From Hydrogenobaculum sp. Y04AAS1 (lineage in GTDB: Bacteria; Aquificota; Aquificia; Aquificales; Aquificaceae), in the NCBI RefSeq assembly GCF_000020785.1, contig NC_011126.1:248001-312000 (forward strand): DNA of 64,000 nt, in the 5' to 3' direction. The position numbers were made by a program, and so were the translations under genes. Of the stretch, positions 1 to 64,000 are shown in pieces. How positions within the stretch are numbered: the first letter of the stretch is position 1; every line of letters starts with the position of its first letter. The notes under the pieces were generated by a model. It did no database searches. It was not told the DNA's origin and worked only from the letters and a program-made list of their open reading frames with translations.

Positions 1-313
1 TGTTTCTAAGGGATACTCAGTGACTTTAGAGGTGGTTGGTCTTGGCTATAAAGCGGCCATGAAAGGTCAAGAACTGGAGTTAAATTTAGGGTATTCACAT
101 CCAATATACTATAAACCGCCTGCTGGTATTAAGCTTGAGGTTAAAGAAAATAAGATTACAGTATCCGGTATAGATAAACAGTTAGTGGGTCAAGTGGCTG
201 CTGAAATTATAAAGTTTAGGAAACCCGATCCTTACAAAGGAAAGGGTATAAGATACGAAGGTCAAGTGCTTAAACTAAAACCAGGGAAATCTGCAGGTAA
301 AGGTAAGAAGTAA
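1..313 (+). CDS. rplF: 50S ribosomal protein L6 (C-terminal part, 5' end outside window)
   Basis: The reading frame is open from the first base ([15 protein letters not shown]) and ends with TAA at 311-313, so about the C-terminal 104 residues are present. The GYKA and LGYSHP segments and the basic tail with [10 protein letters not shown] are typical of the second L6 domain, which binds 23S rRNA near the sarcin-ricin loop. The GTG at 20 is an internal codon, not a start, because family conservation continues upstream of it. Gene order L6-L18-S5-L30-L15-SecY follows and is the canonical spc operon. Confidence 0.96.
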
Positions 314-324
314 GGAGTTAAGGT

Positions 325-693
325 ATGAAGCTTACGAGAGAAGAAAAGCGTATTAAAAGGCATAGAAGGATAAGAAAAAAAATAAGCGGTACAGCTTCAA
401 GACCAAGATTATGTATGTACAGAAGCTTGAACGCTTTTTACGCTTCTTTGGTGGATGATATTACTGGTAACGCTATTCTTACAGTATCATCTTTGGGCAA
501 AGAATATGTGGATGCCACTGGTAAAAGAGGTGGCAAGTCTATAGAAGCTGTTCAGAAAGTAGCTGAAATTTTGGTCCAAAAAGCCAAAGAAAAAGGTATA
601 GATAAAGCGGTTTTTGATAGATCTGGTTATCTTTATCATGGTAAAGTCAAGGCTTTTGCAGAAAAGTGCAGAGAGTTAGGGCTTATAAATTAG
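325..693 (+). CDS. rplR: 50S ribosomal protein L18
   Basis: The 122-residue protein has the L18 features: a basic N-terminus with RKKISGTASRPRLCMYRS, an FDRSGYLYHGKVKAFAEKCRE motif near the C-terminus, and the usual length. L18 binds 5S rRNA and helps dock it on the large subunit. The ATG follows a GGAGTTAAGGT stretch. The gene sits 11 bases after rplF and 9 before rpsE, in one operon. Confidence 0.98.
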   Translation: MKLTREEKRIKRHRRIRKKISGTASRPRLCMYRSLNAFYASLVDDITGNAILTVSSLGKEYVDATGKRGGKSIEAVQKVAEILVQKAKEKGIDKAVFDRSGYLYHGKVKAFAEKCRELGLIN

Positions 694-702
694 GAGGTTA
701 AC

Positions 703-1272
703 GTGGGCGCTAAGGATTTAAACCAAAGGATAGACGCTAAAAGGATAGAGCAAGGTATAACCACTCTTGATGATATTCAGTTTGAAGAGAGGCTTTTAGA
801 AGCTGCCAGAACTACCCGTGTTACAAAAGGTGGGAAGCGTTTTTCTTTTAGCGCTTTGGTAGTGATAGGTGATAAAAGAGGTTATGTAGGGTTTGGACTT
901 GGTAAAGCTAGAGAAGTTCCACTTTCTATAGCAAAAGCAATAGAAGATGCTAAAAAGAAAACCATAAGAGTTCCTATAGTAAATGGCACTATACCTCATG
1001 ACGTTGTTGGAGAGTATGGTTCTGCTCGCATTATAGCTTTTCCAGCTAGAAGAGGCACCGGTGTTATAGCTGGCGGTGCTGCTAAGCCTATATTTGAATT
1101 GGCGGGCTATACGGATGTGCTTACAAAGGTAGTGGGAAGTTCAAATCATCATAACGTAGTAAGGGCTGTGTTTGATGCGCTTTTAAAATTAAGAGATATA
1201 GATGCAATAGCTAAAGTAAAAGGTGCAACTGTAGAGGATTTGAGAGAAAGATACAACATATACGCGAGGTGA
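703..1272 (+). CDS. rpsE: 30S ribosomal protein S5
   Basis: The 189-residue protein has the S5 N-terminal double-stranded-RNA-binding-like domain (GGKRFSFSALVVIGDKRGYVGFGLGKA) and the C-terminal domain with the glycine-rich RGTGVIAGGAAKPIFELAG segment. S5 supports decoding accuracy on the small subunit. The start is GTG, placed 5 bases after an AGGAGG Shine-Dalgarno site. An N-terminal extension of about 20 residues precedes the core domain, within the family range. Confidence 0.98.
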   Translation: MGAKDLNQRIDAKRIEQGITTLDDIQFEERLLEAARTTRVTKGGKRFSFSALVVIGDKRGYVGFGLGKAREVPLSIAKAIEDAKKKTIRVPIVNGTIPHDVVGEYGSARIIAFPARRGTGVIAGGAAKPIFELAGYTDVLTKVVGSSNHHNVVRAVFDALLKLRDIDAIAKVKGATVEDLRERYNIYAR

Positions 1273-1275
1273 TTT

Positions 1276-1455
1276 ATGAAGCTTAAGATAGTTTTGAGAA
1301 GAGGATTGGCTGGCAAAGATAAAGCAAAAAAAGAAGCTGTTAGGAGTTTAGGTCTAAAGAAAGTTGGTGAAACCGTTATATTAGAGAAAAATCCTATGGT
1401 ATGTGGAAACCTTGAAAAGGTAAAACACCTTGTATGCGTGGAGGAGCTGTCATGA
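1276..1455 (+). CDS. rpmD: 50S ribosomal protein L30
   Basis: A 59-residue protein fills the gap between rpsE and rplO. It begins [15 protein letters not shown] and contains the conserved [17 protein letters not shown] stretch, which identifies the short bacterial L30 of the large subunit. The start ATG lies a few bases after a GAGGTGA site at the end of rpsE. Its TGA stop overlaps the rplO ATG (ATGA), a sign of translational coupling. Confidence 0.95.
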
Positions 1456-1910
1456 ATTTGCATGAGTTAAAACCAAATGAAAGCGCTGTAAAAGATAAAA
1501 AGCGTATAGGTAGGGGTTTAGGTTCTGGTAAAGGTAAAACAGCAGGCAGAGGATATAAAGGTCAGAAGTCTAGGTCTGGTGACAACAGAGTGGCTCCTTA
1601 CTTTGAAGGTGGTCAAACACCACTACATATGAGAGTACCAAAGGTAGGTTTTAGAAGTCCTTTTAAGAAGGAATATTCTGTAATAAATTTATCAATGCTA
1701 GAAAAACATTTTAACGATGGCGATGAGATTACCAAAGAAACTCTTCTTGCTAAAAGCTTGATAAAAAAGGGTAAACCTGTAAAAATTTTAGGTATGGGTG
1801 AAGTCACTAAAAAATTTAAGGTAAAAGTAGATGCTATATCTTCATCCGCCAAGCAGAAAATAGAAGCTGCTGGTGGTAGTGTGGAGATTTTAGAGGCAGC
1901 AGGTGAATAA
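1452..1910 (+). CDS. rplO: 50S ribosomal protein L15
   Basis: The 152-residue protein begins [20 protein letters not shown], the canonical L15 opening, followed by the glycine- and arginine-rich [15 protein letters not shown] region and [15 protein letters not shown]15 is a late-assembling large-subunit protein. I chose the ATG at 1452 rather than an in-frame ATG at 1434, because the upstream extension MRGGAV is not part of the family and 1452 gives an ATGA overlap with rpmD. The 3' end overlaps secY by 8 bases. Confidence 0.97.
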
Positions 1911-3195
1911 TTTTTTAAAAGAAATATTTGAACTAGAAACCTTAAGAAAAAGAGTAGTATTTACTTTAATAGTATTTGCTATATATAGACTTGGTAGCCA
2001 TATACCGATTCCTGGTGTAGACCCTGTAGCTCTAGCGGACTTTATGAGCAACTTAAAAGGGTCTTTGTTTTCTTTGTACGATATATTTTCTGGTGGTAAT
2101 CTTTCGCGGATGACATTGTTTGCTCTTGGTGTAATGCCTTATATATCAGCTTCTATCGTTATGCAGCTTTTATCAAGCGCAATACCGGAACTTCAAAAAT
2201 TGGCAAAGGAAGAGGGTGATTACGGAAGGCAGAAAATAAACGAATACACAAAATATATAACAGTGTTTGTTGCAGGTTTCCAATCGCTGGGCATAGCTAC
2301 TTGGTTGGAACATCAGACTTCTCCTCACGGATATCCTGTTGTTCCTCATGGTGGAATACTTTTTGTAGTTGTTGCGGTACTTGGAATGGTAGCCAGCACT
2401 ATGATATTGGTATGGCTTGGTGATATGATAACGGAAAAAGGTATAGGCAACGGCATGTCTATGCTTATATTTGCCGGTATAGTTGCCAATTTTCCAGAGG
2501 CTACCATAAGATTTGTATCTATGCTTAGGCATGGAGATATTAGTCCTTTTGCTTTCGTAGGGGCTATACTTATAATTATTGCTGTAATAGCCGCTATTGT
2601 AATATTTCAAGAAGCAGAGAGAAGAATACCTATACAATATCCAAGAAGGCAAGTGGGAAGGCAAGAATTTGTTGGTGGTGCTACATATTTACCCATTAAG
2701 CTAAATCCAGCAGGTGTTATACCTATTATATTTGCTCAATCTCTTTTAATTGTTCCTTCTACAATACTAGGATTTATAAAGAATCCCATAGCTCAGTCTA
2801 TACATGATGCTTTTAATCCTCTTTCTTTGCCTTACAATTTTGCTTACGTGGTGCTAATAATATTTTTCACATATTTTTATACAGCTGTTTTGATTAATCC
2901 TTACGATGTGGCTGAGAACTTGAAAAAAGCAAATGGTTTCATACCAGGTGTAAGGCCAGGTCAACAAACTGTAAAGTTTTTTGAAAGTGTTATAAATAGG
3001 TTAGTTATCATAGGAGCTGCTTTCTTATCCATAGTGGCTATTGTGCCTTTGTTTTTGACTGTTTGGTTAAAAGTACCTTTTTACTTTGGTGGTACCACCG
3101 CTCTTATAGTGGTTGGAGTAGCCTTAGATACTCTAAATCAAATAGATGCTCAAATAATAACTAAAAAGTATAAAGCTTATACGAGGAAAAAGTGA
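1903..3195 (+). CDS. secY: Preprotein translocase subunit SecY
   Basis: The 430-residue polytopic protein has the SecY pattern: an N-terminal [27 protein letters not shown] segment, the plug-region [23 protein letters not shown], a long cytoplasmic loop with [11 protein letters not shown], and [22 protein letters not shown] before the last two helices. It forms the protein-conducting channel of the general secretion pathway in the inner membrane. The start is GTG, overlapping the end of rplO, which suggests coupled translation. Confidence 0.98.
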
Positions 3196-3830
3196 TGATT
3201 TTGGTGTTGTTGGGTCCTCCTGGTTCTGGTAAAGGTACGCAAGGGGCTCTTTTGAAAAGTGAGCTTAGTTTTGAGCACATATCTACTGGTGATATGCTAA
3301 GAGCAGAAGTCTCTAAGAAATCTCCTCTTGGTCTAAAGGCTGAAGAGTATATGAAGCAGGGACTTTTGGTGCCGGATGATTTAATTATAGCTATGATAAA
3401 AAATATTTTAACTGAGGCTCCTCATAAAAATTATGTTTTTGATGGGTTTCCAAGAAATGTAAATCAGGCAGAAGCTTTTGAAACAATGCTTAATACTATG
3501 AGGCTACAAGTGGATAAGGTGTTTTACTTTGATTTAGAGGATGATGTTATTATAAAACGTCTTTCTGGTAGAAGAGTATGTCCAAAGTGCGGTGCCACTT
3601 ACAATATTTATTATCAAAAGCCAAAGAATGATACTCTATGCGATAACGATGCCACACCTCTAATTCAAAGAGATGATGACAAGGAAGAGGTTATAGTAAA
3701 TAGATTGAGAGTTTACAAAGAACAAACCTTCCCGCTCATAGAGTATTATAAATATAAAAACAAGCTTTTTGTAGTGTCTGCTGATGGTACTCAGGAAGAG
3801 GTCTTCGAAAAACTAAAAAGTATGTTATGA
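3195..3830 (+). CDS. adk: Adenylate kinase
   Basis: The protein (211 residues) carries the P-loop GPPGSGKGTQ near its start, the AMP-binding STGDMLR and FDGFPRN motifs, and a LID domain with a zinc-site pattern CPKC...CDND (Cys3-Asp). It interconverts ATP, ADP and AMP. I chose the ATG at 3195, which overlaps the secY stop as TGATG. A GTG at 3192 would add only one methionine codon. Location between secY and map is common in bacteria. Confidence 0.98.
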   Translation: MILVLLGPPGSGKGTQGALLKSELSFEHISTGDMLRAEVSKKSPLGLKAEEYMKQGLLVPDDLIIAMIKNILTEAPHKNYVFDGFPRNVNQAEAFETMLNTMRLQVDKVFYFDLEDDVIIKRLSGRRVCPKCGATYNIYYQKPKNDTLCDNDATPLIQRDDDKEEVIVNRLRVYKEQTFPLIEYYKYKNKLFVVSADGTQEEVFEKLKSML

Positions 3831-4600
3831 TAGAGCTTTATTCAAAATCTGAGATAGAAAAGATAAAAAAAGCTTGTCAAATAGTTAGTGATGTGCTAAA
3901 ATATATAGCTTCTATGGTAAAACCAGGAGTTATAACTTACGATTTGGAAATGGCAGCTAGAGAAAAGACTAAAGAGCTTGGTGGTATACCGGCTTTTTTG
4001 AATTATCAACCGCCATTTTCCAAAAAAAAATACCCGGCTGCTTTGTGTGTTTCTATAAACGATGAAGTAGTGCACGGTATTCCATCAAAAACAAAAAAGA
4101 TAAAGGATGGTGACTTTGTAAGTCTTGATTTTGGCGCTATATACGATGGTTATGCAGGTGATGCGGCCATGACGATAGGGGTTGGTAATATTTCTTTAGA
4201 AAATCGGAAACTTATTGAGGCTACAAAAAAGGCGTTATATGAGGCTATCGCACAATGTAAACCGGGAAACTACCTTTATAATATATCTAAAAGCATAGAA
4301 ACCGTAGCAAAAGAGTATGGTTTTGGTGTAGTGTGCGAATACGGTGGTCATGGAATAGGTAGAAACAGCCATGAGGAACCTTTTGTAGCCAATTGTACAG
4401 AGGTTATTACTTCTAAAATGAACGCACAGTTAAGGCCTGGTATGGTGATAGCTATAGAACCTATGTTTACCACTGGTAATGGCGCTGTTTATAAATCAAA
4501 CGATGGTTGGACTGTAAAAGCAAAAGGTAAGTACGCTTGTCACTTCGAGCATACGGTAGCTATACTTGAAGACGGTCCTGTAGTGTTAACGGAGTGGTGA
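3827..4600 (+). CDS. map: Methionine aminopeptidase, type I
   Basis: The 257-residue enzyme removes N-terminal methionine from new proteins. Metal ligands are visible in [19 protein letters not shown] (two Asp), [12 protein letters not shown] (His), AIEPMFTTG (Glu) and the final [10 protein letters not shown] region (Glu/His). The substrate-side histidine in DEVVHGIPS is also present. The ATG overlaps the adk stop as ATGA. There is no N-terminal zinc-finger extension, so it is the short type Ia form. Confidence 0.97.
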
Positions 4601-4601
4601 T

Positions 4602-4844
4602 ATGGCAAAGAAGAACAAGAATCAAGAACCGGAAAAAGAAAAGGGTATAGTGTTTGAAGGTGTTATAGAAGAGGCTCTTCCAAACGCTATGTTTAGAGTT
4701 AAATTGGACAATGGACATACTATAATAGCTCATGTGTCTGGTAAGATGAGGATCCATTTTATAAAGCTCTTACCAGGTGATAGAGTTAAGGTGGAAATGA
4801 CACCTTACGATCTTACAAAAGGTAGAATTATTTATAGAGTTTAG
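4602..4844 (+). CDS. infA: Translation initiation factor IF-1
   Basis: The 80-residue OB-fold protein has the IF-1 core [33 protein letters not shown] and ends [13 protein letters not shown], typical of the family. It binds the ribosomal A site during initiation. A charged N-terminal extension of about 10 residues ([12 protein letters not shown]) is slightly longer than usual. The start lies one base after the map stop. Confidence 0.97.
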
Positions 4845-4853
4845 GAGGCTTTT

Positions 4854-4967
4854 ATGAAGGTAAGACCATCTGTAAAACCGATATGTCCAAAGTGTAAAAT
4901 TATAAGAAGGAAAAAACGTGTTATGGTGATTTGTGAAAATCCTAAGCATAAGCAAAGGCAAGGTTAA
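4854..4967 (+). CDS. rpmJ: 50S ribosomal protein L36
   Basis: A 37-residue protein starts at the ATG after the AGGAGG site downstream of infA. Its sequence runs [19 protein letters not shown], then [17 protein letters not shown], and matches the zinc-binding form of L36, with three Cys and one His as ligands. This gene is shorter than usual gene-calling limits. Its place between infA and rpsM is the canonical one. Confidence 0.97.
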
Positions 4968-4981
4968 GTTGGAGGTTTTAT

Positions 4982-5362
4982 ATGGCTAGAATAGCAGGTG
5001 TTGATTTACCAGATCATAAGAAATTGGAAGTGGCGTTGACATACATTTATGGCATAGGTTGGTCTAAGGCTAGAGAGGTTTGTGAACAAACTGGCATACC
5101 ATCTATAAAGAAGCTTGGTGAACTTACACCAGAAGAGTTGAATCAATTGAGAAGGTATATAGAGCAAAATATAAAAGTTGAAGGTGATTTGAGAAGAGAA
5201 GTGCAGTTGAATATAAAAAGGTTGGTAGATATAGGTACCTATAGAGGTCTCAGACATGTTAGAGGGCTACCGGTAAGAGGTCAGCAAACAAAGACAAACG
5301 CTAGAACGAGAAAAGGAAGGAGAAAAGGTACCGTTGCCAACAAGAAGAAGGTATCAAAGTAA
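4982..5362 (+). CDS. rpsM: 30S ribosomal protein S13
   Basis: The 126-residue protein begins [21 protein letters not shown] and ends with the basic [23 protein letters not shown] tail, both diagnostic for S13. The protein contacts the large subunit (bridge B1) and the P-site tRNA. A GGAGG site precedes the ATG. It is the first of the S13-S11-S4-alpha-L17 block. Confidence 0.98.
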
Positions 5363-5374
5363 GGAGGTTTTACA

Positions 5375-5767
5375 ATGGCTAAGAAAAGAACTAAAGAAGC
5401 AAAGAAAGAAAAACGTAATGTAAGCAGTGGAATAGTACATATTTACAGCACATTTAACAACACTATAATAACTGTAACTGACTCTCTTGGAAATACTCTA
5501 GCCTGGGAATCTGGTGGTACCACTGGTTTTAAAGGCACTAGAAAAGGTACTCCTTATGCTGCTCAAGTAGCTGCTCAGAAGGCTATAAAAAAAGCTGTAA
5601 ACGAATACGGTTTACAGGAAGCAGAGGTTTGGGTAAAGGGCCCAGGTGCTGGTAGAGAATCTGCTATACGATCTATTCAGGCCGCCGGCGTTAAAATAAA
5701 AGCTATAAGGGACGTTACCCCTATACCTCATAACGGTTGTAGACCAACTTCTAGAAGGAGAGTGTGA
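5375..5767 (+). CDS. rpsK: 30S ribosomal protein S11
   Basis: The 130-residue protein has [44 protein letters not shown] and the C-terminal [18 protein letters not shown], all S11 hallmarks. It lies in the platform of the 30S subunit. A strong AAGGAGG site lies 8 bases before the ATG. Spacing to rpsM and rpsD is 12 and 3 bases. Confidence 0.98.
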
Positions 5768-5770
5768 TAT

Positions 5771-6394
5771 ATGGGAAGAAAGATACAAGCTTGGTCTAAG
5801 GTAGACAGAAGATTCGGCGTCGTTGTTTCAGGGAAGTTAAGCGGCAACAAGATTTTAACCAGAAGAAATTTCCCACCAGGTCAACACGGTAGAACCAAAG
5901 GTCGTAGGGCTAAATCTACAGAGTTTGGGCTTAGGTTAAATGAAAAACAAAAACTTAAAATGTTGTACGGCGGTTTAAGAGAGTCTCAATTTAGAAAGTA
6001 CTTTGATAAAGCTTCAAAGGCAAAAGGTAATACAGCTTCTGTAATGATAGAGCTTTTAGAAAGACGCTTAGATAACGTAGTTTATAGATTGGGTATAGCT
6101 TGTACCAGAAGGCAAGCTCGTCAGTTTGTAGTACATGGCCATATAATGGTAAACGGAAAGAAAGTTGACATACCATCCTATCAGGTAAACGTTGGAGATA
6201 TAATAGAGGTGTACTCTAAAGATATACCTCAGATAAGGCAAAACCTTGAAAACCTTGATCCAAGAAGCGTACCTCACTGGCTTGAAATAGATAAAGATAA
6301 TTTTAGAGGTAAGGTTGTGGATAAACCTAAGGATGTTGTTTTGGAAGTGCCTATAAACATGCAGTACATCATTGAGTATTATTCAAGGGTGTAA
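5771..6394 (+). CDS. rpsD: 30S ribosomal protein S4
   Basis: The 207-residue protein has the S4 N-terminal region ending NFPPGQHGRTKGRRAKSTEFGLRLNEKQKLK, and the S4 RNA-binding domain LERRLDNVVYRLGIACTRRQARQFVVHGHI. S4 starts 30S assembly and in many bacteria represses its own operon. The four-cysteine zinc site found at the N-terminus of some S4 proteins is absent, so this is the zinc-free form. Confidence 0.97.
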   Translation: MGRKIQAWSKVDRRFGVVVSGKLSGNKILTRRNFPPGQHGRTKGRRAKSTEFGLRLNEKQKLKMLYGGLRESQFRKYFDKASKAKGNTASVMIELLERRLDNVVYRLGIACTRRQARQFVVHGHIMVNGKKVDIPSYQVNVGDIIEVYSKDIPQIRQNLENLDPRSVPHWLEIDKDNFRGKVVDKPKDVVLEVPINMQYIIEYYSRV

Positions 6395-6404
6395 GGGGAA
6401 AGAT

Positions 6405-7364
6405 ATGAAAGAGTTTATTTTTCCGATGAAAATATATTGGGAAGAAAAAGATAAAAATTATGGTAGGTTTGTTGTGGAACCCTTAGAAAGGGGCTATGGC
6501 ACTACAATAGGCAATGCTCTTAGAAGGGTTTTACTCTCTTCTATATACGGTAGTGCTATCACCGCTGTAAAGATAGAAGGTGTTCAACACGAGTTTTCTA
6601 CTATTGAAGGTGTCCAAGAAGATGTTTTACAGATTATAGCAAATCTTAAAAATGTTAGATTTGACTTGAAAGATTCTGATTTAGAGATTTTGTATTTGGA
6701 AAAAAATGCGCCAGGTGTTGTTTTAGCTTCTGATATCAAAACTCCTCCAAATGTCACCATTATAAACAAAGATGCTTACATTGCTACGATAAACTCTGCT
6801 AATACAACTCTTAAAATGGAAATACGTATAGAAAGAGGCAAAGGTTATGTTATGTCTGATGAAATGGAGCAAATAGGAGAAGCCGGATGGGTAGTGCTTG
6901 ATGCTGATTTTTCTCCTATAAAAGTTGCAGCTTTTAGAGTAGAGGCTACTAGAGTGGGTGACAGAACAGACTATGATAAACTTACTTTCGAGCTTACCAC
7001 CAACGGTGTTGTATCTCCAGATACGGCTATTCAGCAAGCTGTAGAGCTTATAGTAAAACATATGAATATGCTTACAAATATATCTTATGAAGTACCAACC
7101 TTACCAGAGCCGATGCCTCCCGACGAGTTAATGGAAAAGCTTACATTTTCTATAGAAGAGCTTGATATTTCTCAAAGGGCTTTAAACTCGCTGAAAAGGA
7201 TAGGGGTAACAACCATAGGAGAACTTGTACAGCTTACAGAGGATGAGCTTAAAAGCTCTAAAAATATAGGCAGAAAAGCTTTGACTGAAATAAAAGAAGC
7301 TCTTAAAAACATGGGTTTTTCTCTAGGCATGAACATAGGAGAACAAAGAAGTTCAGAGGTGTGA
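6405..7364 (+). CDS. rpoA: RNA polymerase subunit alpha
   Basis: The 319-residue protein has the alpha N-terminal domain ([27 protein letters not shown] and the assembly region) and the C-terminal domain ([48 protein letters not shown]) that contacts UP elements and activators. I chose the ATG at 6405, which follows an AAGGGG site. An in-frame ATG at 6372 lies inside rpsD and adds residues outside the family. An intact alpha CTD fits class I/II activation by Crp/Fnr proteins such as the one encoded in this window. Confidence 0.97.
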
Positions 7365-7368
7365 TGTT

Positions 7369-7725
7369 ATGAGACATAGAGTTAAGAAAAAACATTTTAG
7401 TAGGACTGCTGAACAAAGGGTTGCTTTGATGAGGTCTTTAGCTAGGTCTCTTATATTATTTGAAAAGATAGAAAGCTCTGAAGCCAAGTTAAAGGCTTTA
7501 AGACCGTTTGTGGAAAGGCTTATAACACTAGCTAAGAAAGGTGACTTGGCTTCTAGAAGAAGAGCTTTGTCGCTCCTTCCAGATAAAGAGGCAATTAGAA
7601 AGCTTTTTACAGAATTAGCTCCTAGGTTCGAAGGAAGGAACGGTGGTTATACAAGGATCGTTAAGCTACCAAACCGGAAGCCAGGAGATAGCACAGAGCT
7701 TGCCATAATAGAGTTTGTTGAATGA
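7369..7725 (+). CDS. rplQ: 50S ribosomal protein L17
   Basis: The 118-residue protein begins [29 protein letters not shown] and contains the conserved KLRPFVE-type and [27 protein letters not shown] segments of L17. It is the last ribosomal gene of the operon. Its stop overlaps the following membrane-protein ATG (ATGA), so the operon continues into yggT. Confidence 0.98.
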
Positions 7726-7958
7726 TAGCAAGACTTGTAGACGCTTTTATTGAGGTTTATATAATTTTGATAATTATATATTCGCTTGGCTCTTGGTTTC
7801 CGCAATTTACAAACAATAGTTTTTTTGATTTTTTAGCAAGGATAATAGAGCCACCTCTTGATGTTATAAGAAGGATTGTGCCACCTGTAGCTGGGCTTGA
7901 TTTATCTCCAGCGGTGCTTATATTTATACTGGTGGTATTGCAGCATATTTTGAGATAG
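7722..7958 (+). CDS. YggT family membrane protein
   Basis: This 78-residue protein has two hydrophobic helices separated by [31 protein letters not shown]. The [13 protein letters not shown] motif followed by DLSP is typical of the YggT family (one repeat here rather than two). The family is linked to membrane or division functions and osmotic tolerance but the biochemical role is unknown. It is translationally coupled to rplQ by a 4-base overlap. Confidence 0.85.
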
Positions 7959-7977
7959 TGTTATATTATGGTATAAT
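7950..7977 (+). promoter_or_regulatory. Sigma-70-type promoter for ffh, predicted leaderless
   Basis: TTGAGA (7950-7955) and TATAAT (7972-7977) are separated by 16 bases. Only 7 bases separate the -10 from the ffh ATG at 7985, so the expected start site falls at or next to the A of ATG. No Shine-Dalgarno site is possible on such a transcript. Confidence 0.7.
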
Positions 7978-7984
7978 ATAGGCT

Positions 7985-9292
7985 ATGCTGGAACTTTTAA
8001 CGGAAAAGATTAGTGGAAGCTTAGAGAAGCTAAAAGGCGCTAAAAAGTTAAATGAAAAGTTAGTTAACGATACTCTTAGAGATATTAGAGCCGCTTTGTT
8101 GGAAGCTGATGTAGATTACGATGTAGCAAAAGATTTTATCAAAAGGTTAAGAGAGCGTATCTTTTCTGAAGAGATAAAAACCCACCTATCCCCCACAGAT
8201 ATGATTATAATGAGCGTTTACGATGAGCTTGTAAAAACGCTTGGTGGAAATGCTTCTCCTTTAGAAGAAGGGGTGGTAATGTTTGTTGGTCTTCAAGGTA
8301 CTGGTAAAACTACAACAATAGGTAAGCTAGCAAATCTTATGAAGAAAAACGGTAGAAGTGTTATGACAGTATCTACAGACGTAAGAAGACCAGCAGCCAT
8401 GCTTCAATTAAAGCGTGTATCTGAGTTAGCGGGTGTAGAATATTTAGAGTTTAGTCCAGACAAAAACCCTGTTGATATAGCCAAAGAGGCGTTTGAGGCT
8501 TTTAAAAGCAAAAAATACGATTATTTGTTTTTAGACACCGCTGGTAGGCTTCATATAGATAACGAACTAATGGAAGAGTTAAGAGCTATCAAAGAAGCCG
8601 TAAAACCATCTGAGGTTATATACGTAGCCGATAGCATGCAAGGACAAGAAGCTCTTTCTGTAGCTAAAACTTTTAACGAAGTTGTAGGGCTTACTGGAGC
8701 TATTCTTACCAAAATGGATGGTGATACCAGAGGTGGCGTAGCGCTTTCTATAAAAGATGCCATAGGTATCCCCATAAAGTATATAGGTGTGGGTGAAAAG
8801 TTAGAGGATATAGATCAATTTTATCCAGATAGAATCGCCCAAAGAATATTAGGTCTTGGTGATTTGCAAAGTCTTATAGAGAAAGCTGAACAGGTTATTA
8901 GTGAGGATGAGGCTCAAGCTATAACCTATAAAATGATGAGAGGTGAGTTTGATCTAAATGACTTGAAGAAAAATATAAGTTTTATGATGAACATGGGTCC
9001 TCTTGATAAAGTGCTTTCAATGTTACCAGGAGTTGGTTCCCAGTTGAAAAATATAAAGGTTGATCAAAAGATATTTAAACGTATTATAGCTATGGTAGAT
9101 TCTATGACTCCTGAGGAAAGGGCAAATCCAAACGTTATAAACTTAAGTCGTAAACAAAGAATAGCGAAAGGTAGCGGTACCACTGTTTCTGATGTTAACA
9201 AGCTTTTAAAACAGTATCAAGATATGAAAAAGATGATTAGAAAACTAAAAAATCAGAAATCACCGTTTGGTGGTTTAGGGCTCCCGTTTTAA
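7985..9292 (+). CDS. ffh: Signal recognition particle protein Ffh
   Basis: The 435-residue GTPase has an N domain, a G domain with the P-loop GLQGTGKTTT near residues 101-110, DVRRPAAMLQL, DTAGRLH and TKMDGDTRGG, and a methionine-rich M domain (MMNMGPLDKVLSMLPG) ending in a short GGLGLPF tail. With 4.5S RNA it delivers nascent membrane proteins to FtsY and SecY. It has its own promoter just upstream with almost no leader, so it can be expressed apart from the ribosomal operon. Confidence 0.98.
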   Translation: MLELLTEKISGSLEKLKGAKKLNEKLVNDTLRDIRAALLEADVDYDVAKDFIKRLRERIFSEEIKTHLSPTDMIIMSVYDELVKTLGGNASPLEEGVVMFVGLQGTGKTTTIGKLANLMKKNGRSVMTVSTDVRRPAAMLQLKRVSELAGVEYLEFSPDKNPVDIAKEAFEAFKSKKYDYLFLDTAGRLHIDNELMEELRAIKEAVKPSEVIYVADSMQGQEALSVAKTFNEVVGLTGAILTKMDGDTRGGVALSIKDAIGIPIKYIGVGEKLEDIDQFYPDRIAQRILGLGDLQSLIEKAEQVISEDEAQAITYKMMRGEFDLNDLKKNISFMMNMGPLDKVLSMLPGVGSQLKNIKVDQKIFKRIIAMVDSMTPEERANPNVINLSRKQRIAKGSGTTVSDVNKLLKQYQDMKKMIRKLKNQKSPFGGLGLPF

Positions 9293-9295
9293 CCT

Positions 9296-9391
9296 ATGAA
9301 GAATATTTCAAATATAAATATCGCCGGAGTGGTAGGCGATTATAAATATCCACTCTATTTGGTTGTTAAAAGCCAAATAAAAGGGTACTGA
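9296..9391 (+). CDS. Possible 31-residue leader peptide before rpsP
   Basis: An ATG three bases after the ffh stop opens a frame for a peptide beginning MKNISNINIAGVVGDYKY and ending SQIKGY, whose TGA ends 3 bases before the rpsP start. No clear Shine-Dalgarno site precedes it, so translation would depend on coupling to ffh. The DNA contains two perfect inverted repeats (9320-9325/9335-9340 and 9356-9362/9373-9379), so the segment may instead be an untranslated structured leader for rpsP. I do not recognise the peptide. Confidence 0.3.
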   Translation: MKNISNINIAGVVGDYKYPLYLVVKSQIKGY

Positions 9392-9394
9392 GCT

Positions 9395-9646
9395 TTGGTA
9401 AAGATAAGAATGGCTAGATTTGGTAGAACCCATAATCCTATATATAGGATAGTGGCGATGGACTCGAAGTCTCCAAGAGAGGGGCATTATTTGGATATTT
9501 TAGGCACCTATGATCCAAAATCTGGCAATGTAATAAACTTAAACAAAGAAGCCATAGATCAGTGGATTAGAAAGGGTGCTCAGCTTTCCGATAGGGTGAA
9601 AGCTATCTTGAAACAAGCCAACGCTAACGTTAATGCAAATTCTTAA
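9395..9646 (+). CDS. rpsP: 30S ribosomal protein S16
   Basis: The 83-residue protein starts MVKIRMARFGRTHNPIYRIVAMDSKSPREGHYLDILGTYDP, which is the S16 signature. I chose the TTG at 9395 because the MVKIR opening is conserved in S16 and would be lost from the ATG at 9410. An AAGGG lies about 9 bases upstream. It follows ffh and precedes a KH-domain gene, an arrangement common in bacteria. Confidence 0.96.
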   Translation: MVKIRMARFGRTHNPIYRIVAMDSKSPREGHYLDILGTYDPKSGNVINLNKEAIDQWIRKGAQLSDRVKAILKQANANVNANS

Positions 9647-9659
9647 TAGGAGGTAATGT

Positions 9660-9899
9660 ATGAGCCAAGCTAAGGATCTTGTGGAAATCTTCGCAAAAAG
9701 CCTAGTAGAGGACTTATCAAAGGTAAACGTAGTTGAAGTCGAGGGAGAACAAACCGTTGTTATAGAGTTAAGGGTTGGCCCTCAAGATATAGGTAAGGTT
9801 ATAGGTAAACAAGGGCGCATAGCCAAGGCTCTGAGAACACTTGTATCGGCTATGGGTAGAAAAAGCGGCAAAAAATATATGTTAGAGATTATAGAGTAA
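9660..9899 (+). CDS. khpA: KH-domain RNA-binding protein (KhpA/YlqC family)
   Basis: The 79-residue protein consists of a single KH domain, with RVGPQDIGKVIGKQGRIAKALRTLVSAMG carrying the GxxG loop (GKQG). Family members bind RNA with a partner KhpB and affect cell division or small RNA function in Gram-positive bacteria. It follows rpsP by 13 bases with an AGGAGG site, the standard rpsP-khpA pairing. Confidence 0.9.
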   Translation: MSQAKDLVEIFAKSLVEDLSKVNVVEVEGEQTVVIELRVGPQDIGKVIGKQGRIAKALRTLVSAMGRKSGKKYMLEIIE

Positions 9900-9917
9900 T
9901 AATTTTATAAGACGATT

Positions 9918-9938
9918 CGCCCATTACTTGTGTGGGCG
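9918..9938 (+). terminator. Hairpin after khpA, possible terminator
   Basis: CGCCCA (9918-9923) and TGGGCG (9933-9938) form a perfect 6-bp stem with a 9-base loop, 19 bases after the khpA stop. The following GTGTTTGTTG is only moderately U-rich, so termination may be partial. Confidence 0.45.
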
Positions 9939-10022
9939 GTGTTTGTTGATAATAAAAATAAACGTTGCCTATTCTATAAAATTTACTATATTTATATTAA
10001 AAGATTTATAAGGAGAAACAAA

Positions 10023-11117
10023 ATGTCATTATTCTCAAAACTTAGTTTAGAACTACAAAAAGCTTTGGAGGATGCTGGATACAAAGAACCAACACCCATT
10101 CAAAGGGATGCTATTCCTTTAGCGTTGGAAGGTTACGATATCTTGGGACAAGCCGCCACCGGGACAGGGAAGACAGGGGCCTTTGCTATACCAATAGTGG
10201 AAAAGCTTCAAAAGGGGAAACCAGATGTCAAAGCTCTTGTGCTGACACCTACCAGGGAGTTGGCTATACAGGTAAAAGAGCAAATATATATGCTTACCAA
10301 ATATAAAAGGCTTTCTTCTTATGTATTTTACGGTGGGACTTCTGTAAAACAAAATTTGGATATTTTGCAAAATAAAAACGTGGATATCTTGATAGGAACT
10401 CCTGGACGTATAAAAGATCTCATCGATAGGAAGGCTTTAAATTTGTCAAAAGTAGAATATCTTGTTTTAGATGAATTTGATCAAATGCTTGATATGGGCT
10501 TTATAGAAGACATAGAATATATAATAAGCTTTTTGCCAAAAGAAAGGACCACTTATATGTTTTCTGCCACTGTACCAAGCCGTATTGAGCTTTTAGCAAA
10601 AAGATTTTTAAAGAGTGATTTCAAATTTGTGAAGGTACAGTCGGTAGAGTTAAAACCAAACATAGAAGAGAAGATGATAAAGCTATCTTCACCTGGAGAA
10701 AAAATACACGAACTTATGCATATAATAGACACCCATCCTATGGAAAAAATGTTAATTTTTGTAAAAACTAAAAAAGATGCAAAAGATTTATTTTTCTTGC
10801 TTACAAAAAAAGGCATAAGAGCTCAAGCTCTTCATGGAGATCTCACACAAAGACAGAGGGAAAAAGCTCTAAGTGCATTTAAATCTGGTGCCGTTAGTAT
10901 ATTGATAGCTACCGATGTAGCCGCCAGAGGTCTTGATATAAAAGATGTAGGAGTTGTAATAAACTACAACATACCAGAAGACCCAGAGCTTTACATACAT
11001 AGAATAGGAAGAACTGGTAGAATAGGCAAAAGCGGTAAAGCGTTCTCTTTAATATGTCCAGAGGACTCCAAAGCGTTGTGGCGCATAAAGAAGCTTAGGT
11101 CAAAAATATCGGTGTAA
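10023..11117 (+). CDS. DEAD-box ATP-dependent RNA helicase
   Basis: The 364-residue protein has all core motifs in order: a Q-motif (GYKEPTPIQRDAIPLALEG), motif I ATGTGKT, PTRELAIQ, TPGR, motif II, SAT, and HRIGRTGR. Motif II reads DEFD instead of the usual DEAD. There is little beyond the two RecA domains, so it is a minimal RhlE/CshA-like enzyme, probably acting in ribosome assembly or RNA turnover. I chose the ATG at 10023 after an AAGGAGA site; an in-frame ATG at 9930 lies in the preceding hairpin and adds unrelated residues. Confidence 0.93.
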   Translation: MSLFSKLSLELQKALEDAGYKEPTPIQRDAIPLALEGYDILGQAATGTGKTGAFAIPIVEKLQKGKPDVKALVLTPTRELAIQVKEQIYMLTKYKRLSSYVFYGGTSVKQNLDILQNKNVDILIGTPGRIKDLIDRKALNLSKVEYLVLDEFDQMLDMGFIEDIEYIISFLPKERTTYMFSATVPSRIELLAKRFLKSDFKFVKVQSVELKPNIEEKMIKLSSPGEKIHELMHIIDTHPMEKMLIFVKTKKDAKDLFFLLTKKGIRAQALHGDLTQRQREKALSAFKSGAVSILIATDVAARGLDIKDVGVVINYNIPEDPELYIHRIGRTGRIGKSGKAFSLICPEDSKALWRIKKLRSKISV

Positions 11118-11156
11118 TTTTATTTTATTTTTATGTTTATGCTGTAAAATATATTC

Positions 11157-11246
11157 ATGACTATTTTACTTTATGTGTTCGCTTTTGCGATTTTTGTAAG
11201 CGCTGTGTTGTTTGTGGCGTTTGTTTTGATAAAAGCTGAAAAATAA
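11157..11246 (+). CDS. Possible 29-residue single-span membrane peptide
   Basis: An ATG at 11157 opens MTILLYVFAFAIFVSAVLFV, a single hydrophobic helix, ending in IKAEK before TAA. A TAAAAT -10-like hexamer (11145-11150) ends 6 bases before the ATG, so a leaderless transcript is possible. It faces the minus-strand thiD. The helix plus short charged tail recalls small oxidase- or pump-associated subunits, but I cannot assign a family and no partner genes are adjacent. Confidence 0.4.
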   Translation: MTILLYVFAFAIFVSAVLFVAFVLIKAEK

Positions 11247-11249
11247 AAA

Positions 11250-12029
11250 CTATGGGGTGCTTATGTTAAGTACGCCCCAGCTATCTTTGTCATTGTTTAG
11301 CATATATCCTTGTTTTATCGCTCTATCTACGTAATCTTTGGCTTTTATTATGGAAGCCTTTACGTCGTTTCCAATGGCTAAATAAGATGCTATAGAAGAA
11401 GCGTAGACGCATCCCGTGCCATGTGTAGTTCTTGTTTCTATAAAATCTTTTTTTATTTCAAAGCTTTCTTCCATACTTTTGTAAAAATCAACGCCTGGCT
11501 CATCTTCTCTATGTCCACCTTTTATGACTACATGCTTTACTCCCATATCAAGAAAGACGTTTGCCGCTTGTTCTATATCATTTTTAGTTTTTATATCAAT
11601 ACCTGTTATAAAAGAGGCTTCTTTTATGTTTGGTGTTATGATGGTGGCTTTTGATACTATTAAATCTTTATAAAGTTCTAAGCTTTTAAAAAGAGGTGTA
11701 TCGTTTTTGGAAAAAAGAGGCGTATCCACTACCACGTGTTCTGGCTTTAATGTGTCTATAGCTTTTGATATAAGTCTTATGGCTTTGTCATCTCCTACTA
11801 CACCTATTTTTACAACTTTAGGCTTTACATCTAGTATATCTATATGTTTTTTAATAATATCTGGTTCTAAAAATATTACTTCTTTTACCCCTTTGGTATT
11901 TTGAATCACAAAAGAGGTGGTTATGCAAACTGGATGCGCTCCTATACAAGTTATTGTCCTGGCATCTGCTATAACTCCTGCTCCAGAGGTTTGATCATAT
12001 CCTGCAAATACAAGCACTATACTTTTCAT
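11250..12029 (-). CDS. thiD: Hydroxymethylpyrimidine phosphate kinase (ThiD family)
   Basis: The 259-residue ribokinase-fold protein begins VLVFAGYDQTSGAGVIADARTITCIGAHPVCITTSFVIQNT and has the catalytic GTGCVYASSIASYLA segment near the end. ThiD phosphorylates hydroxymethylpyrimidine phosphate to the diphosphate for thiamine synthesis. The first motif reads GYDQTSGAG where GSDPSGGAG is usual, a mild divergence. It overlaps lptB by 4 bases (ATGA) and is translated from the same transcript. Confidence 0.85.
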   Translation of the reverse strand: MKSIVLVFAGYDQTSGAGVIADARTITCIGAHPVCITTSFVIQNTKGVKEVIFLEPDIIKKHIDILDVKPKVVKIGVVGDDKAIRLISKAIDTLKPEHVVVDTPLFSKNDTPLFKSLELYKDLIVSKATIITPNIKEASFITGIDIKTKNDIEQAANVFLDMGVKHVVIKGGHREDEPGVDFYKSMEESFEIKKDFIETRTTHGTGCVYASSIASYLAIGNDVKASIIKAKDYVDRAIKQGYMLNNDKDSWGVLNISTP

Positions 12030-12742
12030 AGCTCTATTTCATATCCTATGTATACTTCCCTTACTTTGTTGTTTTTTAACAAATCTTTTGGAGTCCCTTC
12101 TGCCAACACGCTCCCGTGGTTTATTATATAACCTCTATCTATCAATCTTAAAAGCTCAAAGACGTTGTGATCGGTAATGAGTATACCGATGTTTTTTTCT
12201 TTTAGATCTAAAAGCATTTTTTTTATATCTGAAATAGCCACTGGATCTACTCCAGCAAACGGTTCGTCAAGCATTATGTAAGATGGTTCTATCAAAAGAC
12301 ATCTTGCCACCTCTAATTTTCTTTTCATACCACCGGATAATTCACCTGCTTTTTTATCTTTGTGTTCTAAAAGCCCGAAACTTTGAAGGAGTTCTTCAGA
12401 TATATTTTGTGCATCTTTTTTGTTTTTGTATATAAAATCTGCAAACATAAGCATGTTCTCCCAGGTTGTTATCTCTTCAAACAAAGAATGCTCTTGAGGC
12501 AAGAAAGAAAGACCAAATGTCGCTCTTTTGTAAGGTGGGTAATGGGTTACTTCTTGATCGTCTATTTTTATAGTTCCCTTATCAACTTTTATAAAGCCAG
12601 AAATAGCATTAAATATCGTGGTTTTACCAGCACCGTTTGGACCCATAAGCCCTATTATTTCACCTGGGTGTATTTGTAACGATACATTGGATATTATAGG
12701 GTTGTTTTTGATGCTTTTAGAAATATTTGATACTTCTATCAT
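12026..12742 (-). CDS. lptB: LPS export ABC transporter ATP-binding protein LptB
   Basis: The 238-residue ABC ATPase has Walker A GPNGAGKTT, the Q-loop LPQEHSLFEEITTWEN, signature LSGGMKRKLEVAR, Walker B IMLDEPFAGVDP and the switch ITDHNV. The DEPFAGVDP and ITDHNVFELL segments are characteristic of LptB, which powers LPS transport from the inner membrane to the cell surface. An unusual short aliphatic motif replaces the usual TVEENI sequence. KdsB elsewhere in the window supports an LPS-bearing cell. Confidence 0.87.
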   Translation of the reverse strand: MIEVSNISKSIKNNPIISNVSLQIHPGEIIGLMGPNGAGKTTIFNAISGFIKVDKGTIKIDDQEVTHYPPYKRATFGLSFLPQEHSLFEEITTWENMLMFADFIYKNKKDAQNISEELLQSFGLLEHKDKKAGELSGGMKRKLEVARCLLIEPSYIMLDEPFAGVDPVAISDIKKMLLDLKEKNIGILITDHNVFELLRLIDRGYIINHGSVLAEGTPKDLLKNNKVREVYIGYEIEL

Positions 12743-12747
12743 AAAAT

Positions 12748-13311
12748 CTATGCCAGCAGTTTGTCAAAGGTCTTTATTTCTTGGACGTTGTTTAATGCTG
12801 CAAAATCTTTGGCAGATTCTAAGGATGAAAATGCATATATGTCGTCGTTTATGCTGACGTAAAAAGCTTTCTTACCATCTATCCACTGCTTTGTTTGGAA
12901 GTCTTTTGTATAAATAGATTTGATGTTTTTATCTTTTATGTTTAGCTTTCTGTAAGATATATAAAAATCCATATCTTTAATAAATTTTAACATATCCTTA
13001 AAGGAGTCAAAATACATATATTTACCATCTAAGTAAATTTCTGTTATGGCGTTTGGGTGTGAATATACGAAAGCCCCACAAACGGGACATCTGTCTGATG
13101 TCCTTACTTCAGAAGGTTCTTTGTATGCGTTTTTTATATTGTAATATGTATAGATACCAAAAAAAGACATCAGTATCACTGGGCCTACAATAACCCAAGC
13201 CACTTCAAACCATCTTACGTTTAGCCTTGTAAGCGTGAGTCTATAAAAGCCATAAAGTATAAGTCCTATTTGTGCAAGCATTAGAAGCCATAATGGATTT
13301 ACCTTTCTCAT
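12748..13311 (-). CDS. Membrane-anchored NosL-domain protein
   Basis: The 187-residue protein has two N-terminal transmembrane helices (about residues 8-27 and 36-58) followed by a NosL-like domain: CPVCGAFVYSHPNAITEIYLDGKYMYFDSFKDMLKFI, and later TKQWIDGKKAFYV. The family binds copper and serves nitrous oxide reductase assembly where nosZ is present. Here the neighbours are lptB and thiD and no nosZ is visible, so a wider metal-handling role is possible. The start is inferred; an AT-rich -10-like stretch lies directly before the ATG. Confidence 0.72.
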   Translation of the reverse strand: MRKVNPLWLLMLAQIGLILYGFYRLTLTRLNVRWFEVAWVIVGPVILMSFFGIYTYYNIKNAYKEPSEVRTSDRCPVCGAFVYSHPNAITEIYLDGKYMYFDSFKDMLKFIKDMDFYISYRKLNIKDKNIKSIYTKDFQTKQWIDGKKAFYVSINDDIYAFSSLESAKDFAALNNVQEIKTFDKLLA

Positions 13312-13366
13312 ATCATATTAAATATAAAAATTTTTTGAATTTTTCAAGCTTTTACGATATATATGA

Positions 13367-13372
13367 TATAAT
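13367..13372 (+). promoter_or_regulatory. -10 element directly before the SapC-like gene
   Basis: TATAAT at 13367-13372 lies 6 bases before the ATG at 13379, and no Shine-Dalgarno site fits between them. The -35 region is not convincing. The spacing predicts a leaderless mRNA. Confidence 0.5.
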
Positions 13373-13378
13373 TGTTTT

Positions 13379-14083
13379 ATGTTAGGTATATACAACTATC
13401 CAAAAGTTATCAATACGGTGGAGGATAAACCTTTAGAAATTTGCATGCCAAAAAACTACTCTTTTAGTAGAGATTTTACGATAGTACCGGTGGGCATGTC
13501 TGAGTTGGTTTATTTAGCGGCTCTTTATCCTATTGTATTCGCTCATCATGAAGGGGTTTTTGCAGCGTTTGCTGTTTTAGGAGGCGATACAAACCACTAT
13601 CTCACAAAAGATGGCAAATGGAAGATAGACCATAAGCCAAAGGTGCTTGACTTTTATCCTTTTGGTGCTATAAGGGATAGGGCTACCAACAACATAGTGG
13701 TCTTTTACGATAAGATGCCAGAAGAGTCCACCGAATGTGAGGAGATGGAATTTATAAATGTGCTTGGCGAGGCTACAGAACATCTTCAAAGAATATCTCA
13801 AATGGCTGTTGGTTTTTATCAGGATTTTGAAATAGCGGCAAATCTTATAAAAGAAATGCATGATCTTAAAATCTTAAGACAGACGGATTTAGAGTTAAAG
13901 ATAGACAATGATGAAAAGTTTATTATAGAAGGTGCAGTGATGCCAGACCCTGGTGTGCTTCTTGGCATTTCTCCAGAAAAGCTTTACGATCTTACCAGAA
14001 GGGGTGTGACGCCGGTAATATACAACGTTGCATCTTCTTTGATGAATGTAGAGTTTATAAGATATTTAAAGAGGATGGGTTGA
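13379..14083 (+). CDS. SapC family protein
   Basis: The 234-residue protein resembles the SapC family: an N-terminal KNYSFSRDFTIVPVGMSELVYLAALYPIVFA segment, then a central region with GGDTNHYLTKDGKW and DFYPFGAIRD, and a C-terminal LLGISPEKLYDLTRRGVTPVIYNVASSL. The family's function is unresolved; it has been linked to surface layers or peptide resistance. It is probably cytoplasmic, with no signal peptide. It is followed after one base by a large glycosyltransferase gene, suggesting a role in surface glycans. Confidence 0.7.
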   Translation: MLGIYNYPKVINTVEDKPLEICMPKNYSFSRDFTIVPVGMSELVYLAALYPIVFAHHEGVFAAFAVLGGDTNHYLTKDGKWKIDHKPKVLDFYPFGAIRDRATNNIVVFYDKMPEESTECEEMEFINVLGEATEHLQRISQMAVGFYQDFEIAANLIKEMHDLKILRQTDLELKIDNDEKFIIEGAVMPDPGVLLGISPEKLYDLTRRGVTPVIYNVASSLMNVEFIRYLKRMG

Positions 14084-14084
14084 T

Positions 14085-16298
14085 ATGGAGATAATAAGAG
14101 TAAAAAAGACTTTTAAGCATCCTTACGCCGGTGGTGCAGATTTTCACACATTCATGGAAAAAAGCAGGTATGTGATAGCAAGAGACCTAATGGCTCAGCT
14201 TCCAAGAGATAACTACGAACAAACCAAAGTTCCAGAACTACCAAAAGAATATTACGGTGAAGATTTAAATGGGAAAAGTTTGCTCGTTTTGAACTTGTTT
14301 GCTCTTGGTGACTCTTTAATGTTTACACCAATCTTAAAGCATCTTAAAACTAAGTATCCTAAAAGCTACATAATAATGGAAACAAGAAAAGGGTATAACC
14401 TATTAGAAGGTAATCCTTATGTGGACGAGTTTATATACACACCGGTCTCTTACACAAGATTTAAAGAAGTAGATTATTATACCGATTGCTATGAGTACGT
14501 TGGTTCTTATTTCTACAACTATATGAATTTGGTGGATTTTTGGGCTGCAAAGTTAAGACAGTTTGACATAAAAGATAAAGACCCTGTGGTAGTCCCGCAG
14601 CAAGAAGCTATAGATTACATGAAGTCTATTGTTCAAAAGATAAAAGATGAAAATCCTGGTAAAAAGATAATTATGGCACATATGGTGGCTTCATCTATAC
14701 ATAGAAGCTTGCCTCCTTATCTTGTATCAAAAATAATAGATAAAATGAAAGATGAGTATGTTTTTATTACCGCCCATCCAAAATGGGAAGCTCCAGCTGT
14801 AGATATATCAAAAGAGCTTTATATGATGGATGTGGAGAATTTATCCCCTTATATGGAAAAACCCCAGTACCTTGTAGCGGCAATTCAAGAAGTAGATGGA
14901 GTTATTTCAGCGGATACAGTTGTACCACACATAGCAGCGGCGTTAAAAAAACCATGTGTAGTAATATCTGGTGGTGTCGCCCCAGAGTCTCAGCATTTTC
15001 CTAAAATGAGTTATACTACGGCACAACCAGTTTACGCAAGATATATCGGTAATACATGTTCTGCTCCTTGTATAATGCATGCTGTAGCAGGTCCTTGCCA
15101 AGAGGCCCAAATAAAACAAAAATTTTACAGCCCTTGTTTTGACAACATAAATGTAGAAGAAGTGGTGGAAAAGTTTAAAACCCTCGTTTACTACATAGAA
15201 AACAAAGATAAAGACATACCAGATGAGTGTCCTATTTGTAAGGAAAAAAATGTATTTTTTGAAGAAGTGGAGATCTCCTGGGGATATAGACTTTGGGAAT
15301 GTAGCGTTTGTGGTTCTATATTCTCTTTGCCAAGAAAAGCCAAAAAAACCCTGGATGATCTATTGAAAGAAGACTACCCAAATTCCCAACAGATTCAACC
15401 TTTTTACGATACAAAAGATACACAGCAGATTGATGAGCTTGATAACAAAGAAAAGCTTGGTATTTCAAATATATATACCATATACACCTACCCTACTATA
15501 AGAGCTTTGTTGGATATAGAACCTGCTCTAAAAGGCAAAAAAATGCTTGATATAGGTTTTAACAGCGGTAGGCTTTTGGCTGTAGCCCACGAACTTCTAA
15601 ACTTAGATGTATATGGTGTAGAACGCTCAGAAAACCAAGTAGAAAAGGTTAAAAAAGCTCTTAAAGATATAAAAATAGATATTGCTAAAGTCCTGGATCA
15701 TAAATATATTAAAAACCTAAAGCAAAAATGGGGAAGCTTTGGTATTGTGATTTTAGAAAATATAATAGGAAACTTGGAATATCCATACGAATTTTTTAAA
15801 GCTGTAAAAGATTTGATGGAAGAAGATGGAATTGTCATATTTACATTTCCTAACAAAGATAGACCTTATATAAAAGTTAGAAAAGGTTTAGACTGGTCTG
15901 TGGAAGACAATGATTATAACTATACTCTTAATAGAGTAAGCGTTAGAGGGTTAGAGATAGCCTTGAGAAAAGCGGGATGGAATTATACTTATGGCAATGC
16001 TACCCCGATTTTTCCGGGTGATATAGTACAAATCATGGGTCCACCCCCAGTTTTGACTTTAAATACTGGCAACAACCAACAAATGAACATAAACCCAGCT
16101 GGCATGGAGACATATATTTATAACTACATGAAACCTATATTTAACGCTTTTTCCCTACATGGTCAATTTGGTATAGTGCTAGCTTCTAAAAAGCCTATAA
16201 ACAACTACTGGTTTAAAAGGCTTGATGTATTGTGGGAACTTATCCAAACAAACGTTATGAGAAGAGAGTATATAGTAAATACATATTTAGAGCGATGA
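14085..16298 (+). CDS. Fused family 9-like glycosyltransferase and SAM-dependent methyltransferase
   Basis: The 737-residue protein has three parts. Residues about 60-370 resemble a heptosyltransferase-like GT9 fold (LLVLNLFALGDSLMFTPILKHL, and ISADTVVPHIAAALKKPCVVISGG). A zinc-ribbon-like segment follows with C382-x2-C385 and C406-x2-C409. The C-terminal part contains a class I methyltransferase with the SAM-binding motif MLDIGFNSG at 487-495 and GIVILENIIGNL. It probably adds and modifies a sugar on a surface glycan. The adjacent SapC-like gene starts the same transcript. The acceptor is unknown. Confidence 0.72.
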   Translation: MEIIRVKKTFKHPYAGGADFHTFMEKSRYVIARDLMAQLPRDNYEQTKVPELPKEYYGEDLNGKSLLVLNLFALGDSLMFTPILKHLKTKYPKSYIIMETRKGYNLLEGNPYVDEFIYTPVSYTRFKEVDYYTDCYEYVGSYFYNYMNLVDFWAAKLRQFDIKDKDPVVVPQQEAIDYMKSIVQKIKDENPGKKIIMAHMVASSIHRSLPPYLVSKIIDKMKDEYVFITAHPKWEAPAVDISKELYMMDVENLSPYMEKPQYLVAAIQEVDGVISADTVVPHIAAALKKPCVVISGGVAPESQHFPKMSYTTAQPVYARYIGNTCSAPCIMHAVAGPCQEAQIKQKFYSPCFDNINVEEVVEKFKTLVYYIENKDKDIPDECPICKEKNVFFEEVEISWGYRLWECSVCGSIFSLPRKAKKTLDDLLKEDYPNSQQIQPFYDTKDTQQIDELDNKEKLGISNIYTIYTYPTIRALLDIEPALKGKKMLDIGFNSGRLLAVAHELLNLDVYGVERSENQVEKVKKALKDIKIDIAKVLDHKYIKNLKQKWGSFGIVILENIIGNLEYPYEFFKAVKDLMEEDGIVIFTFPNKDRPYIKVRKGLDWSVEDNDYNYTLNRVSVRGLEIALRKAGWNYTYGNATPIFPGDIVQIMGPPPVLTLNTGNNQQMNINPAGMETYIYNYMKPIFNAFSLHGQFGIVLASKKPINNYWFKRLDVLWELIQTNVMRREYIVNTYLER

Positions 16299-16945
16299 AG
16301 ATAAAGCTTAAGATAAAAAGACAGGATAGGTTTGAAACTTACGAAGTGCCCTACAAAGAGGGTATGACGCTTTTAGACGCTTTAAAGTATATAAAAGAGT
16401 ATTTGGACCCTTCTTTGGCTTTTAGGCAGTTTTGCGGGGCTGGTATATGTGGTACTTGCGCTGTAAACGTTAACGGTTTTCCTAAGCTAATATGCAAAGA
16501 ACAGGCGTTGTCCTATGCTTTAGATGAAAATCCAACGGTTTTGGAACCTTTAAACAACGCTGAAGTTGTAAAAGATTTGGTGGTAGATATCTCAAATATG
16601 TCTTATAGAATAAAAGCTTATAAAGCTTGGATAACCCCCATTGAAACCAATTTAAAGATAGATCAAGAGCTTAGTAAGAAAATAGAAGAGTCATCCGATT
16701 GCATACTTTGTTATGCTTGTCAGAGCTTTTGTCCAGAAGTAGCCGATAAAGATTATGCAGGACCGCTGTTTTTTGCTAAACTCTACAGACTCTTTATAGA
16801 CCCAAGAGACCGTGAACATGGTATTAGGCTTTTAGAAGCAAAAGATACTTTAATATTGCACTGCCTTTCTTGCAACAAGTGTAACAACGCATGTCCTAAA
16901 GAGGTAAAACCTGCCACTTTGATAAGGGAGCTTTTGGATAGTTGA
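16295..16945 (+). CDS. Succinate dehydrogenase/fumarate reductase-type iron-sulfur subunit
   Basis: The 216-residue protein has an N-terminal plant-ferredoxin-like domain with a [2Fe-2S] motif FCGAGICGTCAV and a C-terminal domain with CILCYACQSFCP and CLSCNKCNNACPKEVKP for the [4Fe-4S]/[3Fe-4S] clusters. This is the SdhB/FrdB layout. No flavoprotein or membrane subunit is adjacent, so it works with subunits encoded elsewhere. I chose the ATG at 16295 (ATGA overlap with the previous stop); a GTT/ATG extension upstream lies within the previous gene and is not conserved. Confidence 0.85.
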   Translation: MKIKLKIKRQDRFETYEVPYKEGMTLLDALKYIKEYLDPSLAFRQFCGAGICGTCAVNVNGFPKLICKEQALSYALDENPTVLEPLNNAEVVKDLVVDISNMSYRIKAYKAWITPIETNLKIDQELSKKIEESSDCILCYACQSFCPEVADKDYAGPLFFAKLYRLFIDPRDREHGIRLLEAKDTLILHCLSCNKCNNACPKEVKPATLIRELLDS

Positions 16946-17415
16946 GTCAAGTTATATATCCAGGGACTTTCGATCCACCTCATTTAGGGCACCTTGATAT
17001 AGTAAAAAGAGCCTCTTATATATTCGATGAGGTATTTATAGCGATAGCGAAAAATCCTCATAAGAACCCTATGTTTGAAGCCAATGTCAGGAAAAATCTT
17101 TTTGATAAAATACTAAAAGCAGAAAATTTAAAAAATGTCTATGTAGAGATTTTTGATATTACACTGGTTGAATATGCCAAATCAAAAGATATAAAGCTTG
17201 TGATAAGAGGTGTGAGGCTTTTTACGGATTTTGAGTACGAGCTTCAAATATCGATGAGTAATTATATATTGGGTGGTCTTGAAACGCTTTTTATGATGCC
17301 AAGCCAAGAGTACATACATATAAGCTCCACTATAGTTAGGGATCTGATAAAGTATAAAGCCTCTTTAAAAGGTTTTGTGCACCCTATTATAGAAAAAGAT
17401 GTCCTTTTATCTTAA
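16942..17415 (+). CDS. coaD: Phosphopantetheine adenylyltransferase
   Basis: The 157-residue protein has the nucleotidyltransferase T/HxGH motif (YPGTFDPPHLGHLDIVKRA), RGVR, and the C-terminal EYIHISSTIVRDLIKYKA signature of CoaD. It makes dephospho-CoA from 4'-phosphopantetheine in coenzyme A synthesis. The start is TTG overlapping the previous stop (TTGA), and it opens exactly at the conserved MSQVIYPGTFDPP. Confidence 0.95.
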   Translation: MSQVIYPGTFDPPHLGHLDIVKRASYIFDEVFIAIAKNPHKNPMFEANVRKNLFDKILKAENLKNVYVEIFDITLVEYAKSKDIKLVIRGVRLFTDFEYELQISMSNYILGGLETLFMMPSQEYIHISSTIVRDLIKYKASLKGFVHPIIEKDVLLS

Positions 17416-17468
17416 AATATAAAATTTTTATAAAAATGTTGTTTTATCGTTATCTTTAAACAAACATA

Positions 17469-17497
17469 TTGACTTTTCTTCTATTTGGTGTCATTAT
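17469..17497 (+). promoter_or_regulatory. Possible promoter for the sulfur-reductase operon
   Basis: TTGACT (17469-17474), 17 bases, then CATTAT (17492-17497) precede a leader with a TTGGAGG site before the ATG at 17542. The 126-base gap holds no Fnr-type box that I can see. Confidence 0.4.
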
Positions 17498-17541
17498 ATT
17501 ATTATAGTTTTATTTAGTTAGTATTAACTTGGAGGTTCACT

Positions 17542-20358
17542 ATGAACATTACAAGGCGTGGATTTTTAAAAGGAATGGCTGCAACTGGTGCTGCTACACT
17601 GGTTGGTAAAAAGTTACTGACGCCAGAACAGGCAAAGGCAATCCAAACAAAAAACATCCAATACGCTTATAAACCAAACATATGTAACTTTTGCGCAAAT
17701 GCCTGTGGTATACAAGTAAGGGTCGCTTCTATCTCCGGTAAACCAAATAGACTTATGAAGATAGAGGGTAATATACATCATCCTTACAATAGAGGTGTTG
17801 CCTGCGCTAGGGGTCAAAGTGGTATATCTTACATATATGATAAAGACCGCATTAAAAAACCCCTTATAAGAATTGAAGGCTCTAAAAAAGGCGAGTGGAA
17901 ATTTAAAGAAGCTTCTTGGCAAGAAGCTTTTAATTATATGATGAACAAGTTAAAAAATATAAAACCTTATGAAATGGCTCTTATGGGAGGATGGCAAGGA
18001 TGTGCTTTTTATGGTACTTATTTGCTTCCTTTTGTGGTAGCTGCTCAAATCCCAACGCTTTATGGCTCTCCGATACAGCATTGTGTTGGTTCTGAGCATT
18101 TAGGTCTTCATACTGTGTTTGGCAATTATAACACCCACGATGAGGTGGTGTGCGATTACGATAGAGCAAGATATATATTGGCAGTAAGAAGCAACGGTTC
18201 TTTGGCCGGTATTTCCACTGGAAGAGCTCATAGGTTTGGAGCAGGCATTAAAAACGGTGCTAAAGTGGTGGTATTAGACCCAAGAGCATCGGAGCTTGCT
18301 GCCAAAGCAGATGAATGGATTCCCATAAGACCAGGCACCGACAACGCCTTTGCTTTGGCTATGCTTCATGTGATCTTAAGAGAGCAAAAAGATGGAAAAG
18401 TACTTTACGATGAAGAAACCCTTAGATTTTTTACAAACGCTCCTTTTTTGGCTTATAAGGATGAAAAAGGAAATCTGCAACTATTGTCTGATGTAGATAA
18501 AGACGGGGCTGTGGAGGCTTGGTACGTTTACGATGAACTCTCAAACTCTGTCCAGAAAGTATTTGGCTTTTATAATACAAATAAAATATCTAAAGACAAC
18601 AAAGTGTTAAAACCAGCTCTATTTACAAAAAATCTCAACGTAAACGGCAAAAATGTAAAAACTGTATTTGAGTATCTTATGGATTATACGCAAAACTTTA
18701 CACCAGAATGGGCTTCTAAGATAACCGATGTACCAGCATCCACTATAAAAAGGGTTGCCGTGGAGTTTGCCACTATGAAACCAGCCATTGTAGAGCCAGG
18801 GATTTACGACTCTAGATATGAAAACACTATCCAGCTAAGGAAAACCTTGGCTATCATACAGGCTATAACAAGTGGATACGATAAACCGGGTACTTGGGTT
18901 ACAGGCGGAAGTTATAAGATGCTTATAAAAGACTTTTTTGAGTTTACCAAGAAAAATGGAAATAAGATCACCATTCCCGTAAAAGGATATCCAGATGTAG
19001 ACATACCTGGCATGCTTAGGGTATTGGACGTTGGCTTTAAATATTTTTTTAATCCAAAAGCTTGGGCACACGAATATCCATCCGTACAATGGGCTTATTT
19101 GCAAACCGAGCTTTCCAAAGGCAAAGAAGCAACGGTATTTCCTTTTATTACAGATAACGGTTTTTACGAATCTACCAAAAAAGAGGTGTTTTGGAAAGGC
19201 CAGCCTTATCAGCTAAAAGCAGCTTTCGTATACGCCCTTAACTTAGTAAGAGGTGACGTAGAAACTCAAAGATGGAAAGAATTTTTAACAAATCTTGATT
19301 TGGTGGTGGGTTTTGATACGATGCCTTCAGATACCATGCTCTATGCAGATGTAATATTCCCAGATATTCCTTATATACTAAAAAAAGATGTTATTTTTGA
19401 TTTAAACACATCTCACGATTATAGTTTTGGCACAAGAGAAGCTGCTATGCCAAAAGACGGCGATGAAATGCACGCTTTAGATTTTATGTACATGCTATCA
19501 AAAGCCATGAATGTACCTTGGCTTGATACGATGGCAGAGCTTTATCAGTACTGGAAGTGGGATAAAAAAGAGCTCAATCAAAAATGCGAAGAATCTTGGA
19601 ACAAATACGGCACCATAGTACCAGCTATAAGAGAGCTTCAGCTTAAAAACAAAGTAGCTCCTGAGTTAAAAGAATATAAAGGTATATCAAAAACAGTACA
19701 AGAGTTGGAAGAAGAGATATCTAAAAAAGGTGTGATAACGGCGATGTATAGAGAAGAGCTTATGGCTAAATACTCTGTGCCATGGCATCAACCAGTGCCT
19801 ACTCCAAGTGGACGCATGGAAATCTATTCAAATGTATTTGCTACACTTCAGAACATGTTTGGTTATAAGCCAAATTACGATCCTTTGATAGCATATATAC
19901 CACCAAAATGGAAAGGTGATATAGCCCCAGAAGATGTGAAACTTGAAGAAAACGAATTTTTTATAACACATGGTAAAGTACCAATACAATCTCATACTTG
20001 TGCTGCTACGGTAGACAACCCTATACTAGTAAGCATAGGAAAGTGGAGAGAAGGTGTTTATTATGGTATATGGATTAACGATAAAAAGGCTAAGTCTCTT
20101 GGTATAAAAGAAGGCGATGATATTTTGGTGACAAACGTTATGTATCCAAATTTAAAAGTAAAAGGTAAAGCGCATCTTACAAAACTAATAAGACCAGATA
20201 CGATATTTATACCGGGGGCTTTTGGAGCTTCTTCTAAAAAACTAACATACGGCGATGGTTTGGGAACTCCGTTAAATGATCTGATACCCTATAGACCAGA
20301 ACCGGTTATAGGTGGATATAGAGCAAACGAATTTACTGTAAAAGTTGTGAAGGCTTAA
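17542..20358 (+). CDS. Molybdopterin oxidoreductase catalytic subunit (sulfur/polysulfide reductase type, SreA/PsrA-like)
   Basis: The 938-residue protein begins with a Tat signal (TRRGFLKG, residues 4-11) and so acts in the periplasm. A [4Fe-4S] site is formed by C48-x2-C51-x3-C55 and C88. Molybdopterin-binding stretches (VVVLDPRASELAAKADEWIPIRPGTDNAFALAMLHVI) and the C-terminal domain (ISHGK-like THGKVPIQSHT, FIPGAFG) follow. The length is greater than ordinary PsrA and closer to SreA/TtrA. With the PsrB and PsrC partners downstream it most likely reduces sulfur or polysulfide using quinol electrons. Tetrathionate, thiosulfate or arsenate as substrate cannot be excluded. Confidence 0.82.
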   Translation: MNITRRGFLKGMAATGAATLVGKKLLTPEQAKAIQTKNIQYAYKPNICNFCANACGIQVRVASISGKPNRLMKIEGNIHHPYNRGVACARGQSGISYIYDKDRIKKPLIRIEGSKKGEWKFKEASWQEAFNYMMNKLKNIKPYEMALMGGWQGCAFYGTYLLPFVVAAQIPTLYGSPIQHCVGSEHLGLHTVFGNYNTHDEVVCDYDRARYILAVRSNGSLAGISTGRAHRFGAGIKNGAKVVVLDPRASELAAKADEWIPIRPGTDNAFALAMLHVILREQKDGKVLYDEETLRFFTNAPFLAYKDEKGNLQLLSDVDKDGAVEAWYVYDELSNSVQKVFGFYNTNKISKDNKVLKPALFTKNLNVNGKNVKTVFEYLMDYTQNFTPEWASKITDVPASTIKRVAVEFATMKPAIVEPGIYDSRYENTIQLRKTLAIIQAITSGYDKPGTWVTGGSYKMLIKDFFEFTKKNGNKITIPVKGYPDVDIPGMLRVLDVGFKYFFNPKAWAHEYPSVQWAYLQTELSKGKEATVFPFITDNGFYESTKKEVFWKGQPYQLKAAFVYALNLVRGDVETQRWKEFLTNLDLVVGFDTMPSDTMLYADVIFPDIPYILKKDVIFDLNTSHDYSFGTREAAMPKDGDEMHALDFMYMLSKAMNVPWLDTMAELYQYWKWDKKELNQKCEESWNKYGTIVPAIRELQLKNKVAPELKEYKGISKTVQELEEEISKKGVITAMYREELMAKYSVPWHQPVPTPSGRMEIYSNVFATLQNMFGYKPNYDPLIAYIPPKWKGDIAPEDVKLEENEFFITHGKVPIQSHTCAATVDNPILVSIGKWREGVYYGIWINDKKAKSLGIKEGDDILVTNVMYPNLKVKGKAHLTKLIRPDTIFIPGAFGASSKKLTYGDGLGTPLNDLIPYRPEPVIGGYRANEFTVKVVKA

Positions 20359-20376
20359 ATGTTTTAGGAGGCTTTT

Positions 20377-21048
20377 ATGGAAAAGGTTATACCAAAATGG
20401 GTGTTCGTGGTGGATTTAAACTCTTGTGTAGGATGCAATGCTTGTATGGCAGCTTGCGCCCAAGAAAATCAAACGCCTTATTGGTCAGAAAAGTGGAGAA
20501 CAAAAGTAGAGCAAATAGAAATAGGCGAGTTTCCGGAGACAAAACGTGTATTTTTCCCACATCTTTGTATGCAGTGCCAAAACACTCCTTGCTATTACGC
20601 TTGTCCTACTGGTGCCACTTACAAAACCGAAGAGGGTATTGTGCTTGTAAACCACGAAAGATGTATAGGCTGTGAGGCTTGTGTAATAGCTTGTCCTTAT
20701 GGAGCAAGATATCCTTATGAATCTGATGATGTAGACGAATGTGAAAAGTTGTACGGTGAAGAGGCAAGGCATACCACACCTCACATAGACAAATGCACAT
20801 GGTGTTATCATAGGCTAAAAGAAGGTTTAGAACCAGCTTGTGTAGAAACATGTCCTACCAACTGCCGTATGTTTGGAGATTTAAACGTAGATTCTTACGT
20901 ATCTAGGCTTGTATTAGAAGGTAAGGCTATACCGTTAAGCCCTCAGCTTGGTACAGAGCCAAAAGTGTTTTATGTAACCTCAAAAGAAACACCAATAGGC
21001 GTTGCCTCTCATCACCTTGATGAACCACCATACAAACAAACTATTTAA
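20377..21048 (+). CDS. Four-cluster ferredoxin subunit (PsrB/SreB-like)
   Basis: The 223-residue protein has the classic 4x[4Fe-4S] pattern of DMSO-reductase-family electron-transfer subunits: CVGCNACMAACAQ, CMQCQNTPCYYACPTGATY, CIGCEACVIACPYGARYP, and CTWCYHRLKEG...CVETCPTNC. It passes electrons from the membrane subunit to the molybdenum subunit. It has no signal peptide and is expected to be exported with the Tat-carrying catalytic subunit. It follows that gene by 18 bases with an AGGAGG site. Confidence 0.92.
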   Translation: MEKVIPKWVFVVDLNSCVGCNACMAACAQENQTPYWSEKWRTKVEQIEIGEFPETKRVFFPHLCMQCQNTPCYYACPTGATYKTEEGIVLVNHERCIGCEACVIACPYGARYPYESDDVDECEKLYGEEARHTTPHIDKCTWCYHRLKEGLEPACVETCPTNCRMFGDLNVDSYVSRLVLEGKAIPLSPQLGTEPKVFYVTSKETPIGVASHHLDEPPYKQTI

Positions 21049-21060
21049 AGGAGGTAAAAC

Positions 21061-21960
21061 ATGGACGGACTTACTATGTATTTTGGTAACTATCAGCACT
21101 TTGTGCATCAAACAGCTTGGGGATGGATGATAGCTGTTTATCTTTTCTTAGGTGGCCTTGGTGGTGCCATGGGTGCTTTGTCTTCTTATTTTTACCTTAT
21201 AAAAAAAGAAAATAACCCGGTGCTATTTGGGCTTTCTACACTTCTTGGTATAGGTCTTGTAAACTTTGGTGGTATATTTTTGCTTATACATATGCTCAAA
21301 CCTTGGTTTGCGTTTTTTGTATGGACTCATCCTACCAGCTGGATATTTTGGGGTGCATCCTTTATTATGATATACACTATCACAGGTGCCATTTGGGGAC
21401 TTTCGCTTATATCAGCTCATATTAACTTTCCTTTTTCTCAAAAGCTTAAAAACCTAAACACTTCTTTAGTGGATAAACTTGGGTATATAAGCGGTGTTAT
21501 GGGACTTTTAACGGCTGTTTATACTGGGCTTTTGCTTTCTACTGCACCAGCCATAACGCTTTGGTCAAATCCTGGCTTACCGGTACTTTTTATGGTATCT
21601 GCTCTTTCTACTGCTACAGCTTATTTTATGCTGGTATCTCCTTCTCATATAGCTCATGAAAATGAAAAACTTGATATAGCTTTACTTGCATTAGAGATTA
21701 TCATAATATCCGCTTTCTTTAACTACCTATTTATATCAAGTGCCGCTGGTAAATTTATAATCTCCAAAATGCTTTCTTCTATTGGTTTCATGGGGTTTTT
21801 TGTAACACTTGGTCTTTTGGTGCCGTTTTTGCTTGAAATTTATGCCATCAAAAAGCACTCAAAATCTTTAGTAATATTGGCTTCTTTACTCGTTTTGATG
21901 GGCGGGTTTTTGCTTAGATTTTACATTCTAAAATTTGGATATTACACATACCCATGGTAA
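21061..21960 (+). CDS. NrfD/PsrC-type membrane quinol subunit
   Basis: The 299-residue polytopic protein has about eight hydrophobic segments and the family features HQTAWGWMIAVYLFLGGLGGAMGA and LLIHMLKPWFAFFVW. It anchors the complex and exchanges electrons with the quinone pool. It follows the PsrB-like gene by 12 bases with an AAGGAGG site. Its last codons overlap the next gene by 7 bases. Confidence 0.88.
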   Translation: MDGLTMYFGNYQHFVHQTAWGWMIAVYLFLGGLGGAMGALSSYFYLIKKENNPVLFGLSTLLGIGLVNFGGIFLLIHMLKPWFAFFVWTHPTSWIFWGASFIMIYTITGAIWGLSLISAHINFPFSQKLKNLNTSLVDKLGYISGVMGLLTAVYTGLLLSTAPAITLWSNPGLPVLFMVSALSTATAYFMLVSPSHIAHENEKLDIALLALEIIIISAFFNYLFISSAAGKFIISKMLSSIGFMGFFVTLGLLVPFLLEIYAIKKHSKSLVILASLLVLMGGFLLRFYILKFGYYTYPW

Positions 21961-22919
21961 ATGTTTTTGGGCTTTTAGAACTAAAATTTCCTATTGTTTT
22001 TGACGAAAAAAAGTGTATCAATGTGATAAAATCAAAAAAAGAGTGTGATGCTTGTGAGAAGATATGTCCAACAAACGCTATTGATTTACAAAATGCTTCC
22101 GTAGAAGCCTCTTCATGCACCCTTTGCGGTGCATGTTCTTTAGTATGCCCTACTGAGGCTATAAGCGTTGAAATAGATTATGCAGGGGCTATAAAGGATT
22201 TTGAAGCTAAAGAAATATGTATAGGGTGTGTAAGATCAGATAAAGCCGAGGTTATATTGCCATGTATAGCAAATCTTAACGAAAAAGATATTTTAAATAT
22301 ATCTACAAAGAAAAAGGTTTATTTTGATATAAGCCCTTGTGAGAGCTGTGTTTATGGCTTTTCAGAAGATATTAAAAATTTGGTATCAAAAGCCATATAC
22401 CTATCAAAAGTATTTAGAATAGGCAATATACCTTCTTTTGCGGAAGAAGATTATAAGCCAAAGTTTAGACATACTTCTTTTAAAAACAAACAAAAAGAAG
22501 AATTTTCAGTATTAAACAAAGAAGAACTATGTTCTAATAAAATACCTTTTGAAGGGAAGTTTGGCCACATAGAAATATCTGAAGGTTGCGATCTTTGCGG
22601 AGCTTGCGAGGCCATATGCCCCCAAAAAGCTATAAAGATAGAAAACGCTTTTATAAACTTTTCTCATGGACTTTGTATAGCATGTGGCTTGTGTGAATAC
22701 GCTTGCGGTTTAAGCCATTCTTCAAGACCTCTAACTTTAAGAAAAGCTGTTATACCATCAAAATATACAAAAGATTATGAACCGATATCCATATCTCACA
22801 AACATACATGTGAAAACTGTGGCAAAGTATTTTATACAAAGGAAGATGATCAAAGCTTATGTATAATCTGTCAAAAAGAGAAAAACCTTCAAAATATGAT
22901 ACTTGATTTATTGAAATAA
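21954..22919 (+). CDS. Polyferredoxin-like iron-sulfur protein of the sulfur-reductase operon
   Basis: The 321-residue soluble protein has two N-terminal [4Fe-4S] motifs (CDACEKICP and CTLCGACSLVCP), a middle region with CIGCVRS and CESCVYG, two more motifs (CDLCGACEAICP and CIACGLCEYACG), and a C-terminal zinc-ribbon-like pair CENC...CIIC. It lacks a signal peptide, so it is probably cytoplasmic. Translational overlap with the PsrC-like gene makes it part of the same unit, in the place held by the extra Fe-S protein (SreD) of archaeal sulfur reductase operons. A chaperone or cytoplasmic electron link are both possible; the exact role is unknown. Confidence 0.7.
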   Translation: MVNVFGLLELKFPIVFDEKKCINVIKSKKECDACEKICPTNAIDLQNASVEASSCTLCGACSLVCPTEAISVEIDYAGAIKDFEAKEICIGCVRSDKAEVILPCIANLNEKDILNISTKKKVYFDISPCESCVYGFSEDIKNLVSKAIYLSKVFRIGNIPSFAEEDYKPKFRHTSFKNKQKEEFSVLNKEELCSNKIPFEGKFGHIEISEGCDLCGACEAICPQKAIKIENAFINFSHGLCIACGLCEYACGLSHSSRPLTLRKAVIPSKYTKDYEPISISHKHTCENCGKVFYTKEDDQSLCIICQKEKNLQNMILDLLK

Positions 22920-22923
22920 ATTG

Positions 22924-22959
22924 TCATTGACAATAATCAAATCATTGACAATAATCAAA
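22924..22959 (+). repeat. Perfect 18-bp tandem duplication holding two Fnr-like boxes
   Basis: TCATTGACAATAATCAAA occurs twice back to back (22924-22941 and 22942-22959). Each copy contains TTGACAATAATCAA (22927-22940 and 22945-22958), one mismatch from the TTGAT-N4-ATCAA consensus seen in the denitrification island. The second copy's TTGACA doubles as a -35 element. Confidence 0.75.
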
Positions 22960-22974
22960 TTTTTAGTGTAAAAT
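22945..22974 (+). promoter_or_regulatory. Promoter of the heme chemoreceptor gene, predicted leaderless
   Basis: TTGACA (22945-22950) and TAAAAT (22969-22974) are 18 bases apart. Seven bases separate the -10 from the ATG at 22982 and no Shine-Dalgarno site exists. The overlap of an Fnr-like box with the -35 suggests repression or unusual control, because an activator would normally sit at -41.5. Confidence 0.6.
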
Positions 22975-22981
22975 TATCTCT

Positions 22982-24643
22982 ATGAAATTTAAGACGAAAG
23001 TAAACATAAGGATAGTCTTGGCGCTTCTTTTCTTATGGATAGCTAGCACGGTGGCTTCACTTTACAGCACTAGAGTATTATCTATAAAAGCTGCAAAACA
23101 AACTGCCAACATAGCTGCAAACACTGTAAGGATAGGTTTAAACTCTGAAATGCTAAACGGAACTATGGCAAATAGAGAGTTTATATTAAAAGAGACAAAA
23201 TATATAAAGGGTATAAAAGATGTTTATGTAATAAGAGGAGAAGCTGTAGACAAGCAGTTTGGACCCGGCTTTAAAAACGAGAATCCAAGAGATAGAATAG
23301 ATGATGAAGTGCTTAAAGCGGGAAAGCCAATGTATGTTTTTGACGAAAATCTAAAAAACGCATCTTTTAGAATCACAATACCTTATATAGCAAGACCTTA
23401 TAAAGGTATAAACTGTTTGCAGTGCCATCAGGTCAAAGAAGGCACGGTGTTGGGAGCTATAACTTTAAAATTGGATATGAACAAATTTAGAAACGTAGGT
23501 CTTTTTCTGGGTGCCATTATTTCATCGCTCTATTTAATTGTAATAGTTTTGGTATTTTTTATAATGAGTAGGTTCTTTTCAAAATATATTTATGTTTTTT
23601 CTAAAATGGACACTTCTATAACACATTTGTCTAATGGCGATTTTTCTGATTCTTCAGGGGCTCTTGAAGCCTTGAAAAATGTTAACTTTAAAGATGAAAT
23701 AGGCAACATTATATCTTCATATAGAAATTTGGCTAACGTGCTAAAAACTATTTTTGGTGAACTTTTTGATTTAGCTAAACATCTGTCTCAAGGTGATCTA
23801 AGATATAGAATATCGTCAAACTTCTCTGGTGAATTTGAAAATATCAAAAACAATCTAAACAGTGCCATAGATGAACTTTCTAAAAGCTTAAAGAAAGCTG
23901 TTGATAGTTTTAATGAAATAGCTTCACATGTAGAGTCTTTTGAAGGGGATATAAAAGATATAACAGAAAACATATCTTTACAAAACCAAGAGATTAACGC
24001 TATATCCTCTATGATAGAGGAGTTTTCCGCTACTTTAAAGGATATATCAAATAACACAGAAAAACTTGATAATTCTACAAAATCTATGAATGATTCTATA
24101 GCTTCTAGCAAAGAAAAGATGGAAACCTTAAGTCAAGCTTCTTCAAAGATTATGTATTCTGGTAAAAGGATATCCGAATTTATAGAAAAAATAATAGATA
24201 TCTCAGAGCAAACAAATCTTTTAGCCTTAAACGCTGCAATAGAGGCTGCCCGTGCTGGTGAACAAGGAAGAGGGTTTGCGGTAGTAGCCGATGAGGTGAG
24301 AAAACTAGCAAACAACACTCAAGAAGCTGCTTCTGAAATAAGCTCTATGGTAAACGAAGTTATAAAAGCTATCGAAGATACGGTAAAAGCTACACAAGAA
24401 TCTACAGAAGAGTTTAAAACTATAATAACTGGTTTTGAAAGTATGTCTATTCTCATAAGCCAGATAGCGAAAGCTATAGAGCAGCAAAACGTGGCTTTAA
24501 ATGCAATAGTAAATGCTGTATTTAACATAAAGGAATCTTCGGAAAGAAACACCGCAAAGATTTTAAATATAAAAACCAAATCAGAGTTTGTAAAAAACAT
24601 TGTAGATAGCTCAAAGCAATTTATTAACAGATTTAAGCTATGA
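22982..24643 (+). CDS. Methyl-accepting chemotaxis protein with periplasmic c-type heme site
   Basis: The 553-residue protein has an N-terminal membrane helix (about 10-30), a periplasmic sensor of about 140 residues, a second helix (about 172-195), a HAMP-like region, and a cytoplasmic signalling hairpin with [35 protein letters not shown]. The sensor carries C145-x2-C148-H149 (CLQCH), a covalent heme c site, so it may sense redox state or NO/O2. Similar heme-PAS or DUF3365-type sensors occur in delta- and epsilonproteobacterial receptors. It follows the sulfur-reductase operon and has its own promoter. Confidence 0.88.
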
Positions 24644-25530
24644 TTGATGCTTTTAACTCTTCTTGGGACAGCGATAAAATAAACGAAAACCAATGGGAAG
24701 AGACAGCGCAAGGTATAGATGAATATATAGAGACCTCTCATTGGACTCTTATAGAGGTTAAAGATTTTGATATTTCCGATGACATAGCTTTTCTTGATGG
24801 TATAGTAAGACTTGATAGTGAAATTTTTTATAAAGAAAACAAGGCTAGGTGTAGGTTGTTTAGTTTGGCAAGTGGTATATGTGAGATGAAGCCCAATTTT
24901 TATAACGATTTTGAGGCTTTTAAAAGCATAAAAACAAAGAAAATAGCAATACCAGACAAAGAAATACCAAAAAACCAAATCATTGTAAAAAACGCAAGAT
25001 ACGATTTGGTATCTAAAGACCAGGACCATCTTATTTTGTTAAAACAATTAGAATACGAAACTTTAATAGATTATATAAAGCATTCACATACAAGATTTAT
25101 AATATGGGATGGCTCGTTACCTATTACATTTTCAGGCTTGGGCAATGAGCTGGTGTTTGGGTTTATTAAATCTCACAGAAAATATTTTGTAAATCCTCAA
25201 AACTTGGAGCTTTTGTATGAAATAAAGGCTTTTCAAAGAACACCTATTATACACTACACAAGTCAAGACCAAAAAAACTTTTACTACACTTGGTATACCA
25301 CATTAAACAACGATATAACTGGGCTTGTTAGAATTGAGACGCTGGCAAGTATGGATATAAAAGAAGCCTCTTATTTGGCTAACGCAATTTGTGTTATTTT
25401 AAGAAAGTTTGCATCAAGTCCATTGTATGAACAAAGAGCTCCTCAAAATTTAGCCCCCATAAGCGCTTTGGAACGCTATCTTAGAGCTTATCTTGGATAT
25501 TACTTTTTCGATGCTCCGGTGTTTTCTTGA
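24640..25530 (+). CDS. Uncharacterised protein, possibly NurA-like nuclease
   Basis: The 296-residue protein overlaps the chemoreceptor stop by 4 bases (ATGA). No signal peptide or membrane helix is visible. The acidic [13 protein letters not shown] and [11 protein letters not shown] segments, an aromatic middle region and a C-terminal [18 protein letters not shown] recall the NurA nuclease fold, in which spaced aspartates bind manganese. The match is by eye and weak. No HerA is adjacent. Its 3' end overlaps rlmB on the other strand by 31 bases. Confidence 0.45.
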
Positions 25531-26255
25531 TTTTTATAAACTTCCCATAAACATATAGCTCCAGCTGCACTTACATTAAGAGATGTTACTTTGCCTTTCA
25601 TGGGTATGGAGACTCTAACATCCGAATGCTCTAATACATTTTTTGATACGCCTTCACCTTCAGAACCTAGCACTATACACATAGGATATGCAAAATCTAC
25701 TTTCGTTATATCTTTTCCGCCTTTTTCAAGAGCGTAAACCCATCCGCCCATCTCTTTAAAGGTTTTTATAGCTTTGCTGATACTTGGGGTTTTTGAGATT
25801 TTAAGATGAAATATAGCACCAGATGAAGACTTTACAACAACGGCATTTATAGGAGCACTTCTATCTTTTGGTATTAAAAGCCCTATACCTCCAAACACTT
25901 CAACAGTCCTTGCTATAGAACCTACGTTTTGTGGGTCTGTTATATGATCAAGCACTACAAAAAAGCCTTTTTCTTCTATCGTTTTTCTAAAAAGCTCTTC
26001 TTCTGGCACATAGGTGATAGGGCTTAGTATGGCTACAACTCCCTGAGTTTTTTTGGTGTTTGCAAGCTCCTCTAGTTTTTGCCTTGGTGCAATCTGGACT
26101 TTTATACCTCTTTCTTTGGCAAGGTCTAAAAGCTCTTTTGGTGCTTTTGAATCATGCGCTATAAGTATTTTTTCCATAGATTGACCAGCTACAAGGGCTT
26201 CTATGACTGGATTTCTTCCCCATATTACATAACTTTGCATAGTGTGCTTTAGCAT
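25500..26255 (-). CDS. rlmB: RNA 2'-O-methyltransferase of the SpoU/TrmH family (RlmB-like)
   Basis: The 251-residue protein has an N-terminal substrate-binding domain (YVIWGRNPVIEAL) and a C-terminal SPOUT knot with DPQNVGSIARTVEVFGGIGLLIP, VLGSEGEGVSK and VSIPMKGKVTSLNVSAAGAI. This is the layout of RlmB, which methylates G2251 of 23S rRNA; a tRNA methylase cannot be excluded. The ATG at 26255 follows a GGAAGGAGG site. It overlaps kdsB by 7 bases. Confidence 0.87.
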   Translation of the reverse strand: MLKHTMQSYVIWGRNPVIEALVAGQSMEKILIAHDSKAPKELLDLAKERGIKVQIAPRQKLEELANTKKTQGVVAILSPITYVPEEELFRKTIEEKGFFVVLDHITDPQNVGSIARTVEVFGGIGLLIPKDRSAPINAVVVKSSSGAIFHLKISKTPSISKAIKTFKEMGGWVYALEKGGKDITKVDFAYPMCIVLGSEGEGVSKNVLEHSDVRVSIPMKGKVTSLNVSAAGAICLWEVYKNQENTGASKK

Positions 26256-26980
26256 TTTTCAACCTCCTTCCGAAACACGTTGAAACACTCTAACATCTCC
26301 TTTACAATATTTATGTCTTCTTCTACATCTATCCCGTGGTAAAAGTTTTTTGTATAAATCATTTTTATGGGTATATTGTTTTCTAAGAGTCTAAGCTGTT
26401 CCAAGCCCTCTATTTGTTCCAACGTGCTTTGGGGTAATTTTACAAACATTTCTAATATGTTCTTTCTAAAAGCATAGATACCTATATGTTTGAGTGGATA
26501 AATAGATGTTATATCGTTTCTTTTGTAAGGTATCAAAGCCCTTGAAAAATAAAGGGCGTTTGAGTCTTTATCAAGCACAAGCTTTACATTGGCTGGTGAG
26601 TCTATATCAAGCTTTGTGTATAAGCTTGAAACAGGAGCGTTTTGTAGGCTTTTAAGAAGAGCTTCTATATCCTCTTTGTATGAAAATATCTCATCCCCTT
26701 GATGATTGATAATAAAATCCACATCAAAATCTTTTGAAGCCTCATAAACCCTATCGCTTCCAGAGGGTAAATCTTCTTTTGTTTTTACAAAGTTTATATC
26801 CAAATCTTTTACTGCGTTGTAAACCTCTTCACTGTCTGATGTAAGAAGTATATCAAATCCTGTTTTTTTGAGATGCTCAATCACCCATCTTATAAGGGGT
26901 TTACCACATATATTCAAAAGGGGTTTATCTTTAAGTCTTGTGGATTTTATACGAGCCGGTACTACTATAAGCGTTTTCAT
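26249..26980 (-). CDS. kdsB: 3-deoxy-manno-octulosonate cytidylyltransferase
   Basis: The 243-residue nucleotidyltransferase begins VVPARIKSTRLKDKPLLNICGKPLIRWVIEHLKKTG and has LPSGSDRVYEA, HQGDE and HGIDVEEDI, matching CMP-KDO synthetase. It activates KDO for the inner core of LPS, which supports an outer-membrane-bearing cell. It lies in a tight minus-strand run with the coiled-coil gene upstream and rlmB downstream. Confidence 0.93.
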   Translation of the reverse strand: MKTLIVVPARIKSTRLKDKPLLNICGKPLIRWVIEHLKKTGFDILLTSDSEEVYNAVKDLDINFVKTKEDLPSGSDRVYEASKDFDVDFIINHQGDEIFSYKEDIEALLKSLQNAPVSSLYTKLDIDSPANVKLVLDKDSNALYFSRALIPYKRNDITSIYPLKHIGIYAFRKNILEMFVKLPQSTLEQIEGLEQLRLLENNIPIKMIYTKNFYHGIDVEEDINIVKEMLECFNVFRKEVEKC

Positions 26981-27327
26981 GATTTTAAAGAAAAGACTAT
27001 AAAGATGGCTATTAAGATAAGTACCGCGATAAAAAACCCAATGTTTAAGATAGTAAGCCCTTTCTTCTCTTCTTCCAAAGATTTTATATATTGGTCTTTT
27101 GATTTTATAAGAGCTTTTACATCTTCTACTATCTTTAGTATGTTGTCGAGCTCTTGTTTTGTCTCTTTGTATCTTTTTTCTAAAAGCTCATATTCAGTCT
27201 TGCACTTTACAAGCTCTCTATTCAACGTTTCTATGGTTTTGTCTTTTCCTTCTATGATTTTCTTTTGTTCTTCTATTGTTTGTGTTAATTTCGCCAATTC
27301 TGCATTTATCTTTGGTGTATTATCCAT
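26977..27327 (-). CDS. Tail-anchored coiled-coil protein
   Basis: The 116-residue protein is a long heptad-rich coiled coil (about residues 8-90) followed by a single C-terminal hydrophobic helix (ILNIGFFIAVLILIAIFIVF), so it is probably held in the inner membrane with the coil in the cytoplasm. I do not recognise a family. It overlaps kdsB by 4 bases and the MATE gene by 8, so the three are translated together. Confidence 0.75.
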   Translation of the reverse strand: MDNTPKINAELAKLTQTIEEQKKIIEGKDKTIETLNRELVKCKTEYELLEKRYKETKQELDNILKIVEDVKALIKSKDQYIKSLEEEKKGLTILNIGFFIAVLILIAIFIVFSLKS

Positions 27328-28654
27328 AGTTTTTCTCCAAATATTTAAATACTACCAAAAAACAAATAGCCCTTGCTACGGTTTCAACACTCATAAACAC
27401 CCAAGGTACGAATGGATTAAAGATATATTTTAACATAACAACTATAGGTATTATTCTAAAAACCCAAAACGATACTATATTGACAATCATAGGTATGTAA
27501 GTTTTGCCTAAGCCTTTTATAGCCCCAGATAAAACAAAGCTATAAGACAAAAACACCTGTGTTAAACCTACCATAATAAGATATATTTCGGCATAGTGTA
27601 TTATGTTTTTATCGCTTGTAAATATCATAGCCATATATTTTGATAAAATAATCACCATAAGACCAACTATACCCATTGCCAAAGCACTAAAATTTGCAAT
27701 TACCTTAGCTCCTCTAAAAGCTCCTTTTATGTTGCCAGCGCCAAAATTTTGTCCAGTCAATACACTTGCCGATATACTTAAAGCATAACCTATCATAAAA
27801 GATATGCTTTCTAATCTAAGGCCTATTTGATAGGCTGCCAAAATGGTATTGCCAAATCTTGCTACAAACCCTACAAAAAGATTGAAGGACAAACTTGTAA
27901 GACCCCTATCTACTGTAACAGGTATCCCAAGTTTTAACATCTCTAAAATAGTTTTTAGGCTTTTAAAAGAAAGTTTACCAAAAGGTTTATTAACAAAGAG
28001 CACATAAGCGTAAATAAAAAATCCAACCACTTCAGATATCACAATACCAAAAGCAGCACCTTCTATGCCAAAAGCCTTAAAACCAAGCTTGCCGTTTATA
28101 AGGACATAAGAGCTTGCTATATTGGTTATATTCATAATTACAGATACTTTAAAGGGAAATTTTGTTTGACCCATACCGCTGTATGTAGCGTAAAACACCT
28201 CTGTGGCAAACTGTATAAAAGCCGCTAAAAATATGGGTTTTAAGTATATCGTGGCTATGTTTGCTATGTCTTTTTTAGCCCCAAACAAAAGCATAAGCTC
28301 TGGTATAAACTTTGTGCCAAAAAGAGCAATTGGTATTGATAATAAAAGCGATAAAACCATACCGCTTAAAAATACATCAAAAAACGGCTTACCAGCTCCT
28401 ACTCTGTGGGACACCATAATAGATGTACCGTTGTAAGTTAGAGCCATCAAAGAATAAACAAACCACATCATGGATATCGAATAACCAACACCGGCTATAG
28501 CGCTTTTACCAAGATGAGACACCAAAAGAAGCGATACAAGCGTTTCAACGGTGTAAAGTAAATTTGAGATAATTACCGGTGTGGCGACATTAAGCACCGC
28601 CTTTAATATATCTCTTGATTTTTTAGACTCATCAACAATAAGGTTTGCTTCCAA
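27320..28654 (-). CDS. MATE family multidrug/metabolite exporter
   Basis: The protein of about 444 residues has twelve hydrophobic helices in two MatE repeats, with early ATPVIISNLLYTVETLVSLLLVSHLGKSAIAGVGY and a second-half KLGIPVTVDRGLTSLSFN segment. It exports cationic or drug-like compounds using an ion gradient. No ATG fits; TTG codons at 28678 and 28654 are the candidates. I prefer 28654 because a TATACT -10 (28664-28669) lies just before it, although the upstream choice would add only eight residues. Confidence 0.82.
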   Translation of the reverse strand: MEANLIVDESKKSRDILKAVLNVATPVIISNLLYTVETLVSLLLVSHLGKSAIAGVGYSISMMWFVYSLMALTYNGTSIMVSHRVGAGKPFFDVFLSGMVLSLLLSIPIALFGTKFIPELMLLFGAKKDIANIATIYLKPIFLAAFIQFATEVFYATYSGMGQTKFPFKVSVIMNITNIASSYVLINGKLGFKAFGIEGAAFGIVISEVVGFFIYAYVLFVNKPFGKLSFKSLKTILEMLKLGIPVTVDRGLTSLSFNLFVGFVARFGNTILAAYQIGLRLESISFMIGYALSISASVLTGQNFGAGNIKGAFRGAKVIANFSALAMGIVGLMVIILSKYMAMIFTSDKNIIHYAEIYLIMVGLTQVFLSYSFVLSGAIKGLGKTYIPMIVNIVSFWVFRIIPIVVMLKYIFNPFVPWVFMSVETVARAICFLVVFKYLEKNYG

Positions 28655-28724
28655 GATTTTAATAGTATAGCATAGCAACGTTTTTAGTATATTGGAATTT
28701 AGCTTTTTCTAAAAGCTTATAAAC

Positions 28725-29393
28725 CTAAGGGAAATTTTTTAAATCTTGATTTATAAAACTTATAGCGCTGTTTTCAAAATATCCGTTTGATGTCAAGACA
28801 AGTTTACCTTTTGAATTCATGCTAACTGCATAATACTTTGGTACAAACTCTATCATCGTCTTATTGTTGCCGGGTGTTATAAACATATCCATAGTGAGTG
28901 TCCAAGCTGCCAAACCACCCAAAGAAGGCGCATTTAAGACAAACTTCGATACCTCTTTTGGTGTTTGATTTTCATAAAACTGCGCTGTGTTTGTAGTGAT
29001 ATCACACTTTATAAGACCCTCTTTATAGCTTTGTTTTAGTATATGATAGTTGTTTAAAGAGCAAAACTTTATTAGCTCTTGAAATACCCTTTGATAAGGT
29101 GCATTTATAATAGCTATTTCTCTTTTTAAATGAACCGGTGTTTGTTTGTTGTTTGTGGAGGCTGTTTTTGTGTTGTTTATAGCGTTTGGGTTTATGGATG
29201 TGGGTTTTGTCGTTGAAGCCATTTTGGTTTGATTGGGGCTATAAGCTTTTGCTGGAGCTCCCATGATATATTTAGATTGTGAATGAGGATACAAAAATCC
29301 ACTTGATTCTAAACTTTGCACATCCGTGCTGGCACAAGAGCTTATCAAAGACCCTAAAACTACGATAGATGATAAGGCTAATATTTTTTTCAT
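28725..29393 (-). CDS. Outer-envelope lipoprotein, uncharacterised
   Basis: The 222-residue protein starts with a lipoprotein signal peptide ending in the lipobox LISSC (cleavage before Cys about residue 20). A low-complexity Asn/Thr/Ser linker (residues about 45-85) leads to a compact domain with NAPYQRVFQELIKFCSLNNYHILKQSYKEGLIKCDI, which resembles the BamC/DUF-like layout of envelope lipoproteins. No enzyme motif is visible. An AGGAGG site precedes the ATG. Confidence 0.75.
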   Translation of the reverse strand: MKKILALSSIVVLGSLISSCASTDVQSLESSGFLYPHSQSKYIMGAPAKAYSPNQTKMASTTKPTSINPNAINNTKTASTNNKQTPVHLKREIAIINAPYQRVFQELIKFCSLNNYHILKQSYKEGLIKCDITTNTAQFYENQTPKEVSKFVLNAPSLGGLAAWTLTMDMFITPGNNKTMIEFVPKYYAVSMNSKGKLVLTSNGYFENSAISFINQDLKNFP

Positions 29394-29568
29394 AATAAAC
29401 CTCCTTCACATATTATAAATCTTAATTTACTAAATTATAAATGATACATGACATACTAATTATAGTGTGATATGTAAATATTCACATATGCGTTTTCTAA
29501 AATCTTCATCATTTTTTCATGATTTTGGTATAAAATAATTTATATATCCAGTAAAGGAGGTAGATGTT

Positions 29569-29913
29569 ATGAAAAATCTTTTAAGACCCAAGATGGGTTT
29601 GCTGGCTTTGGCCGGAGTAGTATTAACTCAGGTAAGCGCAATGGCTACAAGTCTGCCACGGTCTATAAGCCCACAAGCTCTGGCTCAGGAAAAGGGATGT
29701 TTTGCCTGTCATGCCATTGACCACAAAGTAGTAGGACCCGCTTGGAAAGATGTGGCAGCCAAATATCACCACAACCTAAAATACGTCCCAGACCTTGCAA
29801 AAAAGATTAAAAATGGAAATGCTGGCATATGGGGTCCAGTGCCTATGCCACCTCAAAACGTTACCCAAGCCCAAGCTGAAGAGCTTGCAAGATTTATCTT
29901 ATCTCTTCATTAA
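29569..29913 (+). CDS. Small periplasmic class I cytochrome c (c551/c552 type)
   Basis: The 114-residue protein has a signal peptide (to about residue 28) and a single heme site CFACHAIDHKVVGPAWKDVAAKY, with the distal methionine in WGPVPMPPQNVTQAQAEELARFILSL. This is the monoheme electron carrier fold that donates electrons to cd1 nitrite reductase or terminal oxidases. It is a good candidate donor for the nirS product in this window, which has no cytochrome gene beside it. An AAGGAGG site precedes the ATG and a terminator follows. Confidence 0.92.
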   Translation: MKNLLRPKMGLLALAGVVLTQVSAMATSLPRSISPQALAQEKGCFACHAIDHKVVGPAWKDVAAKYHHNLKYVPDLAKKIKNGNAGIWGPVPMPPQNVTQAQAEELARFILSLH

Positions 29914-29923
29914 TCACCAAGAG

Positions 29924-29941
29924 CCCCCTTTTTGGGGGTTT
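29924..29941 (+). terminator. Rho-independent terminator after the cytochrome gene
   Basis: CCCCC (29924-29928), loop TTTTT and GGGGG (29934-29938) form a hairpin followed by TTT. It ends the single-gene cytochrome transcript 10 bases after its stop. Confidence 0.75.
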
Positions 29942-29984
29942 ATAATAATATTAATATATATCAATAACGTTGTATAAAAGCTGC

Positions 29985-30055
29985 AAAAGCCCCCTATGGG
30001 ACAGGGCTTTTACAAGGAGGATAAAGCTATGAAAAGACAAAAGGCTCTCTTTTGA
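29985..30055 (+). other. Hairpin plus 8-codon frame with strong ribosome site; possible small RNA or gene remnant
   Basis: AAAAGCCC (29985-29992) pairs with GGGCTTTT (30004-30011). AAGGAGG (30014-30020) then stands 8 bases before an ATG at 30029 that opens MKRQKALF and stops at 30055 inside the next hairpin. A TATAAA (29973-29978) could be a -10. The element looks like an expressed unit with no recognisable product. Confidence 0.3.
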
Positions 30056-30060
30056 GAGCC
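30043..30060 (-). terminator. Terminator of the cytochrome-porin gene
   Basis: GGCTCTC (30043-30049), loop TTTT and GAGAGCC (30054-30060) form a perfect 7-bp stem. Read on the minus strand, it is followed by TTTTGTCTTTT. It lies 10 bases beyond the stop of the minus-strand gene ending at 30070. Confidence 0.8.
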
Positions 30061-30069
30061 CTAACAACG

Positions 30070-31551
30070 TTAAAATAGATACTCTACTTTTACAGCTGTT
30101 ACATCAAAATCAGATGCAGATGGCGCACTTCCATTAGATGGCACATTTCCATTGTTATACTGTGGATTTGCTTGTCCTGGATGGTATTTAGACCACATCA
30201 TACGTTCAACTTTGACACTTACATTTTGCCATGGATACCAAGACACACCTACTATATATCCTGAATAATCTACGTCTTGAACTTGGCTTGAATTAGCATA
30301 CATATACTTTACATATACACCGTATGTTCTTTTGTAGTAATAATCAGCTTTTAACGCTATACCAGTTCTATTTACAGAAGTGCCGTCTGTAGAATATAAT
30401 TGGCCAGTCCAATAATCCTCACCATAAAATTCGCTATCGTGTTGTTTTTGCACTTCACCAAAAAACTCCACAAGGTTTTTACCACCTATATACTGAGCCT
30501 GAGCTTCCAAGCCATAATCATTTACGTTATCGCTATATTCATAAGGATTTGTGCCTCCTTCCATCTTTTCCTGACCAAAGTATCCAAAAGCACCTACCAT
30601 AGAATATATGTTTTTAAACCCTGGTAGCCAATACTCTGCATTTACATAAGCATCAACATGTTTTGCTCCGGCCCAGCTGTAGCTAGTGCTTGCAGGAAGA
30701 CTACCTGCGGTTGCAACTGGGTTTGTTCCCTCATCATTTCCAGTTGATGGAGCATACAATCCTATGTTGCCATATATACCACCGTTTGTAAAATCTCCAA
30801 GCATAGCGTAAGCTTCGACACCTTCTATGGGCGTACCATTAAATGGATCAAAAAGTGTACCGTGTGTGGATAAAGGATTCATGAGCGGTACGCCCCAGTT
30901 TCCGGGTCCAGCTTGGCCTACATCATCAAATCCTACTACGTTTTCAAAGCTTAGTCCGTAAGTAAAATTTTTGTTATCAACGGTATGATCACCACCATTC
31001 AATATTGCGTCATATCCTGCCAATGATGCAGCATCCCCGTGATCGTTCCATCCACCTATTTCCACCCATGCACCAAGATGAGGTGTTATTTCACCGGCTA
31101 TATACAAAGAGTCATCTTTTACAAGATTAAATGTATCATTTGTTGGATATCCAGCTGGTTGTGAAAACGCACCTTGTCCATCAGTTATTCTACCGTGAGG
31201 AACCACAGAACCACCATCTTGGTTTGCCCACATACCAGCTATTCTAACAGCTATCATAGGTATCTTGTTTATTACTAGGTTTGGCATACCACCCTCTTCT
31301 GCAGCTCTTTTTTTGGCAGCTTGTCTTACCATTTTGATAAGATCTGAGTAATCGTAGGTGAAGCCGTGGAGTTTAAATTCTCTACCAAATGGGGTAAGGT
31401 GTGGGAATACTGTATGGCATACATCGCAAGCAAGCCCTGTCTGTCTTGCAAAAGATGGTATCGCAAAGCTTGATTTTGGCGCAAATACCGCCAGCGAGAG
31501 AAGGCCCAAGGCCCCGTAAACCATCCGTTTTTTCAACTTTTTGCCATCCAT
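30070..31551 (-). CDS. Outer-membrane cytochrome-porin fusion (Cyc2-like)
   Basis: The 493-residue protein has a signal peptide ending near residue 30 (SSFA), then SFARQTGLACDVCHTVFPHLTPFGREFKLHGF with a single heme c motif CDVCH. The rest is a beta-barrel-like region with alternating aromatic and glycine-rich strands, ending in a terminal aromatic residue (VKVEYLF), as expected for insertion by Bam. This layout, length and heme-flanking sequence match Cyc2-type fused cytochrome-porins, known for iron oxidation in acidophiles and neutrophiles; related proteins of unknown substrate also share it. It would move electrons across the outer membrane. An AAAGGAGGT site precedes the ATG. Confidence 0.75.
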   Translation of the reverse strand: MDGKKLKKRMVYGALGLLSLAVFAPKSSFAIPSFARQTGLACDVCHTVFPHLTPFGREFKLHGFTYDYSDLIKMVRQAAKKRAAEEGGMPNLVINKIPMIAVRIAGMWANQDGGSVVPHGRITDGQGAFSQPAGYPTNDTFNLVKDDSLYIAGEITPHLGAWVEIGGWNDHGDAASLAGYDAILNGGDHTVDNKNFTYGLSFENVVGFDDVGQAGPGNWGVPLMNPLSTHGTLFDPFNGTPIEGVEAYAMLGDFTNGGIYGNIGLYAPSTGNDEGTNPVATAGSLPASTSYSWAGAKHVDAYVNAEYWLPGFKNIYSMVGAFGYFGQEKMEGGTNPYEYSDNVNDYGLEAQAQYIGGKNLVEFFGEVQKQHDSEFYGEDYWTGQLYSTDGTSVNRTGIALKADYYYKRTYGVYVKYMYANSSQVQDVDYSGYIVGVSWYPWQNVSVKVERMMWSKYHPGQANPQYNNGNVPSNGSAPSASDFDVTAVKVEYLF

Positions 31552-31860
31552 AACTACCTCCTTTGAAGTTCACTATAACTTCATTTTACTCTTAAATTAT
31601 AAAAAAAGTATAAAATTTATATATTTCATGTAAATGTATATTTACTTTTATTGTAATTTCTAACAGATATTAATTAATAACAATTATTACTTATGTTTCT
31701 CATTTTAAAAAAGTTTATATTTACTAACTAAAAATCTATGCTTGATGGATTTAATCTTTAAAACCTATGAAATCTGCATATTTTGGTTTAAAATATTTTA
31801 TTTATCAGATTGATTTATTGTGGCTTTAGGTATATTATAATATTTGAAATTGGAGGTTTA
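31552..31860. promoter_or_regulatory. Divergent control region between the cytochrome-porin and rhodanese genes
   Basis: This 309-base AT-rich gap holds no gene I can support. A perfect inverted repeat GAAGTT-N6-AACTTC (31565-31582) touches the Shine-Dalgarno site of the minus-strand gene and could fold in its leader. A minus-strand TATAAT lies at 31596-31601. On the plus strand TATAAT (31836-31841) and a TTGGAGG site precede the rhodanese ATG. The middle is only AT-rich sequence without a recognised site. Confidence 0.5.
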
Positions 31861-32178
31861 ATGTGGATGTTTAATATACCAGAGATTACACCTGAAGAAG
31901 CTAAGAAGATATTGGAATCAGATCCAAACGCTGTACTTTTGGATGTAAGGACGCCTCAAGAGTATAGACAGATAAGGGTACCGGGTAGTGTGCTAATACC
32001 GGTGGATGATCTTAGGTTTAAGTTTAAAGAGCTTGATAAGAACAAGAAGTATATTGTAATGTGTAGAAGTGGAAACAGAAGCGCTTTTGCCACTTACGCT
32101 TTGAGACAGCTTGGTTTTGATGCTTTTAATATGATAGGTGGTATATTAAATTGGCCTTACGAAACAGAAAGAGGCTAA
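31861..32178 (+). CDS. Single-domain rhodanese-like sulfurtransferase
   Basis: The 105-residue protein is one rhodanese domain: ITPEEAKKILESDPNAVLLDVRTPQEYRQIRVPGSVLIP, then the active-site loop CRSGNRS with the catalytic cysteine, and GFDAFNMIGGILNW. It transfers sulfane sulfur from thiosulfate or persulfides and is cytoplasmic. The ATG at 31861 follows a GGAGG site; an ATG at 31810 is upstream of the -10 and was rejected. The pyrB start is 1 base downstream. Confidence 0.9.
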   Translation: MWMFNIPEITPEEAKKILESDPNAVLLDVRTPQEYRQIRVPGSVLIPVDDLRFKFKELDKNKKYIVMCRSGNRSAFATYALRQLGFDAFNMIGGILNWPYETERG

Positions 32179-32179
32179 T

Positions 32180-33046
32180 ATGAAATATATAATAGAAGCC
32201 CAAAACATAAAAGATACATACAAAACTATATTAAATAGGGCTAAAGAGTTTAAGGAAAAAAGGATATATCCCACTTACAAAGCATCTTGTGCTCTTTTTT
32301 TTGAAGAACCATCCACAAGAACAAGGCTTTCTTTTGAAAAAGCCGCCAAGAATTTGGGTTGTGAGACTTATTATATACAAGGTAATTTTTCATCGGCTGT
32401 AAAGGGTGAAAGTTTTTTTGATACGCTTTTATCTTTTAAAAAGATTGACATAGATATCGTTGTTTTTCGTACATCTGATATCGTATTTGATTATGAGCCA
32501 CTTCTAAATATAGATATAGGCCTTATAAATGCTGGAGATGGTACGCACGAGCATCCGTCTCAGGGTCTTCTTGATGTTTTTACGCTTTTAGAAAAAGTAA
32601 ATAGTTTGGAAAATCAAAATATACTATACGTAGGAGATGTTTACCACAGTAGAGTGTTTAGGTCAGGAGCTTACTTTTTCAAGTTAGAAGGGGCAAATAT
32701 AGGTGTTTGTGGATATCCAAGCTTTATACCAAAAGATTATCCTTTTATGGACAAAGCTTTTACAAATTTGGATGAGGCGATTGATTGGGCTCATCATGTG
32801 ATAGCTCTACGCATTCAAAAAGAAAGACACAAAGAAGCTTACAATTTAGAAAGTTATTTTGACATGTATGGTATAACAAAAGAAAGGTATAATAAGATAA
32901 GAGGATTTTTGATGCATCCTGGCCCTGTAAATAGGGATGTTGATATAGATGGTGATTTGTTGTATAAAGATAAATCTTTGATAGCAAATCAGATAGAAAA
33001 CGGCGTGTTTGTCCGTATGGCTATGATAGAATATGTTTTAGGATAG
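32180..33046 (+). CDS. pyrB: Aspartate carbamoyltransferase catalytic subunit
   Basis: The 288-residue enzyme has the carbamoyl phosphate motif EEPSTRTRLSFEKAA, the GDGTHEHPSQGLLDVFTL segment and the C-terminal MHPGPVNR motif with VRMAMIEYVL. It forms N-carbamoylaspartate in pyrimidine synthesis. It follows the rhodanese gene by 1 base and is slightly shorter than the usual 300-310 residues. No regulatory pyrI is next to it. Confidence 0.95.
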   Translation: MKYIIEAQNIKDTYKTILNRAKEFKEKRIYPTYKASCALFFEEPSTRTRLSFEKAAKNLGCETYYIQGNFSSAVKGESFFDTLLSFKKIDIDIVVFRTSDIVFDYEPLLNIDIGLINAGDGTHEHPSQGLLDVFTLLEKVNSLENQNILYVGDVYHSRVFRSGAYFFKLEGANIGVCGYPSFIPKDYPFMDKAFTNLDEAIDWAHHVIALRIQKERHKEAYNLESYFDMYGITKERYNKIRGFLMHPGPVNRDVDIDGDLLYKDKSLIANQIENGVFVRMAMIEYVLG

Positions 33047-33056
33047 GAGATGGTTT

Positions 33057-33926
33057 ATGTATACATATATAAGATATATGGACACAAACAAGATAGGCCT
33101 TTTGGAAGGTGCAAATGAAGTTTTACCAAAAGACTCTTACGTAATCATAAACAAAGATGACTCTACGGATATTGCCAAGGTGGTGGGAGCATCTAACAAG
33201 CTTTACGACGTAAAACCTTCTTTTTTTATAAGAAAAGCCACAAAACAAGATATATCTAAAATGCATCACTTTGATAGAGTTTCTCAAAGCTATATAAAAA
33301 TAGCTAAAGAACTTTCCAAACAGCATAATCTATCTCTCAAATTTATAAAAGCTTACACTCCGATAGACGGCTTAAAATCTTACTTCTTTTATACCGCTGA
33401 AACAAGAATTGATTTTAGGCAATTTGTAAAAGATTTGGCTAAAGCCATTAAAAAAAGAATTGAGATGAGACAAATAGGCACCAGAGATGCGGTCCAGATG
33501 CTTGGTGCCGTTGGAATGTGCGGATGTAAGACGTGTTGTTCAAACTTTATAGATGTGTTTGAATCTGTAAACTTAAAAGATATACAAATGCAAAACCTAC
33601 CCATGTCTCCTTCAAAGTTTACAGGTCCATGTGGTAAACTTGTTTGCTGCATGTCTTTTGAGAAGATAAACTATGTAATAAAGTATATACTTCCCCCAGA
33701 AGGCACAAATATTTGTTTTGACGGTAAAGAATACACCATCTCTTACATAGATCCACTTACAAACCTTATAACATTAAGCTCTCAAGAGGAAAAGATAAAT
33801 GTAAATATTTTGGATATTGTGCCAGAAGGCTATGAAGTAGCTGTTAAAAAGTGTGCTTCTTGCGGTGGATGTTGTGCTTCTAACATGGATCAACAAAGCG
33901 TTGTTTTTGAAGAAGCTTTAGCTTAA
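33057..33926 (+). CDS. PSP1-domain protein (RicT/YaaT family)
   Basis: The 289-residue protein has the PSP1 core: YFFYTAETRIDFRQFVKDLAKAIKKRIEMRQIGTRDAVQMLGAVGMCGCKTCCSNF, followed by GPCGKLVCCMSFE. The CGCKTCC and CGKLVCC cysteines and a further CASCGGCC near the C-terminus could hold an iron-sulfur cluster, as in the RicT complex that affects RNA processing in Bacillus. It overlaps the next gene by one base. Confidence 0.85.
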   Translation: MYTYIRYMDTNKIGLLEGANEVLPKDSYVIINKDDSTDIAKVVGASNKLYDVKPSFFIRKATKQDISKMHHFDRVSQSYIKIAKELSKQHNLSLKFIKAYTPIDGLKSYFFYTAETRIDFRQFVKDLAKAIKKRIEMRQIGTRDAVQMLGAVGMCGCKTCCSNFIDVFESVNLKDIQMQNLPMSPSKFTGPCGKLVCCMSFEKINYVIKYILPPEGTNICFDGKEYTISYIDPLTNLITLSSQEEKINVNILDIVPEGYEVAVKKCASCGGCCASNMDQQSVVFEEALA

Positions 33927-34498
33927 TGCTTTTTTATGGTGAGTTTGAAGATTTTAAGATAGGTATAACAAAAAACCCACAAGAGGTATTTTTACCAAAA
34001 CAAATCCATTCAAACGTTGTAGTTTATATAAAGGGTTTTACTGAAAACGTAGAAGCCGATGGTGTTATAACAGATAAGATAAACTTTAAGGTAGGTATAA
34101 AAACGGCCGATTGCGTACCTATAATTTTAAAATCCAAAAACTTTGTAGGAGCTATACATGCTGGCTGGAGAGGACTTTACAACGGCATACTAAAAAATGC
34201 TTTTTTACTGTTTGAAAGCTTTTCAGAAAAACCTTATTTTGCTTTTATAGGTCCATCTGCTAAAGAATGCTGTTATGAGGTAGGACCAGAATTTAAAGAC
34301 TATTTTAAAAGCTTAAAAGTTGTTGATAACAAACTATTTTTTGATACACAAAAAGAAGCTATAAATCAATTAAAAGCTCTTAACAAAGATATTAAGCTTT
34401 TGATATATGAGACATGTAGTATATGCAACAAAGAAATTCCAAGCTATAGAAGAGATAAGACAAAAGATAGGATAACAGTTTTTGTAGAAAAGGTGTAA
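33926..34498 (+). CDS. YfiH/multicopper-oxidase-like purine nucleoside phosphorylase family
   Basis: The 190-residue protein has the family motifs QIHSNVV, TADCVPI, HAGWRG and IGPSAKECCYEVG. Family members deaminate or phosphorolyse purine nucleosides and were formerly called polyphenol oxidases; one zinc is bound by His and two Cys. The length is shorter than the usual 240-250 residues, chiefly at the N-terminus. The ATG overlaps the PSP1 stop. Confidence 0.83.
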   Translation: MLFYGEFEDFKIGITKNPQEVFLPKQIHSNVVVYIKGFTENVEADGVITDKINFKVGIKTADCVPIILKSKNFVGAIHAGWRGLYNGILKNAFLLFESFSEKPYFAFIGPSAKECCYEVGPEFKDYFKSLKVVDNKLFFDTQKEAINQLKALNKDIKLLIYETCSICNKEIPSYRRDKTKDRITVFVEKV

Positions 34499-34547
34499 GT
34501 CTCTTTTATGTATATAAAACATAAACGGTGTGGTAAAATATTTGGAT

Positions 34548-35606
34548 ATGGGATATTGGAAAGGACTAATACACGCATATAGAGAATATTTGCCGGTTTC
34601 TGAAAAGACACCTATTATAACCCTTTACGAAGGCAACACGCCTCTTATAAAAGCTCAAAGAATACCAGACATGCTAAAAGTAGGGGTGGAGCTTTATTTT
34701 AAGTTTGAAGGCCTAAACCCCACAGGTTCTTTTAAGGATAGAGGCATGACAATGGCTATATCAAAAGCCGCCGAATCTGGTAAAAGAGCCGTTATATGTG
34801 CATCCACTGGCAATACCTCAGCTTCGGCTGCTGCTTACGCTGCAAGAGCTGGTATGAAAGCTTTTGTGGTACTTCCAAAAGGTGCTGTAGCTCTTGGTAA
34901 ACTATCCCAAGCTATCATATACGGTGCCAAGGTAATAGCGCTTCTTGGAAATTTTGATGATGCTTTGTTTATAGTAAGAAAAATAGGTGAGATATTACCA
35001 GTAGAAGTGGTAAATTCTGTAAACCCTTATCGTATAGAAGGTCAAAAAACCGCTGCCTTTGAAATAGTAGATGCTTTAGGGGATGCTCCCACTTATCATT
35101 TTATACCTGTTGGAAACGCTGGTAACATAACAGCCTATTGGAAAGGTTATAAAGAGTATCATGCTATAGGAAAATCAAAAAAACTTCCCATTATGATGGG
35201 TTATCAGGCAGAAGGATCGGCTCCTATAGTAAAAGGTTATCCTATAAAAAACCCTCAAACCATAGCCACCGCTATAAAAATAGGCAATCCTTACAGCTGG
35301 AGAAATGCCATCCAAGCCGCCAAAGAATCAAACGGTAAAATTGATGCGGTTACCGATGATGAGATACTTTACGCTTACAACCTTGTGGCTTCTTGTGAAG
35401 GGGTTTTTTGTGAACCAGCTTCCGCTGCATCTGTGGCAGGCTTTATTAAAAGCGCCAAAGAAGGTATTTTTAAAGAAGGCGATGTGGTAGTCTGCACATT
35501 GACGGGTTCTGGCTTAAAAGACCCAGATACCGCTATGAAATCCGCCCAAAGCCCTATAGAAGTACCTCCAGATTTAAACCAGGTTTTGAAGCTTATAGAG
35601 ATTTAA
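34548..35606 (+). CDS. thrC: Threonine synthase
   Basis: The 352-residue PLP enzyme starts [33 protein letters not shown] and has the PLP lysine motif [33 protein letters not shown] and [15 protein letters not shown]. It converts O-phosphohomoserine to threonine. I chose the ATG at 34548; a GTG at 34530 lies within a TAAAAT (34534-34539) that is likely the -10, so the transcript may be nearly leaderless. It converges with scpA, overlapping by 4 bases. Confidence 0.93.
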
Positions 35607-36211
35607 AGCTTTTCTATTATAATGTCTCCGTAGTGTTCTTTTTGATATATATCTGCATGTTTGTCGTATTGGATAAACATAAGGGCTGTAAATTGGACTG
35701 AGGCTTTGTCTTTCTCTACTATCTCAGAAAAGTATAGCGTTGGTTTTTGATTTATGGTAGCTTTTAGATGCTCTATCACATCTTTTAATATGGATCTATG
35801 AAGAGGAATTTTGCGTTTTTTCATAATAGAGCGATGTCTTTCTTTTGTGAGAGTATACTTTTTTCTTTCTTTTGGTATTTTTGGTGTGTTTTGTTGTTCT
35901 TTAGGTTCATCTATGGGTTCTGTTTGAGATTCATCATACATTTGTACAAGCTCTTTTAACGTGAGTCTTTGACGGTGTATTTTTGGTTTTGGAAATAGTA
36001 TCTCAAGCTTTTTTTTAAATAAAAATGTGGCAGCAGAAAGGGCATTTGCTGGTATGCGCATATCAAGAAGTTCCATGTTTCTTATTTGTTCTATGTAAAG
36101 TTGTGCTAAATTTGCTATATCTATGCTCCAGGGGTCAATTTTACCCTCTTCTACAAGCGGTATCAAAAGGCTAAACGGATGGTCTTCTGGAAGTTTAAAA
36201 TCCACTGACAT
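35603..36211 (-). CDS. scpA: Segregation and condensation protein A
   Basis: The 202-residue protein has the ScpA N-terminal SMC-binding region ([56 protein letters not shown]) and a C-terminal winged-helix-like part ([34 protein letters not shown]). With SMC and ScpB it compacts the chromosome. It overlaps mobB by 17 bases. It is shorter than many homologues (about 250). Confidence 0.85.
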
Positions 36212-36611
36212 AAGTTTCTACAAACTTTTTAAGCGCTTCTTTATCGCCGTTATATTCATAAACTATATTTTCTAAAGGTTCTTTTATATCACCTACTTTT
36301 ACTTTAGGAAAAGCCATATACTTAAAACCTTCTAATATTATCAAATCGTAATCTTTAAAAAAATTTATAGCTTCTTCTATGGTTTTTGGCTTTTGGTATA
36401 AAACAAACGTGTCTTTTGATAAAATAGCACTTTGATGGTTTATATTAAATATTCTTGAAGTATCGGAGTTTTCTTTATCAAAAACAGCATGGCCTTTGGG
36501 GTCGTGTTTTATGTAGGCTATTTTGTATTTGTCTTGGAAGCTTTTGATAATATACTCTATCAAGGTGGTTTTTCCGCTGTTGTGATATCCTACAAAAGAT
36601 AGGACTTTCAT
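36195..36611 (-). CDS. mobB: Molybdopterin-guanine dinucleotide biosynthesis adapter protein MobB
   Basis: The 138-residue P-loop protein starts VLSFVGYHNSGKTTLIEYIIKSF and has KHDPKGHAVFDKENSDTSR and LIILEGFK, the MobB pattern. It binds GTP and assists in making the molybdenum guanine dinucleotide cofactor. The two DMSO-reductase-family enzymes in this window need that cofactor. It overlaps argB by 4 bases. Confidence 0.88.
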   Translation of the reverse strand: MKVLSFVGYHNSGKTTLIEYIIKSFQDKYKIAYIKHDPKGHAVFDKENSDTSRIFNINHQSAILSKDTFVLYQKPKTIEEAINFFKDYDLIILEGFKYMAFPKVKVGDIKEPLENIVYEYNGDKEALKKFVETYVSGF

Positions 36612-37471
36612 AGGGATATTTCAGTGCCTATACCTTCTTTTGTAAATACTTCTATGAGTATGGAGTGTTTTATTTTACCGTTTATTATATGCACTTTTCT
36701 AACGCCTCTTAAAATAGCATCTATGGCAGAGTTTATCTTGGGTATCATACCTTTTGTAATAGTACCATCTTCTATAAGCTCTTTGTATTGGTTTTTATGT
36801 ATAGAAGATATAGTTTTACCGCTTTTATCTAAAATACCATCTGTATCTGTTAAAAATATAAGTTTTTCAGCTCCAAGCTCACAGGCGATTTCTGTAGCTG
36901 CCATATCGGCATTTACATTGTACATTTGATTTGATTCTGGGTCTATGCCTATTGGTGCTATAACAGGGGTATAGTCCATCTGTATAAGCTCCCTTATAAG
37001 TTTTGTATTTACAGTTTTTACTTTTCCCACATATCCTATATCTTCGCCGTCTTGATAGTATTTTGTACATATCAAAAGATTTGCATCTATACCAGAGAGT
37101 CCTATAGCCCCGTGCATGTTTGACATTTCTTTATTTAGCATTGATACTATATCTTTGTTTAGTTTTCCTATGAGTACCATCCTTGCCACGTCAAGAGACT
37201 CTTTATCGGTTTTTCTTATGCCGTTTATAAATTCTGTTTGTATGTTTAGCTTGTTTAACATGTTTGTAATGTCTTTACCACCCCCATGCACAAGCACTAC
37301 CTTTATACCTACGTACCTAAGAAGGGCTATATCCTTTGCAAAAGAATGTTTTAGTTCCTCCTCTTCCATGGCAGCCCCGCCGTATTTTACTACAAAAACT
37401 TTGCCGTAAAAATCTCTTATAAAAGGTAGTGCCTCTTGAAGTATAAGGGCTTTTTCTAAAAGCTGTTCCAT
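36608..37471 (-). CDS. argB: Acetylglutamate kinase
   Basis: The 287-residue amino acid kinase has VVKYGGAAM, VLVHGGGKDITNML, LSGIDANLL and FLTDTDGILD motifs and the usual end IGTEISL. It phosphorylates N-acetylglutamate in arginine synthesis. I chose the ATG at 37471, just 10 bases after the lpdA stop with GAGG before it; a longer frame to 37513 lies inside lpdA and adds a non-conserved extension. Confidence 0.94.
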   Translation of the reverse strand: MEQLLEKALILQEALPFIRDFYGKVFVVKYGGAAMEEEELKHSFAKDIALLRYVGIKVVLVHGGGKDITNMLNKLNIQTEFINGIRKTDKESLDVARMVLIGKLNKDIVSMLNKEMSNMHGAIGLSGIDANLLICTKYYQDGEDIGYVGKVKTVNTKLIRELIQMDYTPVIAPIGIDPESNQMYNVNADMAATEIACELGAEKLIFLTDTDGILDKSGKTISSIHKNQYKELIEDGTITKGMIPKINSAIDAILRGVRKVHIINGKIKHSILIEVFTKEGIGTEISL

Positions 37472-37481
37472 CTTAAAAGCC

Positions 37482-38843
37482 TCATAAAAGTTTTTTCTGA
37501 GAAGACGTAACAACAGTTTCAGATAAAGAAGGATGAGTATACATGCATCTTGACAAAAACTCTACGTCTTTTCCAGCTTTTACTATGTGTACCACTTGAT
37601 GAATTAGCTCTCCAGCCTGAGGTCCCAGTATTTCTGCTCCTAAAATCTCTTTTGTGTTGGCATCGTATATTACCTTTGCGTATCCTTCGGCTTCATCGTC
37701 TATAATAGCTTTTGGGTTTTTAGCAAAGGTGGCAGTACCAACTTCATAATCTAGTTCCATATCTTCTGCTTGATCTATATTTATACCAAAAGATGCAATT
37801 TCATAAGCTGAGTATATAATCTTTGGCACAAGCTTATAATCTAATTTTTCTGCATCGTTGTTTATATGGGCTACAGCGGTTCTTCCTTCGTACATAGATT
37901 TATGAGCAAGCATCAAAGGCGATGTCACATCACCGCAGGCGTATATATGGTTTACAGATGTTTTGGCGTATTCATCTATTTTTACATATCCTTTTTCTGT
38001 AAGAGCTATGTCTGTATTTTCTATACCTATGTCTTTTGTGTTTGGGGCCCTTCCAACAGCTTCCAATATAATATCGTATTCTATGATAGTGCCGTCTTTT
38101 AAAATAGCTTTTCTTTTACCATCTTCTTCTATAAGATTTTCTATGGTATTTGAAGTAAATATCTTTACACCTAAGCTTTTAAGCTTTTTACTAAGATAAG
38201 AAGCGCTATCTTCTGATTCTGAAGGTATTATTCTTTTTGAAATATCTACCAAATATACATCTATATCATACATTCTAAATATATATGCAAATTCCACACC
38301 CACTACACCAGCCCCTACTATGAGAACTGATTTTGGTTTTTCTGTGATACCCCAGATGGTATCCGTGTTGTATATTTTAAACTTTGTTTTGTCGTAGTGA
38401 AGTATGCTAACCACAGAAGAACCAGTAGAAAGAAGTATATATTTGCCTTTTATTACATCTTCTTTTGTGGTTTCTATAGTGTTGTTGTCTTTAAATCTAC
38501 CTTTTCCATAGTATATATCTATTTTTAAGCTTTTAGCATAAGCTTTGAAACTTTCCCTTATGTCGCTGACGGCGTTGTCCCTATGCTCTTTAAAAGCAAG
38601 CCAGTCTATATCTTGGCTGTTTATCTTGATACCGTATTTTATACCCCTTGAAAGATGCTCTCTTAGTTTAGCACCAAATCTCATATATTTGGATGGTATA
38701 CAGCCTCTATTTAGGCAATTGCCACCTATGGTTTTTTCTGATATATCTATCATAGCAACGTGCATGCCGTATCTTTTGGCATGGAGCATAGCTTCATAAC
38801 CACCAGACCCGGCTCCAAATATAACTATGTCATATTCTTTCAT
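37482..38843 (-). CDS. lpdA: Dihydrolipoyl dehydrogenase-like flavoprotein disulfide reductase
   Basis: The 453-residue protein has an FAD-binding GAGSGGYEAMLHAKR, the redox motif GGNCLNRGCIPSK, an NAD-binding VGAGVVGVEFAY, and the C-terminal dimer domain with the catalytic THPSLSE histidine. This is the class I disulfide reductase layout, most often the E3 subunit or glycine cleavage L protein. No E2 or lipoyl-synthesis gene is adjacent, so the partner is elsewhere; a more specialised role is possible. Confidence 0.88.
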   Translation of the reverse strand: MKEYDIVIFGAGSGGYEAMLHAKRYGMHVAMIDISEKTIGGNCLNRGCIPSKYMRFGAKLREHLSRGIKYGIKINSQDIDWLAFKEHRDNAVSDIRESFKAYAKSLKIDIYYGKGRFKDNNTIETTKEDVIKGKYILLSTGSSVVSILHYDKTKFKIYNTDTIWGITEKPKSVLIVGAGVVGVEFAYIFRMYDIDVYLVDISKRIIPSESEDSASYLSKKLKSLGVKIFTSNTIENLIEEDGKRKAILKDGTIIEYDIILEAVGRAPNTKDIGIENTDIALTEKGYVKIDEYAKTSVNHIYACGDVTSPLMLAHKSMYEGRTAVAHINNDAEKLDYKLVPKIIYSAYEIASFGINIDQAEDMELDYEVGTATFAKNPKAIIDDEAEGYAKVIYDANTKEILGAEILGPQAGELIHQVVHIVKAGKDVEFLSRCMYTHPSLSETVVTSSQKKLL

Positions 38844-39075
38844 CTTCCTTACTCCTATCCTTTTTGGTATCTTTAATTTTATTCTTTCTTCGTTCTTTGT
38901 AAACCTCTTGTCTTATGTCTTTTATCAATTTTTTGTATTTGTAAAAAACGCCTGGAATCTTTATAGGAAGATGATAATATTTTTCAAGCATAAGCATAAT
39001 ATCTTCTGTGGTAAGATATTTTTTGTTGGTAATAAGTGTTTTTATATATTTGTATATCCTTGAGTCTTTTTTCAC
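38830..39075 (-). CDS. Small basic protein, unknown
   Basis: The 81-residue protein is rich in lysine and tyrosine, with a possible helix-rich N-terminal half (YIKTLITNKKYLTTEDIMLMLEKY) and a highly charged tail (KERRKNKIKDTKKDRSKEDE). It overlaps lpdA by 14 bases and the M16 gene by one. I do not recognise a family. Its place inside a tight operon supports it being real. Confidence 0.65.
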   Translation of the reverse strand: MKKDSRIYKYIKTLITNKKYLTTEDIMLMLEKYYHLPIKIPGVFYKYKKLIKDIRQEVYKERRKNKIKDTKKDRSKEDERI

Positions 39076-40250
39076 TATTTAACCACTACGCATTTGTGAT
39101 GATTTATATATGTTTTATAAACATGCTCTATGTCTTCTTTGGAGACTTTGTTTACAAGATTTTCGTAATCAAAAACTGCATCTTTACCAAGCCCTATAAG
39201 CTCATAATATCCCATAGTGTAAGATTTGCTAAACCTCGTTTGATGCTCCAAAGAAAAATTACCTATTAGCTTTTGTTTGGCAAGTGTTATATCCTCTTCA
39301 TCGATTTCAAGGTTTTTGATGATGTCGTTAAGGTCTTCTAAAGCGCTTTGAGATTTTTCTACAGATGTTCCTATATAAGCTATCATCTTAGAGCAATAAA
39401 TATTTGTAGAAATAGAGCTATTTACCGCATACGCATAACCTTTTTCTTCTCTTAAAATCTTAAAAAGTACAGAGCTCATACCGTTTCCAAGGATTGCATT
39501 TAGTACTTTAAAAGCAAAATACTCATTTTTATCTATTGGCAAAGGAGCATCGTATCCACACATAACGCTAGCTTGGGTTCCGCCTCTTTCTATATCAAGT
39601 ACATCGGAGTTATCTACTTTAGGACATACATTTATAGGCTTTGTTTCTTGGCTTTTAGAAAAAACATCAGATATGCGTTTTATAGTTTCAATATCTTCAT
39701 TTTCTAAGTTATCTCCTACTACGCTTATTATAGGTTCTTGGGTTAATATATCGGCGTATCTTTTTTTAACATCTTCAAGGGATATACTTTTTACACTATC
39801 TTCAGTGCCTAAGCTTGATATCTCATAGGGTGTATTTTTGTAAAGTATTTTTCTTAAATTATCAAAAGCAAAATCAAAAGGTCTTTCTCTTCTTGATTTT
39901 ATAGTAGATAGTGCGTGTTGTTTTTCTATTTCTAACGCATCTTCTTCAAATATGCTATCTGTTAGTACTTCTTTAAGGGTTTTTGTAGCTTCTTTTAGCA
40001 CATGTTTTTTTGTGGCTATCGATATATTTATAAAATCTCCGTAGGTTTTAAATCTCAAAAACCCGCCTACAGATTCAAAAATCTCGTTTATCTCTTGTGA
40101 TGTTTTAGAAGTGGTTTTTTTACCCATTAGTGATGTGGTGATGTTTGTAAGGCCTTTTATAGGCTCATCCATAGCACCATCTTTTAAAAAGATGTTTATA
40201 GCTACTATATCAAAATCAGATTTTGGATCATGGTATGTAAAGTTTTCCAT
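39075..40250 (-). CDS. M16 peptidase homologue lacking the HxxEH zinc motif
   Basis: The 391-residue protein has the two-domain M16B fold, but the catalytic site position reads GLTNITTSLMGKKTT where GLAHFLEHMxFKGT is usual, so His and Glu ligands are missing. The second half keeps the R/Y pair region (LREEKGYAYAVNSSIS), as in non-catalytic partner subunits of M16B heterodimers. I see no signal peptide. I chose the ATG at 40250, which follows a GGAG site, rather than a TTG at 40262. It probably pairs with an active subunit encoded elsewhere. Confidence 0.75.
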   Translation of the reverse strand: MENFTYHDPKSDFDIVAINIFLKDGAMDEPIKGLTNITTSLMGKKTTSKTSQEINEIFESVGGFLRFKTYGDFINISIATKKHVLKEATKTLKEVLTDSIFEEDALEIEKQHALSTIKSRRERPFDFAFDNLRKILYKNTPYEISSLGTEDSVKSISLEDVKKRYADILTQEPIISVVGDNLENEDIETIKRISDVFSKSQETKPINVCPKVDNSDVLDIERGGTQASVMCGYDAPLPIDKNEYFAFKVLNAILGNGMSSVLFKILREEKGYAYAVNSSISTNIYCSKMIAYIGTSVEKSQSALEDLNDIIKNLEIDEEDITLAKQKLIGNFSLEHQTRFSKSYTMGYYELIGLGKDAVFDYENLVNKVSKEDIEHVYKTYINHHKCVVVK

Positions 40251-40252
40251 AT

Positions 40253-41302
40253 TTAACTCCAAGAATCATCTTGATTTGTATCTATATCTCCATCAGAACC
40301 CCAATCGTTTCCGCCATTAAAATCTACGTTGTTGTCTGTATCTTGGTTTGTTATGTCTTGTGTGTTATCTATGGGCGGTTCGTTGTAATAGTTGGAACCC
40401 ATGCCAAAGCCTCCTCCAAAACCACCGCTAAATATAGAGCCCATCAAAGAGCCCATCGCCATCATGCCAAGCAAGTCCATAAAAGACATCCCACCACCCA
40501 TCATGCCAGGTCCTATAGGTTGCTGGTTTTGATAGTTTTGCTGGGTATTTGTATTTTGAAGGTTTTTCAGATCATCATGGTTTTCATAGGTGTTTTTAAC
40601 ACCTGTAGCCACTTCTTTTAGCTTGTCTTTTAGATTTTCAAAATATATATAGGAGCCTTCTATGTCTTGAATTTCGTTGTTTTTAAGCTTTTGAAGTAAA
40701 TCTATCATATTTTGTTTTATTTCGCTTAGTTCGTTTAATCTGTCTGATAAATCTTTTTTGGCTGGATCATCGTCTTTTAAAGACACCAAATCTATAGATA
40801 GTTTTGTTTTCACCTTTTCAACATTCTCAAGATACAACGTAAGCTCTTGCATAAGCTTTGTCTTTATATCTTGATTGCTTTTGTTTGTAAGTTTGTTTGA
40901 CATGTACAAAAATACAGCCCCCACTATCAGTAAACCACCTATTAAGAAAAATATCATAGCACCTCCAAAAGTACCCTTTTTGACTTTGACAGATTTTTCT
41001 AAATCCCTTTCGTAATTTTTTAAATAACCTTTATGGGCAAATGACTCTGAAGGGTCAAGTTTTTTTGCTATGCTTAACTCATTTAGAGCTTTGTTGTATT
41101 TTCCTTCAATGTAGTAAACTTGAGAGAGCATATAATGGGCTTTTGCGGAGTTTGGGTCTTTTTGCAAGACTTCTTTTAAAAGATCTTCTGCTTTTTGATA
41201 GTGCCCAGCTTGAACTTCTTTGGCTATATCAGAGGGTTTTGGCAATACCTGCGAAAAACCTAAACTAAATATCACCAGCAATAAAAGTATATATTTTTTC
41301 AT
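40253..41302 (-). CDS. TPR-containing membrane protein with glycine/methionine-rich C-terminus
   Basis: The 349-residue protein has a signal peptide (to about residue 18), tetratricopeptide-like repeats (KAHYMLSQVYYIEGKYNKALNEL), a membrane helix (about residues 117-135), a coiled coil (about 145-245) and a low-complexity tail with a Gly/Met-rich hydrophobic stretch (MGGGMSFMDLLGMMAMG) and an Asn/Asp end. The tail suggests a flexible, membrane-dipping end. It is translated with a PspA homologue, so a role in envelope maintenance is a reasonable guess. Confidence 0.7.
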   Translation of the reverse strand: MKKYILLLLVIFSLGFSQVLPKPSDIAKEVQAGHYQKAEDLLKEVLQKDPNSAKAHYMLSQVYYIEGKYNKALNELSIAKKLDPSESFAHKGYLKNYERDLEKSVKVKKGTFGGAMIFFLIGGLLIVGAVFLYMSNKLTNKSNQDIKTKLMQELTLYLENVEKVKTKLSIDLVSLKDDDPAKKDLSDRLNELSEIKQNMIDLLQKLKNNEIQDIEGSYIYFENLKDKLKEVATGVKNTYENHDDLKNLQNTNTQQNYQNQQPIGPGMMGGGMSFMDLLGMMAMGSLMGSIFSGGFGGGFGMGSNYYNEPPIDNTQDITNQDTDNNVDFNGGNDWGSDGDIDTNQDDSWS

Positions 41303-41442
41303 GTATGAAGCCTTTTTCTTCCTATACTAAAAGCCAAAAACACCGCAAACAAAAATGCCCCAAACATGAGAAGGTTCATTAACTTCCATACAATGATACC
41401 TATTGCCAATACGATAACAAGTATAACGATTTGTCCTATCAT
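41299..41442 (-). CDS. Small two-helix membrane protein between pspA and the TPR gene
   Basis: A 47-residue frame starts MIGQIVILVIVLAIGIIVWK and continues LMNLLMFGAFLFAVFLAF before a basic GRKRLHT end, giving two membrane helices. It joins both neighbours by 4-base ATGA overlaps (with pspA upstream and the TPR gene downstream). The perfect coupling on both sides makes it a real gene, although it is too short for usual calling. Small membrane proteins often partner PspA-like proteins at the membrane. Confidence 0.7.
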   Translation of the reverse strand: MIGQIVILVIVLAIGIIVWKLMNLLMFGAFLFAVFLAFSIGRKRLHT

Positions 41443-42113
41443 TTTAGTCCCATTTCTTTTTTAAGAGCTTCTAAGCTATCGTCTACTGTGGTTTTTTTGT
41501 CAAGGTTTTCAAATTCTTTTTCTATATCCGTTCCAGTTTGTTCATCTTCTATGTTTTTCACAGCTTTTGCCTTTGCCTCTTCTTTTAGGACTTTTTCTTC
41601 AACAGAGTCAAGCTTTTCTTTAGCGTGAGAATCACCTATGCCAGTGGTGATCTCGGAAGCCTTTTCTTGGGCTTTTGCCACTTCGTACCTTGTGCTTAGC
41701 ATATCTGCTTTTGACTCTAATTCTTGTTTTTTGTTTTTTAGTTCTTGTATTTTGGCTTTTAGCTCGTTTATAGATGGTTCCAAAGCATCAATTTGTTTTT
41801 GATAAACTTCAGATTGCTTTTTGGCCTCTTGCTCTTGCTCTAAAGCTTTTTTTGCCAAATCTTCTCTGTTTGCTTGAAGTGCTTTTTTGGCTTTTTCGTG
41901 CCAGTCGTTTGCCTCTTCGTCATATTGAGCTTTTTTCTGTTTTAAGAGCTCGTACTCAGCCATAACGTTTACCATACTGGCGTTGGCTTTTTCTATCTGC
42001 TCTTCCAAATCCCTTATGACTTGTCTTGCAGTTCTTCCTGGTTCTGAAGCTTTATCCAAAGCATCGTTCAAAGCTCCTTTAACTTGAGTCATTAAATTTT
42101 CTAAAAAGCTCAT
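41439..42113 (-). CDS. pspA: PspA/IM30 (Vipp1) family membrane-stress protein
   Basis: The 224-residue coiled-coil protein starts MSFLENLMTQVKGALNDALDKASEPGRTARQVIRDLEEQI, the amphipathic opening of the PspA family, and is heptad-rich throughout. ESCRT-III-like PspA/Vipp1 polymers bind and repair membranes. The C-terminal part diverges from the standard family. The ATG follows AAGGAGG and a minus-strand TATAAT at 42130-42135. It heads the long minus-strand run down to scpA. Confidence 0.85.
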   Translation of the reverse strand: MSFLENLMTQVKGALNDALDKASEPGRTARQVIRDLEEQIEKANASMVNVMAEYELLKQKKAQYDEEANDWHEKAKKALQANREDLAKKALEQEQEAKKQSEVYQKQIDALEPSINELKAKIQELKNKKQELESKADMLSTRYEVAKAQEKASEITTGIGDSHAKEKLDSVEEKVLKEEAKAKAVKNIEDEQTGTDIEKEFENLDKKTTVDDSLEALKKEMGLK

Positions 42114-42168
42114 AAAAAACCTCCTTTTAATTATAATCTATTATTTAAAATAAAATATGTGTGAGTTA

Positions 42169-42483
42169 TTAAAAAACTTTCAGTTTTTCTTTTATAAACT
42201 CTTTTGGTATAATACCGCTTATATTACCATTTATATTGAAAGTCCTACAAGAGTATGATATCTGGTCTGGTGTTTTGTCTGTATATATATCTATGCCGTT
42301 TACATATATAGACGGTGATCCCATAAACCTAACTTTTTGAGCGATTTCTAAATCTTTCACATCTATACTCTTTACGGGTATATTTATGTTTAGCTCTTTC
42401 AAAGCCTCCATTAGATTTTTATATGTGGGTTCAGAGTTTGGGCATCCTTGGAAAAACAAAAACTCTATTTTTTCTATACTCAT
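42169..42483 (-). CDS. Small thioredoxin-fold protein
   Basis: The 104-residue protein has a thioredoxin-like pattern: FLFFQGCPNSEPTYKNLMEALKEL with one N-terminal cysteine (Cys-Pro), and FMGSPSIYVNGIDIY with the cis-Pro region. This resembles small proteins annotated near mercury or selenium genes (DUF2703 or alkylmercury-lyase-like). The second active-site Cys is replaced by Asn-Ser, so it may be a single-Cys form. A separate Cys lies in YSCRTF. The substrate is unknown. Confidence 0.6.
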   Translation of the reverse strand: MSIEKIEFLFFQGCPNSEPTYKNLMEALKELNINIPVKSIDVKDLEIAQKVRFMGSPSIYVNGIDIYTDKTPDQISYSCRTFNINGNISGIIPKEFIKEKLKVF

Positions 42484-42625
42484 ATTAGGCTCCTTATCTT
42501 TAAATATTCCGTTTTCTATTTATGCTTAAAAGCCAAAGAAACATCATCTTTTAATTATAGTATATTCAAAAAAATATTTGTAAGTTTTTGATAGGTTTTC
42601 CAGGAAGCTTCTATAGGGACTTTAG

Positions 42626-43294
42626 TTACTTTATACAGTTCCAAGTACTTCCAATGAGTGTTTCCTCTTTGTAATCGTATAGCTTTTGTATTTTAAGACC
42701 AGATGTTTCTTTATCCAATATCTTTTTTGTTAGGTTTGCCATGATTTTATAGAAAGCTATAGTTCCATTTTGGTTTACCAACATACAAAACAGCTCATAC
42801 CATCTTCCGACATGATCTTTTAGGAAATCCTTATAAGCCTTATCACATATTTGCTTATTTTCCATATCATCTGTTAAAATCTTCTTTTGCAACAAAATAG
42901 ATAAAAACTCCAATTCTGTGGGTAAGCTATCTGGTTCTATTCCAGTTTGAGCTTCTGTCCCAAAAGCTTTATAAAATCCACAAATATCAGCCATTTCATA
43001 AGCTCTTCGAGAAGTTTTATCAAGCTCATAAGCCGTTTCTGATATTGGGGCTTTTAAAGCCAACAAAAACATATTCTCATAGTCATATTGCAAATCGCTT
43101 ACATTTGAACTTTTCACGACACGCTCAATCTCGATAACATCAAAATCTACATTTATCACTTTTAAACACGCTTTAAGATCATCTACAGCCTCTATTAGCG
43201 TATTTATAAGATCTTCTGTAGGATAAGTAAAAGCCCTTGAGATATAGCTCAAAACGAAAGCTTTGCTCATTTCTAATATAACATCGTTCTCCAT
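42626..43294 (-). CDS. TorD/DmsD-family molybdoenzyme assembly chaperone
   Basis: The 222-residue helical protein has the chaperone pattern FVLSYISRAFTYPTEDLINTLI and YENMFLLALKAPISETAYEL, with PTELEFLSILLQKK. Such proteins bind the Tat signal of the alpha subunit and hold it until the cofactor is inserted (NarJ, DdhD, SerD). It is the last gene of the alpha-beta-gamma operon, 1 base after gamma. It needs no cofactor itself. Confidence 0.85.
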   Translation of the reverse strand: MENDVILEMSKAFVLSYISRAFTYPTEDLINTLIEAVDDLKACLKVINVDFDVIEIERVVKSSNVSDLQYDYENMFLLALKAPISETAYELDKTSRRAYEMADICGFYKAFGTEAQTGIEPDSLPTELEFLSILLQKKILTDDMENKQICDKAYKDFLKDHVGRWYELFCMLVNQNGTIAFYKIMANLTKKILDKETSGLKIQKLYDYKEETLIGSTWNCIK

Positions 43295-43295
43295 A

Positions 43296-44147
43296 TCACT
43301 TACCCTCTATTATAAGTGGAATCCACGCATAACTTATAGCCTTCCTGGAATCTCTTTCTTTTGCATAGCCTTGCCAAACTGCAAAATCTATAAACGTTTT
43401 AGAGTTCGGTCCCCACTCTGGATTCAAAGCACCCTTTATGTTAAAAGGTCTTATTATTTCTACATACCATTTGCCATTTTTATATACACCTACACCTTTA
43501 GCCTCTTGGTGCTTTCTCCAAGTAGTTGTGGTATAACCGTCCGCTATAAATTCTATTACGCTTGTATCTCTCGTATTCTTCCAATAAGGTACTTTACCAC
43601 CAACATAATCCTGTGCATACTTGTTGTTCCAATCTTTTGGATAGGCATAAGGTGGTTTAGCCTGTGGGTAGATGTATCCAGTGTAATAGTAGGGTTCTAT
43701 TTTAGGAATATCGGCAAAGCCTTTGGTGATATTGTATTGTCTATAGGCTGCCCATTGAAGTATCACAACTTCTTTGCCGTTGCCTCCCATCGTAATAGGT
43801 GTAGTGTTATCAGGTTTTAATGGAACTTCTAAAGCTACAGCATCGGAAAACTTATCATTTACCCTAAACGTACTGGGGTGAGGATCGCTCCAGGATAGTA
43901 AGAATGCTATATATTTACTGTTATGTATGCTTTTAACTGTAATAGATTTAGTAGCTGGGTTTAGATCCATTGGAGCCACAATGGCCTGGCCAGATAGCTG
44001 AATTGTTGTAGATGGTGCTTTGTTCCATATATCTGCCATGGGATTTAAAGGTATTTCACCTTCAACGGATTTTGAAATTAGCTCTTGGCCAAAAGATAAG
44101 CTCATTGAAGTAAAAATCAATAAACTAAACAAAAGATAGCGATTCAT
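43296..44147 (-). CDS. Periplasmic heme b (EB_dh-type) gamma subunit of a type II DMSO-reductase-family enzyme
   Basis: The 283-residue protein has a Sec signal peptide (residues about 1-20, ending SFGQE) and an ethylbenzene dehydrogenase-like heme b domain with TVKSIHNSKYIAFLLSWSDP, and the later conserved GVYKNGKWYVEIIRPFNIKG. Known members (DdhC, SerC, ClrC, EbdC) hold one heme b with Met/Lys ligands and pass electrons to or from a periplasmic cytochrome c. The ATG at 44147 follows AGGAGG; a start at 44162 would overlap the beta stop without that site. Confidence 0.82.
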   Translation of the reverse strand: MNRYLLFSLLIFTSMSLSFGQELISKSVEGEIPLNPMADIWNKAPSTTIQLSGQAIVAPMDLNPATKSITVKSIHNSKYIAFLLSWSDPHPSTFRVNDKFSDAVALEVPLKPDNTTPITMGGNGKEVVILQWAAYRQYNITKGFADIPKIEPYYYTGYIYPQAKPPYAYPKDWNNKYAQDYVGGKVPYWKNTRDTSVIEFIADGYTTTTWRKHQEAKGVGVYKNGKWYVEIIRPFNIKGALNPEWGPNSKTFIDFAVWQGYAKERDSRKAISYAWIPLIIEGK

Positions 44148-44158
44148 ATTACACCTCC

Positions 44159-45307
44159 TCATGATATATCTTGCCTTGTAACACCAAGCTTTGGATCGTA
44201 AGCAGGTCTTTCTATTATTGGTTCTGTAAGAGGTACTCTTACAAGTTCCTTACCGTTTTCATCAAATGCCGATACAAATCCATCTTCTACTTTAAACTTA
44301 TGGGGTATATATTCTGTGGCACCAAACAGCAGTAGTAAAGCCTGTAGTTCTGGTTCTTTGCCTTCTCGCATTCTCTTATAAGTTTCCACAGCGTGGTCAG
44401 CACCTGGACCAAACATTTGTCTAAGGTATTTAAGCGGTACCGTAATAGGCGGGATATAATATACATTTGGTTGCATACCCGTTTGTGGATAGAGTGGTAG
44501 CGCTACCTTTTTAACGTGCACTAAAAAATCTATTGGATTATCCTCTACTATATGATCTGGTTCATTTATAAAACCCATTATCCTTACGTGTCCTATGCAT
44601 GTGGTGACACATTGAGTCATCAGTCCTTGCTCTACTTTTGGGAAACACCCTATGCATTTTTGTGAGATTCCGACTACCTGATTGAACATAGATTTTTTGT
44701 AAGGGCAGGCTCTCACGCATTCTTGATACCCTTCGCATCTTTCTGGGTCTATGAGGACTATCCCATCTTCTTGTCTTTTGTATATAGCTTTTCTTGGACA
44801 TGCTGCTAAACAAGCGGGATAAGAACAATGATTGCATATCCTAGGTAAATAAAACATCCATATAGGGCTTGGGAATTTTTCTACAATTGTACCTATGTCT
44901 ACAGGCTCCGTAGTTTCATCTTCACCGATGTTTGGGTTTGCCCAATCAAGATCTTCAGGCAACCATCCAAGCGTTCTTTCTCCGGAAGGAGCAGCCTCTA
45001 TTATCGTTTTCCCTTTATATGTCCCATTTTCCCATTCTTGTTTAACACCGGCCTTATCAAGCTCCTCCATAAGATGAACATCCCATCCCAGTGGATAAAA
45101 ACCGTGCGGTTTTGTTTCTACATTGTTCCACAGCATATATTCTTGGCCCCTCCCCACACTCCAAGTAGTTTTACAAGCCATAGTACATGTCTGGCATCCA
45201 ATACATTTGTTGATATTCATTATCATGGCAAACTGCCTTTTTGGTTTTGCTTCATCATACAGATACTCTACTTCTCTATTAAGTTGCCAATTGTAAACTT
45301 TAGGCAT
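44159..45307 (-). CDS. Four-cluster iron-sulfur beta subunit (NarH/DdhB/SerB-like)
   Basis: The 382-residue protein has the four cluster motifs CIGCQTCTMACK, CNHCSYPACLAACPRKAIY, CEGYQECVRACPYKK and CIGCFPKVEQGLMTQCVTTC. The CEGYQEC pattern, with a Tyr in place of one Cys, matches the [3Fe-4S] cluster arrangement of type II family beta subunits. It has no signal peptide, so it is probably exported with the alpha subunit. It is encoded 20 bases after alpha with a GGAGG site. Confidence 0.88.
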   Translation of the reverse strand: MPKVYNWQLNREVEYLYDEAKPKRQFAMIMNINKCIGCQTCTMACKTTWSVGRGQEYMLWNNVETKPHGFYPLGWDVHLMEELDKAGVKQEWENGTYKGKTIIEAAPSGERTLGWLPEDLDWANPNIGEDETTEPVDIGTIVEKFPSPIWMFYLPRICNHCSYPACLAACPRKAIYKRQEDGIVLIDPERCEGYQECVRACPYKKSMFNQVVGISQKCIGCFPKVEQGLMTQCVTTCIGHVRIMGFINEPDHIVEDNPIDFLVHVKKVALPLYPQTGMQPNVYYIPPITVPLKYLRQMFGPGADHAVETYKRMREGKEPELQALLLLFGATEYIPHKFKVEDGFVSAFDENGKELVRVPLTEPIIERPAYDPKLGVTRQDIS

Positions 45308-45327
45308 AGCTCAAACCTCCTTTAGAC

Positions 45328-48300
45328 TCATACAAAGATTACATAACCTGCTTCAAGATACTTCTTGAAATATTTGTTTGGATTTTGCGGTCTAAAGCCT
45401 ATGGATAAAGGTCTCCACAAACCTACATTACCTATTCCGCCGTTTTCAGCTTTTGTTATCTTTGCAAACCCCTCCCTTGGAGCCCCTGTTGGACAATAAA
45501 CATCAAGCATAAACCCTTTATTTAAGGTCTGCCCAAACAGATCTTTTCTCACCAACGTATCTCCCATCAGTGTAGGGTTTAACCATCCTCTTGTAACGCT
45601 TTGCTGAGACCCTCTTCTGTAAAAAGATTGATATCCGGTAACCGGATTTTCGGCTAAGCCGTTTTTATTTACCTTGGTTCCTTTTACACTACCATGAGAA
45701 GATCCATACATGTTAAACCAGATTTTTGCCAAGCCCGGCGGTGTGCTAAAGCTTCCTCTAACTCTTAGCAATAGTCTTGCCACCTCATATTCTTCTGGTT
45801 TATTTTGCCATCCTATAAACGGTCTATCTTGAGGATCGGCATCCACCCATACGTAATCTCCATCATTTATACCAAGTTTTTGCAAATCGTGTGTGTTTAT
45901 TTCTATAAACGCATCTACTACATAAGGAGTTCTTTTATCGTGTCTATACATATCACCGTATGGGCCAAACAGTAAAGCAACTATATCCACGTCTCCGGTA
46001 GCGGAATGTGTAGTATGCCTAAATTTAGGCGTATGAACGATGTGAGTAGCTCCAAAACTTACCCTTAAAGGATGTTTTGTATCCTTTAGCTTAGCTGGAC
46101 TTATAAATACAGCTCTTGCTTGTCTTAGCTCTGTATCCTTTAGCATCTCTTCAGAGGACAATCCGTAGCTCTTAGGATCTAACGGTCTTAAAAGAGGGTG
46201 TTTTTTGGCTATTACTATTGTATTGGGTTCATAGGGTGTTGAATCTATAGCTTCTCTATGAACTATAAGATTTTCCCCTACGTTGATAAATGTATCTTCT
46301 TCTCTATAAAATTCCAGTCTTCCGGTTTTTGTATACCAAGGCTTACCATCCACAGTCTGATCGTAGCCTATAAATTTTGGATAAAACCTTGTCATCACAA
46401 GAGACGGTATACCTTGTTCTGCTTTAGCAGCCACTTCTTCTATCTTATAACCTTTTAGGTTAGAGGAAGCATTTATAATGCGCTGGATATATACCTCTGG
46501 TTTTTCTTCAAATACAAAATGCCAGTATTCCTTAAATCTCTTATCGCCGGTAAGCTCACTGAGCCTTTTGGCAACAAGAGCATACGTTTCTATATCGTTC
46601 TTGGTATCAAACAGACGTTTTTGTTTTGTGCGAGGCCACACGAGGAAAAATGGATTTGTGCAGGATCCAGATATATCCCAAAATCTATTTTCGTCCCATG
46701 CGTCTACACCAAGGATTATATCTGAATATTCACAGGATAATGACCACCACCAATCATTTGTAACTACGCATTCTACGTTAGGTAAGACGTTAAACATTAC
46801 ATTGTATGCCCATTTTTGATTACCGAGGCCTGAGTTGTTGTCTGCCATCCACATAAACTTTGTCGGTACTGGCATGTGGGTTTTACCAGTCAGCATTTTA
46901 TCTCCAACTTTTAGAGGTCTATCACCGTCTGCAAAATAGTGCTGAGATTCCCCTTTCCAGTAAAATTTAACCTTTGCAAGCTTTGATGGGTCAAGCTCTA
47001 TATTGAATGGATCCTCGGCATTCCATTGGCCAACTCCATTAAATACCGCTAATCTATAATTACCAGCGTAAGATCCTATATTACCACTTTCTCTACCTAC
47101 ATTACCAGTAAGGGCTGCCACTAAGAATATAGCCCTTACTATAAGATCTCCGTGAAAATATTGGTTTACGCCCATGCCTGTGGTTATTTTTGTAGTGCCT
47201 TTGTGATTCGCAATCTCTAATGCCAATTCTCTTATCACATTCGCTGGAACACCTGTGATCTCTTCTACTGTTTCTGGCGTATAATTTTCTTCTAAAAGCT
47301 CAATATAAGCTTGGAAATTAGGTTTTACTTTCACCTTCTCACCATTTACAAGCTCAACTTCGTATTCACCAGTCAGAGCTGGATCTAAACTACTCATATC
47401 AAAATATTTTCCTACTTCATCCCGTGTAACTACCTTCGGAGAGTTGGTTTTTACATCCCATACCACAAAATCGTTTATATCTTGATCTCTTAATTGGATT
47501 GGGATATATTGTTTTTCCTGCTTCATCGGTGGAGGTGGCATTTGTTTAGAAGGGTTATAAACCACCGCTTGGTTTAAGGCTTTTGGTATATAGTTTGGTA
47601 TAATATCGGAGGCTCGTAAGAGTTTAGCGTTGTCCATTCTTACCAAGAGAGGTAGATCTGTAAAACTTTTGACAAAGTTTTCATCGTATAATTTTTCTTT
47701 CATTATCACATAAGCCATTGAAAGGGCTAACGCCCCATCGGTAGCTGTTCTTGTAATCACCACTTTGTCAGCCGTTCTCGCGGTAGCCATAAAATCGTTT
47801 GATATTACAATTACTTTTATACCCTTTATCTGGGCCTCTGTTAACCAATGGGAATCAGGCATTTTTGTTCCATAAGGATTCATACCCCATAGCACTATAA
47901 GTTTTGCATGTTCCCATGTAACCAAATCAAAATCCACCGTTTGTTGTCCTGTCACCAACGTATGAGCAGGAGGGAGATCTGTATGCTCTGAGTAATTATC
48001 CCATCCAACGCCTCCCAAGGCTTTATCTGGCTCAACTTTTCTTATATTTGAGTCTAACAATGCCATCATATTTGACATTCTGTACTGTCCAACATATCTC
48101 AACACTGCAAGCCAAGGCATAGAGCCTCTAAATTTAAGTGTCCTCGTGCCAGCACCAGCCATCGTATCTATCATCTCTTCTGGATAACCTTGGGCCTTTA
48201 GATAAGCTTTTCCTTTTTCGCCAGAATAGGTCTTGGCTATGTTTATTAAGCTTTTAGCAATGATATCTGATACTTCTTCCCAGGATACTTTTAGCCATTC

Positions 48301-48792
48301 ATCTTTACCACGGTTGATAAAGTATTTGGAAGGGGGTTTTCCATTTTCGTCCCTTGGAAAATCGGCTTTATACCATTCATAATATCCTTTTCTTACAAAG
48401 GGCCCTCTAATCCTTCTGTCCCCATAAAATCTTCTTACCAAGGCAAGACCTTTGTTGCAACATCTTGGCTCCCATCTATGAGAAGCTTTTATACCATATA
48501 TATCTGTTGCATCCCCATATTTATAAGTTGGTTCTAATCTCGTTATTATACCGTTTTTCACATAAGCGTTTAGATAACATCCGTGCGTATCGTTGGGATT
48601 ACAAAGAATCACTGTGGTTTCATCCGGTTTGTATATATCTCTATATATCTTTTCCCATCCTCTATTTGGATATGATGCCAATGGATTACCCACTATCACC
48701 AGAGGTTCAAAAAGCTTCTTCCCAAATCCCGGCGTAGAAAGCGCTGCCAAAAACACGCTTCCATTCTTGAGGAAATCGCGCCTTGATATCAT
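45328..48792 (-). CDS. Periplasmic type II DMSO-reductase-family molybdenum subunit (nitrate-reductase-like)
   Basis: The 1154-residue protein starts with a Tat signal (SRRDFLKNG, residues 3-11). The molybdenum ligand is expected to be D272 in SEHTDLPPAH, aligned with the NarG Asp in CDLPPASP. The N-terminal cluster motif is altered: C64, H70 and C72 in ILCNPNDTHGCYLNAYVKNG and C111/C112 later, where NarG has H-x3-C-x3-C. Nitrate is the likely substrate because it faces nirS and sits in a denitrification island, but selenate, chlorate or a dehydrogenase role is possible. I chose the ATG at 48792, which has AAGGAGGT 5 bases upstream. Confidence 0.8.
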   Translation of the reverse strand: MISRRDFLKNGSVFLAALSTPGFGKKLFEPLVIVGNPLASYPNRGWEKIYRDIYKPDETTVILCNPNDTHGCYLNAYVKNGIITRLEPTYKYGDATDIYGIKASHRWEPRCCNKGLALVRRFYGDRRIRGPFVRKGYYEWYKADFPRDENGKPPSKYFINRGKDEWLKVSWEEVSDIIAKSLINIAKTYSGEKGKAYLKAQGYPEEMIDTMAGAGTRTLKFRGSMPWLAVLRYVGQYRMSNMMALLDSNIRKVEPDKALGGVGWDNYSEHTDLPPAHTLVTGQQTVDFDLVTWEHAKLIVLWGMNPYGTKMPDSHWLTEAQIKGIKVIVISNDFMATARTADKVVITRTATDGALALSMAYVIMKEKLYDENFVKSFTDLPLLVRMDNAKLLRASDIIPNYIPKALNQAVVYNPSKQMPPPPMKQEKQYIPIQLRDQDINDFVVWDVKTNSPKVVTRDEVGKYFDMSSLDPALTGEYEVELVNGEKVKVKPNFQAYIELLEENYTPETVEEITGVPANVIRELALEIANHKGTTKITTGMGVNQYFHGDLIVRAIFLVAALTGNVGRESGNIGSYAGNYRLAVFNGVGQWNAEDPFNIELDPSKLAKVKFYWKGESQHYFADGDRPLKVGDKMLTGKTHMPVPTKFMWMADNNSGLGNQKWAYNVMFNVLPNVECVVTNDWWWSLSCEYSDIILGVDAWDENRFWDISGSCTNPFFLVWPRTKQKRLFDTKNDIETYALVAKRLSELTGDKRFKEYWHFVFEEKPEVYIQRIINASSNLKGYKIEEVAAKAEQGIPSLVMTRFYPKFIGYDQTVDGKPWYTKTGRLEFYREEDTFINVGENLIVHREAIDSTPYEPNTIVIAKKHPLLRPLDPKSYGLSSEEMLKDTELRQARAVFISPAKLKDTKHPLRVSFGATHIVHTPKFRHTTHSATGDVDIVALLFGPYGDMYRHDKRTPYVVDAFIEINTHDLQKLGINDGDYVWVDADPQDRPFIGWQNKPEEYEVARLLLRVRGSFSTPPGLAKIWFNMYGSSHGSVKGTKVNKNGLAENPVTGYQSFYRRGSQQSVTRGWLNPTLMGDTLVRKDLFGQTLNKGFMLDVYCPTGAPREGFAKITKAENGGIGNVGLWRPLSIGFRPQNPNKYFKKYLEAGYVIFV

Positions 48793-48822
48793 AAAAACCT
48801 CCTTCAATCTAATGATATGTCT

Positions 48823-48864
48823 ATTATCAGAGATTTATTAGCGATATTCATTGATTTAAATCAA
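48823..48864 (-). promoter_or_regulatory. Fnr-type activator box and -10 for the molybdoenzyme operon
   Basis: A perfect TTGATTTAAATCAA palindrome (48851-48864) is centred at 48857.5. On the minus strand GATAAT (48823-48828) gives an expected start at 48816, exactly 41.5 bases from the centre, a class II activator layout. The leader to the ATG at 48792 is then 24 bases and holds the Shine-Dalgarno site. Confidence 0.72.
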
Positions 48865-48939
48865 TTGATATTAAAAGCCGAAAACATTGATGGAAAATGT
48901 ATAAGATAAATCATATATACATTTATTCACTTATTTCTA

Positions 48940-48981
48940 TTGATTTGTATCAATGATATATATAAAATTAGCTCCTATCAT
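48940..48981 (+). promoter_or_regulatory. Fnr-type activator box and -10 for the nirS operon
   Basis: TTGATTTGTATCAA (48940-48953) matches the consensus in both half sites. TATCAT (48976-48981) predicts a start at 48988, 41.5 bases from the box centre. The 22-base leader contains a CGGAGG ribosome site. It is divergent from the molybdoenzyme box about 90 bases away, so both operons are likely switched together. Confidence 0.72.
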
Positions 48982-49009
48982 ATTGTTATAAAAATCGGAG
49001 GTTAATTTT

Positions 49010-50656
49010 ATGGTAAAGAAGTTTCTCCTCTTAGGTACCGTTTTCGGGGCTTTCATGTTCGTTGGTAAGGAGGCTGTATCACAAGATTCGGTTCCAAATT
49101 CCGCAAAGCAGGATACACAGCCTCTTACGAAGCAAGAGTACGAGATGGCAAAACAAATCTATTTCAATAGGTGTGCCGGTTGCCACGGTGAACTTAGAAC
49201 TGGTGCAATAGGACCCGCTCTTACACCAGACAAAATGAAACAGCTTGGTATTCAAAACATAGAAACATTTATTACGTATGGGTCTCCAAAAGGCATGCCA
49301 GACTGGGGAAAATCTGGTGTTCTTACACCGGAACAAATAAGTGTAATGGCGAGGTTTTTACAGCTTCCTCCACCAAGTCCCCCAGAATTTGATCTTCCAG
49401 ATATAGAAAAAACATGGCAACTCATAGTGCCAGTAAACCAAAGACCAAAAACTCCGTTAACCAATAAAGATATATCAAATTATATGGGTGTCGTGCTCCG
49501 TTCGGCGAATGAAGCCGCTATAATTGATGATGCCACCAAAAAACCAGTAGCCATATTAAAAACCGGACATGCTTTACACATACTAAGGGCTGATGCTTCT
49601 GGAGAATACTTTTACTCTATAGGAAGAGATGGCAAGGTCAGTCTAATAGACCTTTACTATAAACACCCAAAGATAGTAGCTCAGATAAAAGCCTGCTACG
49701 ATGCCAGATCTGTAGAGGTTAGTCTTTACCATGGTAAAGAGGGTGATTATAGGGATAAATATGCTATAGTAGGATGCTATTGGCCACCTCAATTTGTCAT
49801 CCTTGATGGATCTACTTTGAAACCGCTCAAGGTTGTATCTACCGTAGGCTATCAAGTAGGTACAGGAAAGTTTATAAGGGATCCAAGGGTTGCAGCTATA
49901 GTAGCTTCTTACTTTCATCCTGAATGGATAGTAAACGTAAAAGAAACTGGCCAGATATGGATAGTGAATTATAAAGATCTCAAAAATCTCAAGATTACTA
50001 TGGTTGATGCCGCACCGTTCTTACACGATGGGGGATGGAACTCAACAAAACGATACTTCTTAGCCGCCGCCAACGCCAGCAATAAAATAGCTGTGCTTGA
50101 TGCTAAAAAAGATAAATTAGCTAAATTGATAGATACTCCAAAACTTCCTCATCCTGGTAGAGGTGCCAACATATACAATCCTAAGTACGGTCCTCTTTAT
50201 TGTTCTTCTTTTATCGGACAAGGCGTAGTAGCATGTATAGGCACCGATCCAAAGCATCACCCTCAGTATGCATGGAAAGTAGTAAAGATAATAAAACTAC
50301 CTGGAGAAGGTGGTGGTTCTTTGTTTATCAAGACGAACCCACACGTGCATTATATGTTTGTGGATAGAACTCTAAATCCAGATCAAAAACTTCAAAGACA
50401 ATTTTACGCTATAGATACAAGAACCCTTAAGGTCGTCCATACGTTCAACATGCCTAAGGATCTCAAAGGAAGATTTGTGGATTTTGATTTTAACAAACAA
50501 GGCACCGAATTGTGGGTTTCTGACTGGGATAAAGAAGGGGCTATACTGATATACAATCCAAACACATTCAAATTAGAAGATGTGATAAAAGGCAAATGGG
50601 TAATATCCCCCACAGGTAAGTTCAACGTTTATAACACCGTACACGACATCTACTAA
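49010..50656 (+). CDS. nirS: Cytochrome cd1 nitrite reductase
   Basis: The 548-residue periplasmic enzyme has a signal peptide (to about residue 25), a cytochrome c domain with C55-A-G-C58-H59, and an eight-bladed beta-propeller d1 domain (VVLRSANEAAIIDDATKKPVAILKTGHALHILRADASGEY, and later NTVHDIY at the end). It reduces nitrite to NO. The d1 heme genes follow in the same transcript, and an Fnr-type box controls it. Its electron donor is probably a soluble cytochrome c such as the one at 29569. Confidence 0.95.
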   Translation: MVKKFLLLGTVFGAFMFVGKEAVSQDSVPNSAKQDTQPLTKQEYEMAKQIYFNRCAGCHGELRTGAIGPALTPDKMKQLGIQNIETFITYGSPKGMPDWGKSGVLTPEQISVMARFLQLPPPSPPEFDLPDIEKTWQLIVPVNQRPKTPLTNKDISNYMGVVLRSANEAAIIDDATKKPVAILKTGHALHILRADASGEYFYSIGRDGKVSLIDLYYKHPKIVAQIKACYDARSVEVSLYHGKEGDYRDKYAIVGCYWPPQFVILDGSTLKPLKVVSTVGYQVGTGKFIRDPRVAAIVASYFHPEWIVNVKETGQIWIVNYKDLKNLKITMVDAAPFLHDGGWNSTKRYFLAAANASNKIAVLDAKKDKLAKLIDTPKLPHPGRGANIYNPKYGPLYCSSFIGQGVVACIGTDPKHHPQYAWKVVKIIKLPGEGGGSLFIKTNPHVHYMFVDRTLNPDQKLQRQFYAIDTRTLKVVHTFNMPKDLKGRFVDFDFNKQGTELWVSDWDKEGAILIYNPNTFKLEDVIKGKWVISPTGKFNVYNTVHDIY

Positions 50657-50657
50657 T

Positions 50658-52331
50658 ATGAGAATTAGGTTAATTTTTCTTAGCTTGCTTCTTTGCTGTC
50701 CATTGCTATCCTCCTTCTCCTCTCCAGCAAGTCTGGGGGGAGATTTATACAAAGACAAGTGCGCTAAGTGTCACGGTATTAATAGAATGGGATTATCCGG
50801 GCCACCATTAATTCCTGAATTCCTAAAATCAAAATCTGACAACACACTTTTTAAGATTATAAAAAACGGTATACCTCCTACGCTTATGCCGTCCTTTAAA
50901 GATTTAACAGACAAACAAATAGAAAGTCTCATTGCTTTTGTTAAGACGCCCGTTACTGTGAACACCTGGAGTTTATCTGATATAAGGAAGACATGGTATA
51001 AGTTAAGTGCTCAAAACCCAAAGCCATGGCATAGAACAATAGTAAATTTTATGGCTTTGGTGGAAGCTGGTAAGAACAGGGTGTGGTTTCTAAATAAAGC
51101 CCATGTAATAAACAAAATAAATTTTGGAGACATCCATGGGGGGCTAAAGTTTTCTAACGATGGGAAGTTTATCTACATTCCTTCAAGGACAGGATATATA
51201 GGTAGATACAACATAAGAAAAGGATACTTGGATTATAAAGTAAGGGCATGCTTATACCAAAGAAATGTAAGCTTATTTTCCAACGGGGTAATATCAGCAT
51301 GTTGGTTACCTTCTCAAATAGTAATCCTTAACAAAAAATTAGAACCAAAAGCCGTAATTCCAATAGATGGCAAAATTAGTGCTATCTATGGGTTATACAA
51401 TTCTCCTTACGCCGTGTTTGGTTTAATGCATAAAAGTGTATTGGGTTTTCTCAACACAAGCTCTTTAAACCTAAAATACTACGATGTTCCTACTGCTTTT
51501 GAAGACTTTTTCATAGATCCGTTGGAGCATTTCGTAGTGGGAACTTCATTTAATCACAACGTACTATCAGTATTTGATATAAAATCCAAAAAAATTGTAT
51601 ATCAAACCTCCTTTGGAGGGATGCCTCATCTTGCTTCTGCAGCCTTTTGGTATAAAGATAAAAATTTTTACTTTGCCACCCCAGATTTAAAGAAACCAGT
51701 AATCACCATATGGAGAGCCTACAAATGGAAAAAGATAAAAGAGATTCCTTCAAAAGGTGTTGGATTTTTTGTTAAAACCAATCCAAACACACCTTATCTA
51801 TGGGCTGATGAACATGCAAACACGTTACTTCTAATAAAGAAGACCGATTTTAAACCCATCCATGTAAAACTAGTTAAGAAAGGTTGGATAATCCACACCC
51901 AGTTTTCGGGAGATGGTAAATATGCCTATGTAAGCGATTATGCAAAAAATGGTAACGTTTTTATACTTGATTCAACGACTCTTAAACTTATAAAATCTTT
52001 TCCAGCATCCTATCCCATTGGAAAATACAACTACGTTACGTACTCAAACAGAAGAGAAGCAGCCCTTTTAGGTGAAGAGGTGTATTTACAATATTGCTGG
52101 GGATGTCATCACCCCACTAGAACCGCCTTTGCCCCTTCTTTTAAATATATAGCAAAGCATATACCCATATCTTTAATAAAAGCTCAGATACTAAGCCCAG
52201 ATCAAACATATAAGCTGTTGGGATTTAAGCAAAATGTTATGCCAAAGTTCCACCTGTCAAAATACGAGATAGACGCCTTGCTGATGTTTATTGAATATTC
52301 TAAAAATAGAAACTTTTGGGATAGCCACTGA
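50658..52331 (+). CDS. nirN: NirN-like cytochrome d1-propeller protein with an extra C-terminal heme c domain
   Basis: The 557-residue protein starts with a signal peptide and a cytochrome c domain (C35-x2-C38-H39), then a d1-type propeller clearly related to NirS, and ends with a second c-type domain (C480-W-G-C483-H484). NirN catalyses the last step of heme d1 synthesis, oxidising dihydro-d1, and normally has one heme c. The second domain could carry the released electrons onward. It starts one base after nirS. A second nitrite reductase is less likely because NirS is already present. Confidence 0.78.
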   Translation: MRIRLIFLSLLLCCPLLSSFSSPASLGGDLYKDKCAKCHGINRMGLSGPPLIPEFLKSKSDNTLFKIIKNGIPPTLMPSFKDLTDKQIESLIAFVKTPVTVNTWSLSDIRKTWYKLSAQNPKPWHRTIVNFMALVEAGKNRVWFLNKAHVINKINFGDIHGGLKFSNDGKFIYIPSRTGYIGRYNIRKGYLDYKVRACLYQRNVSLFSNGVISACWLPSQIVILNKKLEPKAVIPIDGKISAIYGLYNSPYAVFGLMHKSVLGFLNTSSLNLKYYDVPTAFEDFFIDPLEHFVVGTSFNHNVLSVFDIKSKKIVYQTSFGGMPHLASAAFWYKDKNFYFATPDLKKPVITIWRAYKWKKIKEIPSKGVGFFVKTNPNTPYLWADEHANTLLLIKKTDFKPIHVKLVKKGWIIHTQFSGDGKYAYVSDYAKNGNVFILDSTTLKLIKSFPASYPIGKYNYVTYSNRREAALLGEEVYLQYCWGCHHPTRTAFAPSFKYIAKHIPISLIKAQILSPDQTYKLLGFKQNVMPKFHLSKYEIDALLMFIEYSKNRNFWDSH

Positions 52332-53407
52332 TGTTGCGGATTAGTGAATACATAAAGACATCCTTAGAGAAGAAGGTGAAAAAACCTTTCAGCGGCAGGA
52401 TAGTAATATGGAATATCATAAACTCGTGCAACCTGTCTTGTATATTTTGTTATTCCTCTGCCAAGAAGGCAAAACAACCATCTTATTTTGATAAAAACAA
52501 TATAAAAGATATCGTAAAAAAACTATCTGATTTAAATACAAAATTTGTAGTGCTATCTGGTGGCGAACCGCTGTTATACGATGATATATACTATGTTTCA
52601 GAGCTTTTAAGAGAACATGGTATAAACGTATCTTTGTCTACAAATGGTCTTTTGATAGATAATGACAATATAGAACTTATAAAAACACACTTTGATTATG
52701 TTGGTATAAGCATAGACGGCAAAGAAAAAACACACGATACGCTTAGAGGCTTAAATGGCGCTTATAAAAAATCAATAGGTAGCATAAAGCTCCTTTTAGA
52801 AAACAACGTAAAAGTGGGTATCAGATTTACATTAACAAACAGAAACTTTTCAGAGCTTTTACATATATTTGAACTGGCATCGTCTTTAGGCGTTAGGAAG
52901 CTATACATATCCCATTTGGTTAATAGCGGTAGAGCAAACAACGACCTTTATGTAGATAAAAAAGAACATAAGAAGATAAGTGAAGCTATTATCTTAAAAG
53001 CTATGGAAACAGACCTTGAAATAGTAACTGGAAACAATGAACAAGATGCTATAATCCTTACCGAGATATTCAAAAAACATTTCCCCAACCATATTGATTA
53101 TCTTATGGAAAATCTTAAAAATTGGGGAGGCAATCAATCTGGGGTTAGACTTCTTAATTTAGATTACAAAGGTTATATAAAGCCAGATCCGTTTTTTGAT
53201 TATAAACTTGCACATATATCTGATAACGATTTGGAAAATAAACTAAAAGAAAATCCCGTTTATAAGTTTCTCAATGCTTATCCAAGGAAGATAACAGGCA
53301 AATGTCAACAATGTCAATTTATAAACATATGCAACGGTGGGTCTAGGGCAAGAGCTTTCAATGTTTACAACGATTATTCCATGGAGGATCCGTCATGTTT
53401 TATCTGA
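52331..53407 (+). CDS. nirJ: Heme d1 biosynthesis radical SAM protein NirJ
   Basis: The 358-residue protein has the radical SAM motif CNLSCIFCY (C-x3-C-x2-C) and SGGEPLL, and a C-terminal SPASM-like auxiliary cluster region CQQCQFINICNGGSRARAF ending in PSCF. NirJ removes propionate side chains to form the d1 keto groups. The start overlaps the nirN stop as TGATG. The protein is cytoplasmic. Confidence 0.88.
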   Translation: MLRISEYIKTSLEKKVKKPFSGRIVIWNIINSCNLSCIFCYSSAKKAKQPSYFDKNNIKDIVKKLSDLNTKFVVLSGGEPLLYDDIYYVSELLREHGINVSLSTNGLLIDNDNIELIKTHFDYVGISIDGKEKTHDTLRGLNGAYKKSIGSIKLLLENNVKVGIRFTLTNRNFSELLHIFELASSLGVRKLYISHLVNSGRANNDLYVDKKEHKKISEAIILKAMETDLEIVTGNNEQDAIILTEIFKKHFPNHIDYLMENLKNWGGNQSGVRLLNLDYKGYIKPDPFFDYKLAHISDNDLENKLKENPVYKFLNAYPRKITGKCQQCQFINICNGGSRARAFNVYNDYSMEDPSCFI

Positions 53408-54474
53408 TATTTTTCGTTTCATTGCTGATTGGCTTTGTCAGTTCTTTTGGTAGCCAATATTACGTAGTAGAAAGATCAAGAGGATCTCTTGGTGTTATAG
53501 AAAACAGAGAATATGTTGGAGAGATAAAGCATCTTGGTGATATGAACCATGCCATAGTAAAATATGGAAAATGCTATGCTTACGTGATTAGTAGAGACGG
53601 AGTACTATCAAAGATAGATCCAAGAAATAATCATATTGTGGCTCAAACCAAAGCGGGCAATAGCTCTATTGATTTTTACATAACAAAGCATCTAATAGTG
53701 GTGGCAAATTACGATCCAGATACAGTAGCTATCTTCAATCACAATTTAAAGTTGATAAAATCCATAAAAACAGGCTCTAGAAATGTGGGTATCAAAGTAT
53801 ACAAACATCTTATTTTCGTGCTTTTGATGGATAAAAATGCCATTCTTGTCTTAGATGATAAAAACTTCTCAAAAAAGAAAGTCATAAAAAATGTAGGGGT
53901 TATGCCGTTTGATGCTATTTTAGACGGCGATAGATACATTGTGTCTTTTTTTGTGAACGATGATATTGGTATATTGGATACCGAAAATATGAAATACAGG
54001 ATTATACACTACGGAACAGTTTCAAAACCGATATTAAAAATACCTCATTACGGACTATTTTCCATGTGGCATGGGCTTGTATTTATGCCCCTTGTGGGAG
54101 AAAGGGCCATTGGCGTTGTAAATATAGATAAAGGGACTCTTGAGCATAAGATCCCATTGCTTGGATATCCTGTTTTTGTAATAGTCTCGCCGAAAGATAA
54201 TCTTATAGCTGTAAATTACAGCGGAGATAACGATGATTACATGAGCTTTATTGATCCTTTCAAGATGAAACTCATCAAAAATATGAAGGTTGCTAGAAGG
54301 ATAATGCATATGAGGTTCTCAAAAGATGGTAGGTTTTTGTATATATCTGACTATTTCGACAACAGGGTAAAAATCCTTGATACTTCAGATTTTAAAATAA
54401 TAAAAGAGATAACCGTACCTCAACCCTCAGGTATCTTCAGATTACCAGAAAGACTGGAGGAGTGTCATGGGTAA
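53395..54474 (+). CDS. nirF: Heme d1 biosynthesis protein NirF
   Basis: The 359-residue protein begins with a hydrophobic export signal and has a propeller fold related to the NirS d1 domain without a heme c site, ending in VPQPSGIFRLPERLEE. NirF acts in the periplasm on late d1 intermediates. It has a GGAGG site inside the nirJ end (13-base overlap) and precedes the methyltransferase gene, matching nir clusters elsewhere. Confidence 0.85.
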   Translation: MFYLIFFVSLLIGFVSSFGSQYYVVERSRGSLGVIENREYVGEIKHLGDMNHAIVKYGKCYAYVISRDGVLSKIDPRNNHIVAQTKAGNSSIDFYITKHLIVVANYDPDTVAIFNHNLKLIKSIKTGSRNVGIKVYKHLIFVLLMDKNAILVLDDKNFSKKKVIKNVGVMPFDAILDGDRYIVSFFVNDDIGILDTENMKYRIIHYGTVSKPILKIPHYGLFSMWHGLVFMPLVGERAIGVVNIDKGTLEHKIPLLGYPVFVIVSPKDNLIAVNYSGDNDDYMSFIDPFKMKLIKNMKVARRIMHMRFSKDGRFLYISDYFDNRVKILDTSDFKIIKEITVPQPSGIFRLPERLEECHG

Positions 54475-55213
54475 AGTATATTTAGTGGGTGCTGGTCCCG
54501 GTGATCCTGAGCTACTTACTCTAAAAGCAATAAAAGCCCTTGAGCGATCTGATGTTGTGTTGTATGACAAGCTTGTAAACAAAGATATACTATCTTATGC
54601 GAAAAAAGAGGCAATAAAAATATGCGTTGGAAAAGAAAGAGGATTTCATTCTATAGAACAAGATAATATAAACGATCTTATCTTGGAATACGCACATTTA
54701 GGATACGATGTAACAAGGCTTAAAAGCGGCGATCCTTTTGTATTTGGAAGAGGTGGAGAGGAGGCTTTGTTTCTTAAAAATCATGGTGTAGAGTTTGAGG
54801 TGATACCTGGAGTCACATCTGCCGTTGGTTTACCTACTCATGCGTATATCCCTATTACCTACAGAGGGATATCATCTTCCTTCGCTGTTATAACGGGACA
54901 TAAAGAAAATGGTAGTCTAAAGCATATAAATTGGGATAAGATAGTTGGCGTAGATACGCTTGTTTTTTTAATGGCTGTCTCTTCAAGACAGGAGATAGCA
55001 AAGCACCTTATAGATGCAGGAAGAGATCCGAATGAGCCAGTTGCGTTTGTAGAAAATGGTTTTAGTCAAAACGAAAAAATAATAATAACCAATTTAAAAG
55101 ACTTACTACACAACAATATAGAAGTAAATACCCCTGCTGTGATGATAGTAGGTCAGGTGGTAAACATGAGAGATAAATTAAGATCCATGGAGGTGGCTTT
55201 ATGCAAGTGTTAA
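54467..55213 (+). CDS. nirE: Uroporphyrinogen III C-methyltransferase (NirE/CobA type)
   Basis: The 248-residue SUMT protein has VYLVGAGPGDPELLTLKAIKALERSDVVLYDKLV, the LKSGDPFVFGRGGEE motif, EVIPGVTSA and PITYRG. It makes precorrin-2 from uroporphyrinogen III with two SAM. In this operon it feeds the d1 branch and could also serve siroheme. A GGAGG site lies in the nirF end. It overlaps both neighbours. Confidence 0.93.
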   Translation: MGKVYLVGAGPGDPELLTLKAIKALERSDVVLYDKLVNKDILSYAKKEAIKICVGKERGFHSIEQDNINDLILEYAHLGYDVTRLKSGDPFVFGRGGEEALFLKNHGVEFEVIPGVTSAVGLPTHAYIPITYRGISSSFAVITGHKENGSLKHINWDKIVGVDTLVFLMAVSSRQEIAKHLIDAGRDPNEPVAFVENGFSQNEKIIITNLKDLLHNNIEVNTPAVMIVGQVVNMRDKLRSMEVALCKC

Positions 55214-56214
55214 AACAAAAATTAATTGATGTAATCCAGCAAGATATACCCATACAAGAAAACCCTTTTCAGTGGATAGCCGAACAGCTTAATACGGATT
55301 TAGACAATGTTTTTGAGCTTTTAAAAGCATTAAAACAAGAAGGTATTCTAAGGCAGATAGCTCCCATATACGACACAAAATCCCTTGGATATCAGAGTGG
55401 ACTTGCGGCTGTTGCTGTAGAAGACAACGATATAGAAAAGGCGGTATATATTCTCAACGAACATCCCGGAGTAAGTCACAATTATCTTAGAAACGATACA
55501 TTTAACATATGGTTTACGATAGCTATACCTCCAGACTCACGCATAGGATTAGAGGAAACAATTAGAATACTAATTAAAGAGATTGGTACAAATATCAAAT
55601 ATGTAATATTGAACACCAAAAGAGTGTTTAAAATAAATACAAGATTTATGCAAGATGCTAAGGAAATGATGAAAAGAGAAGACTTTGTAGACCCGAAAAT
55701 ATTTAGTGGCAGATTGGATGAGATAGATAAATATATAATAAGAGAGACACAGTATGACTTACCTATTGTAGATAAGCCCTTTCACGATATAGCAAATAGG
55801 CTTGATTTAGGAGTAGATATCCTGATTGAAAAACTCTTTAAATATAAGGAACAAGGGATTATGAGGAGGTTTTCCGGGCTTATAAATCATAGGAAAGCGG
55901 GATTTAACGCAAATGGTATGTCCGTATGGATAGTGCCAGAAGACAAGATAGAGGAATACGGAAAAATAATGGCTTCTTTTAAAGGGGTTACCCACTGCTA
56001 TGAAAGAACCACCAACGAATTTTGGCGTTACAACCTATTTTGTATGATACATGGTAAGGACGAGAAAGAGGTTTACGATACGGTATACGCTATACAGCAA
56101 ACTTTGGGAGATAAAATACCGTTTAAAGTATTATTCTCTTCCAAAGAGTTTAAGAAAACAAGGTTAAGATATTTTGAGGATGATTATTATAGGTGGGAAG
56201 ATAGATATATCTAA
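55201..56214 (+). CDS. nirDL: Fused siroheme decarboxylase NirDL (AsnC/Lrp-like domains)
   Basis: The 337-residue protein is two homologous halves joined: an N-terminal winged helix (FQWIAEQLNTDLDNVFELLKALKQEGILRQIAPIYDTKSLGY) with a Lrp-like domain, and a second copy (PFHDIANRLDLGVDILIEKLFKYKEQGIMRRFSGLINHRKAGF, GVTHCYERTTNEFWRYNLFCMIHG). In other bacteria nirD and nirL or nirG and nirH encode these halves; together they decarboxylate siroheme. The fused form alone presumably does the whole step, as no separate nirG/nirH is present. Confidence 0.9.
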   Translation: MQVLKQKLIDVIQQDIPIQENPFQWIAEQLNTDLDNVFELLKALKQEGILRQIAPIYDTKSLGYQSGLAAVAVEDNDIEKAVYILNEHPGVSHNYLRNDTFNIWFTIAIPPDSRIGLEETIRILIKEIGTNIKYVILNTKRVFKINTRFMQDAKEMMKREDFVDPKIFSGRLDEIDKYIIRETQYDLPIVDKPFHDIANRLDLGVDILIEKLFKYKEQGIMRRFSGLINHRKAGFNANGMSVWIVPEDKIEEYGKIMASFKGVTHCYERTTNEFWRYNLFCMIHGKDEKEVYDTVYAIQQTLGDKIPFKVLFSSKEFKKTRLRYFEDDYYRWEDRYI

Positions 56215-56759
56215 CCCTCTTCAAGAAGTTTCTTTGTTATATCGTTTATACCGGAAGAAGAAAGGTTCTTTTGTCTTCTAAGCTTTGATACAGTGCTTAA
56301 AACTTTCTCAATGTTTTCTGGTATTATTTTTTCTATCTTTGTTCTCATATATTTTGATATAGAAGGAGCTTCTCCTGACGTACTGATGGCTATAACAAGA
56401 TGACTACGTTTTATAATTGATGGAAATAGAAACGTGCAAAAATTCTTTTCATCCACACTATTGCAATGTATATTGTATTTCACACAATAACTATGTATAC
56501 GTTTCTGTAGAAAAATATCATCGGCTGCTACTATCACCATAAATTTCCCCCTTAAATCAGATTTCTTAAATTTTCTCTTTCTAAAATCTATAATACCCTC
56601 TTTATGCAACGTTAATATCTCTGGTATAGCCTTTGGTGCTACTACGGTTATATTAGGTTTAAACTCTATTAGCTTTTCTATTTTTCTAAAAGCTACAATA
56701 CCTGCACCTACTACCAAAACATCTTTATCCTTTAGATTTACAAACAATGGAAAGAACAT
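56211..56759 (-). CDS. Precorrin-2 dehydrogenase (sirohydrochlorin synthesis)
   Basis: The 182-residue protein has a Rossmann opening LFVNLKDKDVLVVGAGIVAFRKIEKL and the CysG-N/Met8-like NSVDEKNFCTFLFPSIIKRSHLVIAISTSGEAPS motif. It oxidises precorrin-2 to sirohydrochlorin and in Met8-type enzymes also inserts iron. This supplies the siroheme-to-d1 route. It converges with nirDL (4-base overlap). The ATG lies exactly 41.5 bases from the Fnr-type box centre with TATTAA at 56765-56770, so the mRNA is probably leaderless. Confidence 0.85.
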   Translation of the reverse strand: MFFPLFVNLKDKDVLVVGAGIVAFRKIEKLIEFKPNITVVAPKAIPEILTLHKEGIIDFRKRKFKKSDLRGKFMVIVAADDIFLQKRIHSYCVKYNIHCNSVDEKNFCTFLFPSIIKRSHLVIAISTSGEAPSISKYMRTKIEKIIPENIEKVLSTVSKLRRQKNLSSSGINDITKKLLEEG

Positions 56760-56793
56760 ACTATTTAATATTTTAAATTATTTAATCTTTGCG

Positions 56794-56807
56794 TTGATTA
56801 CAATCAA
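56794..56807. promoter_or_regulatory. Shared Fnr-type box between precorrin-2 dehydrogenase and DUF2249 genes
   Basis: TTGATTACAATCAA matches the consensus in both half sites. Its centre, 56800.5, is 41.5 bases from the minus-strand ATG at 56759. On the plus strand the same geometry gives a start near 56842 and a 23-base leader with AAGGAGG before the DUF2249 ATG at 56865, though the plus-strand -10 (about 56831-56838) is weak. One box may serve both directions. Confidence 0.65.
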
Positions 56808-56864
56808 TGCTTTTTAGAGCAAAAATTAGATCTTAATCCTTACCTTAAATTTAAGGAGGTTATT

Positions 56865-57149
56865 ATGAAAGAAAGAGTAGAAGTACCAAATACCACAGTG
56901 CCGGTTTACAAATACGAAGAGAGTGAATATACGGTGTATGAATTTGATACATCCATGAAGGGTCCACCAGAACCAATGGTGAATGCGCTCTCAGTTTTAG
57001 AGCTTTTGAACTCATCAAATGTAAAAGTTGTTATGATAAATCACAGAAAACCTATGGGATTGTTTGATAGGTTAGAAGATAAATACAACGTTAGCATGGA
57101 AGAGCTACCCGACGGAAAATATAAAATAGTTTTTACATTAAAAGCATGA
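56865..57149 (+). CDS. DUF2249 domain protein
   Basis: The 94-residue protein has the DUF2249 pattern (STMKGPPEPMVNALSVL-type region, then VVMINHRKPMGLFDRLEDKYNVSMEELPDGKYKIVFTL). These small proteins occur repeatedly in denitrification and nitrosative-stress operons, often with DUF59 and hemerythrin-like genes, but their biochemistry is unknown. It overlaps the following membrane-protein gene by 4 bases (ATGA). Confidence 0.82.
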   Translation: MKERVEVPNTTVPVYKYEESEYTVYEFDTSMKGPPEPMVNALSVLELLNSSNVKVVMINHRKPMGLFDRLEDKYNVSMEELPDGKYKIVFTLKA

Positions 57150-58369
57150 ACCAAAGTGCTTTTTTAGCTAAAAACCTATCTACCCCTTTTAGCATAGTAT
57201 TAAGATATTTCTTGAGTGCTTTTTTATTCTATGCTACATTTTTCGTTCTTATATTTCAGTTTTTCGAGTCTTTGAAAGGATATTTCTTGTCTTTTCAAAT
57301 AGCCTTTTTGGCTCATATATTTTTTCTTGGATTTGTGCTAAATACCATTTTTGGGGCAATGTTTCAGCTTTTACCTGTAGCTTTAGAAAGTCCTATATTT
57401 TCTGTGCTTCTGGCCAAATTACAATTTTACATATATGAGTCCGGTATAATACTTATGCTATACGGGTTTTATAACGTTAATTTGGATATTCTGGCGCTGG
57501 GAGCCTTATTTACGTTCATTAGCATAGCAATTTACTTGTTTAACTTTTTTGCGAGTATTATAGGTTCTTCTCTTAACAAAATAGAAGTGAAATTTTTAAC
57601 AGTTTCTCATACACTACTTGGTGCTGGCGCTGCCATTGGCTTAGTAATGACGCTTAACATGAGGTTTAATTTTTTATCTATAGATTATGTAGATTACGCT
57701 TTTATGCATATAACATTTATGATTTTTGGATTTATTTTTATGAGCATAATGGGATTAAGCAAAGTTCTATTGCCCATGTTTTCACTGGCTCACAAATACA
57801 GCGATAGACCCTTAAAGGCTGCTTTCTATACTATGTTATTTGGTATCATTAGTTTTGCAATGTCTGTAAAATTACTATGGATAAAAGAGGTATTTTTTGG
57901 TATTGTGTTGACTGGAATAGGCATTTACCTAATTCAAGTTTTAGAAATATATAGACATAAGCCAAAAAAGAGGGCTGATATTTACATAAACGGTATGTTT
58001 TATTCACATATATTCATTATACTAGGGGTACCGATGTTGCTATATTCTCCTCTATTCTTTGGAATACTAATGTTTATAGGATTTTTGCAAATGTTTATAT
58101 TATCAAACCTATACAAAATAGTGCCGTTTTTAGTATGGTTTCATAGGTTTTCTCGTCTCGTGGGTAAAAAGAAAGTTCCTATGCTATCGGATATGCTTAA
58201 GAAACCATTGTCCATGTTAAATTATACTTTTTCCTCAACTGGAGTGATTTTGATTACTATTTCTTTAATCTTTAACATCGGAGCTTTGTATATAGTAGCT
58301 TGTGGTTTTCTACTTGCAGGAGCAGCTTCTTTTTTGACTAACATCTTGTATGTATTGACTTTAAAATAG
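57146..58369 (+). CDS. Polytopic membrane protein with conserved histidines (NnrS/heme-copper oxidase-like)
   Basis: The 407-residue protein has about twelve hydrophobic helices. Its HIFFLGFVLNTIFGAMFQLLPV and HITFMIFGFIFMSIMGLSKVLLPMF segments place histidines in helices, as in NnrS and related oxidase-like proteins that bind heme or copper. Proteins of this kind help cells tolerate NO. It is translationally coupled to DUF2249 and followed by DUF59 and norB, so a role in NO metabolism is likely; I cannot give the family with certainty. Confidence 0.65.
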   Translation: MNQSAFLAKNLSTPFSIVLRYFLSAFLFYATFFVLIFQFFESLKGYFLSFQIAFLAHIFFLGFVLNTIFGAMFQLLPVALESPIFSVLLAKLQFYIYESGIILMLYGFYNVNLDILALGALFTFISIAIYLFNFFASIIGSSLNKIEVKFLTVSHTLLGAGAAIGLVMTLNMRFNFLSIDYVDYAFMHITFMIFGFIFMSIMGLSKVLLPMFSLAHKYSDRPLKAAFYTMLFGIISFAMSVKLLWIKEVFFGIVLTGIGIYLIQVLEIYRHKPKKRADIYINGMFYSHIFIILGVPMLLYSPLFFGILMFIGFLQMFILSNLYKIVPFLVWFHRFSRLVGKKKVPMLSDMLKKPLSMLNYTFSSTGVILITISLIFNIGALYIVACGFLLAGAASFLTNILYVLTLK

Positions 58370-58378
58370 GAGGCTCTT

Positions 58379-58669
58379 ATGGAGAAAGAGATCTATGAAG
58401 CATTAAGGCAGGTTATAGATCCAGAAGTGGGATTTGATGTTGTTAGCCTTGGACTAATTAGAAATATTAAAGTAGAGAATGGTAAAGTCCATATTGTTAT
58501 GACACTTTCTTCGCCTCAGTGCCCCATATCTGATGTCATATTAGGGTGGGTAAAGGAATCGGTGATGAATGTAAATGGTGTGCAAGATGTAGATATAGAG
58601 CTTACTTTTAATCCACCTTGGAGTATAGAGATGGCCAGCGAGGATATCAAGAAAGCTCTTGGAATATAA
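58379..58669 (+). CDS. MIP18/DUF59 family iron-sulfur assembly protein
   Basis: The 96-residue protein has IYEALRQVIDPEVGFDVVSLGLIRNIKVENGKVHIVMTLSSPQCPISDVI, with the reactive cysteine in SSPQCP, and ends VELTFNPPWSIEM. DUF59 proteins (SufT, PaaD, MIP18) aid maturation of iron-sulfur or diiron enzymes. A TAGGAGG site lies before the ATG. It probably repairs or loads a cluster damaged by NO. Confidence 0.83.
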   Translation: MEKEIYEALRQVIDPEVGFDVVSLGLIRNIKVENGKVHIVMTLSSPQCPISDVILGWVKESVMNVNGVQDVDIELTFNPPWSIEMASEDIKKALGI

Positions 58670-58674
58670 CGCAA

Positions 58675-59334
58675 TTAAAAGTTATAAATAACATCTTTAA
58701 GCTTAGCAATATCCTTTACCACAATGCGATGTTTTTCATCTACATGTATTGCTCCATTTTGTTTAAACTTTGAGATGATTCTGGATAACGTTTCTGGAGC
58801 TATATTTAGTAAAGAAGCTATTTGTGAATGTTTTAGCGATGTAAAAATCTCCGGAGATTCCATTATTATCTTTGCCACTCTTTCCTCTGCGCTCATTACC
58901 ATATTTGTAGTTATGAATAAATCTAAAGTTCTTATCTTCATCAACAAGGATTTTATTATAGATAACAATATTTCAGGAGATGTCATAAATTCTCTTTTAA
59001 AGGCTTCAAAATCTATTTGCAATACCTGACCTTCTGTTATGAATTCAGCAGTAGCTGGATATGATATATTTTCAAAGTTTGCCATTTCACCAATGATGCT
59101 TACTGGTTTAAACTGCGTTATTACGACTTCTGTGCCTTTGTTTGTAAGCTTATACACTTTCACTAAGCCATCTAGCAATATATATATGTTTTCAGGCTTG
59201 TCTCCCTCGTGAAATACGATCTCGCCCTTCTTGAAATTTCTTATATTTGATATGCTTTTTAGTTTTTTAAGATTTTCGTCGCTTACTTTACTAAATAAGT
59301 AAACATTTCTTAGCAAATCTATATCAACATTCAT
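58675..59334 (-). CDS. Crp/Fnr-family regulator of the denitrification island (DNR/NnrR-like)
   Basis: The 219-residue protein has a cyclic-nucleotide-binding-like domain (FKKGEIVFHEGDKPENIYILLDGLVKVYKL, GEMANFENISYPATAEF) and a winged helix with the recognition helix APETLSRIISKFKQNG. The E-x2-S-R motif there matches recognition of TTGAT half sites. It has no cysteine at all, so it is not an oxygen-sensing Fnr with an iron-sulfur cluster; NO sensing by heme, as in DNR, is likely. TATAAT (59342-59347, minus strand) ends 7 bases before the ATG, so its own mRNA may be leaderless. Confidence 0.85.
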   Translation of the reverse strand: MNVDIDLLRNVYLFSKVSDENLKKLKSISNIRNFKKGEIVFHEGDKPENIYILLDGLVKVYKLTNKGTEVVITQFKPVSIIGEMANFENISYPATAEFITEGQVLQIDFEAFKREFMTSPEILLSIIKSLLMKIRTLDLFITTNMVMSAEERVAKIIMESPEIFTSLKHSQIASLLNIAPETLSRIISKFKQNGAIHVDEKHRIVVKDIAKLKDVIYNF

Positions 59335-59341
59335 ACACTAT

Positions 59342-59347
59342 ATTATA
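59342..59347 (-). promoter_or_regulatory. -10 element of the Crp/Fnr regulator gene
   Basis: On the minus strand TATAAT spans 59347-59342, with 7 bases to the ATG at 59334. No Shine-Dalgarno site is present. No clear -35 is seen. An alternative GATAAA at 59376-59381 would fit activation by the box at 59404 (autoregulation). Confidence 0.5.
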
Positions 59348-59403
59348 ATATGCTTCACAACTTTTCCATATGTTCTTTATCTTTTTTTTCAATGTTGAAT
59401 GCA

Positions 59404-59445
59404 TTGATATCAGTCAATGCAAATAATGAATAACTTATCTATAGT
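59404..59445 (+). promoter_or_regulatory. Fnr-type box and -10 for the NO reductase operon, predicted leaderless
   Basis: TTGATATCAGTCAA (59404-59417) has one mismatch from the consensus. TATAGT (59440-59445) predicts a start at 59452, 41.5 bases from the box centre and identical to the A of the ATG. No ribosome site exists upstream, and the frame opens with three ATG codons in a row. Confidence 0.68.
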
Positions 59446-59451
59446 TTAATC

Positions 59452-59853
59452 ATGATGATGGGACTTATTTGGAAAAGTTTTTTGGCAATGCATCTTTTGG
59501 CTAACGGAAGTGTGTTTGGATTGTCGTTATCTTATATGCTTGGATTGAAAGATTGTTCCCTGAAATTCATAGATCGCTCTAAAAAATTTGTAGGGATAGC
59601 GTTAGGATTGTCGGGCATAAGTGGTATAGTTTTGCTTTCTATACTCAGCCACAACGGTATGGGTGACCTTTTTCAGAATTCTATAGGTATAAGTGTATTT
59701 TTTATGCTTATTGGATATCTGCTTGCAATATTTGTTATAAGTTTTGCTTTTCTTTATAAAGGAGGTGATACAAAAATATATAGGAATCTTTTTGCATTGG
59801 TGTTTGTGATTTACCTGTTGGTATATGTAACAAGAGCCTTTTTGGTAGGCTAA
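59452..59853 (+). CDS. Small four-helix membrane protein before the NO reductase
   Basis: The 133-residue protein has four hydrophobic segments. Two conserved-looking histidines (MHLLANGSV near the start, LSHNGMG in the middle) could hold a heme or copper. It is the first gene of the NO reductase operon, 22 bases before norB, so it is probably an accessory or assembly factor. I do not recognise the family. The start uses one of three in-frame ATG codons and has no Shine-Dalgarno site. Confidence 0.7.
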   Translation: MMMGLIWKSFLAMHLLANGSVFGLSLSYMLGLKDCSLKFIDRSKKFVGIALGLSGISGIVLLSILSHNGMGDLFQNSIGISVFFMLIGYLLAIFVISFAFLYKGGDTKIYRNLFALVFVIYLLVYVTRAFLVG

Positions 59854-59875
59854 ATTTATTAAGGAGGTCAATGCT

Positions 59876-62122
59876 ATGGCTACAAGCTTGGAAGATGTAG
59901 AATTAAAGGAGCGTAAAAGATGGTGGCTCCTTGTATGGGGAACTGCTATAACGGTGGTTCTTATTTTTCTGGCTTTTACCGTCTACCAGATAAAATCAGT
60001 TCCCCCAATACCGCAACAAGTTCAAGTTCAAGGCACAAACAACACCCTTTACACAAAGGATGATCTAATAAAGGGTAAGGACTATTTTCAAGAATTTGTT
60101 CTCATGGACAATGGTACGATACTTGGGAATGGTGCCTACACGGGGCCAGATTATACGGCATGGATGCTTCATCTTCTTGTGCAGTCTTTAGAGAATATAT
60201 ACGCTAATGAGAAGTATCATGCTCCTTACGCGGCTCTTCTAAAAGAGCAAAAGGTTGATGTGGATTATTTAGTAAAACGCGATCTAAGAGAAATGTCTAC
60301 ACTAAAATCTCCGGTTACCACCGTAACACCAGAATACGCTAAAGCTTTTGAACAAGCTAAAGATACCATAGTAAACTTTATTGTAAATGGCAATCCGCGT
60401 TATGCATGGTTGGGTCACGTCGTCCCCAAGGATAAGGCTGAAAAAATAGTAGATTTTGTGAATTGGACAACGTTGTCTGCCACTACCGATAGACCAGACA
60501 GCAATATCACTTATACAAACAACTGGCCACCAGAACCAAAAATAGGATTAGGTTTGACATTTGACGATATATGGACTTCTTTGATAGCATTCATGGGAAC
60601 ATGGGTTGCGTCTATCGTTGTAATATTTCTTTTCTACGAATATTTTGAAAAGCTTGAAAACGCTGCCAAACCAGTAGCAGCTTTAGACATAGCCCCACTT
60701 ACAAATATGCAAAAAAAAGTTTTAAAGTATGTGCCTATAGTACCTGTTTTTTTCTTTTTACAATGTGTGTTTGGCGGTTATCTTGCACACTTATACGCCG
60801 ATCCTACACACAGCTGGTTGATACCGCAAAGCTTACTTCCTTTCAACGTAGCAAGACAGTTTCACATAAACTTAGCTGTGCTGTGGATAGCAATAGGATG
60901 GCTTACCGGAGGATTGTTTATAGCTCCGTTGGCTTCCGGTAGAAAAGACTTTAAACTCCCAATTCTCGTAGATATTTTATGGTTAGCTCTCGTTGTTGTA
61001 GGAGTGGGAGGTCTAATAGGCATATATCTTGGCACAGAAGGATATTTACAGAACGATAAGCTATGGTTCTGGCTTGGCTCTCAAGGCCGTGAATATTTGG
61101 AACTCGGTAGGATATGGGCTACTGGCGTATTGATAGGTCTCGTGATATGGTTTGTCATAGTACTTTTTACCATAAGACAAGCCAAAAAAATCACCCCATC
61201 TTTGAATGTGATGATGTGGTCTGCTTTTGCCATCGCTGGACTCTATATAGCAGCTTTACTACCATTTACCCACACTATACATAACTATACGATAGATGAC
61301 TATTTTAGATGGTGGGTAGTGCATCTTTGGGTGGAAAACACATTTGAGTTGTTTGCCGCTGGGACATTGGCTTTTATAACTGTAGAGCTCGGCCTTGTAA
61401 ATCAAAGATTTGCCAATGCAGTTATGTTCTTTGAAATGTTTCTAATAATAGGTGCCGGTACTATAGGCACTGGACATCATTACTATTGGATGGGAGAAGA
61501 TAACTTCTGGATTATGTGGGGAAGTATACTATCTTCACTTGAACCAGTGCCTTTGGTGATGTTAATGGTGGAAGCTTACAGAGAGTATCATCACATACAA
61601 AACAAAGACAAGTTTCATTTTAACATGACATTTTACTGGCTTGGTATGTCTGCCTTTTTAAACTGGTTTGGTGCAGGTTTTTATGGTATGTTTATTAACG
61701 AGCCTGCAGTTAATTACTTTACACACGGTACATATTTTGTAATGGCACACTCTCACGTTGCCCTTCTTGGAGCATTTGGCTATATAGCTATAGCATTTAT
61801 ATATTTTATCCTTGAATATAGAGCAGCTGCCGAAGGATTCGTATGGGATATGAAACTCTCAAAATTGGCATTTTGGCTTATTACCATAGGTATATGCCTA
61901 TACACTATACCAACAATGGTAGTAGGATTTCATCAATTCAAAGAGTCCTTTGACGTAGGATACTGGTATGCACGTACCAGAAGCGTATTGGAGCCCGTTC
62001 ATTTCTGGATGTGGATAAGGATACTTCCAGATTCCATGGTGTTAGGCGGAGCCTTTTTGCTGATGGTTGACATCCTGTACAAACTATTCATGCCTATAAA
62101 AAAGATAGAAAAAGCAGCTTAG
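59876..62122 (+). CDS. norB: Quinol-dependent nitric oxide reductase (qNor)
   Basis: The 748-residue protein has an N-terminal helix and a periplasmic cytochrome-c-like extension without a heme motif (about residues 45-225), which defines the quinol type. The 12-helix core carries the metal-site histidines in VVHLWVENTFELFAAG, GTGHHYYWMG and THGTYFVMAHSHVALLGAFG. It reduces NO to N2O with quinol electrons. The usual HLWVEG Gly is Asn here. An AAGGAGG site precedes the ATG and a terminator follows. Confidence 0.95.
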   Translation: MATSLEDVELKERKRWWLLVWGTAITVVLIFLAFTVYQIKSVPPIPQQVQVQGTNNTLYTKDDLIKGKDYFQEFVLMDNGTILGNGAYTGPDYTAWMLHLLVQSLENIYANEKYHAPYAALLKEQKVDVDYLVKRDLREMSTLKSPVTTVTPEYAKAFEQAKDTIVNFIVNGNPRYAWLGHVVPKDKAEKIVDFVNWTTLSATTDRPDSNITYTNNWPPEPKIGLGLTFDDIWTSLIAFMGTWVASIVVIFLFYEYFEKLENAAKPVAALDIAPLTNMQKKVLKYVPIVPVFFFLQCVFGGYLAHLYADPTHSWLIPQSLLPFNVARQFHINLAVLWIAIGWLTGGLFIAPLASGRKDFKLPILVDILWLALVVVGVGGLIGIYLGTEGYLQNDKLWFWLGSQGREYLELGRIWATGVLIGLVIWFVIVLFTIRQAKKITPSLNVMMWSAFAIAGLYIAALLPFTHTIHNYTIDDYFRWWVVHLWVENTFELFAAGTLAFITVELGLVNQRFANAVMFFEMFLIIGAGTIGTGHHYYWMGEDNFWIMWGSILSSLEPVPLVMLMVEAYREYHHIQNKDKFHFNMTFYWLGMSAFLNWFGAGFYGMFINEPAVNYFTHGTYFVMAHSHVALLGAFGYIAIAFIYFILEYRAAAEGFVWDMKLSKLAFWLITIGICLYTIPTMVVGFHQFKESFDVGYWYARTRSVLEPVHFWMWIRILPDSMVLGGAFLLMVDILYKLFMPIKKIEKAA

Positions 62123-62141
62123 TTTAAAACCTCTTTGCTTT

Positions 62142-62166
62142 GGAAGGCCATCTGGCCTCCTTTTTT
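62142..62166 (+). terminator. Rho-independent terminator after norB
   Basis: GGAAGGCC (62142-62149) pairs with GGCCTCC (62154-62160) around a 4-base loop, with one bulged A, followed by TTTTTT and more T-rich sequence. It is 19 bases after the norB stop. Confidence 0.8.
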
Positions 62167-62173
62167 ATTTTTC

Positions 62174-62187
62174 TTGATCTATATCAA
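62174..62187 (+). promoter_or_regulatory. Fnr-type box for the porin gene
   Basis: TTGATCTATATCAA matches the consensus in both half sites. Its centre, 62180.5, predicts a start near 62222 with a TATCAA-like -10 at 62208-62213 and a 25-base leader holding AAGGAGG before the ATG at 62247. The porin is thus likely switched with denitrification. Confidence 0.62.
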
Positions 62188-62246
62188 TGATTATTAATAC
62201 CAAATTGTATCAAAATATTGTCATCAACTTAATGAAGGAGGTTTTT

Positions 62247-63593
62247 ATGAGAAAGAAGCTGTTGTTAGCACTCTCGGTTTTTGGTATGGCTATGTTGCCA
62301 TTTTATAGTGCTGATGCCATCTTGCTAAAAGCAAATGACAACGAGTTTGCAAACGTAGGTCTGAAGCTTGCTATTTGGGCTCAAAACAACGGTGCCATTA
62401 CTACCAACGACCACAACAGTACAAACTTCAGCATAGAAAACGCAAGAATCTACTTTGCAGGCCAGATAAACCCTATAGTTCAATTTGGCGCAAACCTTGA
62501 TTTTGCAGATAATAACGCTTTAGCTCCAGATGGTTCTGCAAGAGCTCATACTGGTGGTATAGGTCCAAAAACGGGGGCTTTTTCTGGTATAAGAGACGCT
62601 TTTATAAACTTTAAATTTATGCCGCAAGCCCAGCTTATGGCGGGCTTGTTTGTAGACCCATGGTCAAGGGTATCGCTTGGCGATTTGTATTCTTTCATAG
62701 TACCCCTTGAAAACTACAACCCCGGCATAGGCGAGATAGACGTTGATGGTTCAAAGTTATTGGGAAAATCCGTAGGCTTCATGAATCCAACAATCCCATT
62801 TACGCTTGGTTCTGATGTGGGTAACGCTTACCGGGATGCCGGTATAACCTTGTGGGGTGATATAGGTAAGGATGCCATGATAAAGTACTATCTCATGGCT
62901 GGTAATGGTAAATACGATTATGAAGCAGGTCAAAACGGTAATAGCAATCTAAAATATGGTTTTAGGATAGAATTTACACCTACAATGCTTGGATACAAAG
63001 GTACGCCAAGTTTTGTAGATGAAGATACGTTCCTTGGCAAACAAAACACATTGACATTTGCTTTTGCCTATCAACAACAAAAGATAGATTGCTCAGGTAT
63101 ATCGTCAAGCAGTATATGTAATAACCAGACCTCTTCCACCACAGCAAAAGCATATACATTTGACGTATTGTGGGAACAAAAGTTTGGGGATTTTGTGCCA
63201 AACTTCCAAGCTGCATGGCTTGACCAAAAGGATTTAGGGTATGCACAAGCTGGAACATCAGGACCAGTAGCTCAACCAGAAGCCGAAGGGTATTACCTAC
63301 AAACACAGCTTTTATACGATCAAGTTGTAGGTTTAGGAAAACCAGCACTCGTGCTAAGATATGAAGAAGATGAAAACAAAAATTACTATACCTACAATGG
63401 CAATTTTGTAACTGGTAAAGTATCTATGACAGATATATTCTTTAACTACTATATAGATGGTGAAAATGCAAACATATCTTTAGGTGCTCAAATAGTATCT
63501 CCAAACTCTGATTTGAAAAACGCCACCGCAAATAATGGCAATCAACTCAAATCCTTCACAGACTGGACACTTGCTTTAAGAACCGTATTTTAA
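62247..63593 (+). CDS. Outer-membrane porin, coregulated with denitrification
   Basis: The 448-residue protein has a signal peptide (to about residue 25, ending SADA) and a beta-barrel-like sequence with alternating polar and aromatic strands, ending in the aromatic TVF typical of Bam-inserted barrels. The N-terminal part resembles phosphate-selective (OprP/OprO-type) porins. It could admit nitrate or nitrite. I chose the ATG at 62247 after AAGGAGG; an in-frame ATG at 62187 would lie within the Fnr box. No heme motif is present. Confidence 0.8.
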   Translation: MRKKLLLALSVFGMAMLPFYSADAILLKANDNEFANVGLKLAIWAQNNGAITTNDHNSTNFSIENARIYFAGQINPIVQFGANLDFADNNALAPDGSARAHTGGIGPKTGAFSGIRDAFINFKFMPQAQLMAGLFVDPWSRVSLGDLYSFIVPLENYNPGIGEIDVDGSKLLGKSVGFMNPTIPFTLGSDVGNAYRDAGITLWGDIGKDAMIKYYLMAGNGKYDYEAGQNGNSNLKYGFRIEFTPTMLGYKGTPSFVDEDTFLGKQNTLTFAFAYQQQKIDCSGISSSSICNNQTSSTTAKAYTFDVLWEQKFGDFVPNFQAAWLDQKDLGYAQAGTSGPVAQPEAEGYYLQTQLLYDQVVGLGKPALVLRYEEDENKNYYTYNGNFVTGKVSMTDIFFNYYIDGENANISLGAQIVSPNSDLKNATANNGNQLKSFTDWTLALRTVF

Positions 63594-63602
63594 TTTATTT
63601 TT

Positions 63603-63617
63603 CCCGCCTTTGGCGGG
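63603..63617 (+). terminator. Terminator after the porin gene
   Basis: CCCGCC (63603-63608), loop TTT and GGCGGG (63612-63617) form a strong short hairpin 10 bases after the stop. The following T-run is weak. Confidence 0.6.
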
Positions 63618-63653
63618 ATGTTGTCTTTATACATTTTTGCATAGCTTTGTCTT

Positions 63654-63685
63654 AGACTGGGCGGATTCAAAGCCCAGTCTTTTTT
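63654..63685. terminator. Strong hairpin terminator between porin and TetR-like genes
   Basis: AGACTGGGC (63654-63662) and GCCCAGTCT (63672-63680) form a perfect 9-bp stem with a 9-base loop, followed on the plus strand by TTTTT. The T-run touches the stop codon of the minus-strand gene, so it may stop transcription from both sides. Confidence 0.75.
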
Positions 63686-64000
63686 AACTTAAATCCTCTT
63701 TTGATGTTTTTCTAAATATGCTAAGGAGGAGCCTATAAGCTTTTTCTTGTATATCTTCTTCTATGTCGTCTATAAAACCCATCTCATAGAATAAGAATAT
63801 ACGCTCCAACGTGCCTATGAAAAGCGCTGTGGCATATTCTGGTTGTATGCCTATCTCTTCATGGCTTTTAAAAAATTCGTATATAACATCTTTTGGCATT
63901 TTACCATCTTTTAGCTTTAGCTCATAGTCTATTTTAAAATAATGAAATAGATTTATAAACTTAAAAGCCTCTGGGTTTGTAAAAGCATAATTTAAAAACG
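63684..64000 (-). CDS. TetR/AcrR-family regulator (C-terminal part, 5' end outside window)
   Basis: The minus-strand frame is open to the window end and gives about 105 C-terminal residues (FLNYAFTNPEAFKFINLF, then KDGKMPKDVIYEFFKSHEEIGIQPEYATALFIGTLERIFLFYEMG). The helical pattern and the EYATALFIGTLERI segment fit the ligand-binding domain of TetR-like regulators. The DNA-binding half is not visible, so the target is unknown. An ATG at 63899 is internal, because conserved sequence continues upstream of it. Confidence 0.6.
   Translation of the reverse strand, partial: FLNYAFTNPEAFKFINLFHYFKIDYELKLKDGKMPKDVIYEFFKSHEEIGIQPEYATALFIGTLERIFLFYEMGFIDDIEEDIQEKAYRLLLSIFRKTSKEDLS

Follow-up and report, generated by a model that had tools for sequence, protein, structure and literature searches.

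Four contiguous minus-strand genes, arranged in the order alpha-beta-gamma-chaperone, occupy positions 42626-48792 of the 64,000-nucleotide stretch of Hydrogenobaculum sp. Y04AAS1 DNA analysed here (the window) and form one operon that is divergent from nirS, the start of which lies at 49010 (Table 1). According to Pfam and NCBIfam profiles, alpha is a molybdopterin oxidoreductase, beta a 4Fe-4S protein, gamma an ethylbenzene-dehydrogenase-type heme-b protein and the fourth gene product a NarJ/TorD-type chaperone, the score of which against TIGR03482 is below the cut-off. The operon structure and the divergence from nirS agree with a preliminary description of the locus, as does the lack of a NarI-like membrane subunit: a search of the whole genome with the NarI profile PF02665 yielded no match.

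Table 1 Features of the nar operon and its denitrification neighbourhood (window positions)
Feature	Position	Strand	Evidence or remark
Alpha subunit, catalytic, Mo-bisMGD, 1154 aa	45328..48792	-	Pfam Molybdopterin; full-length best match Kuenenia NXR-A
Beta subunit, iron-sulfur electron transfer, 382 aa	44159..45307	-	TIGR03478; best match Kuenenia NXR-B
Gamma subunit, periplasmic heme-b protein	43296..44162	-	PF09459 EB_dh / DMSO_red_II_gam
TorD/NarJ-type assembly chaperone	42626..43294	-	PF02613, 47.6 bits vs cut-off 22.2
FNR-type palindrome TTGATTTAAATCAA	48851..48864	.	nar-nirS divergent intergenic region; exact match
Second FNR-type palindrome TTGATTTGTATCAA	48940..48953	.	nar-nirS divergent intergenic region
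nirS, cytochrome cd1 nitrite reductase	49010..50656	+	PF02239, 382 bits, plus cytochrome c domain
Heme d1 gene block	50658..56214	+	
cd1-like NirN/NirF-type proteins	50658-52331 and 53395-54474	+	
NirJ-type radical SAM	52331-53407	+	
NirE-type tetrapyrrole methylase	54467-55213	+	
Siroheme decarboxylase (ahbAB)	55201-56214	+	
Crp/Fnr-family regulator	58675..59334	-	PF00027 and PF13545; no cysteine in sequence
NorB-type nitric oxide reductase	59876..62122	+	PF00115 and PF22085, NorB cytochrome-c-like domain

The alpha subunit starts with MISRRDFLKNG, which includes the twin-arginine motif SRRDFL. No signal peptide was seen in beta, and gamma displays one N-terminal signal-like hydrophobic stretch, beyond which it contains no strong candidate membrane helix. 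Among solved structures, alpha is most similar over its full length to NXR-A of Kuenenia stuttgartiensis (7b04_B, 823 bits, 40% identity), followed by PcrA (217 bits) and NarG (138 bits), and beta to Kuenenia NXR-B (7b04_A, 380 bits), with PcrB next (222 bits). The predicted heme ligands of gamma, M125 and K274, align with M155 and K305 of Kuenenia NXR-C; the methionine is conserved in 71/71 of the aligned sequences and the lysine in 69/69, two being gapped at this position. The position of gamma before the chaperone had been considered unusual for a periplasmic enzyme. The opposite is the case: alpha-beta-gamma-chaperone is the commonest complete order among the relatives, found at 47 loci, as opposed to 7 loci with alpha-beta-chaperone-gamma, in a count in which many loci were not long enough to show the order and a few were entered twice. 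Chaperone before gamma is the order of clrABDC.

The first iron-sulfur motif of alpha had been described as C64-x7-C72 with H70, followed by C111/C112, and thus as altered with respect to NarG. In the alignment, the ligand set of the FS0 cluster is C64-x3-D68-x3-C72-x39-C112, i.e. three cysteines and one aspartate. The earlier reading missed the aspartate, and C111 is not a ligand. The four residues align one-to-one, with the same spacing, with C67/D71/C75/C115 of Kuenenia NXR-A, in the structure of which the proximal [4Fe-4S] cluster is held by three cysteines and Asp71 (PMC8387239). H70 corresponds to Kuenenia H73, which is outside the published ligand set (PMC8387239), and N67 to Kuenenia Asn70. 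The assignment of the NarG-type aspartate ligand to the HTDLPPAH region was correct, as D272 aligns with the Mo-ligating Asp275 of Kuenenia NXR-A. C/D/C/C occurs at FS0 in 100/100 clade members that span the site (106 clade members in the alignment), whereas E. coli NarG, ClrA and two further outgroup rows have H/C/C/C. According to PMC8387239, lineages of NAR and NXR have either 3Cys/1Asp or 3Cys/1His, and an aspartate at this cluster position had been noted before. In Extended Data Fig. 1 of the same paper a Hydrogenobaculum sp. Y04AAS1 protein, WP_012513384.1, is aligned with its FS0 ligands marked and is approximately 40% identical to the Kuenenia protein. Judged by the same degree of identity, it is very probably the window alpha. 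The 3Cys/1Asp set is therefore the normal, already known FS0 ligation in the periplasmic NXR/NAR branch, and what had appeared to be a novelty was a false lead. An AlphaFold model of alpha built from 26 sequences (mean pLDDT 73.8) ranked Kuenenia NXR-A first in a fold comparison, but the model is weak in the cluster region, with pLDDT values below 50 at residues 62-73 and 78-124.

A review of 2025 names positions that differ between NXR and NAR (PMC12300631). At these positions the window alpha contains T309/M540/K923, the NXR rows contain N/E/K and NarG contains T/A/H; T/M/K is common to nearly the whole clade of the window alpha.

In a tree calculated by maximum likelihood from 40 alpha subunits, the window alpha groups with that of an Aquificaceae MAG (L033; support 100/100), and the two join other Aquificaceae and two further MAGs (100/100). 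The other Aquificaceae include L015, which we take to be the alpha subunit of Hydrogenobacter thermophilus TK-6. The enclosing clade of 27 rows (100/100) spans Acidobacteriota, Planctomycetota, Nitrospirota, NC10, Myxococcota, Parabeggiatoa and a haloarchaeal plasmid. Its sister is the NXR clade of eight rows, Kuenenia and seven others (100/100), to which the window alpha does not belong. NarG, ClrA and the Hydrogenothermaceae type II enzymes fall outside both clades, with ClrA and the Hydrogenothermaceae enzymes standing in for full sequences of SerA, DdhA, PcrA and EbdA. The window alpha is 84% identical to the MAG protein, 66% to L015, 40% to Kuenenia NXR-A, 27% to ClrA and 26% to NarG, and its score against TIGR03479, the profile of the Clr/Ser/Ddh/Pcr/Ebd type II subfamily, is 319 bits, below the cut-off of 985. 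The window alpha belongs to a large, already described clade that is sister to the anammox/Nitrospira-type NXR; the tree bears out the periplasmic nitrate-reductase-like assignment of the preliminary description, far from NarG and ClrA. A passage in PMC6050957 reports the H. thermophilus enzyme as a characterised periplasmic NAR, citing Kameya et al. 2017. The same paper places the NXR of Nitrotoga in a clade that is sister to the classical NXRs and includes the H. thermophilus enzyme; as Nitrotoga NxrA is not among our 40 sequences, its position relative to the window alpha is taken from that paper. Since Nitrotoga, a member of this published clade, oxidises nitrite (PMC6050957), the direction of the reaction cannot be read from the phylogeny.

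The genome, a single contig of 1,559,514 bases, encodes three PF00384 proteins: the window alpha, a PhsA-like protein in the window and a protein at 865015 with a weak Pfam match and no match to the window alpha at E 0.001. Among these three, the window alpha is the only NarG/Nap-type candidate seen. NosZ was searched for in the genome with TIGR04246 and was not found at E 0.001, so that N2O may be the final product of the pathway. No NarK-type protein scored over the curated cut-off, which is compatible, as weak evidence, with a periplasmic enzyme. Of 64 Aquificaceae genomes, 19 contain pNar and 26 contain nirS, and in 15 the two occur together; without correction for relatedness, the odds ratio is 11.6 (Fisher p 7e-5). 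Within the genus Hydrogenobaculum, two genomes contain both and three contain neither.

The nar-nirS intergenic region was inspected alongside a first search of the window for the known Fnr-type consensus, in which one mismatch was allowed and 16 matches were found vs 12 expected. A second count, restricted to exact matches of the palindrome TTGAYNNNNRTCAA, yielded seven vs 0.42 expected; none of 100 shuffles reached seven. Two of the sites are located between alpha and nirS, one between the regulator gene and norB, one before the gene at 57146 and one before that at 62187. The remaining two precede a chemotaxis receptor at 22982. In the genome of the closest MAG a similar box precedes alpha, and also nirS, at a distance of about 115 bases from the latter; at the other Aquificaceae loci, the region upstream of alpha yielded no box. 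The cysteine-free Crp/Fnr regulator is DNR/NnrR-like rather than FNR-like. It probably controls the denitrification island, the nar genes included, and we infer that it does so through the palindromes.

The operon in all likelihood encodes a secreted nitrate reductase that functions outside the cell membrane and serves the denitrification island composed of nar, nirS, the heme d1 genes and norB. This role is suggested by the T/M/K signature, the retained heme ligands, the lack of NarI, the sole NarG/Nap-type candidate and the neighbouring nirS, heme d1 and NorB genes. Gene content, ligand residues, phylogeny, the lack of NarI and the operator palindromes are seen directly; the substrate, direction, electron donor and regulation are inferred, as follows. 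The chaperone would fold alpha with the Mo cofactor, and the folded alpha would be exported by Tat, with beta hitch-hiking, while gamma would be exported separately from alpha-beta. Electrons, probably from a c-type cytochrome, would enter at the Met/Lys-ligated, high-potential heme b of gamma and pass through the iron-sulfur chain of beta and the 3Cys/1Asp FS0 of alpha to Mo, where nitrate would be reduced to nitrite. The neighbouring NirS would consume the nitrite and NorB the resulting NO, and the nearby Crp/Fnr-type regulator would probably induce the genes.

Known NXRs are bidirectional. It might be argued that the Hydrogenobaculum enzyme, too, functions mainly as a nitrite oxidase or in both directions, for example in the detoxification of nitrite with O2 via cytochrome c. 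The nearest solved structure is that of an NXR, and the Nitrotoga NXR shares the published clade with the H. thermophilus enzyme (PMC6050957). In addition, Reysenbach et al. are said in PMC4668684 not to have detected any reduction of nitrate by strain Y04AAS1. Arguing against this explanation, which we consider unlikely, are the position of the window alpha outside the NXR clade (100/100), T309/M540 in place of the N/E of NXR and the linkage to nirS and norB, which belong to a reductive, nitrite-consuming pathway. If nitrate is not reduced in Y04AAS1 cultures, the enzyme may have been silent in the conditions tested or may act differently. A bidirectional or nitrite-oxidising function in the physiology of Hydrogenobaculum is quite improbable, but if it existed an acidophilic hydrogen oxidiser could draw electrons from nitrite or render it harmless. 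That nitrate reduction reportedly went undetected would fit such a function.

That the enzyme reduces selenate, chlorate or perchlorate instead of nitrate, like SerA, ClrA or PcrA, is very improbable. These enzymes are members of the same superfamily and the heme-b gamma subunit and the chaperone are similar, but ClrA, at just 27% identity, is clearly apart in the tree, FS0 is C/D/C/C rather than H/C/C/C, the gene order differs from clrABDC and the linkage is to nirS rather than, as for clr, to chlorite dismutase. The preliminary description had envisaged a distinct lineage of periplasmic nitrate reductases. The tree indeed sets the enzyme apart from NarG, and its Tat motif, the lack of NarI and the nirS context agree with this, but the lineage is not new. 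A novel cluster site, as might be concluded from the difference between its FS0 and that of E. coli NarG, is scarcely tenable: 3Cys/1Asp is present in a solved structure (PMC8387239) and in all clade members spanning the site, and both the clade and the Y04AAS1 sequence have been published (PMC6050957, PMC8387239).

The proposed nitrate reductase most closely resembles the periplasmic NAR of H. thermophilus, a member of the same family, Aquificaceae, with an alpha subunit of the same clade (66% identity, 100/100) and identical Tat motif, FS0 and Mo ligands. Unlike in the window, nirS is not adjacent to nar in the H. thermophilus genome and no exact FNR-type box is located upstream of alpha. 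Kuenenia NXR-ABC (PDB 7b04, PMC8387239) is homologous over the full length of alpha and beta, and the gamma subunits are homologous as well. The two enzymes share the ligands and spacing of FS0, the Mo-ligating aspartate, the active-site asparagine and the Met/Lys ligands of heme b. They differ in that Kuenenia NXR-A belongs to a separate clade (40% identity) and contains N312/E527 where the window alpha has T309/M540, and in that only the window operon is linked to denitrification genes. The Aquificaceae enzymes adjoin the anammox/Nitrospira nitrite oxidases in the tree yet retain T/M where the latter have N/E, so that a comparison of the two could reasonably be used to ask what sets the direction between nitrate and nitrite. 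E. coli NarGHI is likewise a type II enzyme of the DMSO reductase family with an aspartate as Mo ligand and homologous alpha and beta subunits, but its FS0 is His/3Cys, its active site faces the cytoplasm, it has the membrane subunit NarI and the identity is 26%. ClrABDC, PcrAB and EbdABC are periplasmic type II enzymes, with heme-b gamma subunits in Clr and Ebd; they form a separate clade, ClrA (27% identity) has a His/3Cys FS0 and in clrABDC the chaperone precedes gamma.

Exact matches to the FNR-type palindrome number seven in the whole window, against 0.42 expected. Five of them lie between genes of the denitrification island, and the other two precede a chemotaxis receptor, a distribution that suggests a single Crp/Fnr regulon. 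The product of the polytopic membrane protein gene yielded no match among Pfam and NCBIfam profiles, apart from COX1 with an E value of 0.41, and is possibly an accessory protein of denitrification. The PhsA/PsrA-like molybdoenzyme is likely a sulfur or polysulfide reductase.

Window positions of palindromes and further genes
Feature	Position	Remark
FNR-type palindromes, denitrification-island intergenic regions (5)	48851, 48940, 56794, 59404, 62174	exact match
FNR-type palindromes preceding chemotaxis receptor (2)	22927, 22945	exact match
Polytopic membrane protein, 407 aa	57146-58369	FNR-type box upstream
PhsA/PsrA-like molybdoenzyme with ferredoxin-type subunit	17542-21048	

On a contig of NC10 bacterium CSP1-5 (L043, 3-5642), a complete set in the order alpha-beta-gamma-chaperone is immediately preceded by a second set, which consists of an incomplete alpha, visible in part only, together with beta, chaperone and gamma. 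In the Aquificaceae genome G038 (locus L017), the alpha gene appears as two ORFs of 166 and 945 aa, possibly because of a frameshift or an assembly break. The tree places alphas of a single Nitrospirota MAG (G139; loci L041/L119 and L114) in both the NXR clade and the Aquificaceae-centred group to which the window alpha itself belongs, which would be explained either by horizontal transfer or by a binning error.

The FS0 ligands vary within the NXR clade. Five of its alphas (L141, L142, L144, L145 and L146), all from genomes of the same class as that of locus L076, have an all-cysteine site (C/C/C/C), with cysteine aligned to the position of Kuenenia Asp71.
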